From assembly GCA_009829735.1 (NCBI GenBank), contig CM020620.1:2917447-2981446 (forward strand): 64,000 bases of DNA. Direction: 5' to 3'. Each line of letters opens with the position of its first letter. The stretch's first letter is position 1. Origin of the DNA: Pyropia yezoensis (taxonomy: Eukaryota; Rhodophyta; Bangiophyceae; Bangiales; Bangiaceae). Made by a program: the position numbers and the translations under genes. The notes beneath the pieces were generated by a model. The model was given only the letters and a program-made list of their open reading frames with translations. It ran no database searches and was not told the origin of the DNA. Below are positions 1-64,000 of this stretch, piece after piece.

Positions 1-404
1 GTCCGGGAGGGTATCCTTCCGGATAAGGTTGGGTCCAGCCCCTGTGTCCAGTACAGGGTAGTACGATCGTGTCGACTGGGGGTCAACCCCCAGTGTGGCT
101 GATACCTTGAAGTTCTCCAAGGTAAACAACACATGTCCTACACCGATATCCGGTGTAGCTCGGGCATCCTGAACAGGGCCCTTGTCTGGTTCAACGTGAC
201 GGGGCTTCCCGTCCTCTCCTCCCAACCTTGGAGGTTGGTCATCAATCCCCTGACGCCGTGTCGTCGGGGCCGGAAGGTGTACCCGGGGGTTGATGCGGCG
301 TCGGCTCAACCGCGCTCTCCGTGGGGCTTTCCCCGCGGTACTCCGGGGTGGCTTGCTTGGGTGACCCCAGCGCCCCCCGGTCATCCTTCCTCTTACTCGT
401 TTCC
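1..404 (-). CDS. Ty3/gypsy pol, N-terminal part with aspartic protease (element A, cut by window edge)
   Basis: This is the start of the polyprotein of retroelement A, read in the -1 frame relative to gag. The frame is open without a stop from the gag slippery site to the window edge. Near positions 37-53 (minus strand) it encodes VLDTGAGPNLIR, the active-site signature of retroviral-type aspartic proteases (DTGA), which cut the polyprotein. The sequence between gag and the protease is Pro/Arg-rich and low in complexity. Reverse transcriptase, RNase H and integrase would lie to the left of the window. No separate start codon is needed if translation enters by frameshift. Seen directly: the open frame and the DTGA motif. 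Family knowledge: the protease role. Confidence 0.85.
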
Positions 405-2576
405 CGCCCTTGTTAGGGTGCTGTCCGCCGGGACATCCGGCTGAGGAGGTGCCCCCTCGACGGCCAGTACTCCACCTGGAGCTGGCTGCCTACCCGGTGC
501 GGGTCCGGGTGCTCGGGCGGGATACCCCCCGGTGGATGCCTTGCGTTGCGCCGCTGCCCGCCGAGACTCCTCGGGGATGAGTGGGCAGGAAGACACCCAG
601 TGCTGGGGATCCCCACACAACATACACCCGGACGTGCCGGTCCCCCCTTGAGGTCGCATCGGGGTAGCCCCGTAGCTACGGTTGCCTCCCTCGGGCGCCC
701 GAGTGCCTGCTCCCTGGTAGGCCTTGGGTCCTTGGGTCAACCGGAACATGGACTCCCCCAACCGGTTGGGTCGGCCCGCAACCTGCGGAGGTGCCTCCGT
801 GCGCACCGCCCATGTTGGCAAGGGTTGGTGAGGGTTACCCGTCACCGGGGAGTACCCCGTAGTCCGCACATACGGGACGCGCCGTCCCGTTCCTTCGTTG
901 ACCTGGAACTGGGTTCCAGCCGGGGCGATGTACGCTACCGTACCGTGTTCATCAATCACCGGCGTCGCCGGTAGCAACAGGTGGCCCTGTTGGTCGACCA
1001 GAGGGTCATCCTCACCAATAGGGGTATGTTCGGTCGCCACCAGTACTGGTGCGGCCTTGCGTTCCACCTTCTCTTGCCTCGGTACCGGGGTAAGACTGGG
1101 CTTGCCTCCCTCACCCTTGGGCTTCGGGGCCAAGGCACACTCCGGGTGTAGAACCCGGTATGCGTCCCCTAGGGACTTGCACATATGCATCAGTCGACTG
1201 AAGTTCGTCCGTGCCGTGTTGGCGCCCCGTGCGGATATCCGCACGTAGTTGGGTACTCCTGCGAACAGGATGGCCCGTAGCTCCCCTTCTCCGAGGAGCT
1301 TCCCCAGCTCGTAGTCGAGCTCTTGGATCCGGCGTCCAAACATCTCCTCATCCTCCCAGGACTGGGCGGTGGCAGTGCGAAGGGCCCGATAGTGGTCCTC
1401 GCACTTGTCCTCACTGAGGTAGCTGCTCAGCAGCTCCTTCAATATCCCACGGTAATCCATGGGGGTGGCCGCGACCCTCATTCCCGGCATCGGGGATGCC
1501 TGGCGAAGAATGCCTCGCACCCGTTCATCAACAAAGAACGGGAGGATCTCCAGGGCCAGCCTCTCGTTAACGAGCGCCTTGTCTGCGGCTGCCTTGAAGC
1601 TAGTCAAGAAGCCGATGACTGCCAACGGGCGTCCGTTCGGCCCCCCGAACATAGGGACTCCCTTCATAAGGGTCTGCATAGAGCGGATCGCCCGATGCGA
1701 CGTATTACGCATCGATTCCGATACGGTGGTAGAGCGGTCCTCCAAACGATAACGTTCCGGAGTAAGAACCGACCGGAAGACCTCGTTGACGATCTCCGTG
1801 TCAGCGTCCTGGATATCCAGTCGCTTAGCCAGTTGATGAGCGAACTCATCGGACTCCATCCGCTTCAGTAGGCTCGCAGTTACCTGCGCGGTCATAGCTT
1901 CCACCACTGAAGATGGTACTTCAGGCGTCGGCACCTCGGGAACCCGAGTTGCCTGGCCTCCTTCGTCGTGGGGGTACTGCGAGAGGGTACCCCCTCCCCC
2001 AATAACCGACTCTCCCCCGGCGTACGTATCCGCCGGGTCGTGTCCGCGGAGTCCGCTTCGGGTGCTCCGAGCGTATCGCTCCGTGTGACTCCGTTCCAAC
2101 TCTGCCGACGAGTCGGACCCATATCCCATTGTTTCCGGGGGTTGTCCAGGAGTAGCAACCCCGGGATTGACCCTGGTGGACTCCGAAAGTAGACCGGCCG
2201 GTTCGAACCGTACCGGTGTGGGAGGAACACGACGGGGTCCCGTCGTGTGCCGTGTTGACATCAACACTGCCATTGCGTCCTCCGTCCGATCTTGACGGGC
2301 GTCGAGCCCGGAAAACCGGGCCTCGATGCGGGCCAATGATGCCATCAGGGAATCCCCTGGTGAAGGAGGCGGCGGAGTGAGGTCGGTCGACGACAGTTGA
2401 GGCGGGCCCCCGCCTCCTGCCGTCCGAGCCGTGCCAAACGTCGATCCGGCACCGGAAAGCATTGGCGTCTCAATGTTATCGATCGGGTTCCCGATCCCGG
2501 TTCCCGTTGTCACCTCCGGAGTCGGCGTCGACGCCGATTCTTCATCTTGAACGTTCCCCGTCTCTTGGGTAGACAT
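393..2576 (-). CDS. Ty3/gypsy Gag (element A)
   Basis: This is a 727-residue Gag-type protein that would package the element RNA into cytoplasmic particles. The first ATG of the frame is at 2576 (MSTQETGNVQ); an upstream GTG also lies in the frame, so ATG was preferred. The N-terminal third is rich in Pro, Ser, Thr and Gly. The middle (about residues 270-480) is the helical capsid-like part. One CCHC zinc knuckle near the C-terminus reads CMLCGDPQHWVSSC. The frame ends with GGA AAC GAG TAA, just after a -1 slippery heptamer, and pol continues in the -1 frame. The ORF is intact. Confidence 0.9.
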   Translation of the reverse strand: MSTQETGNVQDEESASTPTPEVTTGTGIGNPIDNIETPMLSGAGSTFGTARTAGGGGPPQLSSTDLTPPPPSPGDSLMASLARIEARFSGLDARQDRTEDAMAVLMSTRHTTGPRRVPPTPVRFEPAGLLSESTRVNPGVATPGQPPETMGYGSDSSAELERSHTERYARSTRSGLRGHDPADTYAGGESVIGGGGTLSQYPHDEGGQATRVPEVPTPEVPSSVVEAMTAQVTASLLKRMESDEFAHQLAKRLDIQDADTEIVNEVFRSVLTPERYRLEDRSTTVSESMRNTSHRAIRSMQTLMKGVPMFGGPNGRPLAVIGFLTSFKAAADKALVNERLALEILPFFVDERVRGILRQASPMPGMRVAATPMDYRGILKELLSSYLSEDKCEDHYRALRTATAQSWEDEEMFGRRIQELDYELGKLLGEGELRAILFAGVPNYVRISARGANTARTNFSRLMHMCKSLGDAYRVLHPECALAPKPKGEGGKPSLTPVPRQEKVERKAAPVLVATEHTPIGEDDPLVDQQGHLLLPATPVIDEHGTVAYIAPAGTQFQVNEGTGRRVPYVRTTGYSPVTGNPHQPLPTWAVRTEAPPQVAGRPNRLGESMFRLTQGPKAYQGAGTRAPEGGNRSYGATPMRPQGGTGTSGCMLCGDPQHWVSSCPLIPEESRRAAAQRKASTGGYPARAPGPAPGRQPAPGGVLAVEGAPPQPDVPADSTLTRAGNE
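399..405 (-). promoter_or_regulatory. -1 ribosomal frameshift site GGGAAAC at gag/pol junction
   Basis: In the gag frame the heptamer is read G GGA AAC, a canonical X XXY YYZ slippery site. It lies two codons before the gag stop (393-395). Shifting back one base opens the pol frame, which stays open to the window edge through the protease motif. Elements B and C have equivalent sites in the same relative place. Confidence 0.75.
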
Positions 2577-2783
2577 AGTCACAATCAGTCCACCGACGCA
2601 ACGATCACCACGAATAAGAGAGCGAGGGGGTAGATTGGGGAGAGTAACAGTAGGTCACCGTCACAGGTAAAAGCTCAACACAATCGATCAGGTCGCAACA
2701 CCACGAGTACAATAAAAGGACCGGATCCCTATCCGTGTGCCAGGGCCGAAGACGGCGTCACCACAAGGGTGACGGAAACCCGT

Positions 2784-2800
2784 CCCCTGCTGCTCCACCA
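2784..2800 (-). other. Primer binding site, element A
   Basis: One base inside the LTR boundary, the minus strand reads TGGTGGAGCAGCAGGGG. It begins with TGG, the complement of a tRNA 3' CCA end, as expected for minus-strand cDNA priming. Element C has the same sequence with one difference, so both probably use the same tRNA family. Confidence 0.7.
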
Positions 2801-2801
2801 A

Positions 2802-3164
2802 TGTAGCACAATAGGAATCCGTCGCACGTCCACTCTCAGGGAACACTCACCAAGGGGGATCGGCACCAACGTCACCGGGAGGCCAAGGTTGCTGTCCTTG
2901 GAGCGCAAGCCACGGGACCAAGATGGGAGCCCAAATGGGAGGGGTTTGTTGTTCTACCTTGGCCGGCGGTGGATTCGCCACCGGCCCCCTCGTTATAAAC
3001 CCTCGGAGACACTACTAACTACCCTCCACCCCAAGATGCAAGTCCCTCTGGTCATACGTAACTTATAGATACCGTGACCAGTACGGACCCTCAAATTGAA
3101 AGTTAAGAATTAGAAGTAGCCCCCCTAATATTAGGGTCACAATACGGACAACCATATTGCTACA
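2802..3164 (-). repeat. LTR of element A
   Basis: This 363-bp segment is bounded by TGTAGC and GCTACA (a 6-bp terminal inverted repeat). A primer binding site lies directly inside (2784-2800) and a purine-rich minus-strand stretch (AAGAGGATGG) directly outside (about 3165-3175). Those flanks would make this one LTR serve both as the 3' LTR of the upstream copy (pol tail and antisense ORF) and as the 5' LTR of the downstream copy (gag-pol). No second LTR copy is in the window, so the ends rest on structure only. Confidence 0.65.
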
Positions 3165-3303
3165 ACCATCCTCTTCAACTTACCCTGGGCCGCCCCACGC
3201 TGGGGAGGCCACCCATCAACCCGCGATCCGAGCCCCCCCCTCAACTGGAGGTGGGTCTCGTGCAGCTGCAGCCGAGTTGTCTCTCCCTAGCTGGGGGAGA
3301 GCC

Positions 3304-4708
3304 ATGATGACCCAGGGGTTGGAGTCTGACACCCTGGATGAACGGATGGAGGATACATCCTGCGATGTGGCGCCCGCCGGGACTTCCGGCGGGGGCCCCG
3401 CGGTCGCTCCGGGGGATGGTATGCCCGCGTCACCCGGCGCTAGTACCACGGTTGCTCGACCACTTCGGCTCCGTCATGTTGACGGCTAGCCCGGACCACC
3501 TGGTGTTCGCCATGTTGGCAACCCAGTGGCTCCTTGGGGTCATGTCGACCTGGGTGTCTTGTGTCCGGCGGCGGGGGATGCTCTGGCATCTATCCCCCCG
3601 GCTGATCCAAGGTTTGGAGCAGCTCACCCCTAAGCCAGTTGCTGAGGGGTGCTCATCGGGACAACTCACTCTACTCGAGGAGATGCTGCGCCTCCATAAA
3701 CTCATCGAGTGGGAGAGCATCGAGCACAAGTTGCGCCGATCTTCCCGCGGGCCCAAGGACGATGGCACACGTCGCCAGTTCGTGTGGGTCGCTCGTGAAC
3801 TTCACGACGGCCGTGCGGTACTTCGAGAGGGGTTGGGCATCGGGGACTACCCGTACGCCCCGGGTGTGGATCGCCACACCGCGCCTCCCCCGGACAAGGC
3901 CATCGTAATGGCCGTGCCATCTGACGATGAGTACATGACTCAACCCACTGCGGGGGCCCCGAGTAAGGGTCGCAGTTACTCCCAGGCTCCGCCAACTCGG
4001 CGAGCCCCTCCGCTTCCTCCTTTCCCCTACCAGCCGCACGGGGACATCCCGATCAGCGTGGCCGTTGAGTCGTGCACCCCGGTGTCCCCCAACTTGGGGG
4101 CCACCCTCCTGACGGTATACCCCAAGTTGGTGTTGCCGCCCACGCCTCTAACCTCAGAGATGATGATCACCACGTTGGTGCGCACCATTTCCTGGTTGGC
4201 CGCGTCGACCGCAACCCTACAGAGTTCCGAGACTCCTCAACTTGAGGAGCGCGTTCGTACTGCAGTGGCGACCGCGAGTTGCGAGTCGGTGGCGGAGTTT
4301 ATGACGGCCGAATTGGCTCGCATTGGGGCTATTATGCCCCAGCCTGCCCCACTTGGGCGTGGCAAGCGTCGTGCGAGCCGGGCATGCTCGCCTCCTCGCC
4401 GTCGTCGCCGACGCTCGCGGCGCTCTCCCGCCGTGTCGGAAGACGAGTTGTCTTACTCCGTCTCGGAGTCCTCTACCCCGTCAGAGTCGGAGTCGGTCCG
4501 GCGTCTGCGTCGCGAACTTGCGCGCAAGACTAAGCAGAAGAGCAGCCGCGGTCGTCGCCACATGCGCGACCGTGAGGGGGACGACGGTTCCGACTTGGAG
4601 CCGTCGCCCCCCCTGACTGGTGGGGAGCATTATCGCCGGGGGTCTCGCCGCTCGCCTCCTCTTGAGGGCGAGGGCCGTGGGGTTGGAGAGTCTAGCATGC
4701 ATGCCTAG
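3304..4708 (+). CDS. Antisense accessory ORF of a Ty3/gypsy element
   Basis: This plus-strand ORF lies between an LTR (3164) and a minus-strand pol tail (ends 4820), converging on pol. It opens with ATGATG at 3304 (MMTQGLESDTLDERMED). That frame stops near 3487, while a second frame covering 3338-4708 (LLDHFGSVMLTASPDH...) carries on, so a small indel or short intron near 3455-3490 is likely. The C-terminal third is strongly basic and rich in Arg and Ser (near 4340-4700), as in RNA-binding or nuclear proteins. I recognise no catalytic domain. Element C has an ORF in the same place and orientation, which argues that this one is real. Function unknown. Confidence 0.55.
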
Positions 4709-4819
4709 TTGGCAGCCGCCTTTCTTGTGAGAGTGTGAGGGTTAGGGCTGTAGTTAAAAGCCACTCTGCGTACCACTTCGACTTGAAGCACTCTCTTGGC
4801 ACTAATGCTCGGCCTTCCC

Positions 4820-5276
4820 TCACGTTGAGGGAGGGCTGTTAGGGTCTATCTCATTCCGGGCACAGTAGGCCCGGACTTTCTCAGCGGGAAGGTCCTCCAC
4901 ATACTCCCACGTATCATCCTTGGCTTTGTAGCCAAACCAACGCACCCTCAACATGAGGCGGTCAGTGTCCTCATCCCAGCTGTGGTCGATGAACTTATCG
5001 AACACGTACTCCTGCGGGCCCTGTTTGGCCGCAGGCCGTGAGGGGAGGCGCCACGCTTCCAACGCACGCGCCCAAGCTGGGTCGCCTGCAGGCGGTGGTG
5101 CAACTTTGACCACGTCCTGTCCGTTCACTGTGCGGACCCCATCGTCACTTTCGATGGTGAAGCGCCGCCCATCAGTACGAAGGACCTGGTACGGCCCCTT
5201 CGTCTGGAATACCAACTTACTCCCAGGTGGTGTGTGTGAGTGGACCAATACCCAGTCACCCTGCTCGGGGACATGC
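4820..5276 (-). pseudogene. Ty3/gypsy pol C-terminus with chromodomain, truncated
   Basis: About 152 codons survive. The first part (GDWVLVHSHTPPGSK) is the linker after the integrase core. The last part is a chromodomain (YVFDKFIDHSW ... LRVRWFGYKAKDDTWEYV) with the expected aromatic residues, which in chromoviruses targets integration to modified histones. The sequence stops dead at 5276/5277, where the LTR of element B begins. Upstream of the junction the frame meets a TGA within about 75 bases. The rest of this pol is not found beyond element B, so the junction is not a simple nested insertion. Confidence 0.85.
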
Positions 5277-5965
5277 GAGGGTTCAAAGGGTGAAGGTCGT
5301 CTTTGGTCTGTGTCTGTGGTTGCCCTTCCTGTCTCCCCCGGTGGCGCCGACACTCACGCACTATATACTCGCGTCGGGGCACCCGAGGTGCCCCAAAGCA
5401 TGCGTTTCCCCGTCGCTCCACCGGTAGGCACAAAACGGCCCAAAAACAAAGCATGGCTCTCAGAACAAAGTATGGGCGGGCGTGCGCACTAAAGGAGTGC
5501 AGCCCCAGTTTGCCCCAAACGAAGGGGTCCGGCGTGCGGCGCCTAGGGCGCCGCCCCAGCCGGCTCCAGACGCCAGTCGGCCCGAAGGTCCGAGAGGCGT
5601 GTAAGCACGATTCGATCGAGTCGGCCGAATCGGCCAGCCGGCTAGCCAGTCACATCGCTGCAATGCTGCAGCGAGGACATTTTAACGGACTCGCCAGCTG
5701 TGGCAGATGTGGCTCGTCATGGGTGCTGACGGTGGCGCCTTTCGACAGGCCATGATGGGCTGTCGATGGCTGCTGTCGTGCGGCCGGCAGACACCGTGAG
5801 ACAGCGGCTGACTCATCTTGCGTCTGGAAGGTACACCGCGTCATGCCCCACAATACAAGGAGTTGATCCATGTTGCCAGGAGTTGATTCGGCAGGATCTG
5901 TAAGGAGAGGTCCCAGATATTATCCCTTAAGTATTAGGCATGGGATTAGGGGGGAAATCCTTACA
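5277..5965 (-). repeat. 3' LTR copy of element B (probably truncated at its 3' end)
   Basis: It starts with TGTAAGG directly after a polypurine tract. A TATA-like box (TATATAG, plus 5361-5367) suggests the LTR promoter. Similarity to the right copy stops at 5277/11883 without the usual CA end, so the end of this LTR is missing and is replaced by a pol fragment of another element. Confidence 0.8.
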
Positions 5966-5975
5966 CCTCCCCCTC

Positions 5976-8900
5976 TTAGGACGTGCGTCGAAGGAAGGCG
6001 TCGAGAACCTCAGGTGCGTTGTCGAGGTCTTGCGTAGTTAGCCAGGTGTTCTCACTGACATCGCAGCCTTTCCACTTGACCAGGTACTGCAGTCGTCCAC
6101 GGCGTTTTCGTGACCGAATAATGGAGTCCACTTCGTACTCAACCGATCCGTCCGGAAATGCTACCGGAGCTGGAGCGGGAGGAAGTCGATCATACGGATC
6201 AGCGTCGTACGGCTTGAGTAGACTCGCGTGAAAGGCGTTGTGCACCTTTCGATCAAGGACTGCTTGAGGCAGATCCAGACGGAACGTAACATCATTGATG
6301 TTTTCAGTGACTCGGTATGGTCCCGAAAACTTGGGCATCAACGTGCGAGCGCCCTGGAAGGCGTCCGGCATAAGGTTCTTGGTGCTCAGGAGCACGAGGT
6401 CGTCGACAGCGATCGTACATGGTCGGCGTCGACGGTTAGCGTACGCCGAGCGCGTCTCATTGGCCTTCTTGATAGCGGTAATGGCAGTCTCCTGAGCTTT
6501 TTGCAGACTGCTTAGCCAATCTGAGACTGCTGGTAGTTTCGATTCCTTGCTCTCGACGATGTCGACAGGTACTGTCCTTGGTTCAAAGCCGTAGTTCAGG
6601 AAGAATGGGGAGTACGTCGTGACCGCATTGGGTGACCGGTTGTAAGCTACTTCTGCAGCAACAAGGAAGAGGTCCCAATCACCCTGATGATGGTTCACGA
6701 AGTTTCGCAGGATTTCTTCAATCTTCTTGTTCATGATCTCGGTTTGTCCGTCCGTCTGGGGATGATAGGCTGAAGATGCCTTGATCTTGACCTTGAGAAT
6801 TCCGGTGAGCGACTGCCAGAAGTTGGAGAAGAAGATACGGTCTCGGTCGCAGACGACGTCCGATGGTAGACCGTGATGACGGTAGACGTGATCATGGTAG
6901 AGTTGCGCTACGACTGGTGCAGTACAGTCGGGCTTCATTGGTGCTAGTCGAATCATCGTCGACAGTCTGTCCACAATGACGTAAATGCCATTGTGGCCCC
7001 TTTGGGTCAGTGGAAGAGGGGTGATAAAGTCCATGGAGACACTTGCCCATCGTTGGTTCGGTGGATCTAGTGGTTTGAGGTGATCCAGAGGTGAATGGGT
7101 GCCAGCTTTGTTCCGCTGGCACAAATCACATGATTGTACGTATCTTCGGATGTCCTTCCGCATTGTCTTCCAGTAGTATTTGGAAGCAATAGCGTTGGTG
7201 GTTTTCTTAACTCCCATATGTCCTTGGCTTGGGATGTCGTGGTAGTCATGGAGTAGTCTTTGGCGTAGAGTACCAACGGGGATGCACGTACGGTCACCTC
7301 GTTTCAACAACCTCATGTGAAGCCGGTAGGGAGATACCGGGTCTTTGACTAGGTCGGCAAACTCGGATCCGCGTTGTACTCTTGGTCTAGGGTGGCAAGG
7401 TCTTGATCACTTTGGCTTATGGTCATGAGGTTGTTGATTTCAGTTTTCTTGGGTAGGCTTTCGATGGTCTTGGTTAGCACGCGACTAAGGAGATCTTGAT
7501 TGGGAGCGTGCTTATCAGGGGCGTCTTGTGGTTGCCTTGAAAGAGCATCAGCTACGGGGTTGGAAGTGCCCTTGATGGGGATGATCTTGAAATCGAATTG
7601 CTCCAACAGCTCTAGCCACTTGACTTGGCGGTCGTTGAGCTTCTCTTGGGTTTTCAAGTACCTTAGGGACTCCTGGTCGGTGTGCACCTCGAACGACCTT
7701 CCATGGAGGTAGCAGCGCCAGTGTCGAATGGCTTGTACAACTGCGAGCAGTTCGCGCTCACGGATACTGTAGCGCTGTTCGTGGATGTTCAGCGTCAATG
7801 AGAAGTAGGCCAATGGGCGTCGTCCTTTTCCGTCATCTTGTTCAAGGACAGCGCCAACAGCATACCCACTGGCATCTGTGGAGACGAAGATTGGGTACCC
7901 CTTGTCGAATGGCCTCAGTACTGGTGCACTTGTCGTCAGGGTTTGTAGTTGCTCAAAGCCTTCTGGGCGTCAGAGTTGCATTCGAAGTCGACGTTTCAAG
8001 TAAGCCTTGTGAGCGGTGCAGCCACGGATGCCATTCCCTTAATAAATCGACGATAGAAGTTGACCATGCCGAGGAAAGATTGCACATATTTTTTGCTCTG
8101 TGGCGTTGCCCATGATCGAATGGCTTGGACCTTGTAGTCCTCCATAGAGAAGCCTTCGTTGGAAATGACATGGCCGAGGTAGTCCACAGTTGTTCGCGCA
8201 AATTGGCATTTGCTGAGTTTGGCGTAGAGCTTATGCTCTCGCAGCTTGTCCAGGGCTTGCCTTAGGTGCTTTAGATGATCTTCGTAAGCTTCACTGTAGA
8301 CCAGGATGTCGTCGAGGTAGACGCAGATAAACTCGTAGAGATAGGGTCGGAAGACGTCATTCATTAGGTTCATGAAGACCGCGGGGGGCATTTGTTAGCC
8401 CAAAGGGTAGCACGGTAAATTCGTAGAACCCGTATTTTGTTCGGAACGCCGTCAGTGGGATAGTATCAGGGTCAAGCCGGATCTGGTGGTAACCTGATCG
8501 GAGGTCGATCTTCGTGAAGTACTTGGCCTTTCGCAGTTGGTCGAAGATGTCGTCAATTCTTGGTCAGGGATACACGTTCTTGATAGTGGCTTTGTTCAAT
8601 GCTCGATAATCGATGCACATTCGCCAGCCACCGTCCTTCTGTGCGGCAAAGAGTACCGAAGAGACCCTCGGCGAGGCACTTGGTTGGATGAACCCCTTTC
8701 GTATGAGGGTTGCAAGTTGTGTCTTGAGTTCATCGAGTTCCCATTCAGATAGGCGATAAATGCCACTGCGACGTGGTTGAGCGTCCTCCGTAAGCTTGAC
8801 GCTAAACTTGTGACTGCGTTCAGGAGGAAGTCCATCGGGAAGCTCTTCCGGGAAGACGTCGGCGTACTCGTTGAGAATCTCTTGGACGTCATTCTTGTCT

Positions 8901-9511
8901 TCAGCTTCTCCCATTTTGATCGCATTGATGTCAAAGGTGCTGGAAGGATCTTCGGATTGCAGGTAAATGGCGAAGACAGGAACTTTTTGAATAAGGTCCT
9001 TGGCGAGGCGTTGCCTACTAATCAGGCCATGGGGTTTCTTGAGGGAGGCAGTGATGGAGATGTTCTTTTGGTTAGACTTGAAGGAGATCTTGTTCTTCTT
9101 GTTGTTGATTTTGGCGTCCTTGTCGTCACGCCATTTCTTTCCGAGGATGATGTCGTACGCACTTAGGTCGCATACAGCAAACCGAAGACGTTCTTGGTAT
9201 GGGCCGATGTGAATCTCTAAGGGTTCAATGGTCTCTGTGAGGACGTGGGAGCGACCATCGGGCATGTTAGCCGCGAAGCCCGTTTCTTTCGTGGTCACAT
9301 TCAGGGTATTCACGAGGCGCCTTGATACGACGTTAATGGGAGATCCGTCGTCAAACAGCACCTTAACAAGATGTCCATTGACAGAGGCAGTAGAAAGCAG
9401 AAGCCCGAGACGCGGGCCTTCAAATGGTGACGACATGTTTTCAGGAACCGAAGAAGCGTCTGGCACCGGTTTTGATGACGGTTGCTGCTTCAGTTCCGCT
9501 GGCCTTTTGGG
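5976..9511 (-). pseudogene. Pol polyprotein of element B (PR-RT-RNase H-IN-chromodomain), broken
   Basis: Read from 9511 in the -1 frame of gag. The protease (9466-9100 region) has DDG where DSG or DTG is usual. Reverse transcriptase spans about 8800-8000 with VYLDDILVYS. RNase H follows (7813-7349). Integrase spans 7316-6300, with an HHCC finger (CDLCQ), the D-D-E residues (SMDFIT, CDRDR, GQTEIM) and a C-terminal chromodomain (YLVKWKGCDVSENTW) ending at 5976. Breaks: a TGA at 8564-8566 in YP-PRIDD, where the family usually has Leu; an extra C in the run at about 8388-8393, before the YLDD region; and further stops and a frame change near 7830-8000. Family knowledge gives the function; the lesions are seen directly. 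Confidence 0.9.
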
Positions 9512-10359
9512 CAGTCCTTGGCCATATGTCCTTTCTCACGGCAGCGGAGGCAGACGCCTGCACGCATGCAGCGCTGACGCTCTTCAGGCGTGAGTTTCTC
9601 GACTTTGATGCTGGAGATTTCCATGGGAATGACACCCGTCGTGGATGGCCTCGCAGATGTGCCGCCGAGGTGCGTCGAGGCACCAGCCTTGGCAGCCTCC
9701 ACGCGCAGAGCGTCAGTCATGACAGATTCAAGATCCGAGTAGGTCTTGAGACAAAGAGCCTGCCAGATGTCCCGCTTCAAGCCTCGGGTGTAGCGGTCAA
9801 TCTTCTCGGCTTCCGTGATGTCAGGGATGTCCAAAAGGACGCTCAGAAACGTCCTGTTGAACGTTCCGACGTCTTTGATTTGGCGCCACGAGTGCAGCTT
9901 GTCTCGTGCCGCTTGTGTCTTGTTCAGTGGACTGAAGCGGCGAAATAGAGCAGAACGGAAGGATTCCCAGTTCGGGACAGCTGTAGTCTGACTGTAGACC
10001 TTCCACCAGTCGAACGCTTCGCCGTCGAGGAAGGTGCATGCAATACTGCACGCATCGTCGGGGTCACTCAGTTGCACATAGAAATCCATATGCGAGCACC
10101 ACGCCTCAACCGTCCCTGGTTTACCGGAGAAAGCCACGGGTTTGTTCGGCCTCGCGGATTTCATGCCACTAGTAGTGGCCCTGGCCTTGGCTTCGGACAG
10201 TTGCTGCTTAGCGTCGGCCAGTTCCATCTTATGAGCCTCGAGTTGTTCGCTCATTTGCGCGACAAACGCTGTAAGCTGGGTCCAGGCTTCCATGGTCGGT
10301 GCGTTCGAGCCCGAGCCCGGATTGGCCGGGTTGACACCCCCTGGGATTGGTGCATCCAT
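9490..10359 (-). CDS. Gag of element B
   Basis: This is a 289-residue Gag-type capsid protein. ATG at 10359 (MDAPIPGGVNP) is used. Residues about 25-75 form a probable coiled coil (QLTAFVAQMSEQLEAHKMEL). The middle (about 90-200) has the retrotransposon Gag pattern (CTFLDGEAFDWW, FRSALFRRFSP). One CCHC knuckle near the end reads CLRCREKGHMAKDC. The frame is intact and ends 15-21 bases past a slippery heptamer leading to pol. It is shorter than the Gag proteins of elements A and C and not obviously close to them. Confidence 0.9.
   Translation of the reverse strand: MDAPIPGGVNPANPGSGSNAPTMEAWTQLTAFVAQMSEQLEAHKMELADAKQQLSEAKARATTSGMKSARPNKPVAFSGKPGTVEAWCSHMDFYVQLSDPDDACSIACTFLDGEAFDWWKVYSQTTAVPNWESFRSALFRRFSPLNKTQAARDKLHSWRQIKDVGTFNRTFLSVLLDIPDITEAEKIDRYTRGLKRDIWQALCLKTYSDLESVMTDALRVEAAKAGASTHLGGTSARPSTTGVIPMEISSIKVEKLTPEERQRCMRAGVCLRCREKGHMAKDCPKGQRN
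9505..9511 (-). promoter_or_regulatory. -1 ribosomal frameshift site CCCAAAA, element B
   Basis: It is read C CCA AAA in the gag frame, inside the codons just after the zinc knuckle, and a -1 shift enters the open pol frame. The form matches the canonical X XXY YYZ rule. Confidence 0.65.
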
Positions 10360-10705
10360 GGTGTCTTGGGTTCAAGTCCGAGGCAAACAAACTTACAACC
10401 CAGATTTCACAAGACTTGCTTGGGGAGGACCCCAAGGAAGATCTCGGAGATGTGGGATAGGAGTTTGTCTGCAGCAGTAGTGGTGTACACGATTTGGATA
10501 AATGCTGCGCTAGTTGCTGCAACGTTCCAAATGATGTACAGCACTACTTCGAGAAGCACAAGAAATTCGGTTGAAATCACACAAACGGATTATTCAGAAA
10601 CGTCCGTGCACAGGCCCGAGTCGGGTGGTGTCGGATTTCCAAGAGGGGGGATCAATGGGGGAAAATCGGGCTCCTAGGCCAGATCCAGGGGCGTGTCAAC
10701 AGGTG

Positions 10706-11485
10706 TCAATCGGTGCGGCGCGCCAGCGTGCGGTGATGATCCTTGCCACGTGTGTGCCGCTCGAAATGTTTCACCGACTCAAATTCGCGACCGCAGGGTT
10801 CGCAACGGGGAAGGGTGTCCGGGCGGTTTATTACGTATCGGTGGCGACGGGATCCGCGGTGATCACGCAGCACGGTGAGGCTGTTGCACCGCACACCGCA
10901 CGGATTGCAAAGGAATTTCCGTTGCGCCCCACGGTGGCTCTTGGCAATTCGGCGTTGCTCACGCTGCTCAACCGCGCGCGCGGTGGTTGGCTTGATGTGA
11001 CCAATCACCGGTGGCGGCGGGGCAGTGTAACGGCGCCCCGATTCTTGGGGGGGCAGTTACAGGCGACAGTTCACGCGGGCTGCCGTGTCCTTAGTGGCAG
11101 GGCCCTTGCCCTTGCCCGAGAGGGGGGGCTTGGGTGCGGCCCGGCCCGCCGAGGCAAGGCGGACTGGGACCGCCGGGGTAGGAATCGAGTGGGCGCCCGC
11201 CGGGGGATTGTGTGCCCTCGGGCGGGCGCGTGCCTGCGGGGAGCCGCGTGCCGACGGGGGGCCGCGTGCCGACGGGAAGCCGCGTGCCGACGGACCGTGG
11301 GCCGTGAAGGCGCCACGGGTCGTCGGGGGTGCGCGGACCGTCGGGGGTGCGCGGATCGTCGAGGGTGTGCGTACCGGGGGGGTGCCACGGGACGTGGACC
11401 CGGTATCGCGCGCCGAGGCCGCCGAGGATGTCGGGCCGGCCGCCAGTGCTGAGGAAGAGTATTCCGAATCTGATGTGGATCTCAC
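10706..11485 (-). pseudogene. C2H2 zinc-finger ORF carried in the leader of element B
   Basis: Two frames in the same phase are parted by a single TAA (11057-11059). The upstream part is rich in Pro, Ala, Arg and Ser, with short repeats of the PPTVRAPPTTRGA type. The downstream part has two C2H2 fingers: CNPCGVRC...LRDHRGSRRH and CEPCGREF...FERHTRGKDHH, both C-x2-C-x12-H-x5-H, of the U1/matrin kind that binds RNA or DNA. There is no ATG at the start. A splice-acceptor-like CCCAG at about 11486-11491, after a T-rich stretch, suggests a captured exon of a host gene. It sits between the 5' LTR and gag, where such elements usually have no gene. Confidence 0.55.
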
Positions 11486-11882
11486 TGGGATTCAACAATC
11501 GGTTGACCAAAAGAAAAATTCCGTGAAAAAAAAACCACAAGGGTTGTGTCAGGAAATTGTTCGTTCGGTGTGATTCGTGGAACCCGCTACGTTCGTATTA
11601 CAATGCCGGTGGCAAGCCGATCGTAGGGGGCAACACGACTGCACAATCGCAGGGAGAGCCAAATCAAAAACGGAATCGCAAGTCACCGCCAGGTAGAAAA
11701 GCCAAACTATCTGAAGCTACCACATGTGAGGAAACACCCACACTTGGGCAGCCCTCAAAGTACTCGTGATGGTGTCAGCGACCCGTGCCAGCCAATAGAG
11801 CGACAGGGTGCGGGGAAGAGGATGGAGGTGGTGACGGTGGTGGGTCTGGGGAAGAGGACGGCGCGACGTCGGTGGTGATCGA

Positions 11883-12571
11883 GAGGGTTCAAAGGGTGAA
11901 GGTCGTCTTTGGTCTGTGTCTGTGGTTGCCCTTCCTGTCTCCCCCGGTGGCGCCGACACTCACGCACTATATACTCGCGTCGGGGCACCCGAGGTGCCCC
12001 AAAGCATGCGTTTCCCCGTCGCTCCACCGGTAGGCACAAAACGGCCCAAAAACAAAGCATGGCTCTCAGAATAAAGTATGGGCGGGCGTGCGCACTAAAG
12101 GAGTGCAGCCCCAGTTTGCCCCAAACGAAGGGGTCCGGCGTGCGGCGCCTAGGGCGCAGCCCCAGCCGGCTCCAGACGCCAGTCGGCCCGAAGGTCCGAG
12201 AGGCGTGTAAGCACGATTCGATCGAGTCGGCCGAATCGGCCAGCCGGCTAGCCAGTCACATCGCTGCAATGCTGCAGCGAGGACATTTTAACGGACTCGC
12301 CAGCTGTGGCAGATGTGGCTCGTCATGGGTGCTGACGGTGGCGCCTTTCGACAGGCCATGATGGGCTGTCGATGGCTGCTGTCGTGCGGTCGGCAGACAC
12401 CGTGAGACAGCGGCTGACTCATCTTGCGTCTGGAAGGTACACCGCGTCATGCCCCACAATACAAGGAGTTGATCCATGTTGCCAGGAGTTGATTCGGCAG
12501 GATCTGTAAGGAGAGGTCCCAGATATTATCCCTTAAGTATTAGGCATGGGATTAGGGGGGAAATCCTTAGA
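11883..12571 (-). repeat. 5' LTR copy of element B
   Basis: This is near identical to 5277-5965. Its first bases read TCTAAGG where the other copy has TGTAAGG, so one terminal base differs. A TATA-like box lies at plus 11967-11973. The sequence runs on to perhaps 11,760 beyond the matched part, so the true LTR is probably longer. No clear primer binding site was found. Confidence 0.8.
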
Positions 12572-14258
12572 ACGGGCTCCCCACACACACATTCAGGACG
12601 TGGTGAAGAAACGGCACGTACGCCCACCAGGGGCGCTTCTTAGCAGGCGTTGCTGAAAAGAGGCCCGCCACAGAGGGTGACATGGCCGCTCGCATGACGG
12701 CCACACGTTGCGCCAGCGCCTGGACAAGGTGCTGGGGGACGCCGTCGAGGCCCCGCCGGCCCGGCGTTGCCTTGTCCGCGGCACCCGCGCTGAAGCGCGC
12801 GGCCGCCCACCGCGTTAGCCGCCGCTCCGTGTCCCAGGCAGAGCCGCCCGCTGGAGCAGCCGTGGCAGCGGGGGAGGTGGCCAGCGCGTCCTTGGCCGCC
12901 TTGGCGCCCAGCTTGCGACACGCCGCGTCCACACACCGCCCGGCGTGGGTGGCCACAATGGTGGCAACGGGCTTCCACCGTGCCGTGCTGTTGCTCGCTG
13001 GAAGATACCGGTCGCACGCAGCTGCCGTGACGGCCATCACCTGCGTCAGGGGGTAGGAAAGCGCATCTGCCAGCAGCGGGTGGCTCGTCGTCACCACAGA
13101 GCTGGCGCGCGCCATCCGCGTGTTGGCCCGCCCCTTGCCACACCCCGCACACACGGTGCCCGCCTGCAGAGGACTGCCAGACACACCCTCGCAGCCGCAG
13201 GCGTAGGCCAACCACAGCCAGACTGGCGCCCAGCTTGCGGGCACGGCCCCCGTCCAGTCGGCGTCGTCGGCGGCTGCGTCGGCGACGGTCGACACCAGGC
13301 GCCGCAATGCCACGTCGAGGACGCGGAGCATGAGGAAGCGGAGCTTGGTAGCCGCCCCAGAGAGGTCCTCCACCTCTGCTTGCAGCGCCGTCTCCACCGC
13401 CGCGAGCGTGTCGGCGTCGTCCTTGTCGTCCCCAAACACCGCCCTCGCGAGGACACCCACCGGCGCGGTACACGCCCGCGTCTGCCGTCCAGTGCTCTGA
13501 AGCGGGTCCTTGCAGTCGGGGTTGACGCCGCGGTCGTAGGCCGCTGACACGCCCCCACAGTGTCGCTGCACCGGGCAGGCGGCGTCCCCGCTGCTGTGGC
13601 CCCCTCCCAGGCAGTCGCGACACTTGGACGCGGCCGCCGCCGCCGCCTTTGCCGCCGCCGGGACGGCAGCAGCAGCGGCGGCGGCAGCGGCTGCCGGCCC
13701 TGCACCAGCCGGGGCCATGCAAGAGGTGACCTTGTGCCTGGGCTCGCCACATCCGCTAAACTTTTGCGTCCGCCCCTTGCGGGCGGGCGGTGCGTCAGTG
13801 GCAGCCTTGCGCCGGGGCAAGCCCGCGGCGGCCACGCCAATCAGCCCAGCGGCCGTCTTGGCGCGTGCGGCGAGCTGCACCTCGGCCTTGCTAGCCACCG
13901 CCCGGCCACCACAGTACACGCTGACCGCCTGTGCCGCGTCTGTGATGGCCGCGACGAGGTCCTCGCCGGCGCCGTCGAGGGGGCCTGCCGCCTCCTCATC
14001 CTTGGCCGCCTGCTGCAACCGCGCGACGGCGGCAGACCAGTCGGCCGACGTGGCCGCGTCGCCCCCTGGGGGTGCACACACGCCCTGCAGGCGGCTCAGG
14101 TTGGCGGCGAGCACCGCCCGCTTGAGCGTCACCACGTTGCGTGCGTCTTTAACGTACGCCTGGTCTTGTGTCGGGTCCCACTCCTCGTCTGAGGTGGTGT
14201 CGCCGTCCAGCCCGTCGACGCCAATGTCTTGGTCGCTGCCGTCGTCATCATCGTTCAT
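12567..14258 (-). CDS. Zinc-knuckle protein of unknown function, 3' end replaced by LTR
   Basis: This is a 563-residue ORF from ATG at 14258 (MNDDDDGSDQDIGVD). The N-terminus is acidic. Around residues 175-260 are Cys/His clusters (CGEPRHKVTSC, and a full CRDCLGGGHSSGDAAC knuckle) linked by a poly-Ala stretch. A third cluster near residue 400 (ACGCEGV...CAGCGKG) resembles a zinc ribbon. Alanine is very high throughout. The stop codon TAA is the first sequence of the element B LTR, so the native C-terminus has been lost and the last residues may be close to the original insertion site. A 33-base G run (C on the coding strand) lies just upstream of the ATG. I do not recognise the family; nucleic-acid binding is an inference from the fingers. 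Confidence 0.6.
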   Translation of the reverse strand: MNDDDDGSDQDIGVDGLDGDTTSDEEWDPTQDQAYVKDARNVVTLKRAVLAANLSRLQGVCAPPGGDAATSADWSAAVARLQQAAKDEEAAGPLDGAGEDLVAAITDAAQAVSVYCGGRAVASKAEVQLAARAKTAAGLIGVAAAGLPRRKAATDAPPARKGRTQKFSGCGEPRHKVTSCMAPAGAGPAAAAAAAAAAVPAAAKAAAAAASKCRDCLGGGHSSGDAACPVQRHCGGVSAAYDRGVNPDCKDPLQSTGRQTRACTAPVGVLARAVFGDDKDDADTLAAVETALQAEVEDLSGAATKLRFLMLRVLDVALRRLVSTVADAAADDADWTGAVPASWAPVWLWLAYACGCEGVSGSPLQAGTVCAGCGKGRANTRMARASSVVTTSHPLLADALSYPLTQVMAVTAAACDRYLPASNSTARWKPVATIVATHAGRCVDAACRKLGAKAAKDALATSPAATAAPAGGSAWDTERRLTRWAAARFSAGAADKATPGRRGLDGVPQHLVQALAQRVAVMRAAMSPSVAGLFSATPAKKRPWWAYVPFLHHVLNVCVGSPF

Positions 14259-14271
14259 CGTGAGTCCGGGG

Positions 14272-14272
<1 letters not shown>

Positions 14273-14306
<34 letters not shown>

Positions 14307-14315
14307 GGGGGGGGG
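14273..14315. repeat. G homopolymer tract upstream of the zinc-knuckle gene
   Basis: 33 uninterrupted G bases (14273-14305), one A, then nine more G. On the coding strand of the neighbouring gene this is a C tract ending about 15 bases before its ATG. Confidence 0.95.
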
Positions 14316-15088
14316 CGGAGGCGGATGAGCGGGTTGTGTGTGTGGGATGGACTGCGAGGAGGGTGGGTGGGAGTGTCGACGGTGGCTGACGGGGTTGGCA
14401 AAGAAGGGGAACCTCGGGGCACCACCTACCGGCCTTTTTATCGTCTGGCAAGGCACCATCTGGGCCGGGGTCCTCACTCGATGCCGTACAAGTGCCGTAG
14501 ACGCTGGCGATGGGCTGCACGGGCCGTCAGGAGGCCGGCGGTCCACGTCCTCCCAACTTCACGCCCCCCCCCCCCTCCCCCCGCCTCACCCCCCCCCCCC
14601 CCCGCCTCACCCCCCGCCCCCCCCCTCCCCTCCCCGCCGCCCGCCCCCCGCCACCCCCCAACCGACGCGTCTTCTCGGGCAGGGGGCGAAGCGGAGGATG
14701 CTCGCACCGCCACGTGCCCCTGTGGGCTGTCGCGTCGCCTCAGCTCGCCGCCCCGGAAATGAAAGGTCCTTCTCATCTCCGCGGCACCCGTGGCCGACGG
14801 TGGCTGCCGTGAGAGTGTCCTGTGGCGCGGCGGCAGTGGTGGTGGAGGGGCTCGCGGTGGCGGTGGTGGGGCTGGCGGTGGTGGTGTGGCGGCGGCGGTG
14901 GTGGTGATGGGGTTGGCAGCCCAATTGCAGACCGCGCACAGACGCTGTGCTCATGGCAGCCGCCAGTAGCACGACGGTGGGTGCGGGACGGAGTGCACCG
15001 CATGCACTGTGGCATTTGAGCCGACTGACACGCCAGCATCCGTGCGGCTCGCCCAACCATGGCGAGCGAGCGCCTCCCCCCCCCCACC

Positions 15089-15089
<1 letters not shown>

Positions 15090-15170
<81 letters not shown>
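15090..15170. repeat. 81-base C homopolymer
   Basis: An uninterrupted run of C, the longest homopolymer in the window, preceded by more C broken by single T or A bases. The length in the assembly may not be the true length. Confidence 0.95.
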
Positions 15171-15173
<3 letters not shown>

Positions 15174-15694
15174 CGACGGCACGTATTGGGAGAGTGACCG
15201 CCACCGTGCTGCGGGGCAATATCAACACTGCAATTGAACCCACCCTCGGCACTGCCTGCTCGCCACGGAGCATGTGGAGCGGCGTGCCGGGACGCGGGCA
15301 CCCAGCCTATTGGTGCTTCCGGTAGGCCCCGTCCGTTTGCAAAGCACTACGAGCACCGTTTGGGAAAAATGTCATCCTGGACGTCTTGGTGGGGGGGGGC
15401 AGGGGGGGCAGTCGTGTACCTCAAACCCACCGCCACAGACGGCATTGCCATGCTGCAAGCTCACCGCGCAGTGCACCCAAATGGCCTGACACCAGCACGC
15501 GACACCACGCGGGCCGCGTGGACCTACGGCTCTCGTCAGACCCGGGGGCGCCGAGGGAAGCGACTGACCTGACCTGCCTGTGGCTGAACGTGCGGCCGAC
15601 GGATGAGAGCACCCATCCCCGAACACCCCCGTCACCGTCCAATTCAACATCATCTCGCACCGCCGCCCAAATCCCCTCCCCTCCCGTTTGATCC

Positions 15695-15952
15695 GCGTCG
15701 GTGTCGGCCGGTGATCGGGCTCATCGGAATTCGAAATTCAATTCGTGCCCCCTCCCCCGCCCGTCGCCCTCTCTTTATGGTTTCCCCGCGACTCCCACCT
15801 GCCCCTCTCGACAAAGACGGCCCTCCCACCCTATTAAGTTAGCGTCGGTGTCGGCCGGTGATCGGGCTCCTCGGAATTCGAAATCCAATTTGTCTCCCCA
15901 CCCCCGCCCGTCGCCCTCTCTTTATGGTTTCCCCGCCACTCCCACCTGACTT
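15695..15952. repeat. 147-bp direct tandem duplication
   Basis: The sequence starting GCGTCGGTGTCGGCCGG at 15695 recurs at 15842. The second copy is cut at about 15952. The copies differ at scattered bases, so the duplication is not fresh. Confidence 0.85.
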
Positions 15953-16734
15953 TCTTCTGTGAGCGTGCTCGAGCGCATTCGAGGCTGCCCCCAGGGATGT
16001 CGTCCTGCCCACCAAAGGGTAGCTGTGCAAGAAAATTATGTGAACCGTGCGAAATGCCCATACCCAGGCTAGAGCGCGTGGCGTTCATCACTAGAGGTGC
16101 GCGCGCCCATTGAGGGGTCGATTAGATGTCTAATGACCTATGGAGCTTTTCATGAGCGAATGGTGGGTCCTGGGTGTGTCCGAGTCATTTTTGTGACACT
16201 GAGTGGTGGGTTTCATGACCCTAATTTTCATTGCAGACCAAGAAACCACCTGCTGAGCAGTGGCGCGTCACCGCCCTGGTGATGTGCGCCTTGTGGGCTG
16301 TTTGAGGGACAGTGAGGCACGAGTGCGTGTGTGAGTGTTTGAGGGGCAGTGAGGCGTGAGTGAGGCGTGAGTGCAAGTCCCTTGGCGGCAGGAGGGTGCG
16401 GGGGGGATGGGAGGGGCCAAGTCCCTTGGTGGCAGGAGGGTGCGGGGGGGGGGCCAAGTCGCATGGCGGCAGCCCACACCATCGCCGACGAGGTCAATCG
16501 ATCGAATCGACTAGACGACAAGGCCATCACGTGTCTGGCAACGGCACCGCACCCGACTCGTAAATGGTGAACAGGTAAGTTCAACTTCTCGCCCCCCACG
16601 ACCCCTCTTTTCCTCCTGAAAGTAGTCAATTTGCCGAAAAGAAATTAACAAATGCCGAAGCATCAAAATCATGACGCAATCGGAAAACACTTATTCACGC
16701 GTTGACTTATGCAATCTCGACAAAGATCCGAAGA

Positions 16735-17110
16735 GCGTTATGTACATAACGCCCTACGGTCCATCTGACAAGCCAAACCTCCCAGATTCTCCAATGGCTC
16801 ACCTCTCGCGTTATGTACATAACGCGACAAGGTCAGCTCTGGCGAACTATCTCGACAAACATCACAAGAGCGTTATGTACATAACGCGCCACGGTCTGTC
16901 TACCGTACCACACCTACCAAATTCTAAAAAAGGCTCACCTCACGCGTTATGTACATAACGCGACACGGTCAGCCTCGGCAATCTGTCGGAACGATGCCAA
17001 GTGCTCGCCAGACGCGTTATGTACATAATGCGACTCGGTCTGCCTTGGCCAAGTCCCGGCCAACATCCCACCATGGAACGTACCCATCTGTTGCGTTATG
17101 CACACAACAT
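16735..17110. repeat. Palindrome array 1 (core GTTATGTACATAAC)
   Basis: Five copies are perfect or have one mismatch, at 16735-16752, 16807-16826, 16870-16887, 16943-16962 and 17013-17032, plus a degenerate sixth at 17093-17110. The full form is CGCGTTATGTACATAACGCG. Centres are 62-79 bp apart. Pairs of sites form a higher-order unit of about 135 bp, because the spacer sequence around 16717-16850 recurs from 16852. The array lies 3' of the helicase gene. Confidence 0.95.
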
Positions 17111-17403
17111 GGCGTGACTCAAGACTGATGGTGGTACCATGGGCCACACACGCCCCCCCCCCCCCCCACATCCCCCCCTCCCCTTCCCCATCGCCCAACA
17201 CGAGTGCCTTGCCATGTGAACCTCCACCAACATGTCACGCAACTCAAAACGTCAACTATACCAGTTGTCAACTACACTGGGGAACAACCGGCCACCACAT
17301 GACCTGCGACACCTTCAAAGCAAAAAAAAGAGGGGGTGCCGTACAGTCCCACCCCCCCTCCCACCCGCCCCGCCCCCCTTCCCCCCCCCCCACGTACTCC
17401 CGA

Positions 17404-19983
17404 CTAGAATACCCTGTCGGGAGCCACAGTGCTGATGTGCTCGCGGCCCGGTCGATCTGGACGGCTCCACCTGTGGCGGACGTTGTCCCACCAGCTCTTA
17501 CACACACCCCCAGAGCTTGAAAGGTAGTCCATGTCACCAATCACGTGGAGATGGCTCTGTGCCCGCGACATCATAACGTTCACGCGCCGCTCGTCGGACA
17601 AAAAGTCGGTGCTCCCGCCGGGTGGCGCCCCAGGCTCTGACCGCACGAGGGAGATTATGACACAGTCCACAGAAGCGCCTTGAAAGCCATCCACGCTGAA
17701 CACTCTGACGTCGGCACATGGTCTGCGGGGCAGTCGCCTGCTGTCTCTCACCGACTGCACCACTTCATTCAGCTTGTTTCGCTGCGCAGTGTACGGGGTG
17801 ATGAGCATCACCTTCAGCTCGGTAGCCCCGCTGGACGTCGCCCACGCCAGCAGAAGATCCGTAAAAGCCATCTCGACCAACCGAAGCTCTGCAACGTTAA
17901 TCAGGCTCCTGTTGTTGGAGGTGGTGGAACCCGACTTGTGCGCCCGATCGTCGGCCGGCAGGCGGGAAGTGTCTGTCACTTGCAGCCCTCCAAAGCGAAT
18001 ACGCCGACTCAGATGGTTCAGCCACGCGGGTGTTCCAAACCCCTCCTCATGGCGGGCCTTGGGCCCGCGCCCGTCCGACCATGTGCCAATGTGCTGGTAA
18101 AAGACTTCTCGGAGGAGGGACAATAACAGCGGCCGCTTGCGGTACTGCACGGAGAGGATGACGCAAGCGGACAGAAACCTGGCGAGCCGCTCAAAAACGC
18201 TTGATGTCATCGGCCGTGTCTCGCCTCTGTACTCCATGCCGGCGCTCGGCCTCAGCTGGGCATTGTCGCCAACAAGGACAATGCACTTGGTCCACTCTGC
18301 CGGATGACCGTCCTATTCTTCGTCTGACGAGCCACCCGCACGTCCTGCCCGCTTGGCGCGAACAATGGCGGCGACAGACGCAGGGACGCTTGTTGCCGCA
18401 CCCTCGTCAATGATAATGGCGTCAAAGCTTTTACCCCTCACGAGCGCCCCCGTCGACGTTGACGTTGTTGTGACAATGACGGACGCGCCTCCCACGATGA
18501 GCTTGAGGAGCTCCCGTTCCGCACGCTGCTGGCGCCGCAAGGCAGCCTTCAGGGCTTGCTCCGCATCGGCACATTCCTCGAGGAGGATTTGTGACCCACC
18601 TGCGCCGAGCTCTGCACCCTGGGCGCGTGAACGATCCACACGACGGCCCACATCGGCCACTTGTGCCCTTGCCCGTTCCACCGCGGCTGTCACGGACGGG
18701 TAGGCGACAGGAAGGCGCTCGTCCACCACGGCGTCAATGTGCGTTGTCTTGGCACGGTGGCCATCCGGAGGGGGTTCACCCACACGGAGGAGCGTCACGG
18801 CATCGGGTTTCGCGACGCCGTGTCGACTGGCAGCCCCCGACGGACGGAACAACTGGTGCACTGCGTCCAACAGCTCGTCGCACGCCGTGTTGGTGCGCGA
18901 CGTCAGCAGCACCCGCCCGTCTGGCTGGGTCCGAAGTACCATGTCCACCATGGAGACAATTGCGCGTGTCTTGCCCGTCCCGCGGGGGCCCGTCACCAGC
19001 TGCACGTCACACTCGTCCGACAACAGCCCCTGGCGCATGCAATCGACTGCGCGCCGCTGGAACTCTTCCAGGTGGGCGTAGCGTGGAGGAGCACTCTGCA
19101 GGGGGGGAGGCCCCGGTGCCGGTACAGGTACCACCTGCTGTCCCCCGTGCGGAGGCGTTGCGTGGATGGCGAGCGCCCTCTGCATGACTGGCGGCAGAAG
19201 GTCCCAGTGGCCGAGGCCGCCAAGCTCGCGGCTGTCCGACAGGATACTATGAGACAGGGTGACGACCACATTTGCCGTCCGGCGATGGAGCATCCGCCGC
19301 ACGTCTGAACGACGCACCGTAAACCACCACCGCCGGGGGGGACCGGATGCGCCACCATGGCGCGCCGTGCCGGCGTCATCGTCCTGCTCGTCCAGCCCCG
19401 GGCCAGGCGTCTTGTCCACCCACCACTGGCCTGCCCCCGCGGGCGGTGGGCCGCCAACCCCCCCGCCGGGTTGCCCCTCCTTGTCCTCGCAGCGGCCAAT
19501 AAGCACGGCGTCCACGGGGGTGCTGCACACCGAGCCGACGGGTTCCGGTACCCAAAAGGCACACAAATCACCCGGGGTGGCGTCTGTGTGGTCCACTTGA
19601 CGCTCTTCCCCGCGGTCCTTGTGGCGGCGGTGGTGGCGCCCAGCGGATCCCCCGGTAGGGCGGCCGCCCCCAACGGGCGGACCACCCCGGGGGGCGGGCA
19701 TACGCACGAGCTCGTTGCACACGCGACACGCCCGCGGGTCGTCCAAGATGGAGCCACCCACCTCCGGCGACGACAGGGTGATGGGCGCGTCGATGCGAGC
19801 CACGCCAAAGCGGGAGGTTAATGACGATGTGGTCACGCGCCCACTGCGTCCGCCGCCGCCGCCATGGCCCTTATTCCTGCCTTCGATAGACTGCGCCACC
19901 GCATCTGTACCGCGGGCTGCGAGCTGGCACATGGTGGCGACAACGATGGCCTGCCAGTGGCCCCCAGGTCCTCTTGCGTACAA
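17404..19983 (-). CDS. SF1 (Upf1-like) RNA/DNA helicase, interrupted by one in-frame TAG
   Basis: This is an ATP-dependent nucleic-acid unwinding enzyme of superfamily 1, Upf1-like class. In order: motif Q-like QRRAVDCM, Walker A GPRGTGKT (about 18965-18990), motif Ia LLTSRTNTACDEL, Walker B IIIDEGAA (about 18395-18420; usual form DEAA), motif III LVGDNAQLRP (about 18250-18280), motif IV SVQYR, motif V VDGFQGASVD and motif VI RRVNVMMSRAQ. A single TAG at 18313-18315 parts motifs I-II from III-VI in the same reading phase. An alternative is a 45-base intron beginning GTGCGGG and ending CGGCAG across the TAG, which would keep the frame. The N-terminal 280 residues are Gly/Pro/Arg-rich. The ORF begins without an ATG, so earlier exons are likely (20047-24089). 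Confidence 0.85.
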
Positions 19984-20046
19984 CGGGGACGGCCGCGGGT
20001 GGGTTCGGACACCCTTTCATTCCGACTCGGACGTACAGAGCGTCAA

Positions 20047-21282
20047 CTAACCGAGCGCCACCCGGTCACCATCCGCGCCACACAGTGTGGGAGGACTGGC
20101 CTCGGTGGCAACCCCCCCCGCCGCCGCCGCCGCCGCGGGCAGAGGTGCAGCAGTGGGAGACGCGTCCCCCCCACCAGCCGGAGAACCGATACAAGGGCCT
20201 CCTACGCCGGCAGTCTCACCTCCAACAACAGCCGCACCCGCGTCTGCAACTGAAGGCAAAGCGGGAGAGGGCTCCTCCCCCCAATCCACTGCCGTGCCCA
20301 CAGCAGCCACCCCCGCGGTGTTGGTTGCTGCAGCAGTACCAGGTTCAGCAGGTGCACCTCCGCTAACACCCGCGTCGGCCTCCGCCGCCGTGCCCGCAGG
20401 GGCCCCACCAACATCAGGAGCACCCACAGCCACAGCATTCACCGCGCCTGTGGCCGTACCCGCCACCGATGGAGCATCGGGAGCAGCAGCGGTAACAGCA
20501 ACCTCGGGCGTAGAGGGCCCGCCTGGGACGGCTGCCGTCGCGGAGGAGGTGGCAGCTACCGTCGCGACAGAGGTGGCAGCACTCCGAGCCACTGGCACAC
20601 GGGCGGCTGCCCCAGTGGCGGAGGACGTCCGCCGCTGCCCGACCAGTTGGCCGGCCCGAACCACCCGGGCCACACTGACGACAGTAACGTCATCGTTCTC
20701 TGCGTCATTCCAGTCATCGTCGTCGTCAATGAACACAATGACGTTGCAGCGTTTCGCATTGTAGACAGGGGAAACTGCCTGCCCAGCCAACACATTGTCT
20801 GGGACCGCCACTGCCGGTAGGTAGCACACAAACTCTACTTCGCACCCCGCGTCGTCGCCAATGGAAAAGACGTCTGGGTCACCTGAGGGGCTCGCTCTGT
20901 CCACACCGGGCGATGCGGGTGGCGGTTCATCGTCCTCGGCACCTGAGCCGGCACCCGCCCCAGCGGCAGCTGCTGCACCCGCCCCAGCGGCAGCCGCCGC
21001 AACCGCAACAGCACCGGCGGCAGCTGGTGCTGCACCCACACCCGCCTCTCCGTCGTCTGGCACAGCATACCCGCTCAGTACTTCGTCGATGCGCTGTTGT
21101 AGTCGTACGACCAGAAGGCTGGCCCGCTTGCCAGGCCTGGCGGCGGACAGAGCGCACCCTTTAGCGCGTGGAGGGCACCCGAACAGGTCGTACCACCGAT
21201 TCTTCCGACGCAGGGCCGCAGGCCCAACGGTGACGCCAACCAATCCAACTCTGACTGGGCCAACACCCGCCGAGATGCCCAC
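20047..21282 (-). CDS. Ala/Gly/Val-rich ORF, probable middle part of the helicase gene
   Basis: This lies in the same reading phase as the helicase frame downstream (19983-17404), with two stops (TAG near 20047 and TGA near 20023) in the gap, so it is probably one gene with an intron or decay between. The first 60 residues look like ordinary protein (RWYDLFGC, LLVVRLQQRIDEVLSGYAV). Then comes a long Ala/Gly/Pro stretch, an acidic patch (IVFIDDDDDWNDAENDD) and more Ala/Val-rich sequence. No domain recognised. It overlaps the end of the 21075-24089 frame in another phase, so a frame change or intron falls near 21200-21300. Confidence 0.45.
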   Translation of the reverse strand: MGISAGVGPVRVGLVGVTVGPAALRRKNRWYDLFGCPPRAKGCALSAARPGKRASLLVVRLQQRIDEVLSGYAVPDDGEAGVGAAPAAAGAVAVAAAAAGAGAAAAAGAGAGSGAEDDEPPPASPGVDRASPSGDPDVFSIGDDAGCEVEFVCYLPAVAVPDNVLAGQAVSPVYNAKRCNVIVFIDDDDDWNDAENDDVTVVSVARVVRAGQLVGQRRTSSATGAAARVPVARSAATSVATVAATSSATAAVPGGPSTPEVAVTAAAPDAPSVAGTATGAVNAVAVGAPDVGGAPAGTAAEADAGVSGGAPAEPGTAAATNTAGVAAVGTAVDWGEEPSPALPSVADAGAAVVGGETAGVGGPCIGSPAGGGDASPTAAPLPAAAAAAGGVATEASPPTLCGADGDRVALG

Positions 21283-24089
21283 ACGCCAACCGCAAGAGGC
21301 GTTCGCGCCAGGTTATGGACGGCCGCGAAGTACAACCAGTTGTATAGTGACAGTGACCGGTCCGCCTCCACGTGCACGACAACAAGCTCCCAAAGACACG
21401 GGAGTGCCTCCATCCACTCGTTGACAACGGGGGCCAGGTTTGCCACGTCCATGATATCGAAGTGCGTGCAGAACTGCTTGTGTTCGGAAAGTAGGAGGAG
21501 GCACGAGACCAAGGCCCTTTGGACGACACCCCGTGTGCCCGTCACGTCTCGGTGGATGTCCAGCCGCATGAGCACTTGCAGGACACGGGCGAGCGCTCCG
21601 CTCGCCCAAAGCTTAACCGACTCGCCGGGTGAGTCCGCATGCCGGCGCCCCGCGCCCACGTCCGCCAACACTTGCCGGCTGCTCCGCACAAACGCCGTAC
21701 ATACCGCAAACTGCTGCAGAGGGATACCGTTCCAGGCACGATCTTCCCCGCGAGCCCACACAGGGACGTCCAGCAAGCGCAGGGCGTTTTCGATGACGCG
21801 CAGGGCGTCAAAAGGCCGTGGGGGGCCACTCGACGACACACCCGGGGCGGGAGCGCTGGTGGTCTCGCAGGCGCACACAGCGCGCCCCCCCTCGAGGGAC
21901 GGGACGGGTGCGCACCCATCCAACAGGTCCGTGATGGACCACGAATCAGCCCCACCGCCCCCCCGCTCACCCACACCGTACAGGCAGCGGAAGACCTGCC
22001 GGGCGGTCCGTCGGAAGTGTGAACTGGGGGCTACCAGCCACCCGACGCCAGTGTTTGAAGCTGTCACACTCGCAACACGTGAAAACAGGGCCGCAGCCGG
22101 CGCGACAGCAGTAGCAGCACCCGGAGAGCCAAGGACGGACGAAAACAGCAACGCCGTCATGTCACGTATGACGGTTTTCCATGCGTCGACCTCTTTAAAG
22201 GCGACGATGAAGTCTGTCGGCAACATTGCCAACGACCCGGGCATGGACATCAGCAGGGCCACGTCGTCGGGGCTGCCTGCGCCTTCTGGGACAAGCTTGC
22301 CGTCGCCATGACCCCGCCCCAGGGCGGAAAGGTTGCGGCCGGACTCGACCAAATGCGACCACAGGCGGGTGTGCAGATTCAACGCCTGCGGCTGCGGCCC
22401 CGCAGCACCTCCCTTGCCCGCCAGCACCGCCCGGTGGACGTTGGCAGTGTCTGCGCTACACTCGCTCAGTAGGAACCTCTGGGCCTCGGGGGGCCAGACA
22501 CACATGGACCAGGCGGTGCGAAAAAACGTCACTTGGTGCGGCCAGGAGGGAAAACCGGCCAGCGACCCGTGATCGTGCAACAGTTTTGAGCAGGCGGCGC
22601 CGACGGCAGCGACCATCTCGCGGCTGAAGTGGGCGAGCTCCGGACCACCGCCACTGCCAGCGTCTGCTGCACGCGCACCTTGCGCAAGAAGCGTCGCCGG
22701 CGGCGCCTCCGCCCCAGGTCGACGACCGGCCGCGCGGGGGGGGGTTAGCGCCAAAAAACGGGGAGACGGCGCCGCAGCCGGTCCCGCGGGGTCACCAGGA
22801 CCACCGGGCGCTGTGAGACGCGCAGCTGGACCCGCGGGGCCACCAAGACCACCGGGCGCGGTGAGACGCAGCCGCTTTTGCCCCGACCGGCCGGTGATCA
22901 TCATCCGGGTGGGCGCTGCCGCCACCGCCGCCGCCGCCCGAAAAGACAGGTCGTCGATTGCCTTTCTTGCCCGCCACACGCTCGGAACCATGATGGGGAA
23001 GACAAACATGTCGACAAGTGCCTCGAGGTTGGCGCGCGGCAGGTTGGCCAAGCCTGGGCCGCGAAGGGCGTTCCTGACAGTGGTTGCCATCTCACGTACC
23101 ACGACCGGGTCACTCGCGTGCGTCTGGTACAGACGGGACAGGTGGGCAACAGCGGCTTCGGCAGCCCGTACACCCGGGTCGCAACGAAGAAGACTCGACG
23201 TGGTCTGGATGACAGACAAGGCGTCGGCCTGTGACGTCGCCTGCGGGCCCATGCGAGCAAAGAGAACGTCACAAGCACGCACCAGTCCGAGGACATTCGT
23301 CGTGTCACCCCGCGTGGCCATGGCACCCCCCGCCGGGTCGGTACCAACGGCCGGCGCTCCCGTCACCGCGGACCTCACCACCAAGTGAGTGACGTCCAGC
23401 ATGGTCTCCGCCGGCTCGTCTGCCACTACAGGCGCAGACCCGCCCGGTCGCACTGGCACAATCTCGTCGACGTCACAGTCCATCTTCTTCAGCCGCTCCG
23501 ACGGATCGGCCGCCCGCACTGGTGACCCCATCAGCTGGGCTACGCCCGACATTTGCACCTCCGCCTCGACCACCGGGGACCCCAGCGCCACAGCCACCGG
23601 TTCAGTCTGTGACGCCTCATGCACCACACCCACAGACTCGGCGACCGGCATCGCACCCGCCGACACGGCCGGCGGCGCCGCCGGCGCCACACCCCCCGAC
23701 GCCGCCGTCCACATACCCGCCGACACGGTCGACTCGACGGTCGCCGCCACACCCACCGAGGCTGCCGTGCACTTGCCCGCCGACGCCGTCTCCAACGACT
23801 CTGCCGGTGGCGCCGCTGCAGCCGAGACCGATGGCTCCGCCGGCGCCACACCAGCCGGCTCGGCCACCACGTCAGCCGCGGCCGACGCCGCCGACGACTC
23901 TGCCGGTGGCGCCGCTGCAGCCGAGACCGTCGGCTCCGCCGGCGCAACACCAGCCGGCCCGGCCACCACGTCAGCCGCGGCCGACGAGGACGCGGCGGGC
24001 ACCGTACCCGCCGACGCGACTGACTCGACTGCCGACACCGCCACCGCCGACGCGGCAGCCGGGTCAGCCACCGGTGGCGTGACCGCCAT
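21075..24089 (-). CDS. Large ORF of unknown function, probable N-terminal part of the helicase gene
   Basis: This is a roughly 1,000-residue frame whose first ATG (24089, MAVTPPVADP) lies 105 bases after a splice-acceptor-like site (24194) of the repeated 5' module. Residues 1-300 are repetitive (Ala/Pro/Val/Ser with ESSAASAAADV-type repeats). The rest is less biased and helical-looking, with regions such as RLEALVDMFVFPIM- and VNEWMEALPCLWELVVVHVEAD-like sequence. I recognise no domain. It is collinear with, and reads towards, the helicase, so an N-terminal extension of one large helicase protein is the simplest view. The 3' part past about 21280 is probably not coding in this frame. Confidence 0.45.
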   Translation of the reverse strand: MAVTPPVADPAAASAVAVSAVESVASAGTVPAASSSAAADVVAGPAGVAPAEPTVSAAAAPPAESSAASAAADVVAEPAGVAPAEPSVSAAAAPPAESLETASAGKCTAASVGVAATVESTVSAGMWTAASGGVAPAAPPAVSAGAMPVAESVGVVHEASQTEPVAVALGSPVVEAEVQMSGVAQLMGSPVRAADPSERLKKMDCDVDEIVPVRPGGSAPVVADEPAETMLDVTHLVVRSAVTGAPAVGTDPAGGAMATRGDTTNVLGLVRACDVLFARMGPQATSQADALSVIQTTSSLLRCDPGVRAAEAAVAHLSRLYQTHASDPVVVREMATTVRNALRGPGLANLPRANLEALVDMFVFPIMVPSVWRARKAIDDLSFRAAAAVAAAPTRMMITGRSGQKRLRLTAPGGLGGPAGPAARLTAPGGPGDPAGPAAAPSPRFLALTPPRAAGRRPGAEAPPATLLAQGARAADAGSGGGPELAHFSREMVAAVGAACSKLLHDHGSLAGFPSWPHQVTFFRTAWSMCVWPPEAQRFLLSECSADTANVHRAVLAGKGGAAGPQPQALNLHTRLWSHLVESGRNLSALGRGHGDGKLVPEGAGSPDDVALLMSMPGSLAMLPTDFIVAFKEVDAWKTVIRDMTALLFSSVLGSPGAATAVAPAAALFSRVASVTASNTGVGWLVAPSSHFRRTARQVFRCLYGVGERGGGGADSWSITDLLDGCAPVPSLEGGRAVCACETTSAPAPGVSSSGPPRPFDALRVIENALRLLDVPVWARGEDRAWNGIPLQQFAVCTAFVRSSRQVLADVGAGRRHADSPGESVKLWASGALARVLQVLMRLDIHRDVTGTRGVVQRALVSCLLLLSEHKQFCTHFDIMDVANLAPVVNEWMEALPCLWELVVVHVEADRSLSLYNWLYFAAVHNLARTPLAVGVWASRRVLAQSELDWLASPLGLRPCVGRIGGTTCSGALHALKGALCPPPGLASGPAFWSYDYNSASTKY

Positions 24090-24193
24090 CACCACCAGCG
24101 GACCCACCGGCCTCGTTGCCGCCCCAACACCCGCAGGCTGGGCCGCCTTGGCCGCCGCCAACACCACACAACCCGCCGCCTTGGCCGCTACTA

Positions 24194-25060
24194 CCTGCGG
24201 GGGGGGGGGGGGGGTGGGGGAGGAGGGTGGGGGAAAAGAGGGGAAAAAGGCACGGCAGAGAATCAGCGGCCGTGGGGTGGGGGCGCGGCTTGGGGGCAGC
24301 ACGCCAGCAGCGGCGGCGGCGCGGTTTGAAAACCCGCGCCGCCGGTGCTAGCGCGACCTGCCCCCCTCTCCCAACAGAGCCGCCGCGCCCGTGCTCCTCC
24401 CCGGCCGGCCGCCGATCCTCCACCCCACCCCTCCCACACTCTCACCCCTTCCTCATGCCCCCCCCCCCTCACGCCCCCCCCACATCAAACCCACCGGTCC
24501 GGTCGCCGCCAACACTACACAACCCGCCGCCTTGGCCGCTACCACCTGGGGGGGGGGGGGGGGGGGTGGGGGAGGGGGGTGGGGGGGAAGCGGGGAAAAA
24601 GGCACGGCAGAGAGTTAGCGGCCGTGGGGCGGGGGCGCGGCTTGGGGGCAGCACGCCAGCAGCGGCGACGGCGCGGTTAAAAGAAACCGCGCCGCCGGTG
24701 CTGGCGCGACCTGCCCCCCTCCCCCAACAGAGCCGCCGCGCCCGTGCTCCCCCCCGGCCGGCCGCCGATCCTCCACCCCGCCCCTCCCACACTCTCCCCC
24801 CCTCCTCATGTCCCCCCCCCTCACGCCCCCCTCACAACAAACGCACCGGTCCGGTCGCCGCCACCGCCACACAACCCATCGTCTGGGCCGCTGCCACCTG
24901 CGGGGGGGGGGTGGGGGAGGGAGGGGGGGGGGGGAAGGGAGGGGGCGCGGCATACGGTGGAGAGGGTGGTCGGGAATGGGGGAGAGGGCGCGGCACGACC
25001 GGGAAAGGGAGAGGTAGGGGAAGGGAAGGGGCGCGGCACACCGTGGAGAGGGCGGTGGGG
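24194..25060 (-). promoter_or_regulatory. Tandem promoter/5' intron modules of the helicase locus (three copies)
   Basis: Three tandem copies end, on the minus strand, in a C-rich stretch and CAG or AG followed by GTRGYRGCGGCC at 24194, 24545 and 24897. Each full copy carries a G+C hairpin (GGCGCGG...CCGCGCC, at 24314-24343 and 24670-24697) and a CAGGTCGCGC block. The third copy is shorter and G-rich. The same module lies before the genes at 47.8 kb and 57.7 kb. In each of the three loci the first ATG follows the acceptor-like site by 96-110 bases, so promoter, non-coding first exon, intron and start of exon 2 is the best reading. Confidence 0.6.
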
Positions 25061-25071
25061 GGTGGGGGCCG

Positions 25072-25205
25072 CGTGTGCACGCATGCGCGCGTGCATGCCC
25101 GTGGATGCACGCGCACGGTCCGCGCGCACGCATGGGCGAGGGCGCGGGCGGGCGCTGGCGCGCATGCGCGCATGCATTTGCGCGCGCACGTCCGCGAGAC
25201 GTGCG
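25072..25205. repeat. Alternating purine-pyrimidine (CG/CA) tract
   Basis: A stretch of GCGCGC, GCATGC and TGTGCACGC units at the distal end of the module array. Such sequence can adopt Z-DNA. An equivalent tract ends the module at 48485-48585. Confidence 0.75.
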
Positions 25206-26298
25206 CCCCGGGAAGCGACGATTATCGTCCCAACGATTTTTGTCCTGCGTATTGCACACTGGCAGTTCGCGGAAAAGCCACAAGACTTTTCAGCGCATCC
25301 CTTAGCGATCGTCGCCCCCAAGATCTATATACGTGCCGGGAAAGGTCCCTCATTATGTACTGAGTGAGGGGCCGTTCATTAGGAGGGGGCGGTTCATTCG
25401 GAGGGGCGATTCATTAGGAGGGGGTGGTTCCTTTAGAGGGGGGGGGGGGGGGGGGAGGGTTCGTGGCAAGGGTGTAAGCTGTGGGCCCACAATGGAGAAT
25501 CGTTCGTAAGATCGACAGACGGCTAAATCGTAGAGCAAACTCCGTGTGCGCGGACGTCTGAAAAAGCGCGGAGTTTGTGTAACCTCTACTCCAATCGATC
25601 AATGGACTGGGAAACGCGGTGTATCCGGCATTATGCATATAGACCGCCGTCGGTTGTCACAGGAAGTGGCAATAAGACTACTCGCCGGAAAAGCCTTCAG
25701 AATCAAAACCTCATAGACTACCGGAATTTCGTCCTGGCATAGACCACCGGACACATGCCGGGACTCCCCCGTGGCTATTTAGCATGGAACCAAAGGCAGC
25801 CAAAATATCGCTTTGTTCTGATTCGCATTTCCTGTGACGGCCCTGAGACGTCAAGCCTGTGCTCGCGCAGCCATTTCGAGCAGGCGGCGCCGACAGCAGC
25901 GTGTATGCACCGACCAGACCGTCCGACACGGAGCAGTCCTGGCCCGGTGGCCTGTCGGCGGCAAGTGGACGATTTATTCTTCCGTTGCGCTTGGGCGGTT
26001 GCGACCCCCTGCGCGTACATACAGCATTTGCCAGGTGGGCGGGAGCGGCCCCCGTGACGTTCTTGGTCGCGGCCACCACAGGGGCCGGCAACAACAGGGG
26101 CGCTGCAAGTTCGAGGGCCGGTGGCCGCCGCCGCCACGGGTGCGCGGCGACCGCAGGGGTGTCTGAAGGTGGGCAGGCGGGTAGTGACGGGCGCACAGCT
26201 GCTGCTGGCTCTTGTGCGACTGGAAAACGTTGCCCGGACGCGCCGTTCGCCGGTGTGTGGTCGTCGGCGGCGGAGGTGGCGGGCCCTGCTACGCAGAC
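25206..26298. other. Intergenic stretch between divergent loci
   Basis: It holds a short tandem repeat (about 20-bp unit with GGTTCATTAGGAGGGGG, about four copies, 25371-25440) and a G run (25439-25456). From 25.5 to 26.3 kb no frame is convincing. Non-coding first exons of the coiled-coil gene may lie here. Confidence 0.45.
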
Positions 26299-27390
26299 AT
26301 GCCTCGGCACTCTGCGCGCCGCGTCTCGGCCGCCAAGGCCTGGCTGGCCGTCGCGCGTGATGTACACCCAGATGTACTCCGCACTGTCTTTGACGTTGCC
26401 GATGAAGCTGTGGCGTCTTTTCGGCGCCTGGCACTCGAGGCCCATAGCGAGGCAGACGGCGGCAAAGGGGCTGGAGCGGCAAGGACCAGACGTAAAGTCG
26501 AACTGAGGAGCCCGGGACGGCTCGACCTGTCGACGGCCGTCAAGGACGCCGTGCTAAATTTCATGTGGCGCGTGTCTACGACGCGCGGGAAACGGGCGCC
26601 ATCCGATTGGGCCGGCGAGGCCGGCGCGGCAGGTGAGCGCGCCATCGACACCGCGGCGGCCGCACCGGGCGGGGGAATGGGTGCGGCGGCGGCGCAGCGG
26701 CCCCCGCGCTATGATGCCGCCATTGACGACGACGAGGAGGATGGGGCAGGTGGGGTGGGCCCCGCACCCGACGAGTCACCCCTTACGAGCAACAAAGACG
26801 TGCTGACGCGCATCGGTTATTTCGAACCGGACACTGGGGCTGGGGGGGCCGCCGAACAGGATGGGCAGGCGGGCAGAGTGACCAAGAGGCAGCTCCTCCG
26901 TCGCAGACTTACGGGCGTGCGCCGTAGGGTGATGGAGGTCCTCAACCGCCGGTTGGCAGAGCAAGCCGCACTCGTACAGCACCTGCTGCAGACGACCAAC
27001 AATCTGGCCGCGCTGCTGCGTACTGACATGGCCAACGCGGTAAACACTGGCGGACCATCCACGGAGTTAGGTCCCGTGCGCGTGTCCCGGGAGTCCGACC
27101 CCGCCACTCCTCACGTCACTGAGGCGCTAAGCAACTTGGCCGGGATGTCGGAGAGGCTCCTCGAATCCTCGAGGAATCTACAAACGATGTCCGACGACTT
27201 GCCACACTAGAGGCGCCGGAACGAGGAGCTCCGCGACGCACTCGCGCGTGCAGGCGCTGCACGGCAGCGGGGCGACGACGACGACTCCCTTGAGGGGTCG
27301 GATGACTCCGGTAGGGGCGGGTGCGGAGGCGGATTGGGTGGGGGTGGGAGTTTGAACCAGCCGGCAGGGCCGGAGCCTGGCCGCCATTGA
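26299..27390 (+). CDS. Coiled-coil protein of unknown function, one in-frame TAG
   Basis: From ATG 26299 (MPRHSARRVSAAKAW) the frame runs to a TAG at 27208-27210 and then, in the same phase, on to TGA at 27388. After the TAG it reads RRRNEELRDALARAG followed by an acidic Asp/Ser and Gly-rich tail, which continues the coiled-coil character. Residues about 1-60 look helical. About 90-160 are low complexity and acidic. About 195-300 form a basic coiled coil (KRQLLRRRLTGVRRRVMEV, LAEQAALVQHLLQTTN). The total would be about 363 codons. No known family. It converges on the methyltransferase-SET gene across a C tract. It could be a DNA-binding or structural partner protein, but that is a guess. Confidence 0.6.
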
Positions 27391-27547
27391 CAGGGAGCCA
27401 CAGCCACTGGCTGGCTGGCGTCGGCTTTGTATTGTCTCTCTGTTGTTTTCTTCTTAATCCTGGATTTTCTTCGTAGCTCTTCTCCGTGCGTATGCGCGGC
27501 TGATGTTCACACGTTTCCCTCCCCCACCTGCGTGTCTGCAAGACCGG

Positions 27548-27582
27548 CCCCCCCCCCCCCCCCCCCCCTCCCCCCCCCCCCC
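27548..27582. repeat. C tract between convergent genes
   Basis: 21 C, one T, then 13 C. It lies between the 3' ends of the coiled-coil gene and the methyltransferase-SET gene. Confidence 0.95.
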
Positions 27583-27624
27583 GCCAAAGTGCCAACGAAA
27601 AAAGGGCACACCCCACCCCACTCT

Positions 27625-30600
27625 TCACCCGCTCATGGGGGCAAACGTGTGGGGTGCCGAGTGGCTCAGGAGCACGCCCGCACGACTTGCCCGGCCGCGT
27701 CGCTCCCAGTCGGTCGAAGAAAAGACATAGTCCGCCCCGTAATCCGCAACGAGCTCCTCACCAACGGCAATGTCCCTCAGCGCGATGACCACCATGATGT
27801 CGGGCCTCACAAAGTTTGCAGGCGTCGGCCGTACCGGCTGCGCGTCGTCAACATTGGCGACGATGGCCACAATTGGTCGCGCCTGCCAGATGTCTTCCCG
27901 GTCGACACGTCTGCCGCTGGCGCCGCCTCGTCTCCCATCACTGTCCGCGGGCCCGGCGCCCGTCTGGGCCAATGTCGCTTCGGCATCAACCGGGGACGTC
28001 GCCCGCCCGTCATTGACATAGCCAGTCACACACAGTGGTGACGGTACGATAAGCAGAGATGTGGGCACGCCCCTGCACCCAGCCATTGTTCCGGTACCGA
28101 GGTCAGCAGCAGGGCCGCCGCCGCCGTGGTTGTGGCCTTCTTGGTTCTGTCGCTTTCGCATTGTGTGACCACCCCCCCCCCCTTCTTCGCCATCGTACCG
28201 ACGGCGGCGGCGGTGGCGAGGGCGAACGTCAGCGTGCTCCTGGTTACCCGGCCCAGCCCCCCCGACGTCCGCCTCTACCGCGTCATTCGGGCCATCTACG
28301 TCCAAGTCGTCAAACACCACTTCCATCGCGCGCTCCGAAAACTCCCGCGCCGTGAGGCCGTGGGCGCCCAGCTCAGAAGCGGCATAACGCGGCGTCTGGA
28401 CCCGCTGCTTTGTCAGGTCAGCGTACACAATGGTTCCCCAAAATGGTGCAATCGCGTCCTGTCGTTTGAACGGGCGCAACGCAAAGACGCCACGACAGGC
28501 CGTCCCACCCGCCAAGCGGCTTTGGGCAACGTACAGCCCCAGGTGTGCGGCCGACACGTGCAGCGCGACCTCCGCGTCCTCCACGGCGAGGGCGCACTGG
28601 TGCAGGCGCGGCCAGCTCCCGACGCCAACGCCTTCCAGGCGGGCCACCTCGACACCGACATCTGCACCAGGTCGCGCCAGCCCGGGCGTCTGTGCTACGC
28701 GGCCCAACCGTTCAGCGTCTGCTTGCATGGCCCACCGCCCGGCCAAGTATCGCACCAGCTCCAACGACAAGGCAGAATGGCAGGGCAGCCCGGGGGGGGG
28801 CTCCCAGACGGCAGCATTATGTCCCATGACAGACGAGGGTGGGTTGATCATCAGCTCAATCTCCTCCCCGACAGCCGCACCACTACCTCCTCGACACTCG
28901 CTGCCGGTCTCCCCCACCGCCCCGGCTGCTGTTGTAGCTGTACTAGCAGCGACCGACGCGGCTTCGATTGTCCGTGCGGCCGCAATGACATCGGATATGA
29001 CGACCCCCGAGCTTTCGTAGCCCCTCACCAGCACCTGGTTGACAAACTCCCGACGCAGACGAGCCCGACTTGCGTCAATGATAGCAGCATCCGAGGCGCA
29101 GCTGATGACCAAACGGTGCTGGCCCAGGACGGCCCGTGTACACGCTGCCGCCGTCACACACGTCCCCGCAAACATGTCCAGTACGATGTCCCCGGGCTGG
29201 GAAAACCGCAATATGAGCTCGAGGATGAGGGCAAGACACTTTTGCTCTGGTCGTATCCATTGCCGCGACCCGTCCCGCCATCGAAGCACCACCTCCTTAA
29301 AGTGTGGCGGTCTCACATTGTCAATGACAGTGTCGTGTGCCAGGAACCGCGACGGCACGGCGTTCCAAGTACGGTAGTTGACCATGCCGTAGCACTCTTC
29401 CCGGGACACCCCAGCGCGCGTGGCGTGGACAATAAACTCGACCTTGTTGGACAGGTTGGTCGTGCTCTGCCGCAGCGAGCTCACCGCGTGTGCTTCCTTG
29501 ATCGCCACCAGCGGGTGGCCGTCCACTCGAAACGCCGACAGGCTCTTCCTCCCCACCGGGTCCATATCCTTGAGCGCCTTGAGCGTGACCATCCACGGAC
29601 CCAGCTGACCCGCAGAGCAAAAATTGAGCACATGGCCGCCAGGGCGGACAACGGTCTGGAACAACCGGGCGGCACGCTGCATGTCGTCAGAGGTAAACAC
29701 GTCATGTGCAGACTGCTCCAGGCTCCTGTCCGCCCGAAAGTTGTACGGAGGATCACAGAGCACCAGCTGTACCGAAGAACTAGTAAAGGGGGGGAGGGTG
29801 TGCTCGCCTGTCGGTGTAGAGGTTGTCGTCTCCCCCCTCCCGCTGCTGCCGTCCCCGAGAATGCCACGCGCACTGCCACCACCCCTGCGACGAGACGCGT
29901 TGGACCGCGTCGCCACTTTTGTGGCATGTGCCGAGAGCAAGTCATCAAACTCACAAGCGTTGGTCGCAAATACCTGGCCCATGGCATCATCCAGCACGCC
30001 CCAGGCTTCCCCCAGATCAGCCTGCGGAGCATCACCGGGGCAGTCGGGCCGCTGAGGCTGCTGACACGGCCGGTCCTGCCGGCCATCCCCACACAGCAAC
30101 GCCCCTCGGCCAATTGACAACCCGGATCGACGCCCTCCCACCACTTGCTGCTCCGCCATCAAGCCAGCCACTCTGCAGGCAGCACGAAACGCCAACTCAA
30201 TCGTTCTGGCGGAAGCGGCACAACGGTCGGGCGCAGGTGACAGCCCCCGACGAGCAACAGTAGACGCCGTCGCCCACGCAGGCGCCGTACCCCCGCGGCC
30301 AGCGGGGGGGGGGCTTGAAAACGCAGTCAGCCCCGCCAAGACGCTGCGCAGTACTCTAGGCACATTGCCAGACAGGCGGTCCCACTCTGGGTGCCTGTAG
30401 TCCTCCACGGTCAAGAAGCCCACGACCTTGCGCTGCTTACGACGCCACTGTCCTGTACGGGATACGTTGTCACCGCCGCCCGCAGGGGTCGCGGCGCACG
30501 CGTCACCTCGACCTCCGCGGCCCAGCAGGCCACGCGTCACCGTAGTACCCAGGCGGTCTGCGCCGGTGCACACGTGTACGTGCTCAAGGATGGTGCCAAC

Positions 30601-31800
30601 GGCAGCACGGAGCTGAGCATCTGCAGGCGGCGTCAACCTCCCTACGGCCCTCTGCTCATCATCTTTTCCATCCCACTGCTGGCCTGACACTGCGCTCTGC
30701 CGTTGTACCGGGACAGTGCCACCACGGACCGGCCGTTTGCTGGTGTGCAGGTCTACTGCCTGTCCGTCGGGCGCTGTGAGGTTATCCTCTGCGTCCAATG
30801 GCCGCCCCAGCGCCACGAAGAAGCCCACAGACGGGCACCTGAGCATGTGCGTAGACAGCATCACCTCGGCGGAGCGAAAACCCCGACTGCGCGCCACGAC
30901 ATCCCAACCAGACACGACGTCGCGAACAATAGTCCGAGTTCGGGCTGCCACGCCGTCCAAACAGCCGGCTAGATGCTCCTCGTACTGCCGTTCCTGCTCG
31001 CCCGTGTGTGGAGTCCATGTGGGCCGGGATGCCCGTCGGAGATGTTGCTCAAGACAGTAGTAACACGACATGGACAAAACGTGCTCAAATGCACGAAAGG
31101 TGGACAGGTCGTCGTCGTCGTCGTCCACAGTGTCTGACGGGGTGCGGCGACCACCCACACCGAGTACGTCGCGAAGCAGTAGGTGTTGCGCTAGCCCGGG
31201 ACACGCGCGCCAACTTCCTCTTACAGGGCGATCTAAGGCATCCTCCTCTTCCGTCTGACACCGCCGGCGGGACGCCGAACGACAGAGCTCGGCAATGCCA
31301 TCAACCTCGCCGCCCATTACAAGCAGCAGTTGCCAAACCCTCAGGTCAACATCCACGTCCGCGGGGACGGGCAGCAGCCTAACGTTCCGCTGCCGGTGCA
31401 TGTCCTCGTCATCCGAGGGGTCTTCGGCCCCAGCACGGGGGACAGTACCGCTCGCGGTCGCCACTGTGAGCCACCGCGACCCGGATGCAAAGCGCAGTAC
31501 CCGACCACGACTGAAGGAAGCACGCGGTACTGCTACGAACCGCTTCAGTACCCACACGGCTTCATAGACCCCGTGCGCGATGCTACCGTGCAGCCAGCGA
31601 GTGCGGGAATGTAGCCTGGGTTGGCCCATTCTGTCCCACAGGTAGCCCGGATCCATGTCAACCATAGGCCGGCAAAGGTGCTCGCACCAGTCGACAAGAT
31701 CAGCCCATGTCCCAGAGCGTAGCAAGAGCCCTCCCCTGCCCTCCAGGGAACGGAGGACAAACAGATCGCGCAAAGACCCAAGGACGTAGACGACAACCCC
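27625..31800 (-). CDS. DNA N6-adenine/N4-cytosine methyltransferase fused to a SET domain
   Basis: An open frame of about 1,390 codons without a break. First ATG is at 31665 (MVDMDPGYLWDRM), but protein-like sequence runs upstream to a TGA at 31801, so an upstream exon is likely. Methyltransferase: motif IV DPPYNF at about 29745-29760, followed by motif I VLDMFAGTC at about 29165-29190. That order (IV before I) is typical of the beta class of DNA amino-methyltransferases, which use S-adenosylmethionine. SET domain: GVFALRPF (about 28470), a GYVNDGR segment and IALRDIAVGEELVADYG (about 27745-27790), matching the start, Asn-containing and GEEL-YG parts of SET lysine methyltransferases. Both substrates are inferred from family. 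The N-terminal 600 residues are unassigned. Palindrome cluster 2 lies upstream. Confidence 0.85.
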   Translation of the reverse strand, partial: GVVVYVLGSLRDLFVLRSLEGRGGLLLRSGTWADLVDWCEHLCRPMVDMDPGYLWDRMGQPRLHSRTRWLHGSIAHGVYEAVWVLKRFVAVPRASFSRGRVLRFASGSRWLTVATASGTVPRAGAEDPSDDEDMHRQRNVRLLPVPADVDVDLRVWQLLLVMGGEVDGIAELCRSASRRRCQTEEEDALDRPVRGSWRACPGLAQHLLLRDVLGVGGRRTPSDTVDDDDDDLSTFRAFEHVLSMSCYYCLEQHLRRASRPTWTPHTGEQERQYEEHLAGCLDGVAARTRTIVRDVVSGWDVVARSRGFRSAEVMLSTHMLRCPSVGFFVALGRPLDAEDNLTAPDGQAVDLHTSKRPVRGGTVPVQRQSAVSGQQWDGKDDEQRAVGRLTPPADAQLRAAVGTILEHVHVCTGADRLGTTVTRGLLGRGGRGDACAATPAGGGDNVSRTGQWRRKQRKVVGFLTVEDYRHPEWDRLSGNVPRVLRSVLAGLTAFSSPPPAGRGGTAPAWATASTVARRGLSPAPDRCAASARTIELAFRAACRVAGLMAEQQVVGGRRSGLSIGRGALLCGDGRQDRPCQQPQRPDCPGDAPQADLGEAWGVLDDAMGQVFATNACEFDDLLSAHATKVATRSNASRRRGGGSARGILGDGSSGRGETTTSTPTGEHTLPPFTSSSVQLVLCDPPYNFRADRSLEQSAHDVFTSDDMQRAARLFQTVVRPGGHVLNFCSAGQLGPWMVTLKALKDMDPVGRKSLSAFRVDGHPLVAIKEAHAVSSLRQSTTNLSNKVEFIVHATRAGVSREECYGMVNYRTWNAVPSRFLAHDTVIDNVRPPHFKEVVLRWRDGSRQWIRPEQKCLALILELILRFSQPGDIVLDMFAGTCVTAAACTRAVLGQHRLVISCASDAAIIDASRARLRREFVNQVLVRGYESSGVVISDVIAAARTIEAASVAASTATTAAGAVGETGSECRGGSGAAVGEEIELMINPPSSVMGHNAAVWEPPPGLPCHSALSLELVRYLAGRWAMQADAERLGRVAQTPGLARPGADVGVEVARLEGVGVGSWPRLHQCALAVEDAEVALHVSAAHLGLYVAQSRLAGGTACRGVFALRPFKRQDAIAPFWGTIVYADLTKQRVQTPRYAASELGAHGLTAREFSERAMEVVFDDLDVDGPNDAVEADVGGAGPGNQEHADVRPRHRRRRRYDGEEGGGGGHTMRKRQNQEGHNHGGGGPAADLGTGTMAGCRGVPTSLLIVPSPLCVTGYVNDGRATSPVDAEATLAQTGAGPADSDGRRGGASGRRVDREDIWQARPIVAIVANVDDAQPVRPTPANFVRPDIMVVIALRDIAVGEELVADYGADYVFSSTDWERRGRASRAGVLLSHSAPHTFAPMSG

Positions 31801-32661
31801 TCAAGGATACAGCAAAGATGGTGAAGACGTCTCTGCTCGCGCTACCGCCAACGCGGCACGCTCTGCAAAGATTGTGACAAGGTTGACCACCTCACAGAAT
31901 CACTTGACGGCATGGTGGTGACGAAGAGGAGGGGTCACAAACCGCGGAAGAGAACGCAGCCAAGGAAGCACCGTGCCGACAGTACACGTAGAGAGGAACG
32001 GCGATGACGGTGCCGAGAGGAGACCGGCAAGGAGACTGACACTGGTCGTATCTTAAGTACAAATGAATTCGCTTCCAGTACAGGGAACGCCTCGTCCGAG
32101 TTGTCCATTATCAACATATCTACCAAGCATTTAAAAGAATTACAGCATCGGAACCATGAGTTTGTTATGTACATAACATCGCGAGGTGTCAGAGCACCCG
32201 CACCGAGCCCGTGCTCGCGCTATGTACATAACGCGTCTCACGGGATTGCAATGCAGTCTGGCCCTGGTGGGGCGATTTTGCGCAACGACACAGCGGCGGG
32301 CTTCTCCACCCTTACTTGCTGTGCAATTGTAATCCTGTCAGATGTTTCTTGCCCCGTCGCACGAGCGCCCGTCCAGAGGTCTCGTTATGTACATAACGCG
32401 AACCAGGGGTTGTGCCCAAAGACAAGAGGCACGCACAACGACTAAATCGTCTCATCAGCAGCGTGATTGTGTCGTGTACAGTACGGCGAGCCGTGCAGAG
32501 TTCTCGATGTGAAAATCGACACCTGGAGATCGGGCGTGAACACTTCGCCGAGACATTATCACATGACAAAGCCGACGAGCCACGTCCTCCACCTTTCCAC
32601 AAACGACAGAAAACAACACCTCCAAAGCAGTCGTCGACAAGAGAGACAACGCTGTCAAGTA
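31801..32661. other. Intergenic region upstream of the methyltransferase-SET gene
   Basis: No convincing gene. It contains palindrome cluster 2 (32164-32398) and unusually AT-rich sequence for the window (around 32040-32130 and 32290-32340). It probably holds the promoter of the minus-strand methyltransferase gene. Confidence 0.55.
32164..32398. repeat. Palindrome cluster 2 (core GTTATGTACATAAC)
   Basis: Three sites: 32164-32177 (GTTATGTACATAAC), 32216-32235 (one mismatch from the 20-bp form) and 32383-32398 (CGTTATGTACATAACG). The spacers do not resemble those of array 1, so the palindrome itself is what is conserved. Confidence 0.92.
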
Positions 32662-33918
32662 CTACACAACCTTCGGCGGCCCTCGAGGATCGTAGTCTTT
32701 ATCCGACGAGCTAGACTGCTGAGAGTCCTCTGCGTCATCTTGATCATCCTTGTCCCGGGACGAGGTGTCTGACACGTCCGCCCCTTCAGCATGGTGGGCA
32801 TCTTCCACGTCACTGGCGTACACCATTTCTCCACAATTCTTGCACTTGCTCGGCTCGAGACACGGGGCGCCAGTGCCCTCACCAAACAACCACCCAGGGA
32901 CCTTGTATATGGCGTTCTGCAGCGGCTCGTCAAAACGTTGTAGGTAAAGGTGCAGCCGGATGGAGTGCGAGTAGGACAGCAATGCCGGCGCGGCGCGCAG
33001 TCGCCAGAGATCGTCCTCGTGACCGGCACCACAGTGAGCAACGTCCGCGCGGACGACGTGGAGACCACCCGCAGGCACAACCACCCTCTCAGGTCTCACC
33101 AGATGCGGGACATCCAGCTTCTTCTCCAGGCGATGGACAACGTGAAAGCTACCGGGATACCCGACCACAGTGAACCCATCCTTACCGGCCGCCATGGCAA
33201 AGTAGTTGTGGCTCCGCGGGCGCGAGAACGTCTGCAGCGGCGCTCTGCGGCTGTCGTCGGCATTCTGGTCAGTAGGGGGGTCTGGTTTCTCGGCACGGAT
33301 AGTGGCGTCAACGTGTGGCTGTTGCCGCACCGCTCGAGAGGTGGTCAGCAATACTCGGGCGCCGGACTCGGGCACCCGCACCAGTGGGCGCTCATCAAGC
33401 TGCTGCGCCGTCTGTGCACCGACCAGCACTTGGTGAGCCATGGCAGCCATCAGCATGTCACAGTGCAGCTTGGTCTTGTACAAGTCGTCCGCGTCCTTAT
33501 CGTCCCCATTGGCGGCCAGAGCCAACTGTCGCACGAGGAGCCGCCCCTGACAACGTTTCATTGCGGTTTCGTCGACCTTGCCAAGGTCGACGTTGTGGAT
33601 GGGCGTCCACATCGGGTCGTCGTCCTTGAGCGCGGCTTCACCCGGAAACTTGTTGATCACAGAATGAAGAAAATCGCCGACGGGGTCCATCTTGGTCGGG
33701 GGTGTGGATGATCCAGACGAGACGGCAGCGCCGTCGGCGCCGACTTCCACGCCACCACCACCCTCCACACGGGTCATGCAGGTCATCGCGTGCTTGACCA
33801 CCGTCCAGCCTCGCTCGACAAGCTCGGTCCCGTACTGGATACGCGCTAGGTTGGTCAGCAGCAAACGGGTGTCGGGGATGTGTCGATCGCGCTCCACCGC
33901 TGCGGGGGGGGCGCTAGG
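32662..33918 (-). pseudogene. 2-oxoglutarate dioxygenase-like C-terminus of a split giant gene
   Basis: This is the 3' piece of the gene interrupted by element C; the 5' piece is 44076-47814. The two join in frame after removal of the element and one CTAGG copy. About 418 codons. The middle reads FTVVGYPGSFHVVHRLEKK, then VVVPAGGLHVVRADVAHCGAG and, after a gap, SIRLHLYLQ. This pattern (Gly-Leu, Arg-Ala-Asp, His-x-Gly-Ala, then Arg-Leu-His-x-Tyr) is that of the last strands of 2OG-Fe(II) dioxygenase or cupin folds, where the His binds iron and the Arg binds 2-oxoglutarate. The HxD part of the iron site was not placed with certainty. A CKNCGEM cluster and an acidic Ser/Asp tail end the protein. 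Activity and substrate are unknown; TET/JBP-type DNA oxidation is only one possibility. Confidence 0.6.
33914..33918. other. Target-site duplication CTAGG (left)
   Basis: Five bases directly before the left LTR (33919). The same five follow the right LTR at 44076-44080. Confidence 0.92.
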
Positions 33919-34563
33919 TGTAGCGTAATGGAACCCAGGTTCCCGGAACCACAAACCACAAACACACACACAGAGACCACAGTCCGGAGTCCAGGAAGGA
34001 ACAGGTAAGAGCCCTTGCTGATCCACTCGCCCGCCACGATACGAGGCAAAAGTAAACAGGACAAAAGCCCGAGGGAGAAGGAACCCAAAGCACTGTTGAT
34101 TTTACAAGATGGCCCCGGGGAGAACCCCGGAGCACCCCTCAAGAACCTCCCCCCCTGGCCCCTCCAGGGGCCCAGAACGAGGCCCCCAGAGGGCGCCCCC
34201 AGCGGGCCAAGTGCCAGCAAGGCACTGGCCGCTCACCGGACCAACACACGAAAAGCAAGCGAAATCCCCCCACACACAAATGTCAATCCCCAAAAAAAAC
34301 CCAGTGGGAAAAAGGGGAAAGACACGAAATCACGCAAGGAAAACAAATGCGAAAAATCAAACAAATAACCCGAAGGTCAGTATGCCCCAACCCGGCAAGT
34401 CCTCCGCTCCGGGGGGACCAATCAGGGCACCGGTCGTGTCGCCACTGCCCCGGGCCACCGATGCAAGGATCCCAAGCCAGCGCGTGGTTCCACGTAACGC
34501 TGCCAGCCGGGTCCCAAGTCAGCCTCCCGGGTCCCAACGTTACCTGAGGGCCACAACGCCACA
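33919..34563 (-). repeat. 3' LTR of element C
   Basis: 645 bp, offset 9,512 from the other copy, with four differences. It begins TGTAGCGTAATGG and ends CAACGCCACA on the plus strand. Confidence 0.97.
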
Positions 34564-35134
34564 TGGCCCCCTCACTAGGGCCGAGCGTCCCGCTGGCCAA
34601 CAGGAAAACCGGGGAGAGGGACTGGAAAAGGTCCGACAGGGTTACACCAGGGTCACAACGAACGGGACGTGGGGCCAGTGTCTGCAGACAGGGTCCCCCC
34701 CGACAAGTGTCTCGAGGCAGAGGGTCCCGGGCAGACTGACCAGGGCGGTACGGGAGGGACCGAGGGCCACGCACAGGGTAACTACGGGGGTGTGGCGCAG
34801 CCCGCGCCGGCCGCCCGCCTGCATTCCCTCTCCCCTCGCCCTCCCCATGTGGCGCTCGGCCCATGGGGTGGGTAAGGTGGCGTCGGGATGCGGACGGGGG
34901 CCGGCGGCACACGAGCGCAGCCTAGGTTCCGTCGGAGTGGGGGCCCAGGGATAAGAGGGCCCTCACGGGCTCCCTCGTTCCCCGCGACCGGGACCCCAAC
35001 GCACCATCTTCCCCGCTACGCTTCCCCGTGGGCTCCTCAATCGTTCCCTCTACCCGTTCCCCTTTCCAACGTTCCCACGCACCCGTTCCCCCTGGTACCC
35101 CACTTTCCCTTATTGTGTCCCGTTACCCCGTCCC

Positions 35135-36910
35135 ATGGAGCCCGGCCGCGCCGCGACGAGCGCGTCGGCTGGCAAGGGCTCGACGGTTCCTGGCGGTCCC
35201 AGCGTGCCTGTGGGTGCGGCGGTACCTGGGGCCCAGGGCGGTCCCATCGTTCAAGGCGCAGCGGGTCAAGGGGCTCCCGGCGGCCAAGGCGTACCGGTTG
35301 CTGGGCCAGGTGGGAACAACATGGAACAAGAGGAACGTGGTGCGGGTCAAGCGTACGTCACGGTCCATGGCACGGTACCCGAGGACTTTGGTCCCGAGAC
35401 GGTCACCGCTTGGCGCCGGGAAGAGGCCCGCGGCTGGGTCACCGGTACCCTGGCCCATAAGGTCCTTCGAGTCGTGGACGGGTCCTGTCCCGGGAACGCG
35501 TTCCGGAAGCAGATGACCGCGATGGTCCAAGCGCGGATCCCGGTTAAGGCCGATCGGTCCCTGTCGATAACGGTGGTCCGGCACGCGGGAGAAATTGGGT
35601 ACGTGGAGCGGTTCAAGAGCATCCGGGACGAGGTCACCAAGGGGACCCTGCCTGCGGCCCCAGGTCCCGACTACATCGTGCTCCCGTCTCCCTACTTGGA
35701 CCCTACTTCCTTCAAGCCGTCCCATGGGGACCTTGTGGTCAGTCGGCTCCATCGGGACAAGAATGGGATCCTGGTCGGCTGGCACCAGCAAGAGTTCCCG
35801 AGTTGCCCGGCTACCCTCCGTAGACTCCACTACCTCCGGGTACCCCACTGGTTCGGTCACGTTGAGGTCCCTTTTGGGGCCCTGGTGGAACTGCCCCCGG
35901 TCCAGTACTACTTCGGGGACCTCCTTCGTGCCTCGGACCCCTTTGCCTGGTTCGTGCTCCGGACCGAGTGGGCCACGAACTGTGCCCTTTATACCCTGGA
36001 GCGGGCCCGTGGATCCGGTGAGATGTGTCTCCTTCCTTGTCTCCTTCGGACCTGGATCGACCGTGTTGGGGTCCCTGATATCTGCAAGGGTCCCAGTGGC
36101 GTGGACGAGGGAGCGGCGCGGGACCTCAAGGCCCTCATGGTTCTTAGCGACCGGGTGGTCGGGGCCCCTGGACTCCGTTGACGTTTGGGTCAGGCGGCTT
36201 CCAACCGCAAGGACCGTGCTTCCTATGTCCTGGTACGGTTCGAGACCCGGGACGGGACCTGGGCAGCGCTCGTGGACGAGGACCTGGCTCCCTTGGACCT
36301 TCTTTACTCGACGGACATCTTGGACGCGCGGGAGTTTGTCGGACCCAAGGACGGGAACGTGGGCCAGTCGGACGAGATTGTGCCTGGAAGTGGGTCCGGT
36401 GGTCCTGGTGCCCCTGGTGCCCCTGGTGCCCGGTCGTCGGGCTCCGTGGTTCAACGTGACCCTGCGCTGGGAAGCCGTACCGTCTTCGTGGCCAACTTGT
36501 TGGCCCATGGCGAGGTACCTGATGAGGAACTTCGGGACCTTGAGGGTAACCTGGCTACCTCAACCGTTCTGGGGCTCCGTAGTCTCTTTGGCGGGTCCGC
36601 GGACGTCTTGGCCCATGCTCACGTGGGGCCCTTGCTCTCGGCTTCCCTCCATACCACAGTCAACATTGGGTCCCGTGTAGCCGAATGGACCCGGGTCCAG
36701 GCGGGTTCCACGACGCCGGACTACAAGGGCCTGTTGGCGATCGTGGACCGTAATGGTATCCGTGGGGATCTGGGGTCAGAGTTGGCCACGGCCGAGGAGG
36801 AGGCCCGTAAGAGTTGGCATGGGGTTCGTGAGGGTTCCCGGGTCCGAGGTCGGGACGACATGGACCAAGACACTGACCCCCGTGCCGAGAGCCGGGCCCG
36901 TTACCAGTGA
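35135..36910 (+). CDS. Antisense accessory ORF of element C, one in-frame TGA
   Basis: ATG at 35135 sits in a good eukaryotic context (CCCATGG). The frame runs to TGA 36179-36181 and, in the same phase, on to 36910, about 591 codons in all. The first 75 residues are Gly/Ala/Pro-rich. The rest has normal composition, with segments such as HGDLVVSRLHRDKNGILVGW, RLHYLRVPHWFGHVEVPF and, after the TGA, SYVLVRFETRDGTWAAL. It lies between pol and the 3' LTR and converges on pol, like the plus-strand ORF of element A. I recognise no domain. Antisense ORFs are known in some plant Ty3/gypsy lineages; whether this is related is untested. The minus-strand frame 35123-36508 across it looks like a shadow. 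Confidence 0.65.
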
Positions 36911-37405
36911 GTCACACGGAGGGGAGGGACCCGAGGGACCATGAGTTGTTCTCGCATATGATGTTGATCCAAGGAGTCATAAAGTCTCTTTGTTTGTCAG
37001 CTTCCTTGGGACCCCTCCTTCAGTGTTGACCGTAGGAATCTCCTTCCGACTTAGCCGCATAGCTGGTGCAAAGGGACCCAAACGAGCCCAGACTGGGAAA
37101 TGGGGAACTAAAGGAAACGGAAGGGAAACGGGGGAGTTCATATCCAAGGGGGACGAAGTAAATCTCCATTCCAAAAAAAATCATTATCAATAAAACCCCT
37201 CCCGTGGGTTAGATGTCTTCCCCACCTACCCGAGTTGAACCCCTGACCTCATTGTTGCCCCCTTCCGATGACTTTCCCTGAGTTCGTTCCATTGACGGAC
37301 CATCATGCCTGCCCCTGAGTTTCCCTTTCAGGGTCAATAACGGGGCCACAGATCCGCACCCGGTTCAAGGTTCCAGGGCCACACAGCATAGATAGCCTTA
37401 AAGGG
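36911..37405. other. Convergent spacer between antisense ORF and pol of element C
   Basis: No gene seen. It contains an A-rich stretch (CCAAAAAAAATCATTATCAA near 37172-37191) that could hold polyadenylation signals for the plus-strand ORF. Confidence 0.4.
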
Positions 37406-40400
37406 TTACAGTAGTGCCACGGCCTCTTCCTCCCGCAGTGGGGGCTCGGTACCAACACGTTCACAGTACTGAACAACCTTAGCGCTGTCGAACTTATGGC
37501 ACGGTTCCCATGTGTCCTCGGACTCTGCGTACCCCCACCAGCGGACCAGGAGCCATAGGTTCCCATCACTGTCCCGGTCGTGGCCCACAAAACGTTCCCA
37601 GACAAAAGGGGTGCCTGAGTCTTCGTAGTCCATAGGTACAACCGGGTCTTGTGGCCCGTGTAAACGGGACGTGGAGTCAATCTGTCCAGCAGGCATGGGT
37701 GCCCGGGCCACATGGTCACTGCTTACCCTGTCACGGATCCCTTCAACCAGAACCGTGAATGTGTGCCCGTCCCTGTCCACGATACGATAGGGACCGTTGA
37801 CCTCCTGGTCCAACTTCTGCCGACTGTCATCATTGGTATCAACGTAGACCCAGTCCCCGATACGTAGGGCCTCGTTGACCGGAGTGACCCGCTTGTCGTA
37901 CCCTCTCTTGTACCGTTTCTGTGCCAGGTCCAGGTTCTTACGGACCGTAAAGGCCAGGTTTCTTAGATGGGCCCGTCTCGCCTCTCGGACCTGTCGCGCG
38001 GTACCAGTGAACTCCTTAGGGTACGGGGAGCCAGGGAGCTTGTCCAGGGCAAAGGTGCGGACCCGGTCAGGGATCACAAACTCAAACGGGGCCACACCGG
38101 TACTCTTTTGGGGCCTCGTGTTATAGGCAACCGTGAGCACGGAAACCAACTCGTCCCAATGGTCCTGGTGGTCCTCAACGTACGTGCGGAGCTGGGCCAC
38201 TATGGTACGATTAAACCGTTCCACCTGTCCTTGGGTCTGGGGATGGTACGTGGTGGAGGTAACATGCTGGATCCCAAGGAGCACGCAAACGCCACGGAAG
38301 TATGTGGACGCTAACTGGGGCCCGTTGTCCGTTAGTAGGGTCTCCGGGGGACCATAGGAAGCCAACCACGTATCCAGAAAGGCCGAGGCCACCACTGCCG
38401 CGTCCTGGCTGCCAAGGGGAACCACTCGGGTCAGCTTAGTAAACCGGTCCACCATAACAAGAAGGTACCGGTTCCTGCTGACGGTCCAGGGTAAGGGGCC
38501 CAAGAGGTCAAGGCACACATCCTTGAAGGGCTCCGTTGCAGGGAGCAGTTTGAGCGGGTTGGTCCGCCGTCTCCCTTGGACCCTGCCCTTGGAACACGAG
38601 GTACAGTTGGAAACAAAGGCGTGCACATCTGCCACCATAGACTCCCAGTAAAATACCCGCCTCATAGAGGTGTACATCTTGTTCATGCCTGGGTGCCCTG
38701 CGTGTCCCGGTTCATGTTCCAAGCTCAGGACTTCTTGTTGTAGGGCCTTGGGGACCACGATCTGGACCGCTCGGTCAAGAGGAGCCAATCGCACCAGTAA
38801 CTCTTCCGGCGTTTCCCCGTACCTTGAGTTCACGTTCTGGTCCATCTCTTTCCGTAGTTCCTGGCAACGCTGGTCCTGACCTTGGGCCTTGAGGATCCTA
38901 TCCACTGTCAGAGGAGGGTACCGTGTGCCTGTCTTGAAGTTTGGCCGGGTCCAACCAGTGACAAAGTTAGCCAAGGTCAACAGCGAGGGTATCTCGTCAG
39001 GTATGGGGCCCCTGTCGTGTCCCGTGGTATCCAAGCGTGACATAAAGTCCGCTGCGTGATGATGTTGTCCAGGACGGGACTCAACGGTATACTGGAACTC
39101 TGCCAGCCGAAGGCGCCAGCGGGCCAAACGTCCACGGGCCCCGTCCATATGTAACATCCACTTCAGGGCCGTATGGTCCGTTCGAACGACAAAGCGTGTC
39201 CCTTCAAGGTACGGTCGTAACAGAAACAGAGCCCAAACAACAGCAAGACACTCACGTTCCGTGGTACTGTAGTTACACTCAGCCGGAGTCAGCACACGGC
39301 TCCAGTAACCCACGGGCTTGTAGGCCCGGTCCCCTTGGTCCTGTAGCAAAACGCACCCAATCTGGGTAGCGCTAGCATCCGTATCCACGATGTACTGACC
39401 CGTGCGTCTAGGAAGAGCCAGAACTGGAGTATGGGTCAGACGGTACTTGAGGTCCTCAAAAGCGTCCGTCTGGGCCGGGGTAAACTGTGGTAACGGGTCT
39501 GGGACCTTGGTACTGGTCATGGCCAATAGGGGTCGGGCTACCTTGGCGTAGTCCTTAACAAAGCGCCGGTACACATTGCACATCCCTAGGAAACTGCGAA
39601 GGTCCTTCTTGGTCCTTGGGGTCTTAGCTTCCCGGAGCCCAACCAGGTTCTTCTCGTTCACACGGAGCTGACCCTTACCGACAATGCGCCCGAGGTACTC
39701 AACCTCATCCTGGAACAAAAAGCACTTGGTAGCCTTGAGGGAAACACCGGCCCTACCGAGTAACCCAAAGATCTCTTCCAGATGGGCCAGGTGGTCCTTA
39801 TGGTCCTTGGAGAACACGATGATGTCATCCAGGTACACAAGGCACGTCTTCCACTTAACCCCAGACAGGGTCATATCAATGGCCCTCTGGAACGTAGCCG
39901 GGGCGTTGGTAAGACCAAATGGGAGCCGGATGTATCTGAAGGTTCGTTCGTGACAAGTAAACGTAGTCTTGTCTTGGTCCTCAGGAGCCACAGGGATCTG
40001 CCAGTAACCACAGTTGGCGTCCAGCATGGAGAACACGGTAGCCTCTCCCAGGAAATCGATACAATCGTCCATGCGCGGTAACGGGTAGGTATCCTTAACC
40101 GTGACCTCGTTCAAGCGCCGGTAATCCACACTGAACCTAGGGGTACCATCGGCTTTCGGGACCAAAACAACCGGAAAGGACCACTCAGCCTTGGACGGTT
40201 CAATAACCCCGAGCCGGGTCTGCTTTTCCACTTGTTCCTTGATGAGGTCCCGTTGATGGAGCCCGGTACGGTACGGTTGGGACCGAATGGGTTTGGCCCC
40301 TTCCTTGAGGGTAATCCGGTGAGGGGTCACATCAATGCGTCCCAGTTGCCCGTTCCATAGGTCCTTGTAAGGGTCCAAAAGTTCGCGTACAGCCTGGTGT

Positions 40401-41596
40401 AGCTCAGGCGGGATCAAATCATACGCGACCTTGGGCATCTGGACCGAGGTTCCTTCAGGCTTCTTGTCCGTCGTGTCCGGCTCAGGGACCGTGGTTCCGG
40501 CGGGTCGCTTGGGAGTCACGTCCTCCGGTGCCGACGCTTGGCTCAACGGGTTCCCTTGCTCCGGGCCCAGGGTGACAAGTGGTGCGGCCCCCTCACTAGG
40601 GGCCGACAAGTAATCCGCAGGGACCTCGAGCACGGGACCATCGTACGGTATGGCCACGCCAATGGCAAAGTTCTTGGGCAGGTTGACAGCCCGGTCCGAG
40701 ATGTTCATAACATGGATCCGAAAGTCCCGTCGGGTCCGTATCGTAGCCAGTGCGTTGTGTAAACGGAGCCCCTTCTTAGCCATCTTATGGGGCCTCTCGT
40801 ACAATAAACACTTCCCATTGGTACCGCACTTGACATAAACCGCTTGTAGGGACCGAGGAGCCAAAGTCACGCCCTTGGACAGGTACAGGGCCGAGGGATC
40901 TTGACGGATAGGGTTGCCCTTGACAGGAAAAGCGCTCTGGGCCTTGCTCTCCCAGGTCCTCTTGGCGTAGGACAGGAACCCAAGGTTCCAAAGGACCGAC
41001 TCGGTCCCAGGGTAGATAGCCTTGACATGTTCCTTTTGGAAGTCCATCCCAAGGATCAATGGGACAGAAAGGGCCCTGACGACAAGCAACTCAAACTCCA
41101 TCGGCTTCCCGTTGACAATGTCCGATAGTTCCAGGATTCCCCGGGCCTTGAGCAGTTGCCCGGAAGCGTCACAAACATGGGTAGACTTAGGAGCCCTAGA
41201 AGCCAATCGTTGCCATCCACAGGGTAAGATGTCCTCGCGTACCACACTGGGTCCCGCACCTGTGTCCAAAATGGCCGTCGTTTCCTTAGGGTCCTCTTGG
41301 TCCAAACGTACAAAAGCATTCAAAGCAAAGTTCCTCTTACGCAGTACAAGCAAGGTGCCCTTGAACCCATATGGCTTCTTCATTCCCAATCGACGTCGGA
41401 GCCCAGACTTGGACCGCCGTGCCAAAGAGGGTGAACAGGAACAAGGGGTGGGCAAAACAATAGGAGACTCAGAACGAACAGGTACAATGGGGCGCTTGAA
41501 GATCTTCGAGAACCCCAGCTTGGTTGCAAACGAGCAGGTACTGTCCCGACGATGGGGAGGGGACCTCTTGGATCCGCCCCCCGTTACTCTTTTCCC
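37406..41596 (-). CDS. Pol polyprotein of element C (PR-RT-RNase H-IN-chromodomain)
   Basis: One intact frame of about 1,396 codons, entered by -1 frameshift from gag at 41590-41596. Protease: AILDTGAGPSVV and LILGMDF. Reverse transcriptase: [30 protein letters not shown] and the catalytic VYLDDIIVFS (about 39800-39840). RNase H: YIVDTDASATQIGCVLL. Integrase: an HHCC finger (HPGMNK...CTSC), then DLLGPLP, LTDNGPQLAS and GQVERFNRTI for the D-D-E triad. The C-terminus is a chromodomain (LLVRWWGYAESEDTWEP), which binds modified histone tails in related elements. All key residues are present, so this Pol may be active. Confidence 0.95.
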   Translation of the reverse strand, partial: GKRVTGGGSKRSPPHRRDSTCSFATKLGFSKIFKRPIVPVRSESPIVLPTPCSCSPSLARRSKSGLRRRLGMKKPYGFKGTLLVLRKRNFALNAFVRLDQEDPKETTAILDTGAGPSVVREDILPCGWQRLASRAPKSTHVCDASGQLLKARGILELSDIVNGKPMEFELLVVRALSVPLILGMDFQKEHVKAIYPGTESVLWNLGFLSYAKRTWESKAQSAFPVKGNPIRQDPSALYLSKGVTLAPRSLQAVYVKCGTNGKCLLYERPHKMAKKGLRLHNALATIRTRRDFRIHVMNISDRAVNLPKNFAIGVAIPYDGPVLEVPADYLSAPSEGAAPLVTLGPEQGNPLSQASAPEDVTPKRPAGTTVPEPDTTDKKPEGTSVQMPKVAYDLIPPELHQAVRELLDPYKDLWNGQLGRIDVTPHRITLKEGAKPIRSQPYRTGLHQRDLIKEQVEKQTRLGVIEPSKAEWSFPVVLVPKADGTPRFSVDYRRLNEVTVKDTYPLPRMDDCIDFLGEATVFSMLDANCGYWQIPVAPEDQDKTTFTCHERTFRYIRLPFGLTNAPATFQRAIDMTLSGVKWKTCLVYLDDIIVFSKDHKDHLAHLEEIFGLLGRAGVSLKATKCFLFQDEVEYLGRIVGKGQLRVNEKNLVGLREAKTPRTKKDLRSFLGMCNVYRRFVKDYAKVARPLLAMTSTKVPDPLPQFTPAQTDAFEDLKYRLTHTPVLALPRRTGQYIVDTDASATQIGCVLLQDQGDRAYKPVGYWSRVLTPAECNYSTTERECLAVVWALFLLRPYLEGTRFVVRTDHTALKWMLHMDGARGRLARWRLRLAEFQYTVESRPGQHHHAADFMSRLDTTGHDRGPIPDEIPSLLTLANFVTGWTRPNFKTGTRYPPLTVDRILKAQGQDQRCQELRKEMDQNVNSRYGETPEELLVRLAPLDRAVQIVVPKALQQEVLSLEHEPGHAGHPGMNKMYTSMRRVFYWESMVADVHAFVSNCTSCSKGRVQGRRRTNPLKLLPATEPFKDVCLDLLGPLPWTVSRNRYLLVMVDRFTKLTRVVPLGSQDAAVVASAFLDTWLASYGPPETLLTDNGPQLASTYFRGVCVLLGIQHVTSTTYHPQTQGQVERFNRTIVAQLRTYVEDHQDHWDELVSVLTVAYNTRPQKSTGVAPFEFVIPDRVRTFALDKLPGSPYPKEFTGTARQVREARRAHLRNLAFTVRKNLDLAQKRYKRGYDKRVTPVNEALRIGDWVYVDTNDDSRQKLDQEVNGPYRIVDRDGHTFTVLVEGIRDRVSSDHVARAPMPAGQIDSTSRLHGPQDPVVPMDYEDSGTPFVWERFVGHDRDSDGNLWLLVRWWGYAESEDTWEPCHKFDSAKVVQYCERVGTEPPLREEEAVALL

Positions 41597-43289
41597 GAGG
41601 GTCCCGGCTCCCGGGAACCGACGGTAACATGGCACACTTGGTCCGCCTCATCATCTGACAAGTTGATCCATTCACACAGAGCCTGGACCATGGCAACACG
41701 TATCTGGCGATGGAACTGACGGTCCGCGTTGGGCTTGACCTCGGTACTCTGGCTCCGGCCCCGAGTAGCCGCAAGGAAGGAGTCCCGGGCCTGGATAACC
41801 GCTTTCCGTTGGGCCTCGGATAGCATGGAACATTGATGGGCCATGTGGCCCGGTTCCCAGCAAAGGTAACAACGGTACGGGCGCCGGCTATCCATGGTAC
41901 GTACCCCCACGAACTGGGGCGCGGATCCCTTGAACCCAAACACTTGGCCCGACCCGTTCTTCTCAGTTTCCTTGTCAAGGGGGCCCTTAAGGATCGTCGA
42001 GGGGCCCATAGGATTGACGGCCATTAACGGTGACGGGTCCGGGGTGGGCTTAGCCCGAAAATCAGTAGGCCTGCGGGCGGAAACAGAGGGACCAGCCTTT
42101 CTCGAAGAGGACCCTTGGGCCATCTTAATAACGTCCGTGGCTGCCTTGTACTTGCCCGCAGTAAAAGTAACCAACTGCTGGTACGTGCGATCGGGAACAT
42201 TGTAGACAAACGCGTCAGTGCGCAGGTACTCAGGGAGCCCTTGGATCAGCTGCTGTTTCATGGTGCCCTCGGTATGGATGTTCCCACACAGTTCCGTTAG
42301 GCCCCGGAGACGGACCGCGAAGGCCTCGATGCCCTCGTCTGGTTCCTTAGCGGCCCGACTGAACCTGTCCTGAGCCAGGGCCAGTGCATGGGGCTCTGCG
42401 TACGTCTCTAGGAACCAGTTAACGGCCTCTGGGTAACTTGTGATCGAGGAGCCACCAGACGCGCTGGAGGAATCCGGAAGGGCCCGTGTGTACCGTAGTT
42501 CCGCGTCACCAGAATGAAATGTGGGATCGCATAAAGGGCCATGCCCTCGGAGACCGCGTTGTCGTTACAAGCCTTTACCAGTTTGCGGAGCCACGTGAAC
42601 ACTTTTAGGGCCTCCTTACCAGAGAAATTAGGGTACCCAGCGAAAGAGTGTTTCATGTTACGCGCGACCCGTCCCATCTTACGAGCCTCACGTGTCCCAT
42701 AGGTAGCCTTCTCGTTCCTCAGACGGTACGTACGGTAATCTAGGACCCGAGCAAAGCGATCGTCTGAACACTTGATGACCTGGGGCTCGGTCCGTGGGTA
42801 TTCAGGGGTCTCAAGGTCCTCCTTATCCAGGACAGAAGAAAACGTGGTACCCGAGGAAGAGGACGTACAGGAACCACTGGAATGGTGACGACGCCGACGA
42901 CGGCGGGAACGGGAACGATTGGAACGACTGGTATCATGGGACCCACCCTGGCCAGCAGGACTCTTGCTCAGGGCCTGGGATACAGTAGCCAAAATCTCAT
43001 CTCGAAACATTTCCAGAGTAGTAACAATGTCTTGGGACCCAGCAACAGGAGCCAAAGGTGGAACTCGGGTCCCTGTCTCAGAACCCGTGTCCCGACGTAA
43101 ATCCTGACCCATAGTAGCCCGAATCCCACCCGGGGGCTCTGTCCCCCGACGCGGAATCCCTGTCTGCCCGCCTCCGCCACGGCCCAACGGACCCGAGGGA
43201 CCGCCACGACCGCGACCAGCGGGAGTAACCATAGAAGTATCCAACGGCGCACCACGGCCCCGACCTCCCGAGGGAACAGGGTCCGTCAT
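41584..43289 (-). CDS. Gag of element C, one frame break
   Basis: ATG at 43289 (MTDPVPSGGRGRG) is used; the frame opens earlier only with a non-ATG codon. The first 110 residues are Gly/Arg/Pro-rich, followed by an Arg/Ser stretch. The capsid-like part runs to about 42,520, where the frame must shift by one base (about 42510-42530): the following frame reads TFHSGDAELRYTRALP and continues to a CCHC knuckle (CYLCWEPGHMAHQC, about 41870) and the stop at 41584. So one base was gained or lost, or a sequencing error is present. The gag stop GAG TAA follows the slippery site directly. Confidence 0.85.
41590..41596 (-). promoter_or_regulatory. -1 ribosomal frameshift site GGGAAAA, element C
   Basis: It is read G GGA AAA in the gag frame, followed by GAG TAA. 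Shifting back one base enters the long pol frame. Element A has GGGAAAC GAG TAA in the same position. Confidence 0.8.
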
Positions 43290-43409
43290 GTTGGCCGTAC
43301 GGTACTCGACCTGGACCAAAAGATCTCGTCACCAGAAACAGGAACCAAGGAACCAAACGCTACCGAGAAAGAAGAGGGCTGTCCCGATACGGGAGAGAAG
43401 TATAGCCCA

Positions 43410-43426
43410 CCCCTACTGCTCCACCA
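43410..43426 (-). other. Primer binding site, element C
   Basis: Minus strand TGGTGGAGCAGTAGGGG, four bases inside the 5' LTR. It is identical to the site of element A except for one base. Confidence 0.8.
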
Positions 43427-43430
43427 TAAA

Positions 43431-44075
43431 TGTAGCGTAATGGAACCCAGGTTCCCGGAACCACAAACCACAAACACACACACAGAGACCACAGTCCGGA
43501 GTCCAGGAAGGAACAGGTAAGAGCCCTTGCTGATCCACTCGCCCGCCACGATACGAGGCAAAGGTAAACAGGACAAAAGCCCGAGGGAGAAGGAACCCAA
43601 AGCACTGTTGATTTTACAAGATGGCCCCGGGGAGAACCCCGGAGCACCCCTCAAGAACCTCCCCCCCTGGCCCCTCCAGGGGCCCAGAACGAGGCCCCCA
43701 GAGGGCGCCCCCAGCGGGCCAAGTGCCAGCAAGGCACTGGCCGCTCACCGGACCAACACACGAAAAGCAAGCGAAATCCCCCCACACACAAATGTCAATC
43801 CCCAAAAAAAACCCAGTGGGAAAAAGGGGAAAGACACGAAATCACGCAAGGAAAACAAATGCGAAAAATCAAACAAATAACCCGAAGGTCAGTATGCCCC
43901 AACCCGGCAAGTCCTCCGCTCCGGGGGGACCAATCAGGGCACCGGGCGTGTCGCCACTGCCCCGGGCCACCGATGCAAGGACCCCAAGCCAGCGCGTGGT
44001 TCCACGTAACGCTGCCAGCCGGGTCCCAAGTCAGCCTCCCGGGTCCCAACGGTACCTGAGGGCCACAACGCCACA
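43431..44075 (-). repeat. 5' LTR of element C
   Basis: 645 bp with the same ends as 33919-34563. On the minus strand this is the upstream LTR and probable promoter of gag-pol. Confidence 0.97.
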
Positions 44076-44080
44076 CTAGG
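44076..44080. other. Target-site duplication CTAGG (right)
   Basis: Matches 33914-33918. It lies inside a Pro-Ser codon pair of the interrupted gene. Confidence 0.92.
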
Positions 44081-44699
44081 CATGTCCAGGGCCAGGTAAG
44101 TGTAGTCAAGGAGCGCCAAGCCACGGTTACACATGAGTGTCTCGGCCGCATTACCCATTGCGTCCCACGTGGACCGTAGAACAAAGTCGCGGCTCTGGTG
44201 CCCCAGGGGCAGCAGGAGAGCAAAGGGCGGCAGCGGCGTCCGCACAGCAGTATCACGGGGCCCGGAAAAGAGCTCCAATGCCCGGCGATTCACCTTGGCC
44301 GCCTCCTTCATACTGTCCGGGATGTCGGGTACGGTATCCTCATAGGCCTGGTCGTCGTCCTCCTGGGAGCCTCCTGGAGCACTTGGACGCCCTAGTGTAA
44401 CAGTGCGATTGCGAGCGAACGCTCCATGACAGCCACCTTGTCCACGGCCACCCCCTCCACTGCCAGCGCTTCCGCGGCCACCGGGAGCACCAGCACAACT
44501 TTTCCCCTTCCTTTGCGGCGCCGTCCGGCGACGCTTCTTCTTGGGCGGTGGCACAGGTGCTCCGCCACTAGAATAAGAATCGTTCTCTTCCGAAGGTGGC
44601 TTGCGCGGGCGCGAGAGTCGGTTTGACTTCCGAGCGCCCCCGTCGCCGACGGCACCGTCGCCACCGTTGGCCGGCTCCTCGGGGCTGGCTGTGCCCGTA

Positions 44700-45135
44700 A
44701 CGTCAGGCACAGCGAGTGCCTTGTCCCCGCCGTCGCCACCGTCACCACCGCCTCCGCCGCCCCCGCCGTCGCCGCCGTCACCTCCACCCCCGCTGTCGCC
44801 ACCGCCCCCGCCGTCGCCACTGCCCCCGCCGTCGCCACTGCCCCCGCCGTCGCCACCGTCGCCATTGTCGCCACCGTCGCCATTGTCGCCACCGTCGCCA
44901 TTGTCGTCATCGTCGCCACCGTCGCCACCGTCGCCACCGTCACCACCGTCGCCACCGTCACCACCGTCACCACCAGCGGCCCCGTCGGTGCCGGTCACGT
45001 GGTCGCCTCCAACCTCGCCATCACCTCCGCCACCGACACCACCATCACCTCCACCACCTCCGCTCCCAGCTCCGCTCCCAGCTCCGCTTCCAGCACCGTC
45101 GCCGTCACCGTCGCCGTCACCATCACCACCGGTAC
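44700..45135 (-). repeat. Gly-Asp-coding trinucleotide-rich microsatellite
   Basis: CCGTCGCCA/CCACCGTCA-type repeats, giving GGDGGDGGDGG on the minus strand. It forms a flexible linker in the split gene. Confidence 0.85.
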
Positions 45136-45721
45136 GGCGACCCATGCGGGCATCGGCATCAGACCTGGTCCCCGCGACGGCACTACTGCCACCCCCGTCA
45201 CGTAAACCGGCCCTGGTAGCCGCCGGCGCCGTATCCGACGCGGTGGCTGAATCGGTAGGGAGGGGGCGGTCCTGCTCATCCGGGGGAGGGGTGATGAAGG
45301 CCCGCACCTTGGCTGCCCACGCGGGGAAGAAGAGCTCGTGAAACGACAGGTCTTCCACAAACCGAAAAGAGTCTTCTGCACCACCCGACGCCGCCATGCC
45401 CCTGCTTCAGGGTCGACCCTTGCTCTTGCCCTTCCCGCTGCCACCGCCACCCACAGTCAAGACGGCTCGGGCCGGTGGCTGTGGAGCGTCATACTTGGTG
45501 AGGACCAACACCTGGAGCTTGTCCAGCAGCGAGAGGTTCTGTCGGGGACGCTTCTGCTTCAAAACGTCCGTCAGAGGCGCTCTGTGTGTGAAAACGGCAC
45601 ACCCAGCCGTAAGCGCCTGCGCCTCTGCAATTGCACGGTCCTTGGCCGATGCCATGCGAAGAAGGGTGCGCCGCAACTTCGCTTCGTTGATCGCGAAGCG
45701 CACGAAATAGACAAGAGTAGC

Positions 45722-45761
45722 AAAGAACGCAGAGTCGGTGCACAGAACGCAGAGTCGGTGC
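45722..45761. repeat. 20-bp tandem duplication that breaks the ParB-like frame
   Basis: AAAGAACGCAGAGTCGGTGC (45722-45741) is followed at once by the same 20 bases with one change. Removing one copy joins RRLTRGTDSAF to FATLVYFVRFAIN in a single frame. Twenty is not a multiple of three. Confidence 0.9.
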
Positions 45762-47909
45762 CCCGTGTCAGCCGCCGGATGGCATTGTTGCCCGCGTTGC
45801 GACGACCCGTCCATTCCGAACCGACCTGGAGCATGCACAGGCGCACCTCATTGCAGCACACCAGCAGTACGCCCCCCACAGTGCAAAGTGCCGGAGATGC
45901 ACACGACTCGGTCGTCAAGGCGTGCTCGCCCCGTGAGCCCACAGAGTCGGTGATGCGCTTGATAATGTATTCGCCAGACCGCTCATCCTCAATGTAGATC
46001 AGGGCAATCTTGATCATGCGTCGCAAGACGGCCTTGCAAATACGGGACGTTTCCGGGCCGCCCCTGGCGGTCGCGTCGTCTTGGTCCTCTTGTTCACGGT
46101 CCACCTCATCGGACTCACGGTGAGCAAGGTCCACGTCCATGGGGTCCTGCTTGCGGTTGTCCATGTAGTTGTAGAAGATGCGAATGAGGTCCGACAAACT
46201 TTGCTGGAACCGAGACTGCTTCTTGCCCAAAGGTCGGCGGTCGTTGTACTCTCGTAGCCAGCTTGTAATGAAGTGGATGTTGTCCACGTCGCTCATCTCC
46301 TTGGCCTTGGCGGCCGTCGAGTTGGCGCGCACCCCCAACGTGAGGGCCACCATGAGCGTCAAGGGTTGCCCGTCACGCCGAACGATGACCGCCACTTGCA
46401 CCTCACCGACAGCGTTGGCGTGCCCTTCCTTGTGCAGCTCCCGCAGCGCCGTCAGTCGATGAGCGCCGTCCACGAGTAAAAAGCTATCCTCGGCCCCGGG
46501 ACACTCTGGGTCTGCGCATACGGATAGCAATCCGTACGTGGTCGTATAACCAAAGTCACGGTACGACCGCAGCTGTTCGACGACAGTGCCGCGGTTGATA
46601 GTACGCACTGTCCGCGAGGCAATGCGAATGGCCTCGATCGGTACATACAGCTTCGTCGCGATAACGTAGTCGCTGGTAGGACCGACCCATGTAGGCGCCG
46701 ACGCCGTCACCACGCCACTGTCCATATGCGGTACTGGAACATCCCCTGGTGCTGGTAGCAGCTGCCCATTGTCAGACGGGGCCCGAGAGTTGCTGTCAGA
46801 ACGACTGTCATCAGCGACGCCACGGCCATCGCCATCTCCACCACTGCCCGGTCCGCCGGACCCACTCGCTCCGCCGGTGCCAGTACGACGACCAGAACTG
46901 CCGCCAGCGACGCCACGACCGTCGCCGTCTCCACCACCGCCTGGTCGGCCCGCCCCACCCGCTCCCGCTGGTGCACCACCTCCACCACCACCACCGCCAC
47001 CCCGACCGCCGCCCCGACCGTCACGCTCTGCGCTACGACTGCGACCACGCTCAGCGTCACGGGAAGTCGTGCGAGGTCGGTCAGCCCCGCCATCGGCCCG
47101 AGGTCCGCCGTCATCGCCTCCGCGTCCACCACGATCGGTGCTTCGAGCGTGACCGCGACCACGATCAGTAGCGTCATGGGAATTCGGGCGAGGTCGGTCA
47201 GCCCCGCCATCAGCTCGACGTCTGCCGCCATCAGCCGGACGTCCGCCGTCATCGCCTCCGCGTCCACCGCGATCGGTGCTACGAGCCTGACTGCGACCAC
47301 GATCAGTGGTGTCACGGGAAGTCGTGCGAGGTCGGCCACCACCGCCATCAGCTCGACGTCCGCCGTCATCGCCTCCACGTCCACCGCGATCGATGCTTCG
47401 AGCGTGACCGCGACCACGATCGGTAGTGTCTCAGGAAGTCGTGCGAGGCCGGCCGGCGTCGCGAAAAGCGTGACCAAGTCGGTCAGTGCCGCGGCTATCC
47501 CGACGTCCGCCGTCATCGTCACGACGTCTGTCGCGATCAGCGTTTCGCAGCGCGACTCCTCGGTCGCCATCATCGGCTCCGTGACCGATGCTGCCACCAC
47601 TAGAGATACCGCCACGTCCACCACCGCTACCACCACCACTACCACCACCGCGGGCACCGCCACGTCCACCATCGCTACCGCCACAACGGGGACCGCCACG
47701 GGGACCGCCCCGGGCACCGCCCCGGGCACCGCCCCGGGCACCGCTACCGCCACCGCCGCCACCACCGCCACGGCCACCACCATGGGCACCGCCAGCGGCC
47801 TTTCCCGGTGCCATCGGTCCTACAGAGCCACCAAGGGGTGTCGGCCTCGCCACCACGCGCACCACACAGATCGCCAACACCACACAACCCGCCGCATTGG
47901 TCGCCGCCA

Positions 47910-48480
47910 CCTGCGGGGGGGGCGAGGGGTGGGGGAGGGGGGTGGGGGGAAAGAGGGGAGAAAGGCACGGCAGAGAATCAGCGGCCGTCGGGTGGGGGCG
48001 CGGCTTCGGGGCAGCACGCCAGCAGCGGCGACGGCGCGGTTAAAAGAAACCGCGCCGCCGTTGCTGGCGCGACCTGCCCCCCTCCCCCAACAGAGCCGCC
48101 GCGCCCGTGCTCCCCCCCGGCCGGCCGCCGATCGGCCACCCCGCCCCCCCCACACTCTCCCCCCCTCCTCACGCCCCCTCCTCTTGCCCCCCCCACAACA
48201 AACGCACCGGTCCGGTCGCCGCCACCGCCACACAGCCCGCCGCCTTGGCCGCCACCAGCAGCGGGGGGGGTGGGGGGAGGGATGGGGGAAGGGAGGGGGC
48301 GCGGCACACCGTGGAGAGGGTGAGGGGGAGAGGGCGCGGCGCAACCGGGAAAGGGAGGGCGGGGGAAGGGAGGGGCAGCGGCACACCGTGGAGAGGGTGA
48401 GGGGGAGAGGGCGCGGCACGGCCGGGAAAGGGAGGGTGGGGGGTGGCACGCACAGAGCGCGGCGGGGAGGGCGGTGGGGG
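47910..48480 (-). promoter_or_regulatory. Promoter/5' intron module of the ParB-like gene
   Basis: Same family as 24194-25060. From high to low coordinates: G-rich 60-bp repeats with GCGCGGCACACCGTGGAGAG (48300-48440), a partial second module at 48190-48260, then a full copy with the hairpin GGCGCGGTT...AACCGCGCC (48032-48058), a C-rich stretch and the acceptor-like CCCGCAG/GTGGCGG at 47910. ATG follows 96 bases later. Confidence 0.6.
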
Positions 48481-48484
48481 GACG

Positions 48485-48585
48485 GGGCCGCGTGCGCACG
48501 CATGCGCGCGTCCATGCCCGTTCATCGGGCGCCGCGCGCATGCATGCGCGCGTGCGTGGGTGCACGAATGCGTGCGCGTCACAGC
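48485..48585. repeat. Alternating purine-pyrimidine tract
   Basis: GCGTGCGCACGCATGCGCGC-type sequence at the distal end of the module, as at 25072-25205. Confidence 0.75.
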
Positions 48586-48589
48586 ACCC

Positions 48590-50105
48590 CGTTTCAAAAT
48601 CAGAGCGGCACATTAATAAATAGTCGAGGAAAAACGACCGTACGTACGGAGGTTGTTTTAGGACATGTTTTCCTCTTGACGCGATAAGTTCCACTCTGCT
48701 CGCCTGTGCACGCCAGGTGGTGGGTCAGTCAACACTTCTTGCACAGCCTGGCGATACTATTGGCATCATGCATTGCTGTGGACCATGAACGCAAAAATGC
48801 AAGCGGGCCTTTGCGCTCCGCAGGCTACCCCCCCGCTTGGACCCCTCTTCGCGTTGTCCCCCTGCAAGCGCCCACACTCGCACGCGCGCGTGCATGTGCC
48901 CAACGCAACTCGAACCCCACCCCACCCCCCCCCCGCCTCCCCTTCCCTCCCCCGCCCCCCTTTGCGAAAATTTGCGGGGCACACATTTACGGGAAGGTTC
49001 CGGGTGACGACTTCGCGAGCATTAACTGACAAAAACTCAGCACGCGGTCTGGTCCCGATGACTGGGTGAGTATCAGCCAGCCAGCACTCTTTATCGTCCA
49101 GAACCCCCAGCTGAGAAATGCGCGTTCATAGCCCTTCCATAGCGGGTTTCCCTTTTCCACAGTACAATGCCGGTCCGTTTTGACAGCGGCTGTGGGGCGC
49201 ACATGCAGAGGACGGTCGGGAGACAGAGGTACGCACTCCGCTTCATATGCTTTTCTAAATAAATGGCACAGCGCATGATGCCTCACACGATGGTCGTATA
49301 TATATACGCAGCGCGGGCGTGCGTCGGCCGACGAAACGTCAACAGAAAGTACACAAAAGAAATAGAGAAAGCTGGGGCGGACGGTACCGCGAGAGGGGTT
49401 CCGCAATCGCAACCGCAACCCGCAAACCCGATTGAGGGCGTCTTCCTGCACCTTAAGGATGTGCTGGCGAAAAAAAAAAAAAAAAAAAAAAAAAACTCTG
49501 CGCATACCCCTTGACAAGGTTGTCCTTATGCTCCTCACCAAAAAGGGGGTCTTGCCGGCGCTTCCCCTTCTGGGGGGTCCGTAGCGGGGAAAGCGTGTAG
49601 TACATGAACGAGTAGAAGGGCGTTCACACGCAGATGGTCTGGCGGGAGCGGAATGCGAAACGACGCGCGCGGTCGCAGGCCGGGCGGGAGTTCAAGACTG
49701 CCCGGCGATACGCATAATGTGTGCGCGTGCACGAGTGCAAAGTTCTTTGTGGTGGTTCGTCTGTGAAAAACCGGGCCTCTCCCGCCCAACAGTCACTACC
49801 AGCGTGATGTGGGCAGGGCGTACACCCTGACACGGTCATAGCCCTCGCCAGCCTTGCACTCGCCAATCAACTCAAGGGTACAGTGTGGGCCCCCCGCGCA
49901 CTACATTTACGCTTGGGGACCCAACACCTGCCGCCCCCCTCGCACGCCCGCCCGACACCCACGCCCCAGCAGACCACCCTTCGCCCCTGGTCCACCCCGC
50001 CGGTGCAATGCAACGTGCTCCATGGATTGGGTGGGGCAGGCCAAGTACTTGCGCCTGCACAGCCCCATTCCTTGACCCGCCCGGTGACGGCGACACAAGG
50101 TCATG
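48590..50105. other. Intergenic stretch; 3' exons of the next gene possible near its right end
   Basis: No convincing gene from 48.6 to 49.85 kb. It contains a CCGTACGTACGG palindrome near 48641 and a run of 26 A (49470-49495), striking in GC-rich surroundings and possibly the tail of a retroposed copy. From about 49.9 to 50.05 kb there may be a last exon of the minus-strand gene (splice-acceptor-like CTGTGCAG near 50055). Confidence 0.4.
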
Positions 50106-50109
50106 CAAG

Positions 50110-51031
50110 CGGTTACTCACTCCCCGTGAAGCGCTCAGAGAAGCCGAGGTACTCAACCACGGTCCGCATGACACGCACAGGGCAGTTCCCCTTGTGTGAC
50201 AACCACTCTTCAATCTCGCCGCTGTGAAACACGCACATACACGGCAGCCTGCAGTGTGAACGACGGGAGCATAGACATTGCCCATGCGGGCACCGGGCAC
50301 ATGCCACCGGCCCCGCCGCCAGCGCCCCCCACGGGCACGCGCAGACCCGCTGGCAGTGCCGCCCACGGCCCGTGCGCCAAAGGGGCGTTGGCCACCGGTC
50401 CAGACGGGGGGGCAGTCGCCACAGAAGCCGCACGCATCGTACCCACATCAGGCACCGGGGACAGGCCCGGAAGCGAGACATCGACGTGCATCACTGGCAC
50501 GCGCAGACCTGCTGGCAGCGCCGGCCACGGCCCGCGCGCCACAGGGGCGTTGGCCACCGGCCCAGACGGGGGGGCACCCGCCACCACCCCCACCGCGGAC
50601 CCCCTCTGTGAGATAGAGCCCGCCTGTGGTACACGGCCCATCACAAAGACAACCTGGCCACGCGAGCCATGGGGCGTCGTCGCCGCCGTGCTGAGGTTGT
50701 CGAGCGCGGCGCTCAGAGTGCCGGCGGGCGCCGTCGCGGCTGTGGATGACCCCGGGATGTCCGCTGCACCCTGAGAGGCATCGACAGGATCCGTGGCCGT
50801 GTCATCGGTCAAATCGATGATGGGCGGGGGGACAGGAGCCCTTCCGTGGACCCCCGCCAAGTGCCCGACCGCTCCGCTACCCGTCAAGAGCGCGATATCC
50901 GCCTCCGCTCTCCCGGATGAGCGCCCAGCCCGCTCGGCCAACCGAGAGGACCGCCGGGGGGGCCGGCGCCCGTGCCGCTCCCCCGTGTCGTCATCCGAGC
51001 TGCGCCGCTGGTAGTTGCGGTAAACCGACAT
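50110..51031 (-). CDS. Protein with SUMO-interaction-like motif, multi-exon, unknown function
   Basis: ATG at 51031 (MSVYRNYQRRSSDDDTGERH), 20 bases after a CCCCAG acceptor-like site. A basic Arg/Ser N-terminus is followed at about residues 75-85 by PIIDLTDD, which fits the SUMO-interaction consensus (hydrophobic core plus acidic residues). A 27-residue unit (GPVANAPVARGPWPALPAGL and on) occurs twice, about 60 residues apart. The frame ends at TGA 50210, but another frame (HSGEIEEWLSHKGNCPVRVM to 50113) looks like the real continuation after a short intron, and it ends at GTGAGTAA, a good splice donor. The C-terminus is therefore uncertain. Confidence 0.55.
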
Positions 51032-52005
51032 GATCCAGGCCCGGCTGGGGTTCGGGACGGGCAAGGCGGGTGCAAAAAAAAAGTTTGTGGAGGGCGACGA
51101 GGGCGGGAAGGGGGGGGGGGGGGGGGGGGGGGGGGCGGGAAGGGTGGCGGAGAGTCCACACAGGCCGACGCGCATCCGTCCTGGGAAGGGGGCCGCCCGC
51201 GGGGGAACGGGACTGTGGTGCTGGCAAAGAGGCTACAGGCCCCACGCGTCTCCTCCCTGATATTCCGAGAGGCGCCTTGCACGAGGCAGATCAGGTCCGG
51301 TCTCAATGCAATAGATTGGGAGCCTGTGATGCCATGCCCAGGCCCAAGCACGTCCCGTGGTTCTTGTGTTGGGCCGACAGGACCGACCTCAATCAATCAC
51401 AGGGTGGAAAGGCATGCTTGACCACTTTCGTGATTGCGTCAAGAGAGGGTGTCACACTCCCAAACTGCGCCCTCACCCCTCGCCGAATGCTGTGTGGCCA
51501 CTGCGCTGTGGGGCACGGCGTGTGCCGCCCGCGCAGTGATCCTTGAGCTGGGATCCTTGCCAAGCTTGTTTCTCAGCCGTTACGCCACTCCGCGACTTGT
51601 CAAGTGGCCCCCTGAACCCCCCTCCACACCCCCGTGCGGGCCGACTGTTTATTTTTGTCTTCGTCTATGAGGCGTGTTAATTGCCTATAGATGCCCCCTT
51701 CCCACCATTCTTTATGAGGGTAAGCCAAGACGCACAGCGACGGTGCGTACCACAAGAAGAAAGAAAAGGTGCGTTTTGCCGTCGTTCATGTGGGGTATGG
51801 CCGGCGGGGACGGCCGCTGGGGATGGCCGGCGAGGACAGCCGGAGGGGCTTACCTGTGGCGATTGCCTGCGGCGATTACCGGCGGGGGCGGTCGGAGGGG
51901 CATGCCCGCGGCGATTGCCCGCGGGGGCGCCCTGCAGGAGTGGCGTGCGGTGGCGGCCGAGTGGGGCGGCGTGCGGCAGTGGCCGGCCGCCGCCGTGGCG
52001 AGCGG

Positions 52006-52046
<41 letters not shown>

Positions 52047-53880
52047 GCCGGTGGAGGTGGCTTGTGGCGATTGTACACTACGGTGGCTGGCTGCAGGGGC
52101 CGGCGGTGGTGTACTGCGGTGGTGGGCCGCTGCAGGGGGCCGCTTTCGTGGCCGGCGACAGGGGCCGGCGGTGGGGGCCAGCTGTGACGGCTGGCGGCAG
52201 CGGTCAATGCGGGGTGGCCTGCGGCGGTGGGTAGCGGCGGTCTGGCGCTTGAGGAAGTTAACAAGAGCGACTAAGAAGCTCTTTCAGATGGGCCACCCCT
52301 CTCCCCATCAGTTCATCCGTTTACTTCCGCCGTGCAAAAGAAGTCTCCATATAACAACTCTGGGTGCCCGGTTCATTGTCAAATGCCTGGTAACGGGGGG
52401 GGGGGGGGGGGGGGGGGCCCGTTTTAAAGGTTCGGCCACTCGAGGAGCCATTATAGAGCCAGCTAAGAGCCCAGAGTGTGCCAGTCCCTGCACGCGTCGT
52501 GCACGTAGGCGGCAGGGGCGAGCTGCCGCACCCCACGTGCAGCCGGGAGGAGTGGTGAAAGAAGATGGTGGGCAGCCGCAGCCTGCGGCAGTGGCCGGCG
52601 GGTGTGCCTTGCGGCTGGGGCAGGTGAGGGTGGCCGACGTGGGTGACCGGCGGAGATTGCCTGCGGTGGTGGCCTGCTGCGGCTGCGGAGGCGGTGGCCT
52701 GCTGGGGTGGCCGGTGGGGGTGGCCGGCGGCGGCGCTCGGCGGCTGTTGCATGAGGCAGTGGCCTTGGGGTTGGCTGGCGTGGTTCGCCAGCGGTGGTGG
52801 CTGGCGGCAGTGGCGTGGGGTGGCTGCCGGCGGCGGGGACAGGAGGCTGTGGCCGGCGGCAGTGGCCTCCGGGATGGCTGGCGTGGTTGGCCAGCTGTGG
52901 TGGCTGGCGGCAGTGGCGTGGGGTGGCTGCTGGCAATGGCGTGGGGTGGCTGCCGGCGGCGGGGACAGGAGGCTGTGGCCGGCGGGGGTGGCTGGCGGCG
53001 ATGGTCAGCGGTGGCGATGGCGACCTGAGGTTTCATGCGGCTGTAACCGGTGCCGATGGTCGGTGAGGGTTGCTGGCCAGGATGGCCGGTGGTTAAGGGG
53101 GGAACCGGCTGATGTAGCGGCGAAAGAGCGGCTGCTACCGGCGTGGGTGCGGCTGGTACCCGTATAGAGGGGCGTCTGCTGTGGCCGGCGCGGCGGCTGC
53201 TAATGTGGGGAGGGGGGCGGTGGCTGGCACTGGCGGGGGAGAAGGGTCGGTGGGTGCCACCGGTGGTGGGTAGCTGCTTTCGGTGGTGGGCCGTTGCTAC
53301 TGAGGGCGAGGCGGCTCCTCCCGCTGCTGCAGCCGGGGAGGGGGGGGGGGGGGGGGGGAGGGGAGCTGCTGGTACGCATGTGCAGGGACTGCTACCGATG
53401 GGGGGCCGCTGGTACCGGCGGAGGGTGCGGCTGCTGCAGTCAGGCGGACGGCACAGTGCTTGGGGTTTCCACGTGCCAATATGCCCGCCCCCCCCCCCCC
53501 CCCCCCCCCCCCCCCCCAGGCTGTCCCCCTCCCCCCCCCATCCCAGCCCGCATTCCTCAAATTCTCTCAGTGACTGTCTTGGCCGTTGTTGCCTACACGA
53601 CCTGGGAAGGCCCTCCGGCTGGAGCAGCGTCGTGGTGGAGATGCAAAGTTAAGTTGACGACAAGGGGGGGCTTAGATGAATCAAGCAAAGACGCCCGGTC
53701 CGAGTTGTACAGCGCGTACAGGGCAGTCACCATCGCCCAATCGGGCGCGTCGGGTGGTGAATGTACAGAAAACCCATCATACCAGAGTAGAATTGAAGGG
53801 GATTTGGGGGCCCCTACACCAATAGAAACGCTGTACCAGCGACCAGCCTCCGCAGTGTATAAAGGCGATGAGGGCTAAAG
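51032..53880. other. GC-rich minisatellite region without a clear gene
   Basis: It holds G runs (51111-51136, 52009-52045, 52398-52418, 53341-53358), a C run (53488-53518), and GGCGG/GTGGC minisatellites at 51790-52230 and 52540-53130. Within the latter, a block with GGTGGCTGCCGGCGGCGGGG at about 52819 recurs at about 52948. All open frames here are Gly/Trp/Arg-rich by-products of the repeats. Unique sequence at 51250-51720 and 52260-52540 shows no gene I can support. Confidence 0.5.
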
Positions 53881-54280
53881 GCGATGGGAGCCGTCCACCA
53901 CAGGAAAAGCATGGTCGTGGGCGGGCGCACTGTCCGCCCCCACCAGGATACGCCGCAGCGTTTACAGGCGATGAGAGCCGTCCACCACAGGAAAAGCATG
54001 GTCGTGGGCGGGCGCACTGTCCGCCCCCACCAGCATACGCCGCAGCGTTTACAGGCGATGAGAGCCGTCCACCACAGGAAAAGCATGGTCGTGGGCGGGC
54101 GCACTGTCCGCGCCCACCAGCATACGCCGCAGCGTTTACAGGCGATGAGAGCCGTCCACCACAGGAAAAGCATGGTCGTGGGCGGGCGCACTGTCCGCGC
54201 CCACCAGCATACGCCGCAGCGTGTACAGGCGACGAGAGCCGTCCACCACTGGAAAAGCATGGTCGTGGGCGGAGCGACCA
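53881..54280. repeat. 87-bp tandem repeat, about 4.6 copies
   Basis: Unit starts are at 53881, 53968, 54055, 54142 and 54229, spaced exactly 87 bp, with very few differences. The unit is a multiple of three, so several frames stay open. On the minus strand the ancestral frame encodes HDHAFPVVDGSHRLYTLRRM per unit. The first unit read (54229) has TAC for Tyr, while the next ones have TAA. Confidence 0.95.
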
Positions 54281-54597
54281 AACTCTCGATGCACGCACAT
54301 CGTGTCAATCGAGGCCGGGTAGCCAGCTCCATGGAAAGACAAGAGTGGAGCGAGGACGTCGCGGTCCACGTTGCCACCGTTGCGACCACCGCCATAGGTA
54401 GGACAGTGGCGGTGTCCTTCGCCGGAACCACTACCAGATCCACCCCCGTTGCGGTCATCACCGCCACCACCGCCGCTGACACCGACACGCGTGCATCCGC
54501 CGTATGGACCACCGTCGCGACCAACACGGCCGCAACCAGAGCTACCGGTGCTGTCGTCGCGTTCGTGGCCATGATGGCCACCACCATTGGCGTCCAT
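54136..54597 (-). pseudogene. ParB-like gene fragment, second copy, running into its own tandem repeat
   Basis: From ATG 54597 (MDANGGGHHGHERDD) comes a Gly/Asp/Arg-rich stretch of about 80 residues, then LAPLLSFHGAGYPASIDTMC and FPVVDGSRRLYTLRRMLVG. This lines up with the ParB-like gene at 46.5 kb (QLRSYRDFGY...LLSVCADPE...LLVDGAHRLTALREL), including the Asp-Gly-x-x-Arg core and the RGG-like N-terminal part. The frame then repeats the core by the 87-bp duplication and stops at TAA in the second unit. The last repeat copy (about 53840-53880) still reads PHRLYTLRRLVAG. It is a degraded paralogue. The similarity was judged by eye. Confidence 0.5.
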
Positions 54598-54770
54598 CAC
54601 CGTCGATATGCCCTCGAACCGCCCAGAGGCCTCAGGTTGCCGTCGAGGACAACAGGGAACCGGGAAGGATTGTTCTTCGGCTGGAAAAAATCGCCAGCCG
54701 GAAAAAGGCGGTGTGGAAAGGCGGGGGACGTCCGTCGAGTAGAGGGGGAACTTTCCGACAGGACGACGGC

Positions 54771-55016
54771 GGTTGGCGGGAGTGAACAGGAACGGGACGC
54801 GCACAGCTGTACGTGTCACTCAGCGCCCTGTTCACAAGACCCGCCACCGCGCGGTTGGCGGGAGTGAACAGGAACGGGACGCGCACAACTGTACGTGTCA
54901 CTCAGCGCCCTGTTCACAAGACCCGCCACCGCGCGGTTGGCGGGAGTGAACAGGAACGAGACGCGCACAACTGTACGTGTTACTCAGCGCCCTGTTCACA
55001 AGACCCGCCAGCGCAT
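54771..55016. repeat. 82-bp tandem repeat, three copies, each hairpin-forming
   Basis: Units start at 54771, 54853 and 54935. Each begins GGCGGGAGTGAACAGG and ends CCTGTTCACAAGACCCGCC, so every unit can fold into a stem with arms of about 15 bases and a central GTACGTGT segment. Confidence 0.88.
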
Positions 55017-55175
55017 CCGACAAACGATTTGTGGGGTGTGAAAAAATCAACAACAAACAAAGCTGCTCATGCCATTACACAACCATTTCAGTGGGATTCA
55101 ACAGTAACAAGTACAGGGACTTACACTGACGAGTGTGCTGGGGAGGAAGCCATCAAGATCGGGGGGGGGGGTGCT

Positions 55176-55516
55176 GTCATGTACATGACGCGTCCCAGAT
55201 CGAGTGGCCCCGACCCCCAGACTTATCAACACAGCGGATCGGGCACTCGATCACATGAATGTGGTTCAAAGGCGGCTTGACCGTTTATTCGGTGCCAAAT
55301 CACGCGGACTGATGTCGGGAACGAAATCGACAGACATAAAATATACGGACGGTCGTGCCCATTTTTGCAGTCGATAACGATGGCGCATGATGCGGCACGG
55401 GTTTCTTTGCGGTTTAATGAAGAACGGTTCATGTGGTTGTGTTTTGTACAAAACCAGTGCGGCCGGAAAGAGCGACCTGGAGAACCAACACGCACTGGTG
55501 TCGTTATGTACATAAC
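55176..55516. repeat. Palindrome cluster 3
   Basis: Two sites: a variant GTCATGTACATGAC (55176-55189), just after a run of 11 G, and a perfect GTTATGTACATAAC (55503-55516). No gene is confidently placed within 1 kb on either side. Confidence 0.88.
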
Positions 55517-57359
55517 ACGGACCCGCCCTGGTTCCCTGTCTTGGAGAACGTCGGAACACGTAGTAATCGATCGTGGTATGCATTTCATGCCACGTGGAGT
55601 CCAACGAGAGTACTTGAATGCTGGACGCGTACTTGGATCACTTGTGCTCACTGAGCAAGAACGAAGCACTGGCAACGTTTACCATCCGACATTTCTACCC
55701 GGTGTGTGTCTGTGTGGATACACGGGCCACGCCTCACACAGTTGTAGCAGCAGGTGCATGGCCAGTGCACTGGACGAGGTACCACGCCCGCAGTGGACAG
55801 AACCGTGAAAGCATACGTCGCTTGGGTGTGAGAGTGTCCACGCGCCAGTCCTGTCGGTTCTGTGCGCAAGTTACCTCGTGATTGGTGCACAATGCCACCT
55901 GCTCACACGTCCCCTGTATGTAGGATACGAGCAAGGTACACCAGCGGATGCGTTGGGGAGAAACCCAGCGGTCTTGCAGCGTCGACCGGCGACGGGAGCT
56001 CGTCCATAGCTTCTGCCGCGCAAACCTGCCAAGCACGCCTGCGCACGCGCCGCGACCCGCCGGGAGGACAAGGACGCGCGCGCACCCGCCACTACCGGGC
56101 GGGATGCCAGATGCGGCGGAGCACTCCGCGGCGCCCCGACCGCCAGCCAAACACGGCGGCGCACCAGCGGCGGCCCAACGGCGGGGAACCAGCGGCGACC
56201 AGCCGGGTCGCGAAATGCACCCGCTCAACCGCTACGACCGGGCGGGAAGCCAGGAGCGGCCGAGCACCCGTGGTGGACTGCTAGACAGAACAGCCAGTTC
56301 GAGAACCCGCCGCGACCACCCAGAAGGCGAAGCGCGGCCAGGCACGCACCGCGACCCGCCGCAACGAGACGGCCGCCCAAAAAGGACCCGTGGAATGATC
56401 CGCCAGGAACCAACGGCCGTCCAATAGCAGTGGGGCACCAGCGGTTACCCGAAGGCCAGCCAAAAGCATCAGCGCACCCGCGGCGACCAGACGGGAGACC
56501 ACAAGCGTCCGAGCACCCGCGGCCACCCGACCGCCGGCCGAAAGTGGCTGAGCACCCGCGGCGACCAGCCGGAAGGCCACAAGCGGCCGAGCACCCGCGG
56601 CCACCCGACCGTCGGCCGGAAGTGGCCGAGCACCCGCCGCGACGCGGCGGACAGCCAAAAAGCGACGGCGCACCAGTGGCGAGCCGCCGGCAATGCAACT
56701 CAAAGCGCACGCGCGCGCAACGGTCCCGATCCGGCGGGCGGCAAAGGACGCCCGCACGCGCGCCGGCACCCACCCAGCCCGCGACGGTGAGCACATCGGG
56801 TGCCCCCATTGGCCCCAAGACGTGGTCCACTTTGGGGAGCACATAACTGACGGTACTTTTGCCCTCCCTCCTCATAGTTTAGAGAGAACAAGAGGCCTCA
56901 GAAAATGAAAAATACCATCTGACTCCCCCCAGTCTCCTCTACAAAATGGTATGTCGTACATATCATGCAGCGCACATAGACCAAGGATCGCATCGAGAAT
57001 GGTCGACATTACGTCCAGACTGGCTACGCTACAAAGTGCGTGGACACGCTGAGCGCTGAGCAGCACACGTGGCCTGCCTAATCGAGGGGTCTTGGACGCC
57101 GTCCGGCACTGCTGTAAGCGCGGTCGGGTCGCCCATGGAAACTACGGACACGTCTCGCATTGGCAAGATGCGACACTCGTTCCGGCCCCCTACCCTGCCA
57201 GCGATGTCTGTATATTGAAGCGGCCCGCACGCACGCCGCCCCCTCACCGTGAAGCCGCACCACCACGCTCCATTGTCGGGACGCCCGCTCACCCACGCCG
57301 TCGCACCACCACCACCCTCCTATGCGACTTGTCCGATCGTCGTCTAGACTTGGTTGGTG
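55517..57359. other. Intergenic and minisatellite stretch
   Basis: No gene supported. From about 55990 to 56680 it is a GC-rich minisatellite, strictly 39-bp periodic at 56511, 56550, 56589 and 56628 (units with GAGCACCCGCGGC). Multiples of three keep all frames open, which explains the long repetitive ORFs. A near-palindrome TATGTCGTACATA lies at 56950-56962. Confidence 0.55.
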
Positions 57360-57640
57360 ACCAGGGTTGATTGGGTCGGGGGGGGGAGAGGCGGGTGGGC
57401 GAGGGGGGGAGGGCGCCGCCGGGGAGGTGGATCGGCGGCTTGGCCGGGGGGGGAGCACGGGCGCGGCGGCTCTGTTGGGGGAGAGGGGCGGATCGCGCCA
57501 GCACGGCCGGCGCGGTTTTTCAAACGGCGCCGGCACCGCTGCTGGCGTGCCGCCCCCGAGCCGTGCCACCGCCCCACAGCCGCGTGGCCTCTTCCTTGCT
57601 CCTTGCCCTTCCCCCCCTCGCCCGCCTCCCGAGGTAGTGG
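57360..57640 (+). promoter_or_regulatory. Promoter/5' intron module, plus-strand copy
   Basis: Inverted relative to the copies at 24 and 48 kb but with the same order of blocks: GGGCGCGGCGGCTCTGTTGG, GGATCGCGCCAGCACGG, the hairpin GGCGCGGTTT...CGGCGCC (57505-57533), GCTGCTGGCGTGC, a C-rich stretch, then the acceptor-like CCCGAG/GTAGTGGCCAAG at 57634. ATG follows 110 bases later (57744). Confidence 0.55.
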
Positions 57641-57743
57641 CCAAGTCGGCGGGTGGTGGTGGCGGTGCGGTGCGTGTGTTGCCTGTAAGACGGGTTCTCG
57701 AGAGCAGCCGCCCCCCCGGGGAACGTTGCCGTCATGCCGGGGC

Positions 57744-58502
57744 ATGCGGCGCACAGCCTTCATGGTGGGGCGGCTCACTTTGCTGTCGATGTGCATTTTT
57801 GGCTTGCTCACGGGTGCCCCCGGCGCCGCCGCTTCCCGAATCAGCGAGGACGCCGCGGCAATGAGTCACGGCGGAATGGCCCTAGCAGCGGTGGCCGTGG
57901 CTGTCCAGTGGGAAAACCTGCACTGTGTGGCTGCCCGTGCGAGTGTCGGGCGCCCTCCGGCTCGGGAGCAGCCGGTGGCCTGCGAGCACGTGCCCACGGC
58001 CTTGCTCATTGCGTGTCGCGCCGTCTGTCGGCGGCTGCAGAGTTGTGGCCTGGCGGCGGACGCGGCGGAAGCCATTCAAGAGCCCGTGCGGCTGATCCAC
58101 TCTCTGATGGCGTTCAACGAGGCTGAGGGGCTGTCCGTCGCCGTTGCCGAGCTGGCCCTCCGCGCGGTGTGGCAGGACGCCCATCCCACCGTGCGCGCCG
58201 CCTCGTTTGTTTCCGTCCCAGACGTTGCGTCCATGCGGCGTTGCGTGGACGCGGCAATGACTCCCACCGGCACGGGCACGGGTGCACGGCCGTCTGCGGT
58301 TCGTATCCCGGCGGACCTGGCCGTTGTCAGTAAGTACCCCGACATGCACCTCGACTTGGAAGCTGGCACCACCGCGATAGCGGCCGCTGTCGCGGGAGAG
58401 GCTACGGGGCAGCACGTCGAGGAGGCGGCGGTCCCGGAAGCCTCTCCGCCGTCCCGACGCCGGAGTCTGCGCCTGGCCATGCGCAGCACACGAGGGCGAT
58501 AG
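57744..58502 (+). CDS. Protein of unknown function, paralogue 1 (possible cyclin-like fold)
   Basis: A 252-residue intact ORF from ATG 57744 (MRRTAFMVGRLTLLSMCIFG). It shares with the convergent gene at 59.5-60.1 kb the motifs FGLLTGAPGAAAS, VPTALLIACRAVC, VAVAELALRAVWQDAHP and SMRRCVDAA. The helical pattern with TALLIAC followed about 50 residues later by an AELALRAVW segment is reminiscent of cyclin boxes, but identity is too low to claim this by eye. The hydrophobic N-terminus could also be read as a signal peptide; because the paralogue has the same motif deeper in its chain, I prefer a buried helix. The tail is Arg-rich. A shared 5' module suggests co-regulation with the helicase and ParB-like genes. 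Confidence 0.65.
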   Translation: MRRTAFMVGRLTLLSMCIFGLLTGAPGAAASRISEDAAAMSHGGMALAAVAVAVQWENLHCVAARASVGRPPAREQPVACEHVPTALLIACRAVCRRLQSCGLAADAAEAIQEPVRLIHSLMAFNEAEGLSVAVAELALRAVWQDAHPTVRAASFVSVPDVASMRRCVDAAMTPTGTGTGARPSAVRIPADLAVVSKYPDMHLDLEAGTTAIAAAVAGEATGQHVEEAAVPEASPPSRRRSLRLAMRSTRGR

Positions 58503-59459
58503 TGGAGGTAAGGGCCCAAGAAATCTCTTCCGCCTTCTATTGTCTTTGACCCTGTGCCATGCATCACCCGGTACATCCACGCCGTGTCGGGAAACGCCCG
58601 TTTGGAGAGCGCCTACGGGAGCTCACACGACGACTCTCTTTGTCGTGTGTGCGGTAATCATGTAAGGGATGCTGCCTTTCCTGTTTGGGGGGGGGGGGGG
58701 GGAGGCGATTTCTCATGCCCCACCACTGAGAGCTACTTTGTCGCATGTGGAACGCCTCTGTGCCAACACTTGACCACATGTTCTGTCTATGGTGAAGGAG
58801 ATGTGGGCGGGGTGGAGGCGTGTCATGTTTTGCATAGATCATTCCCATGTTTCTACACGTTGTGTCCGTGGTCGTGTCCTTGGCCGACCGTGCGTTGGCG
58901 TTGTGTAGCGTGCCCCCGGCCCACCACCTGTACAAAAAACCGTATCGTCCACGCGCCCTACTCACCAATGCGGGCCACAATGGGGGGGGGGGGGGGGGGG
59001 GGGGGGGCAGGTAGACAAGTACATTTTCACCTTCTTCTCCTCGCGCAGCTGCGCTACGCGAGCGGCCGCGCCGCAATGGGCGACGCGACACACACGTCAG
59101 CCCACGCCCAGGCGCTCGTGCTGACCTGCTTGGCCGTCACTGCCCTCTTGCGCCTCGAAATGGGACCTCCACACGGGCTGAGGGCGTCTGGGGTACTCCG
59201 TGTCCGTCCCATGGACCACAAACAAAAGATCGGGGACCCCGACGAGGCCATGGCGTACAGTAGCTGCCAGATAGGGAGGGAGGGGGGGGGGGGGGGGGCG
59301 CCCGCAAGGGGCTTCGCAGGCAGCCGTGTGGGGGCCTGGACACGTGATGGACAACGCGATGGAAAACAATTAGTACAAGAACCACCCATACATCCCCACG
59401 GACACCCAGTACCCGTCGTGCAGACAAACCACCCACACAGTGCCGGGGCCGTGGACCTC
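58503..59459. other. Spacer between convergent paralogues
   Basis: No gene seen. G runs lie at about 58687-58702, 58982-59007 and 59281-59298. Some sequence at 59050-59300 may be a decayed third copy or UTR, but I cannot support a frame. Confidence 0.4.
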
Positions 59460-60116
59460 CTACAAAGGGACATTCGAAAAATAATCCCCCTCGGGATACC
59501 CACTCGCACTGAACAAGCCGGCGGGGGGGTCCAGCGCCGACGCGGGCGGGTCCCCATTGTCTCCGATAGGGGCCTTGGCAGCGTCCACACAGTGTCGCAT
59601 TGCAGAGACGTCCGCCGCAAATGCCGGTGCCACGTGTGCCACTGGCGGGTGAGCGTCTTGCCACACCGCCCGGAGGGCGAGCTCTGCAACCGCAACAGCG
59701 AGTCCATCGGCCGCGTTGAGTGCCACCACAGAGGAGATCAGCCGCAGGGGCTCTTCGTCGGCTGCTGCCCCTCGGGGTTTCAGACCCGATCCCTTCAGGC
59801 GGTCACAAGCGACCCTACAGGCAATAAGCATGGCAGTCGGTACATACTGGGCGGCCACATGCTCTGGCCGCGCCGCCGGCCGGGGGTTGTTGAGACGGCC
59901 AGGAACGGAGTACGTGTTGTCCCACTCAAGGGCAATAAAGATCGCCGCCGCAGCCATTCCGCTACGGCTCCTCCTCGCCGTGAGGTCGGTGACAGGGGAG
60001 GAGGCGGCGCCGGGGACGCCCGTCAGCAGGCCAAAAAACCGCAGCACGAGCACAAACGTCTCGACGGCACCGTGCAGAGCGCCACCATTGGCGGTATGGA
60101 TGGACAGACGCGGCAT
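59460..60116 (-). CDS. Protein of unknown function, paralogue 2 (possible cyclin-like fold)
   Basis: A 218-residue intact ORF from ATG 60116 (MPRLSIHTANGGALHGAVET); an upstream non-ATG extension exists. Shared motifs with paralogue 1, in the same order: FFGLLTGVPGAASS, YVPTAMLIACRVAC, VAVAELALRAVWQDAHP and SAMRHCVDAA. VETFVLVLRFFGLL and the TAMLIAC helix again suggest a cyclin-type helical fold at low confidence. It ends differently (SGYPEGDYFSNVPL). It faces paralogue 1 tail to tail, a layout left by inverted duplication. I did not find the shared 5' module upstream of this copy. Confidence 0.65.
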   Translation of the reverse strand: MPRLSIHTANGGALHGAVETFVLVLRFFGLLTGVPGAASSPVTDLTARRSRSGMAAAAIFIALEWDNTYSVPGRLNNPRPAARPEHVAAQYVPTAMLIACRVACDRLKGSGLKPRGAAADEEPLRLISSVVALNAADGLAVAVAELALRAVWQDAHPPVAHVAPAFAADVSAMRHCVDAAKAPIGDNGDPPASALDPPAGLFSASGYPEGDYFSNVPL

Positions 60117-60182
60117 CGTCACGAGTACCGCCCGCGGCGCACGGACAGGGCACACAAGGAATCCACCAGGGACAGGGCACAC

Positions 60183-63100
60183 AGCACACAGGAAGACGAT
60201 AGAGATATTTAATCCAACAGGATGATCGCGTCTGTCGTCTCGCCTTGCACCTTGTTGACACCCTTTTCACAAAGCAAACATCCGTCCAGCACCACGTCAG
60301 CGTTTGCACGGTCGCCCCAGTCCGAGTCGCAGCCTGATTGGTCCATTGCTTCGCCGGGGAGGTGTCGGTACGTGGCCTGACCGCGGATGACTATGGTATT
60401 CAGGATGGCCGTGAGGCGCTGGCACTGTATCCTTCTCGCGGGACAATCTGACCACGGCGGGCAAATATGACAGGCCAGAGTATCACCAGTTTCATAGTGT
60501 TTACATGGGAACCTGCGTCCGTCAGATGGTCCACAAGGTCCCCCATGGACCGTCAAAGCGCGCAAAGGGAGAGGCAGAAGGGCGAGCAATGATCGCCGTG
60601 GTCGCTAAATAAAAATATTAGACCCGTACAGGCGAGGAGCTCTTGTTCACGTCCTCGCGGGGTGTAGGGGGTGGACCCAAACGTGGAGGTCAACAGAGGT
60701 TACAGTACTGTATGTACGGAGGCGCGGAGAGCCCCAGCCAGAAATCCGAGCAAGTGTTGTCTTGTTTTTTTTTTGCTGTTTTTTTGGACTGGATTTCCAA
60801 CGAGGTGACCTGTACATATAGTACAGTACACTGTACGTGTATGGCCTCCTCAGCGGCCAATGCGGTGTCCTGGTTTGGGACATGCTACAGCACAGCGGTA
60901 GAAGATCAGCCGACTGGGGCGGGCGAGGGCCCAGCTGGGTGCCACCTGCATCGAGTCTCTCAGCCAATGGGAATTCATTCCGTGACTTTGTCCGGACCAG
61001 ATTTACCATCCCTACACTGATGCTCCCCTGCATGAGGCCGTTCCGCTGCCAGCCGTTCCACAGGCGGCGACGACCGCGCAACAGCCTGCCGCGCATCGCG
61101 TGAGCGCGGTGTGGTCGAGAGTTATCGTGATCGCAAATGGCCAGCCGTGTCTCGCCCTCGGTCAAGGACGTGCGCACCGCCACGGGGGACCCTCCGAGGT
61201 GCGGAGTCGGGCTGTGATGGCGGTGGCGGGGCCGGGTAGTGGCTGCACAGACGGGGCGGTTAGGTCGGTGGGAGGGAGTGCGCGGGGCGGCGACGTTGGT
61301 GGGGGGGGGTTGAGGCGGGGCGGGGTGGAGGGGCCCAGCCGGACACGGCGTCTTCTAGCGAAAAAGTTGGCCCGTTCCTGATTAATTGTCATCTGCTGGG
61401 CACACGCGCAGGGCCGAAGAGTGGGGTTGAGGGGGGGGTTGTGTGGGCCGTGCGTCCGCACCGTGTGTAAATGACCTCGACGACATCATGCCATGATGGC
61501 AAAGCAAGGCGGCCCTCGGGCGGGACGGGGCGGGAAGCGTGGGGGAGCGGGAGGGGGGGGGGGGGGGGGGGGGGGGGGTGCCCGCTCCCCATCCCCGGGG
61601 ACCACAGCCGCGGCTGATGGGTGGGTGAGGGTCGTATGTACAAACCGCGATTCCCCGTGCCCCACGAGTCCTTCGCAGCGACTGATGGGTGGGGGAGGGT
61701 CGTATCTACAAACCGCGATTCCCCGTGCCCCACGTGTCCATCGGCAGGTGGTACCGCCCGTGTGCATTGTCCGAGGCCTGTTATCACAACGGCTTGGTGT
61801 GGCACCCGCGTCGAAATTGCACCCCCCCGTTGGCCCTGGTGCACCACAGCGGGCGACGAGACGCGCCACGTGAAAAGCAAAGCCACACCCTGATTGGATG
61901 GTACGAAATTACCCGTCTCTGTGAGACGGGGCCCCTGGAGAAGGCAAAGGGGCGTCCGGGGCACGCTCCCACGCCCGCCTCCGACTGACACGGGGTGGGG
62001 GGGGGGGGGGGTCGCGTATGGGTGTCCGAGCAAGCAGCGCTTGCTTCCACATCATCGGGCGCGCGTCCGTGCTGGTCTCGCGTGAGTCTGTTGTCAATGG
62101 AGCTCTGGAACCCTCCCTCCCATGCACCGTCCAAAAACGCGGCTTCACAGGCCACCCGCGCACCCACGTCCTGGGAGGCTGTGGACAGGCCCCACACGCA
62201 CACTGTACGTGGATCGCCAATCGGTCCACATGCGCGCGGCTCGAGCGCGCATCGCGATGCGCACAGTAAAAACGAGCACACGGCCGCAAATCGCATCTTT
62301 TTGCACCTCAGCGGCGACACGGTCACGTTCGCCGATACTGAGAACCAATGTGGGGCCCGGGGCCCGGCTGCAGTGGGGGGCATACAGTGCTGGCCCTTGT
62401 CGCGGGGGGGCCGTTGCACACACATAGAGCATGTCGCCTCAGCCGCCTGGGGCGGCCTGGTCCCCACCCCCACCCACACACAACTCGCCGCCGGGGTTAG
62501 ACGCTTCCCGGAGAGCGCCCCGCCCGGCCCTTCTCTCTCAACCGTCATTGGAGGCGCACCCCGTCCCGGATTTTTTGCCCGTGACGGATGATGGTTGCGC
62601 TTGTCGAGCACTGTGGACGGCCCACGTATGTGCTACGCGGCGCCGGGGGCGCGCGGCTTCGTACTAATCCCCAGCCGCCCATGGCGGGTGAAGGGGGGGC
62701 TTGACTAGTATTGGGGGCGGCCGCGGCCAGCACCCTGCAGCGCATGGTGCGGGCGGGCGTGCCCGGGCCCTGCAGCTCCTCTCCTCCCTTTACCATGGGC
62801 GGGGCCCGCAGGCAAGGTGGACAAACGCGTGGCGTGAAAAAAATGGTCACGCACGGGAGGGTGCTGTGCGTGGTCGAGGAACGTGCTCCTGGAGGGGCGC
62901 TTGTGTAGCCGATCCGCCCTTACGGACGCGCTCTCTGTGGCACACGCCTGTGCACAGGCAGCCTCTGTGGTATAAAACTCGATCCTCTCAGACACGTGTC
63001 AATATCCCTCGGGGGAAAGGGACAGGTAACACAGAAAGGGGAACTACGAGAATGGTATGCCTGTTGCCTCACGTGCCTGCTCGCAGAGCAAACAGATACG

Positions 63101-63240
63101 CACGGTAGTGCACACGGGGAAGAGGAAAGCAAACGCGCAGTTGTCTTTTTCCTGAGGGCGCGGGCCAAGGGCGCCTCGCTGTCCCTCTTAACGTGCATCT
63201 GGGGGAGCCTCGGCACGTTGGCCAGGTAGCCCCCCCATAA
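60183..63240. other. About 3 kb without a supported gene
   Basis: It contains G runs (61553-61578 and 61998-62010), a 68-bp direct repeat (61614-61681 and from 61682, with GTCGTATGTACAAACCGCGA), and GTAC-rich sequence around 60700-60840 (ACAGTACTGT and AGTACAGTACACTGTAC). Weak open frames on both strands lack recognisable features. Confidence 0.5.
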
Positions 63241-63246
63241 CCCCGA

Positions 63247-63288
63247 GTGGCCCCGACCCGAGTCTAACCTCGTCAGGTCGGGGGCCAC
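63247..63288. repeat. Inverted repeat (hairpin) upstream of the right-edge gag-like ORF
   Basis: GTGGCCCCGACC (63247-63258) pairs with GGTCGGGGGCCAC (63276-63288), with one extra G and a loop of 17 bases. It may lie in or near the LTR of the element that starts here. Confidence 0.7.
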
Positions 63289-63479
63289 TATCACTACTAA
63301 TTCTATTCCCACTCACTAATCTCACACTCGAATTCTCTCAAATCAAGTCCCTCACAAGTATGCAAAAACCCATCAGCAATCCCTCTCTCACGTGTGGATA
63401 GCGTAGTCCACCGCATCCCAGTGCCGGGCACGGGCCACGGCCGCCAACCATCACCACACGGCGGGCGTGTTCTGGCACC

Positions 63480-63496
63480 TGGTGCCCTCTGGTTGT
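63480..63496 (+). other. Possible primer binding site of the right-edge retroelement
   Basis: TGGTGCCCTCTGG begins two bases after a CA that could end an LTR (63476-63477). It is upstream of a gag-like ATG. Without the second LTR this is tentative. Confidence 0.3.
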
Positions 63497-63720
63497 AGTC
63501 CCGGGTCGGCGCCAAGTCGGGGCCAGGGATGCTACATAGCTCCCTCCCTAGTCCGGCACGTCCTCGGGCCGAACCAGGTGCCACCGTGCATAGCCTCGAG
63601 CACATCCACACCGGTGCCGAGGTCGAGCGTCTTCACCCTGGTCACGATCACCTGCTCCGGTTCTCTGCCCCCCTTCTCTCCTTCACCTTGGCCCTCGCGT
63701 TCCCCCGGAGTCTGGACGTC

Positions 63721-64000
63721 ATGTCCAGTTCCGAGATCCAAGCTGGGCCCGTGGTTCCGGCGGCGAGTGTTGCGGAGGAGAACTCGGGTAGTCGCGCCCC
63801 TCTCCTGCCTCCGGTTCCTCGGGTGTCGATGTCGGCGCCGGTCGCCACGGCGGGGACGGATCGGGTTCCCCCGGCTTCTGTGATGCACCCGGTCGAGACC
63901 CCCCCGGTGGGTCTCCCGGAGATGCTTCTTGGGCAGGACCCTGTGGCGGCCCGGCGATACTCCACGGTGGTCGGCAACGCCGGCGCGGCCCAGTGCCAGC
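63721..64000 (+). CDS. Gag-like ORF start, cut by window edge
   Basis: ATG at 63721 (MSSSEIQAGPVVPAASVAEE) opens a frame that is uninterrupted to the window end. It is Pro/Val/Ser/Ala-rich, like the N-termini of the Gag proteins of elements A and C. The upstream sequence has LTR-like features (hairpin, possible primer site). It is only 93 codons long here, so a retroelement Gag is a likely but unproven reading. Confidence 0.45.
   Translation, partial: MSSSEIQAGPVVPAASVAEENSGSRAPLLPPVPRVSMSAPVATAGTDRVPPASVMHPVETPPVGLPEMLLGQDPVAARRYSTVVGNAGAAQCQ

Follow-up and report, generated by a model that had tools for sequence, protein, structure and literature searches.

A giant dispersed element in the genome of nori, Pyropia yezoensis, carries a ParB-like and dioxygenase-like gene

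An interrupted gene and its inserted retrotransposon

The window analysed here is a 64,000-bp stretch of the genome of the nori alga Pyropia (Neopyropia) yezoensis (assembly GCA_009829735.1, contig CM020620.1, positions 2,917,447 to 2,981,446). On its minus strand lies a large gene interrupted by a retrotransposon, in which an RGG/SR-rich N-terminus, a ParB-like core, a Gly-Asp repeat, a KKKRRR basic patch and a 2OG-like C-terminus follow one another in this order. The features of the gene and its insert are:

32662..47814, minus strand, the whole interrupted gene (from frame arithmetic, open natural copies and paralogues)
44081..47814, minus strand, 5' part of the gene, with the RGG-rich region, the ParB-like core, the Gly-Asp repeat and the start of the C-terminal part
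46456..46470, minus strand, DGAHR motif of the ParB-like core, with weak profile matches around it
45720..45759, minus strand, frame-shifting 20-bp tandem duplication
44730..45150, minus strand, Gly-Asp-rich repeat with a 9-bp period
44076..44080, right copy of the CTAGG target-site duplication
33919..44075, minus strand, LTR retrotransposon inside the gene, with reverse transcriptase, RNase H and integrase
33919-34563 and 43431-44075, LTRs of the retrotransposon
37406-41647, pol of the retrotransposon
33914..33918, left copy of the CTAGG target-site duplication
32662..33913, minus strand, 3' part of the gene, 2OG-dioxygenase-like, with a CxxC half-ribbon at its end
32956..33315, minus strand, putative 2OG residues (HxD 33307-33315, H 33034-33036, R 32956-32958), from a comparison of 15 copies

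The retrotransposon is 10,157 bp long with TG...CA termini, its two LTRs of 645 bp each differ at four positions (99.4% identity), and its chromodomain scores just under the cut-off in a profile scan. The initial annotation had restored a single 1,657-codon frame with two internal TGA codons by removing the insert, one CTAGG copy and one 20-bp unit, and this arithmetic was reproduced: the 15,153 bases from 47814 to 32662 become 4,991 without the retrotransposon and one CTAGG, and 4,971 without one 20-bp unit, i.e. 1,657 codons with the stop counted. The restored frame is closed by stops at residues 128, 796 and 1,657 only, the two internal ones being TGA, and 17 stops appear in the same reading if the 20-bp duplication is retained. 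The window copy is a pseudogene, disabled by two nonsense codons, the 20-bp duplication and the LTR retrotransposon.

One gene in many copies

Closure of the frame across two independent lesions had been given a chance of about 1 in 9, and comparison with other copies gives stronger, independent evidence, since the LTR insertion site is uninterrupted in all 14 other C-part loci examined and the 20-bp unit is single in all 14 other N-part loci examined. The uninterrupted paralogue that was sought in the same genome exists twice, as natural copies open through both halves with frames of 1,738 and 2,012 aa. Moreover, protein P0001 (source label lgn), which is 96% identical, spans the retrotransposon insertion point. 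The main family comprises at least 22 loci spread over three chromosomes of the P. yezoensis genome. Its members have the ParB-like and 2OG-like halves linked at 22 of 22 loci, as do 27 of the 36 rows of distant relatives (31-45% identity) in our comparison. The gene thus withstood the test set in the initial annotation, which regarded unlinked halves in relatives as evidence against continuity across the retrotransposon. Because of this linkage in both the main loci and the distant rows, the view that the ParB-like and 2OG-like parts form one gene is strongly supported.

Two neighbouring genes that look like one owing to lesions would be an alternative. Both parts fall in equal-length frames in seven of the 27 linked distant rows, which we took as one frame; in the other 20 the matches lie in frames of unequal length, 1.8-6.9 kb apart, where introns, decay or separate genes are all possible. 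However, both parts stand together in one open frame of 1,738 aa and in another of 2,012 aa, as they appear to do in the seven distant rows by equal frame length, and we consider two separate genes highly improbable. A single-copy host gene is ruled out by the size of the main family (at least 22 loci), and the gene belongs to a dispersed, giant multicopy element rather than being a unique gene of the host. In a large protein set, searches with the C-part retrieved P0001 and P0002 alone (about 7,990 candidates with the most shared words were scored), and the ParB search retrieved P0003 alone, a hypothetical protein of Pyropia yezoensis.

Domain assignments

A DGxHR motif is a marker of the ParB/sulfiredoxin-like fold. 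In the ParB-like core this motif reads LLVDGAHRLTALREL, and among 15 copies the D, G, A, R, L, A and L of the DGAHR region are invariant, with H kept in 12. Three profiles from independent libraries match the core below threshold, namely phrog_1033 ParB (E 0.017), DGQHR (E 0.07, 12.8 of 58.85 bits) and GmrSD_N (E 0.093, 13.3 of 33.2 bits), and they overlap at residues 312-350 of a 619-aa frame, together with DGAHR. No profile of the ParB/sulfiredoxin fold exceeded its cut-off in Pfam, NCBIfam or PHROGs. Likewise, the core found no relative among PDB sequences (the lone match, E 0.79, was to an unrelated enzyme), and tblastn gave two plasmid matches at E 5 and none in phages. The motif and its surroundings resemble those of bacterial ParB and DGQHR (DndB-like) proteins, from which the nori protein differs by its sub-threshold scores, by the fusion of the domain to others and by its location in a eukaryotic element.

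An HxD...H metal triad followed by a distal Arg defines the 2OG-Fe(II) dioxygenase motif. In the C-part H196 and R315 are conserved in 15 of 15 copies, D198 and H289 in 14 of 15, and HxD and H are retained at 45-47% identity; P0002 has both and ends ahead of the Arg. The C-part matched no 2OG family in Pfam, NCBIfam or PHROGs, no solved structure recognised it as a 2OG oxygenase, and a Tet_JBP-type Pfam match was absent from the proteins scanned. AlphaFold2 models of the C-part (mean pLDDT 29.2) and the ParB-like core (35.8), predicted from 3 and 1 sequences, were unusable. The domain names proposed initially are only partly supported: the HMM searches suggested for them returned weak ParB/DGQHR-type matches below threshold, which together with the DGAHR motif favour a ParB-like domain, and returned no 2OG or Tet_JBP match, so that the dioxygenase name follows from the HxD...H...R pattern alone. 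It is a serious minority possibility that the gene is real and its domain names are wrong, the C-part being no 2OG oxygenase or the N-part binding no DNA, as neither domain has a significant profile or structure match; against this stand the retained HxD...H...R residues and the overlap of the three independent ParB-type matches with DGAHR.

Gene neighbourhood, extent and ends of the element

Around the gene, the window holds further parts, and one candidate part, of the element:

16815..62965, giant element in the window, by homology to other copies
12570..14558, minus strand, candidate member gene for a zinc-knuckle protein (motif by eye), with another insert cutting it at 12570
17404..24347, minus strand, UPF1-like SF1 helicase gene, in four open frames in the window
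24153..24934, 2.2 units of a 352-bp leader repeat, upstream of the helicase gene
27625..31800, minus strand, N6/N4 DNA methyltransferase with DPPY and FAG motifs and a SET-like C-terminus (1391-aa open frame)
47880..48298, roughly a single unit of the leader repeat, at the ParB-like gene start
50110..51290, minus strand, RING-H2 gene remnant

The methyltransferase (PF01555, 38.6 bits against a Pfam cut-off of 26.7) has RsrI and CcrM as its closest solved relatives, and its SET-like end falls below the cut-off (PF00856, 19.8 against 22.4 bits, over 22 residues only). It lies downstream of the gene in 22 of 22 main-family loci, on the opposite strand in one. A UPF1-like helicase gene on the same strand accompanies 20 of the 22 (chance about 0.016 per locus), and the candidate terminus described below stands upstream of the gene in 18. 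The helicase scores 73.9 bits with AAA_11 and 117.9 with AAA_12 (Pfam cut-offs 27), its C-terminal frame has UPF1 as best PDB match, and three further loci have a single open frame of more than 1,350 aa, extending from the end of the 21075-24347 part across the helicase. The two leader-repeat regions are related to each other. Judged by coordinates, the RING-H2 remnant lacks the part in which another copy has its RING. No clear gene emerged on the right-hand side from a scan by codon position. Seven open frames from that side and six more were compared with Pfam, and one frame alone exceeded a cut-off, with RING-type families.

The right side of the element in the window is cut at 62966 by another insert. 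Across copies the element spans at least 39 kb, with a provisional right end and a left part beyond the reach of the comparison. The candidate right end reads CCGTCAGTG; homology of the C2 copy to those on C3 breaks sharply at a 15-mer with 82 genomic occurrences, compared with three for its reversed control. Two of the three right flanks read, both on C3, share about 233 bp past this point and an additional 209-bp piece, and the terminus is therefore a provisional candidate based on one divergent flank. An inverted 15-mer with at most one mismatch was not found at the expected distance in about ten copies inspected by eye, with one exception 103 kb from C2:16789815 (one mismatch).

No transposase or other mobilising enzyme was found in the parts of the element seen. 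Genome-wide, Transposase_21 gave 52 matches with E <= 0.1, none of them, by eye, between terminus and helicase at the 22 main loci, and the closest lies about 42 kb past the helicase at C1:11.67 Mb. Assignment to the EnSpm/CACTA class is thus not supported, the unseen left part aside.

Origin and possible function

The gene is probably one of several on a mobile element of Pyropia yezoensis, giant and dispersed, and codes for a single ParB-like/2OG-like protein some 1,700 aa long. Segmental or subtelomeric duplication of a host multigene family would instead account for the sequence that two C3 copies share past the candidate right end, and for the clustering of distant relatives near contig ends (14 of 35 rows within 150 kb). 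Yet none of 20 main-family copies lies within that distance, and copies on three chromosomes, together with the sharp C2/C3 break at an abundant 15-mer, render such duplication quite improbable. An origin from an endogenised DNA virus of red algae (or from a virus-derived element), with ParB-like, methyltransferase, SET-like, RING and helicase genes as viral accessories, is somewhat less far-fetched and still unlikely. The gene mix resembles that of large DNA viruses, the element is large and its left part unseen, and the helicase frame weakly matches phage terminases (phrog_7579, E 0.00018; Terminase_6N, E 0.05), probably via the P-loop ATPase core. However, IMG/VR scans with the helicase, ParB core, methyltransferase and C-part, of a single-protein kind that reaches close relatives only, gave no relative, and Pfam scans of selected long frames from the window and copies gave no capsid or DNA polymerase family.

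For the mobile element, a mechanism might be proposed from the predicted layout of its protein, in which an RGG-rich tail is followed by a ParB/DGxHR-like domain and, after a Gly-Asp linker that bears a basic patch, by a 2OG-Fe(II)-oxygenase-like domain. The ParB-like domain would bind repeats of the element, for which the 350-bp leader repeats are candidates, the adjoining methyltransferase with its SET-like end would write a DNA or chromatin mark, and the 2OG-like domain would oxidise the methyl mark, so that the element might stay readable against host silencing. Mobility by a dedicated enzyme, the substrate and the binding site are all conjectural here, and the anti-silencing role, taken by itself, is less likely than not. 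The fuller proposal, in which the element encodes a sequence-directed writer and oxidiser (a site-binding ParB-like/2OG fusion beside an N6/N4-type methyltransferase with SET-like end) that marks the repeats of the element and protects it from silencing, with related genes concentrated near chromosome ends, is speculative and rather doubtful.

The element was not found in the literature searched, with Petroll 2025 and Iyer 2014 outside its scope, and PMC12477816 alone came close. That paper describes giant algal DNA transposons in which a ParB-like domain is fused to an N4C/N6A-type DNA methyltransferase, with a role only guessed at. The nori element is a further variant of such transposons with ParB-like and DNA-methylase genes. 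It shares with those described there both components within a giant element, but its ParB-like domain is fused to the 2OG-like one and its methyltransferase is a separate neighbour gene with a SET-like end. The nori family thus separates ParB-like domain from methyltransferase, and a dioxygenase-like domain occupies the methyltransferase's place. If this chemistry were true, the element would be a transposon that writes marks on itself and also oxidises them, and one open to testing.

Iyer 2014, cited in PMC12477816, is said to describe fungal KDZ transposons with TET/JBP genes, which would share with the nori element the pairing of a giant DNA transposon and a DNA-modifying enzyme of 2OG type (2OG-like in nori). 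The nori element differs in that the scanned proteins lack a Tet_JBP match and no KDZ transposase was identified in the parts seen. Red algae also have giant EnSpm (CACTA) elements, namely those of Chondrus, 16-20 kb long and described in PMC6431247, and those of Bostrychia, cited in PMC12477816. They resemble the nori element in their red algal host, enlarged size and several accessory genes, whereas the latter has no Transposase_21 between terminus and helicase, a candidate end that is not CACTA, and a larger size than the Chondrus ones. Terminons, giant telomeric retroelements of rotifers described in PMC6431247, differ in that the main nori family is not telomeric and no reverse transcriptase of its own was found in the parts seen; with Terminons, as described there, the nori element shares giant size and, for its distant relatives, a concentration near contig ends.

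In the nori genome the 22 loci, many of them decayed and individually reaching about 39 kb or more, represent a repeated element family, the genes of which are not to be counted as host genes. Among the copies, pN/pS is 0.85 in the N part and 0.53 in the C part, indicating weak constraint.

One gene across two lesions

The initial annotation had joined the ParB-2OG-like gene (32662-47814, minus strand; dead in the window copy) into one frame across a retrotransposon and a short duplication, and every number of its frame arithmetic that we checked holds. Once the retrotransposon is taken out along with a single CTAGG copy and a single 20-bp unit, 4,971 bases remain, and the only stops fall at residues 128, 796 and 1,657. 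The insert is as follows:

33919-44075 (10,157 bp): LTR retrotransposon, 645-bp LTRs (4 mismatches), TG...CA ends, CTAGG target duplication

That a single gene spans both lesions is borne out by open paralogues that hold both halves and by loci free of either lesion, as the LTR site is uninterrupted in 14/14 C-part loci and the 20-bp unit is single in 14/14 N-part loci examined. Natural copies at C3 20.31 Mb and C2 12.17 Mb are open frames of 1,738 and 2,012 aa with both halves inside, and P0001, a 484-aa relative of the C-part (source label lgn), is continuous across the LTR insertion site. The joined frame is thus no coincidence of frames. In the retrotransposon pol frame, RT, RNase H and integrase matches exceed the Pfam cut-off, and a chromodomain match falls just short of it. 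Two plus-strand open frames in the retrotransposon interior (34955-36181 and 36182-36910) show coding-like codon use and no Pfam match. Between the ParB-2OG-like and methyltransferase genes, at 32160-32410, stand three palindromes of the type TTATGTACATAA that are nearly identical.

The domain names proposed at the outset fared unevenly. The ParB-like name stands in part, on weak or sub-cut-off matches (GmrSD_N, E 0.093; DGQHR, E 0.07; phage ParB, E 0.017) whose common stretch, residues 312-350 of the 619-aa frame, surrounds LLVDGAHRLTALREL. Relatives of this core were found neither by tblastn against plasmids and phages nor by PDB search, and the one relative found in a large protein set was P0003, a Pyropia yezoensis hypothetical protein (91% identical). 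For the dioxygenase, no 2OG-type profile matched the C-part across three libraries, but the residue pattern is kept: HxD (196-198), H289 and R315 are retained in 14-15 of 15 copies, the losses being D198 in one copy and both H289 and H294 in another, and HxD and H persist in the C-part relative P0002 (45-47% identical). A C-terminal CxxC half-ribbon scored E 0.0002, under the cut-off, and the AlphaFold models were unusable (mean pLDDT 29 and 36).

A gene of a probable mobile element

The window is C3:2917447-2981446 of the genome searched, which comprised 107.5 Mb, with three large contigs of 43,592,136, 34,331,705 and 29,385,039 bases, and is reported at 65% GC in PMC7423979; GC per 2-kb stretch of the window ranges from 0.52 to 0.70. 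Searching this genome with the ParB-like core gave 63 matching rows, namely 20 near-full (85-100% identity, window included), 7 fragments and 36 distant ones (31-45%), and with the C-part 86. Neighbours were tabulated for 22 main-family loci (the 20 near-full and two split) against 27 methyltransferase, 57 helicase and 43 terminus positions, with one row per locus and further pieces omitted.

Unlinked halves in relatives would have spoken for two genes; instead, the 2OG-like part lies downstream of the ParB-like core at 22/22 main loci, and the halves are also linked in 27/36 distant rows. A methyltransferase gene follows within 40 kb downstream at 22/22, a count that ignores strand (at the C1:8.11 Mb locus it is on the opposite strand). 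A same-strand helicase lies within 60 kb at 20/22 (chance expectation 0.016 per locus), a candidate terminus upstream at 18/22 (0.012 per locus), and all four neighbours occur together at 16/22. The ParB-2OG-like gene very probably belongs to a mobile element.

The minus-strand genes, read from the right, are RING-H2, ParB-2OG-like, methyltransferase/SET-like, helicase and a candidate zinc-knuckle gene. The RING-H2 protein was identified in another copy; by coordinates, the part that codes for the RING is absent from the window copy. A 1,391-aa frame has an N6/N4 DNA methyltransferase match that exceeds the Pfam cut-off and a SET-like stretch that does not. The helicase gene matches AAA_11 and AAA_12, with UPF1 as the closest solved structure, and in three other loci it forms, together with the end of the 21-24 kb part, a single open frame of >1,350 aa. 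The last gene is:

12570-14558, minus strand: zinc-knuckle protein gene, cut by another insert; candidate member of the element

A 350-bp leader repeat stands upstream of both the ParB-like and helicase genes, and before the former it varies from one unit to about six in tandem (four copies read). Other tandem repeats within the element lie at 53879-54272 (87 bp, 4.5 units) and 54769-55014 (82 bp, 3 units). In the right part of another copy, L055:2785-3642 and L055:4595-5422 encode proteins P0011 and P0012, similar by eye and on opposite strands.

Extent and ends

Rightward homology of the window runs to 62965 against two other copies and to 60029 against a third. Another insert begins at 62966 of the window copy, with inverted ends of about 583 bp (99.3% alike), and reaches about 72160. 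Past the equivalent of 62965, the first two of these other copies stay homologous to each other for 3.4 kb and then break sharply at CCGTCAGTGCTGGAT, which we provisionally take as the candidate right end. This 15-mer occurs 82 times in the genome with at most one mismatch, against 3 for its reversed control. With the terminal 419 bases as query, 35/40 scored loci (the query's own included; counted by eye) begin at the first base, although this alone shows no end because the query starts there too. Outside the candidate end, the flanks of the two C3 copies L054 and L058 match at every one of the first 60 bases, are alike for ~233 bp and have a further 209-bp piece in common, only the flank of the copy L057 being different. 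The right end is therefore provisional: L054 and L058 may have a target repeat or a duplication in common, or the true end may lie further out.

Leftward homology extends at least to 16815, the limit of the other-copy sequence compared. Without the LTR insert, the stretch between 16815 and the candidate end amounts to about 39.4 kb, or to 43.7 kb should the gene at 12570-14558 be part of the element. At C3:15910177-15919717, a pair of candidate right ends stands 9.5 kb apart in facing orientation, an arrangement that would suit a derivative with two right ends. At 5277-12569, direct repeats of 687 bp (99.6%) stand 6.6 kb apart around gag/protease-like frames, their ends not TG...CA-like, and just to their left (4820-5276) is a frame resembling a chromodomain pol end by eye.

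Element class and comparison

EnSpm Transposase_21 has 52 genome matches at E <= 0.1, none of them, by eye, between terminus and helicase of the 22 main loci (the nearest is ~42 kb past a helicase), and no transposase was found among the scanned frames of the window and right-hand parts. Four viral-contig scans gave no relatives. The helicase frame matches phage terminase weakly (E 0.00018), which probably reflects the helicase P-loop. The element shares its ingredients, a ParB-like domain and a DNA methyltransferase, with the giant algal transposons of PMC12477816. Unlike in those elements, the nori ParB-like domain is joined to a 2OG-like one and the methyltransferase is a neighbouring gene. 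One possible reading, held with low confidence, is an anti-silencing mechanism in which the ParB-like part would bind repeats, the methyltransferase would write a mark and the 2OG-like domain would oxidise a methyl mark.

Age and distant relatives

Across 15 copies, the ParB core has a pN/pS of 0.85 (pS 0.034) and the C-part one of 0.53 (pS 0.063), which reads as recent amplification in which most copies are decaying, with a degree of constraint inherited in the C-part. The distant rows show longer-term conservation. A same-strand C-part lies within 8 kb of the 27 linked rows, counted against 34 C-part rows with further pieces of the same loci omitted; they represent 25 distinct C-parts, one of which is common to three ParB rows near C1:43.58 Mb. 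In 7 of them the ParB and C-part frames are of equal length, taken as the same frame. Only 9/35 distant rows lie within 80 kb of a listed helicase and 7/35 of a listed terminus; many may therefore belong to different elements.

On the three large contigs, 14/35 distant rows fall in the outermost 150 kb of a contig, a zone of 0.8% of the sequence; these 14 are not independent, several being close to one another or resembling shared end blocks. The corresponding count for main copies is 0/20. Examples of end-near distant genes are C3:29374869-29382768, C1:43529642-43584543 and C2:16-25335, and one distant match sits ~2.3 kb inside the C3 end.
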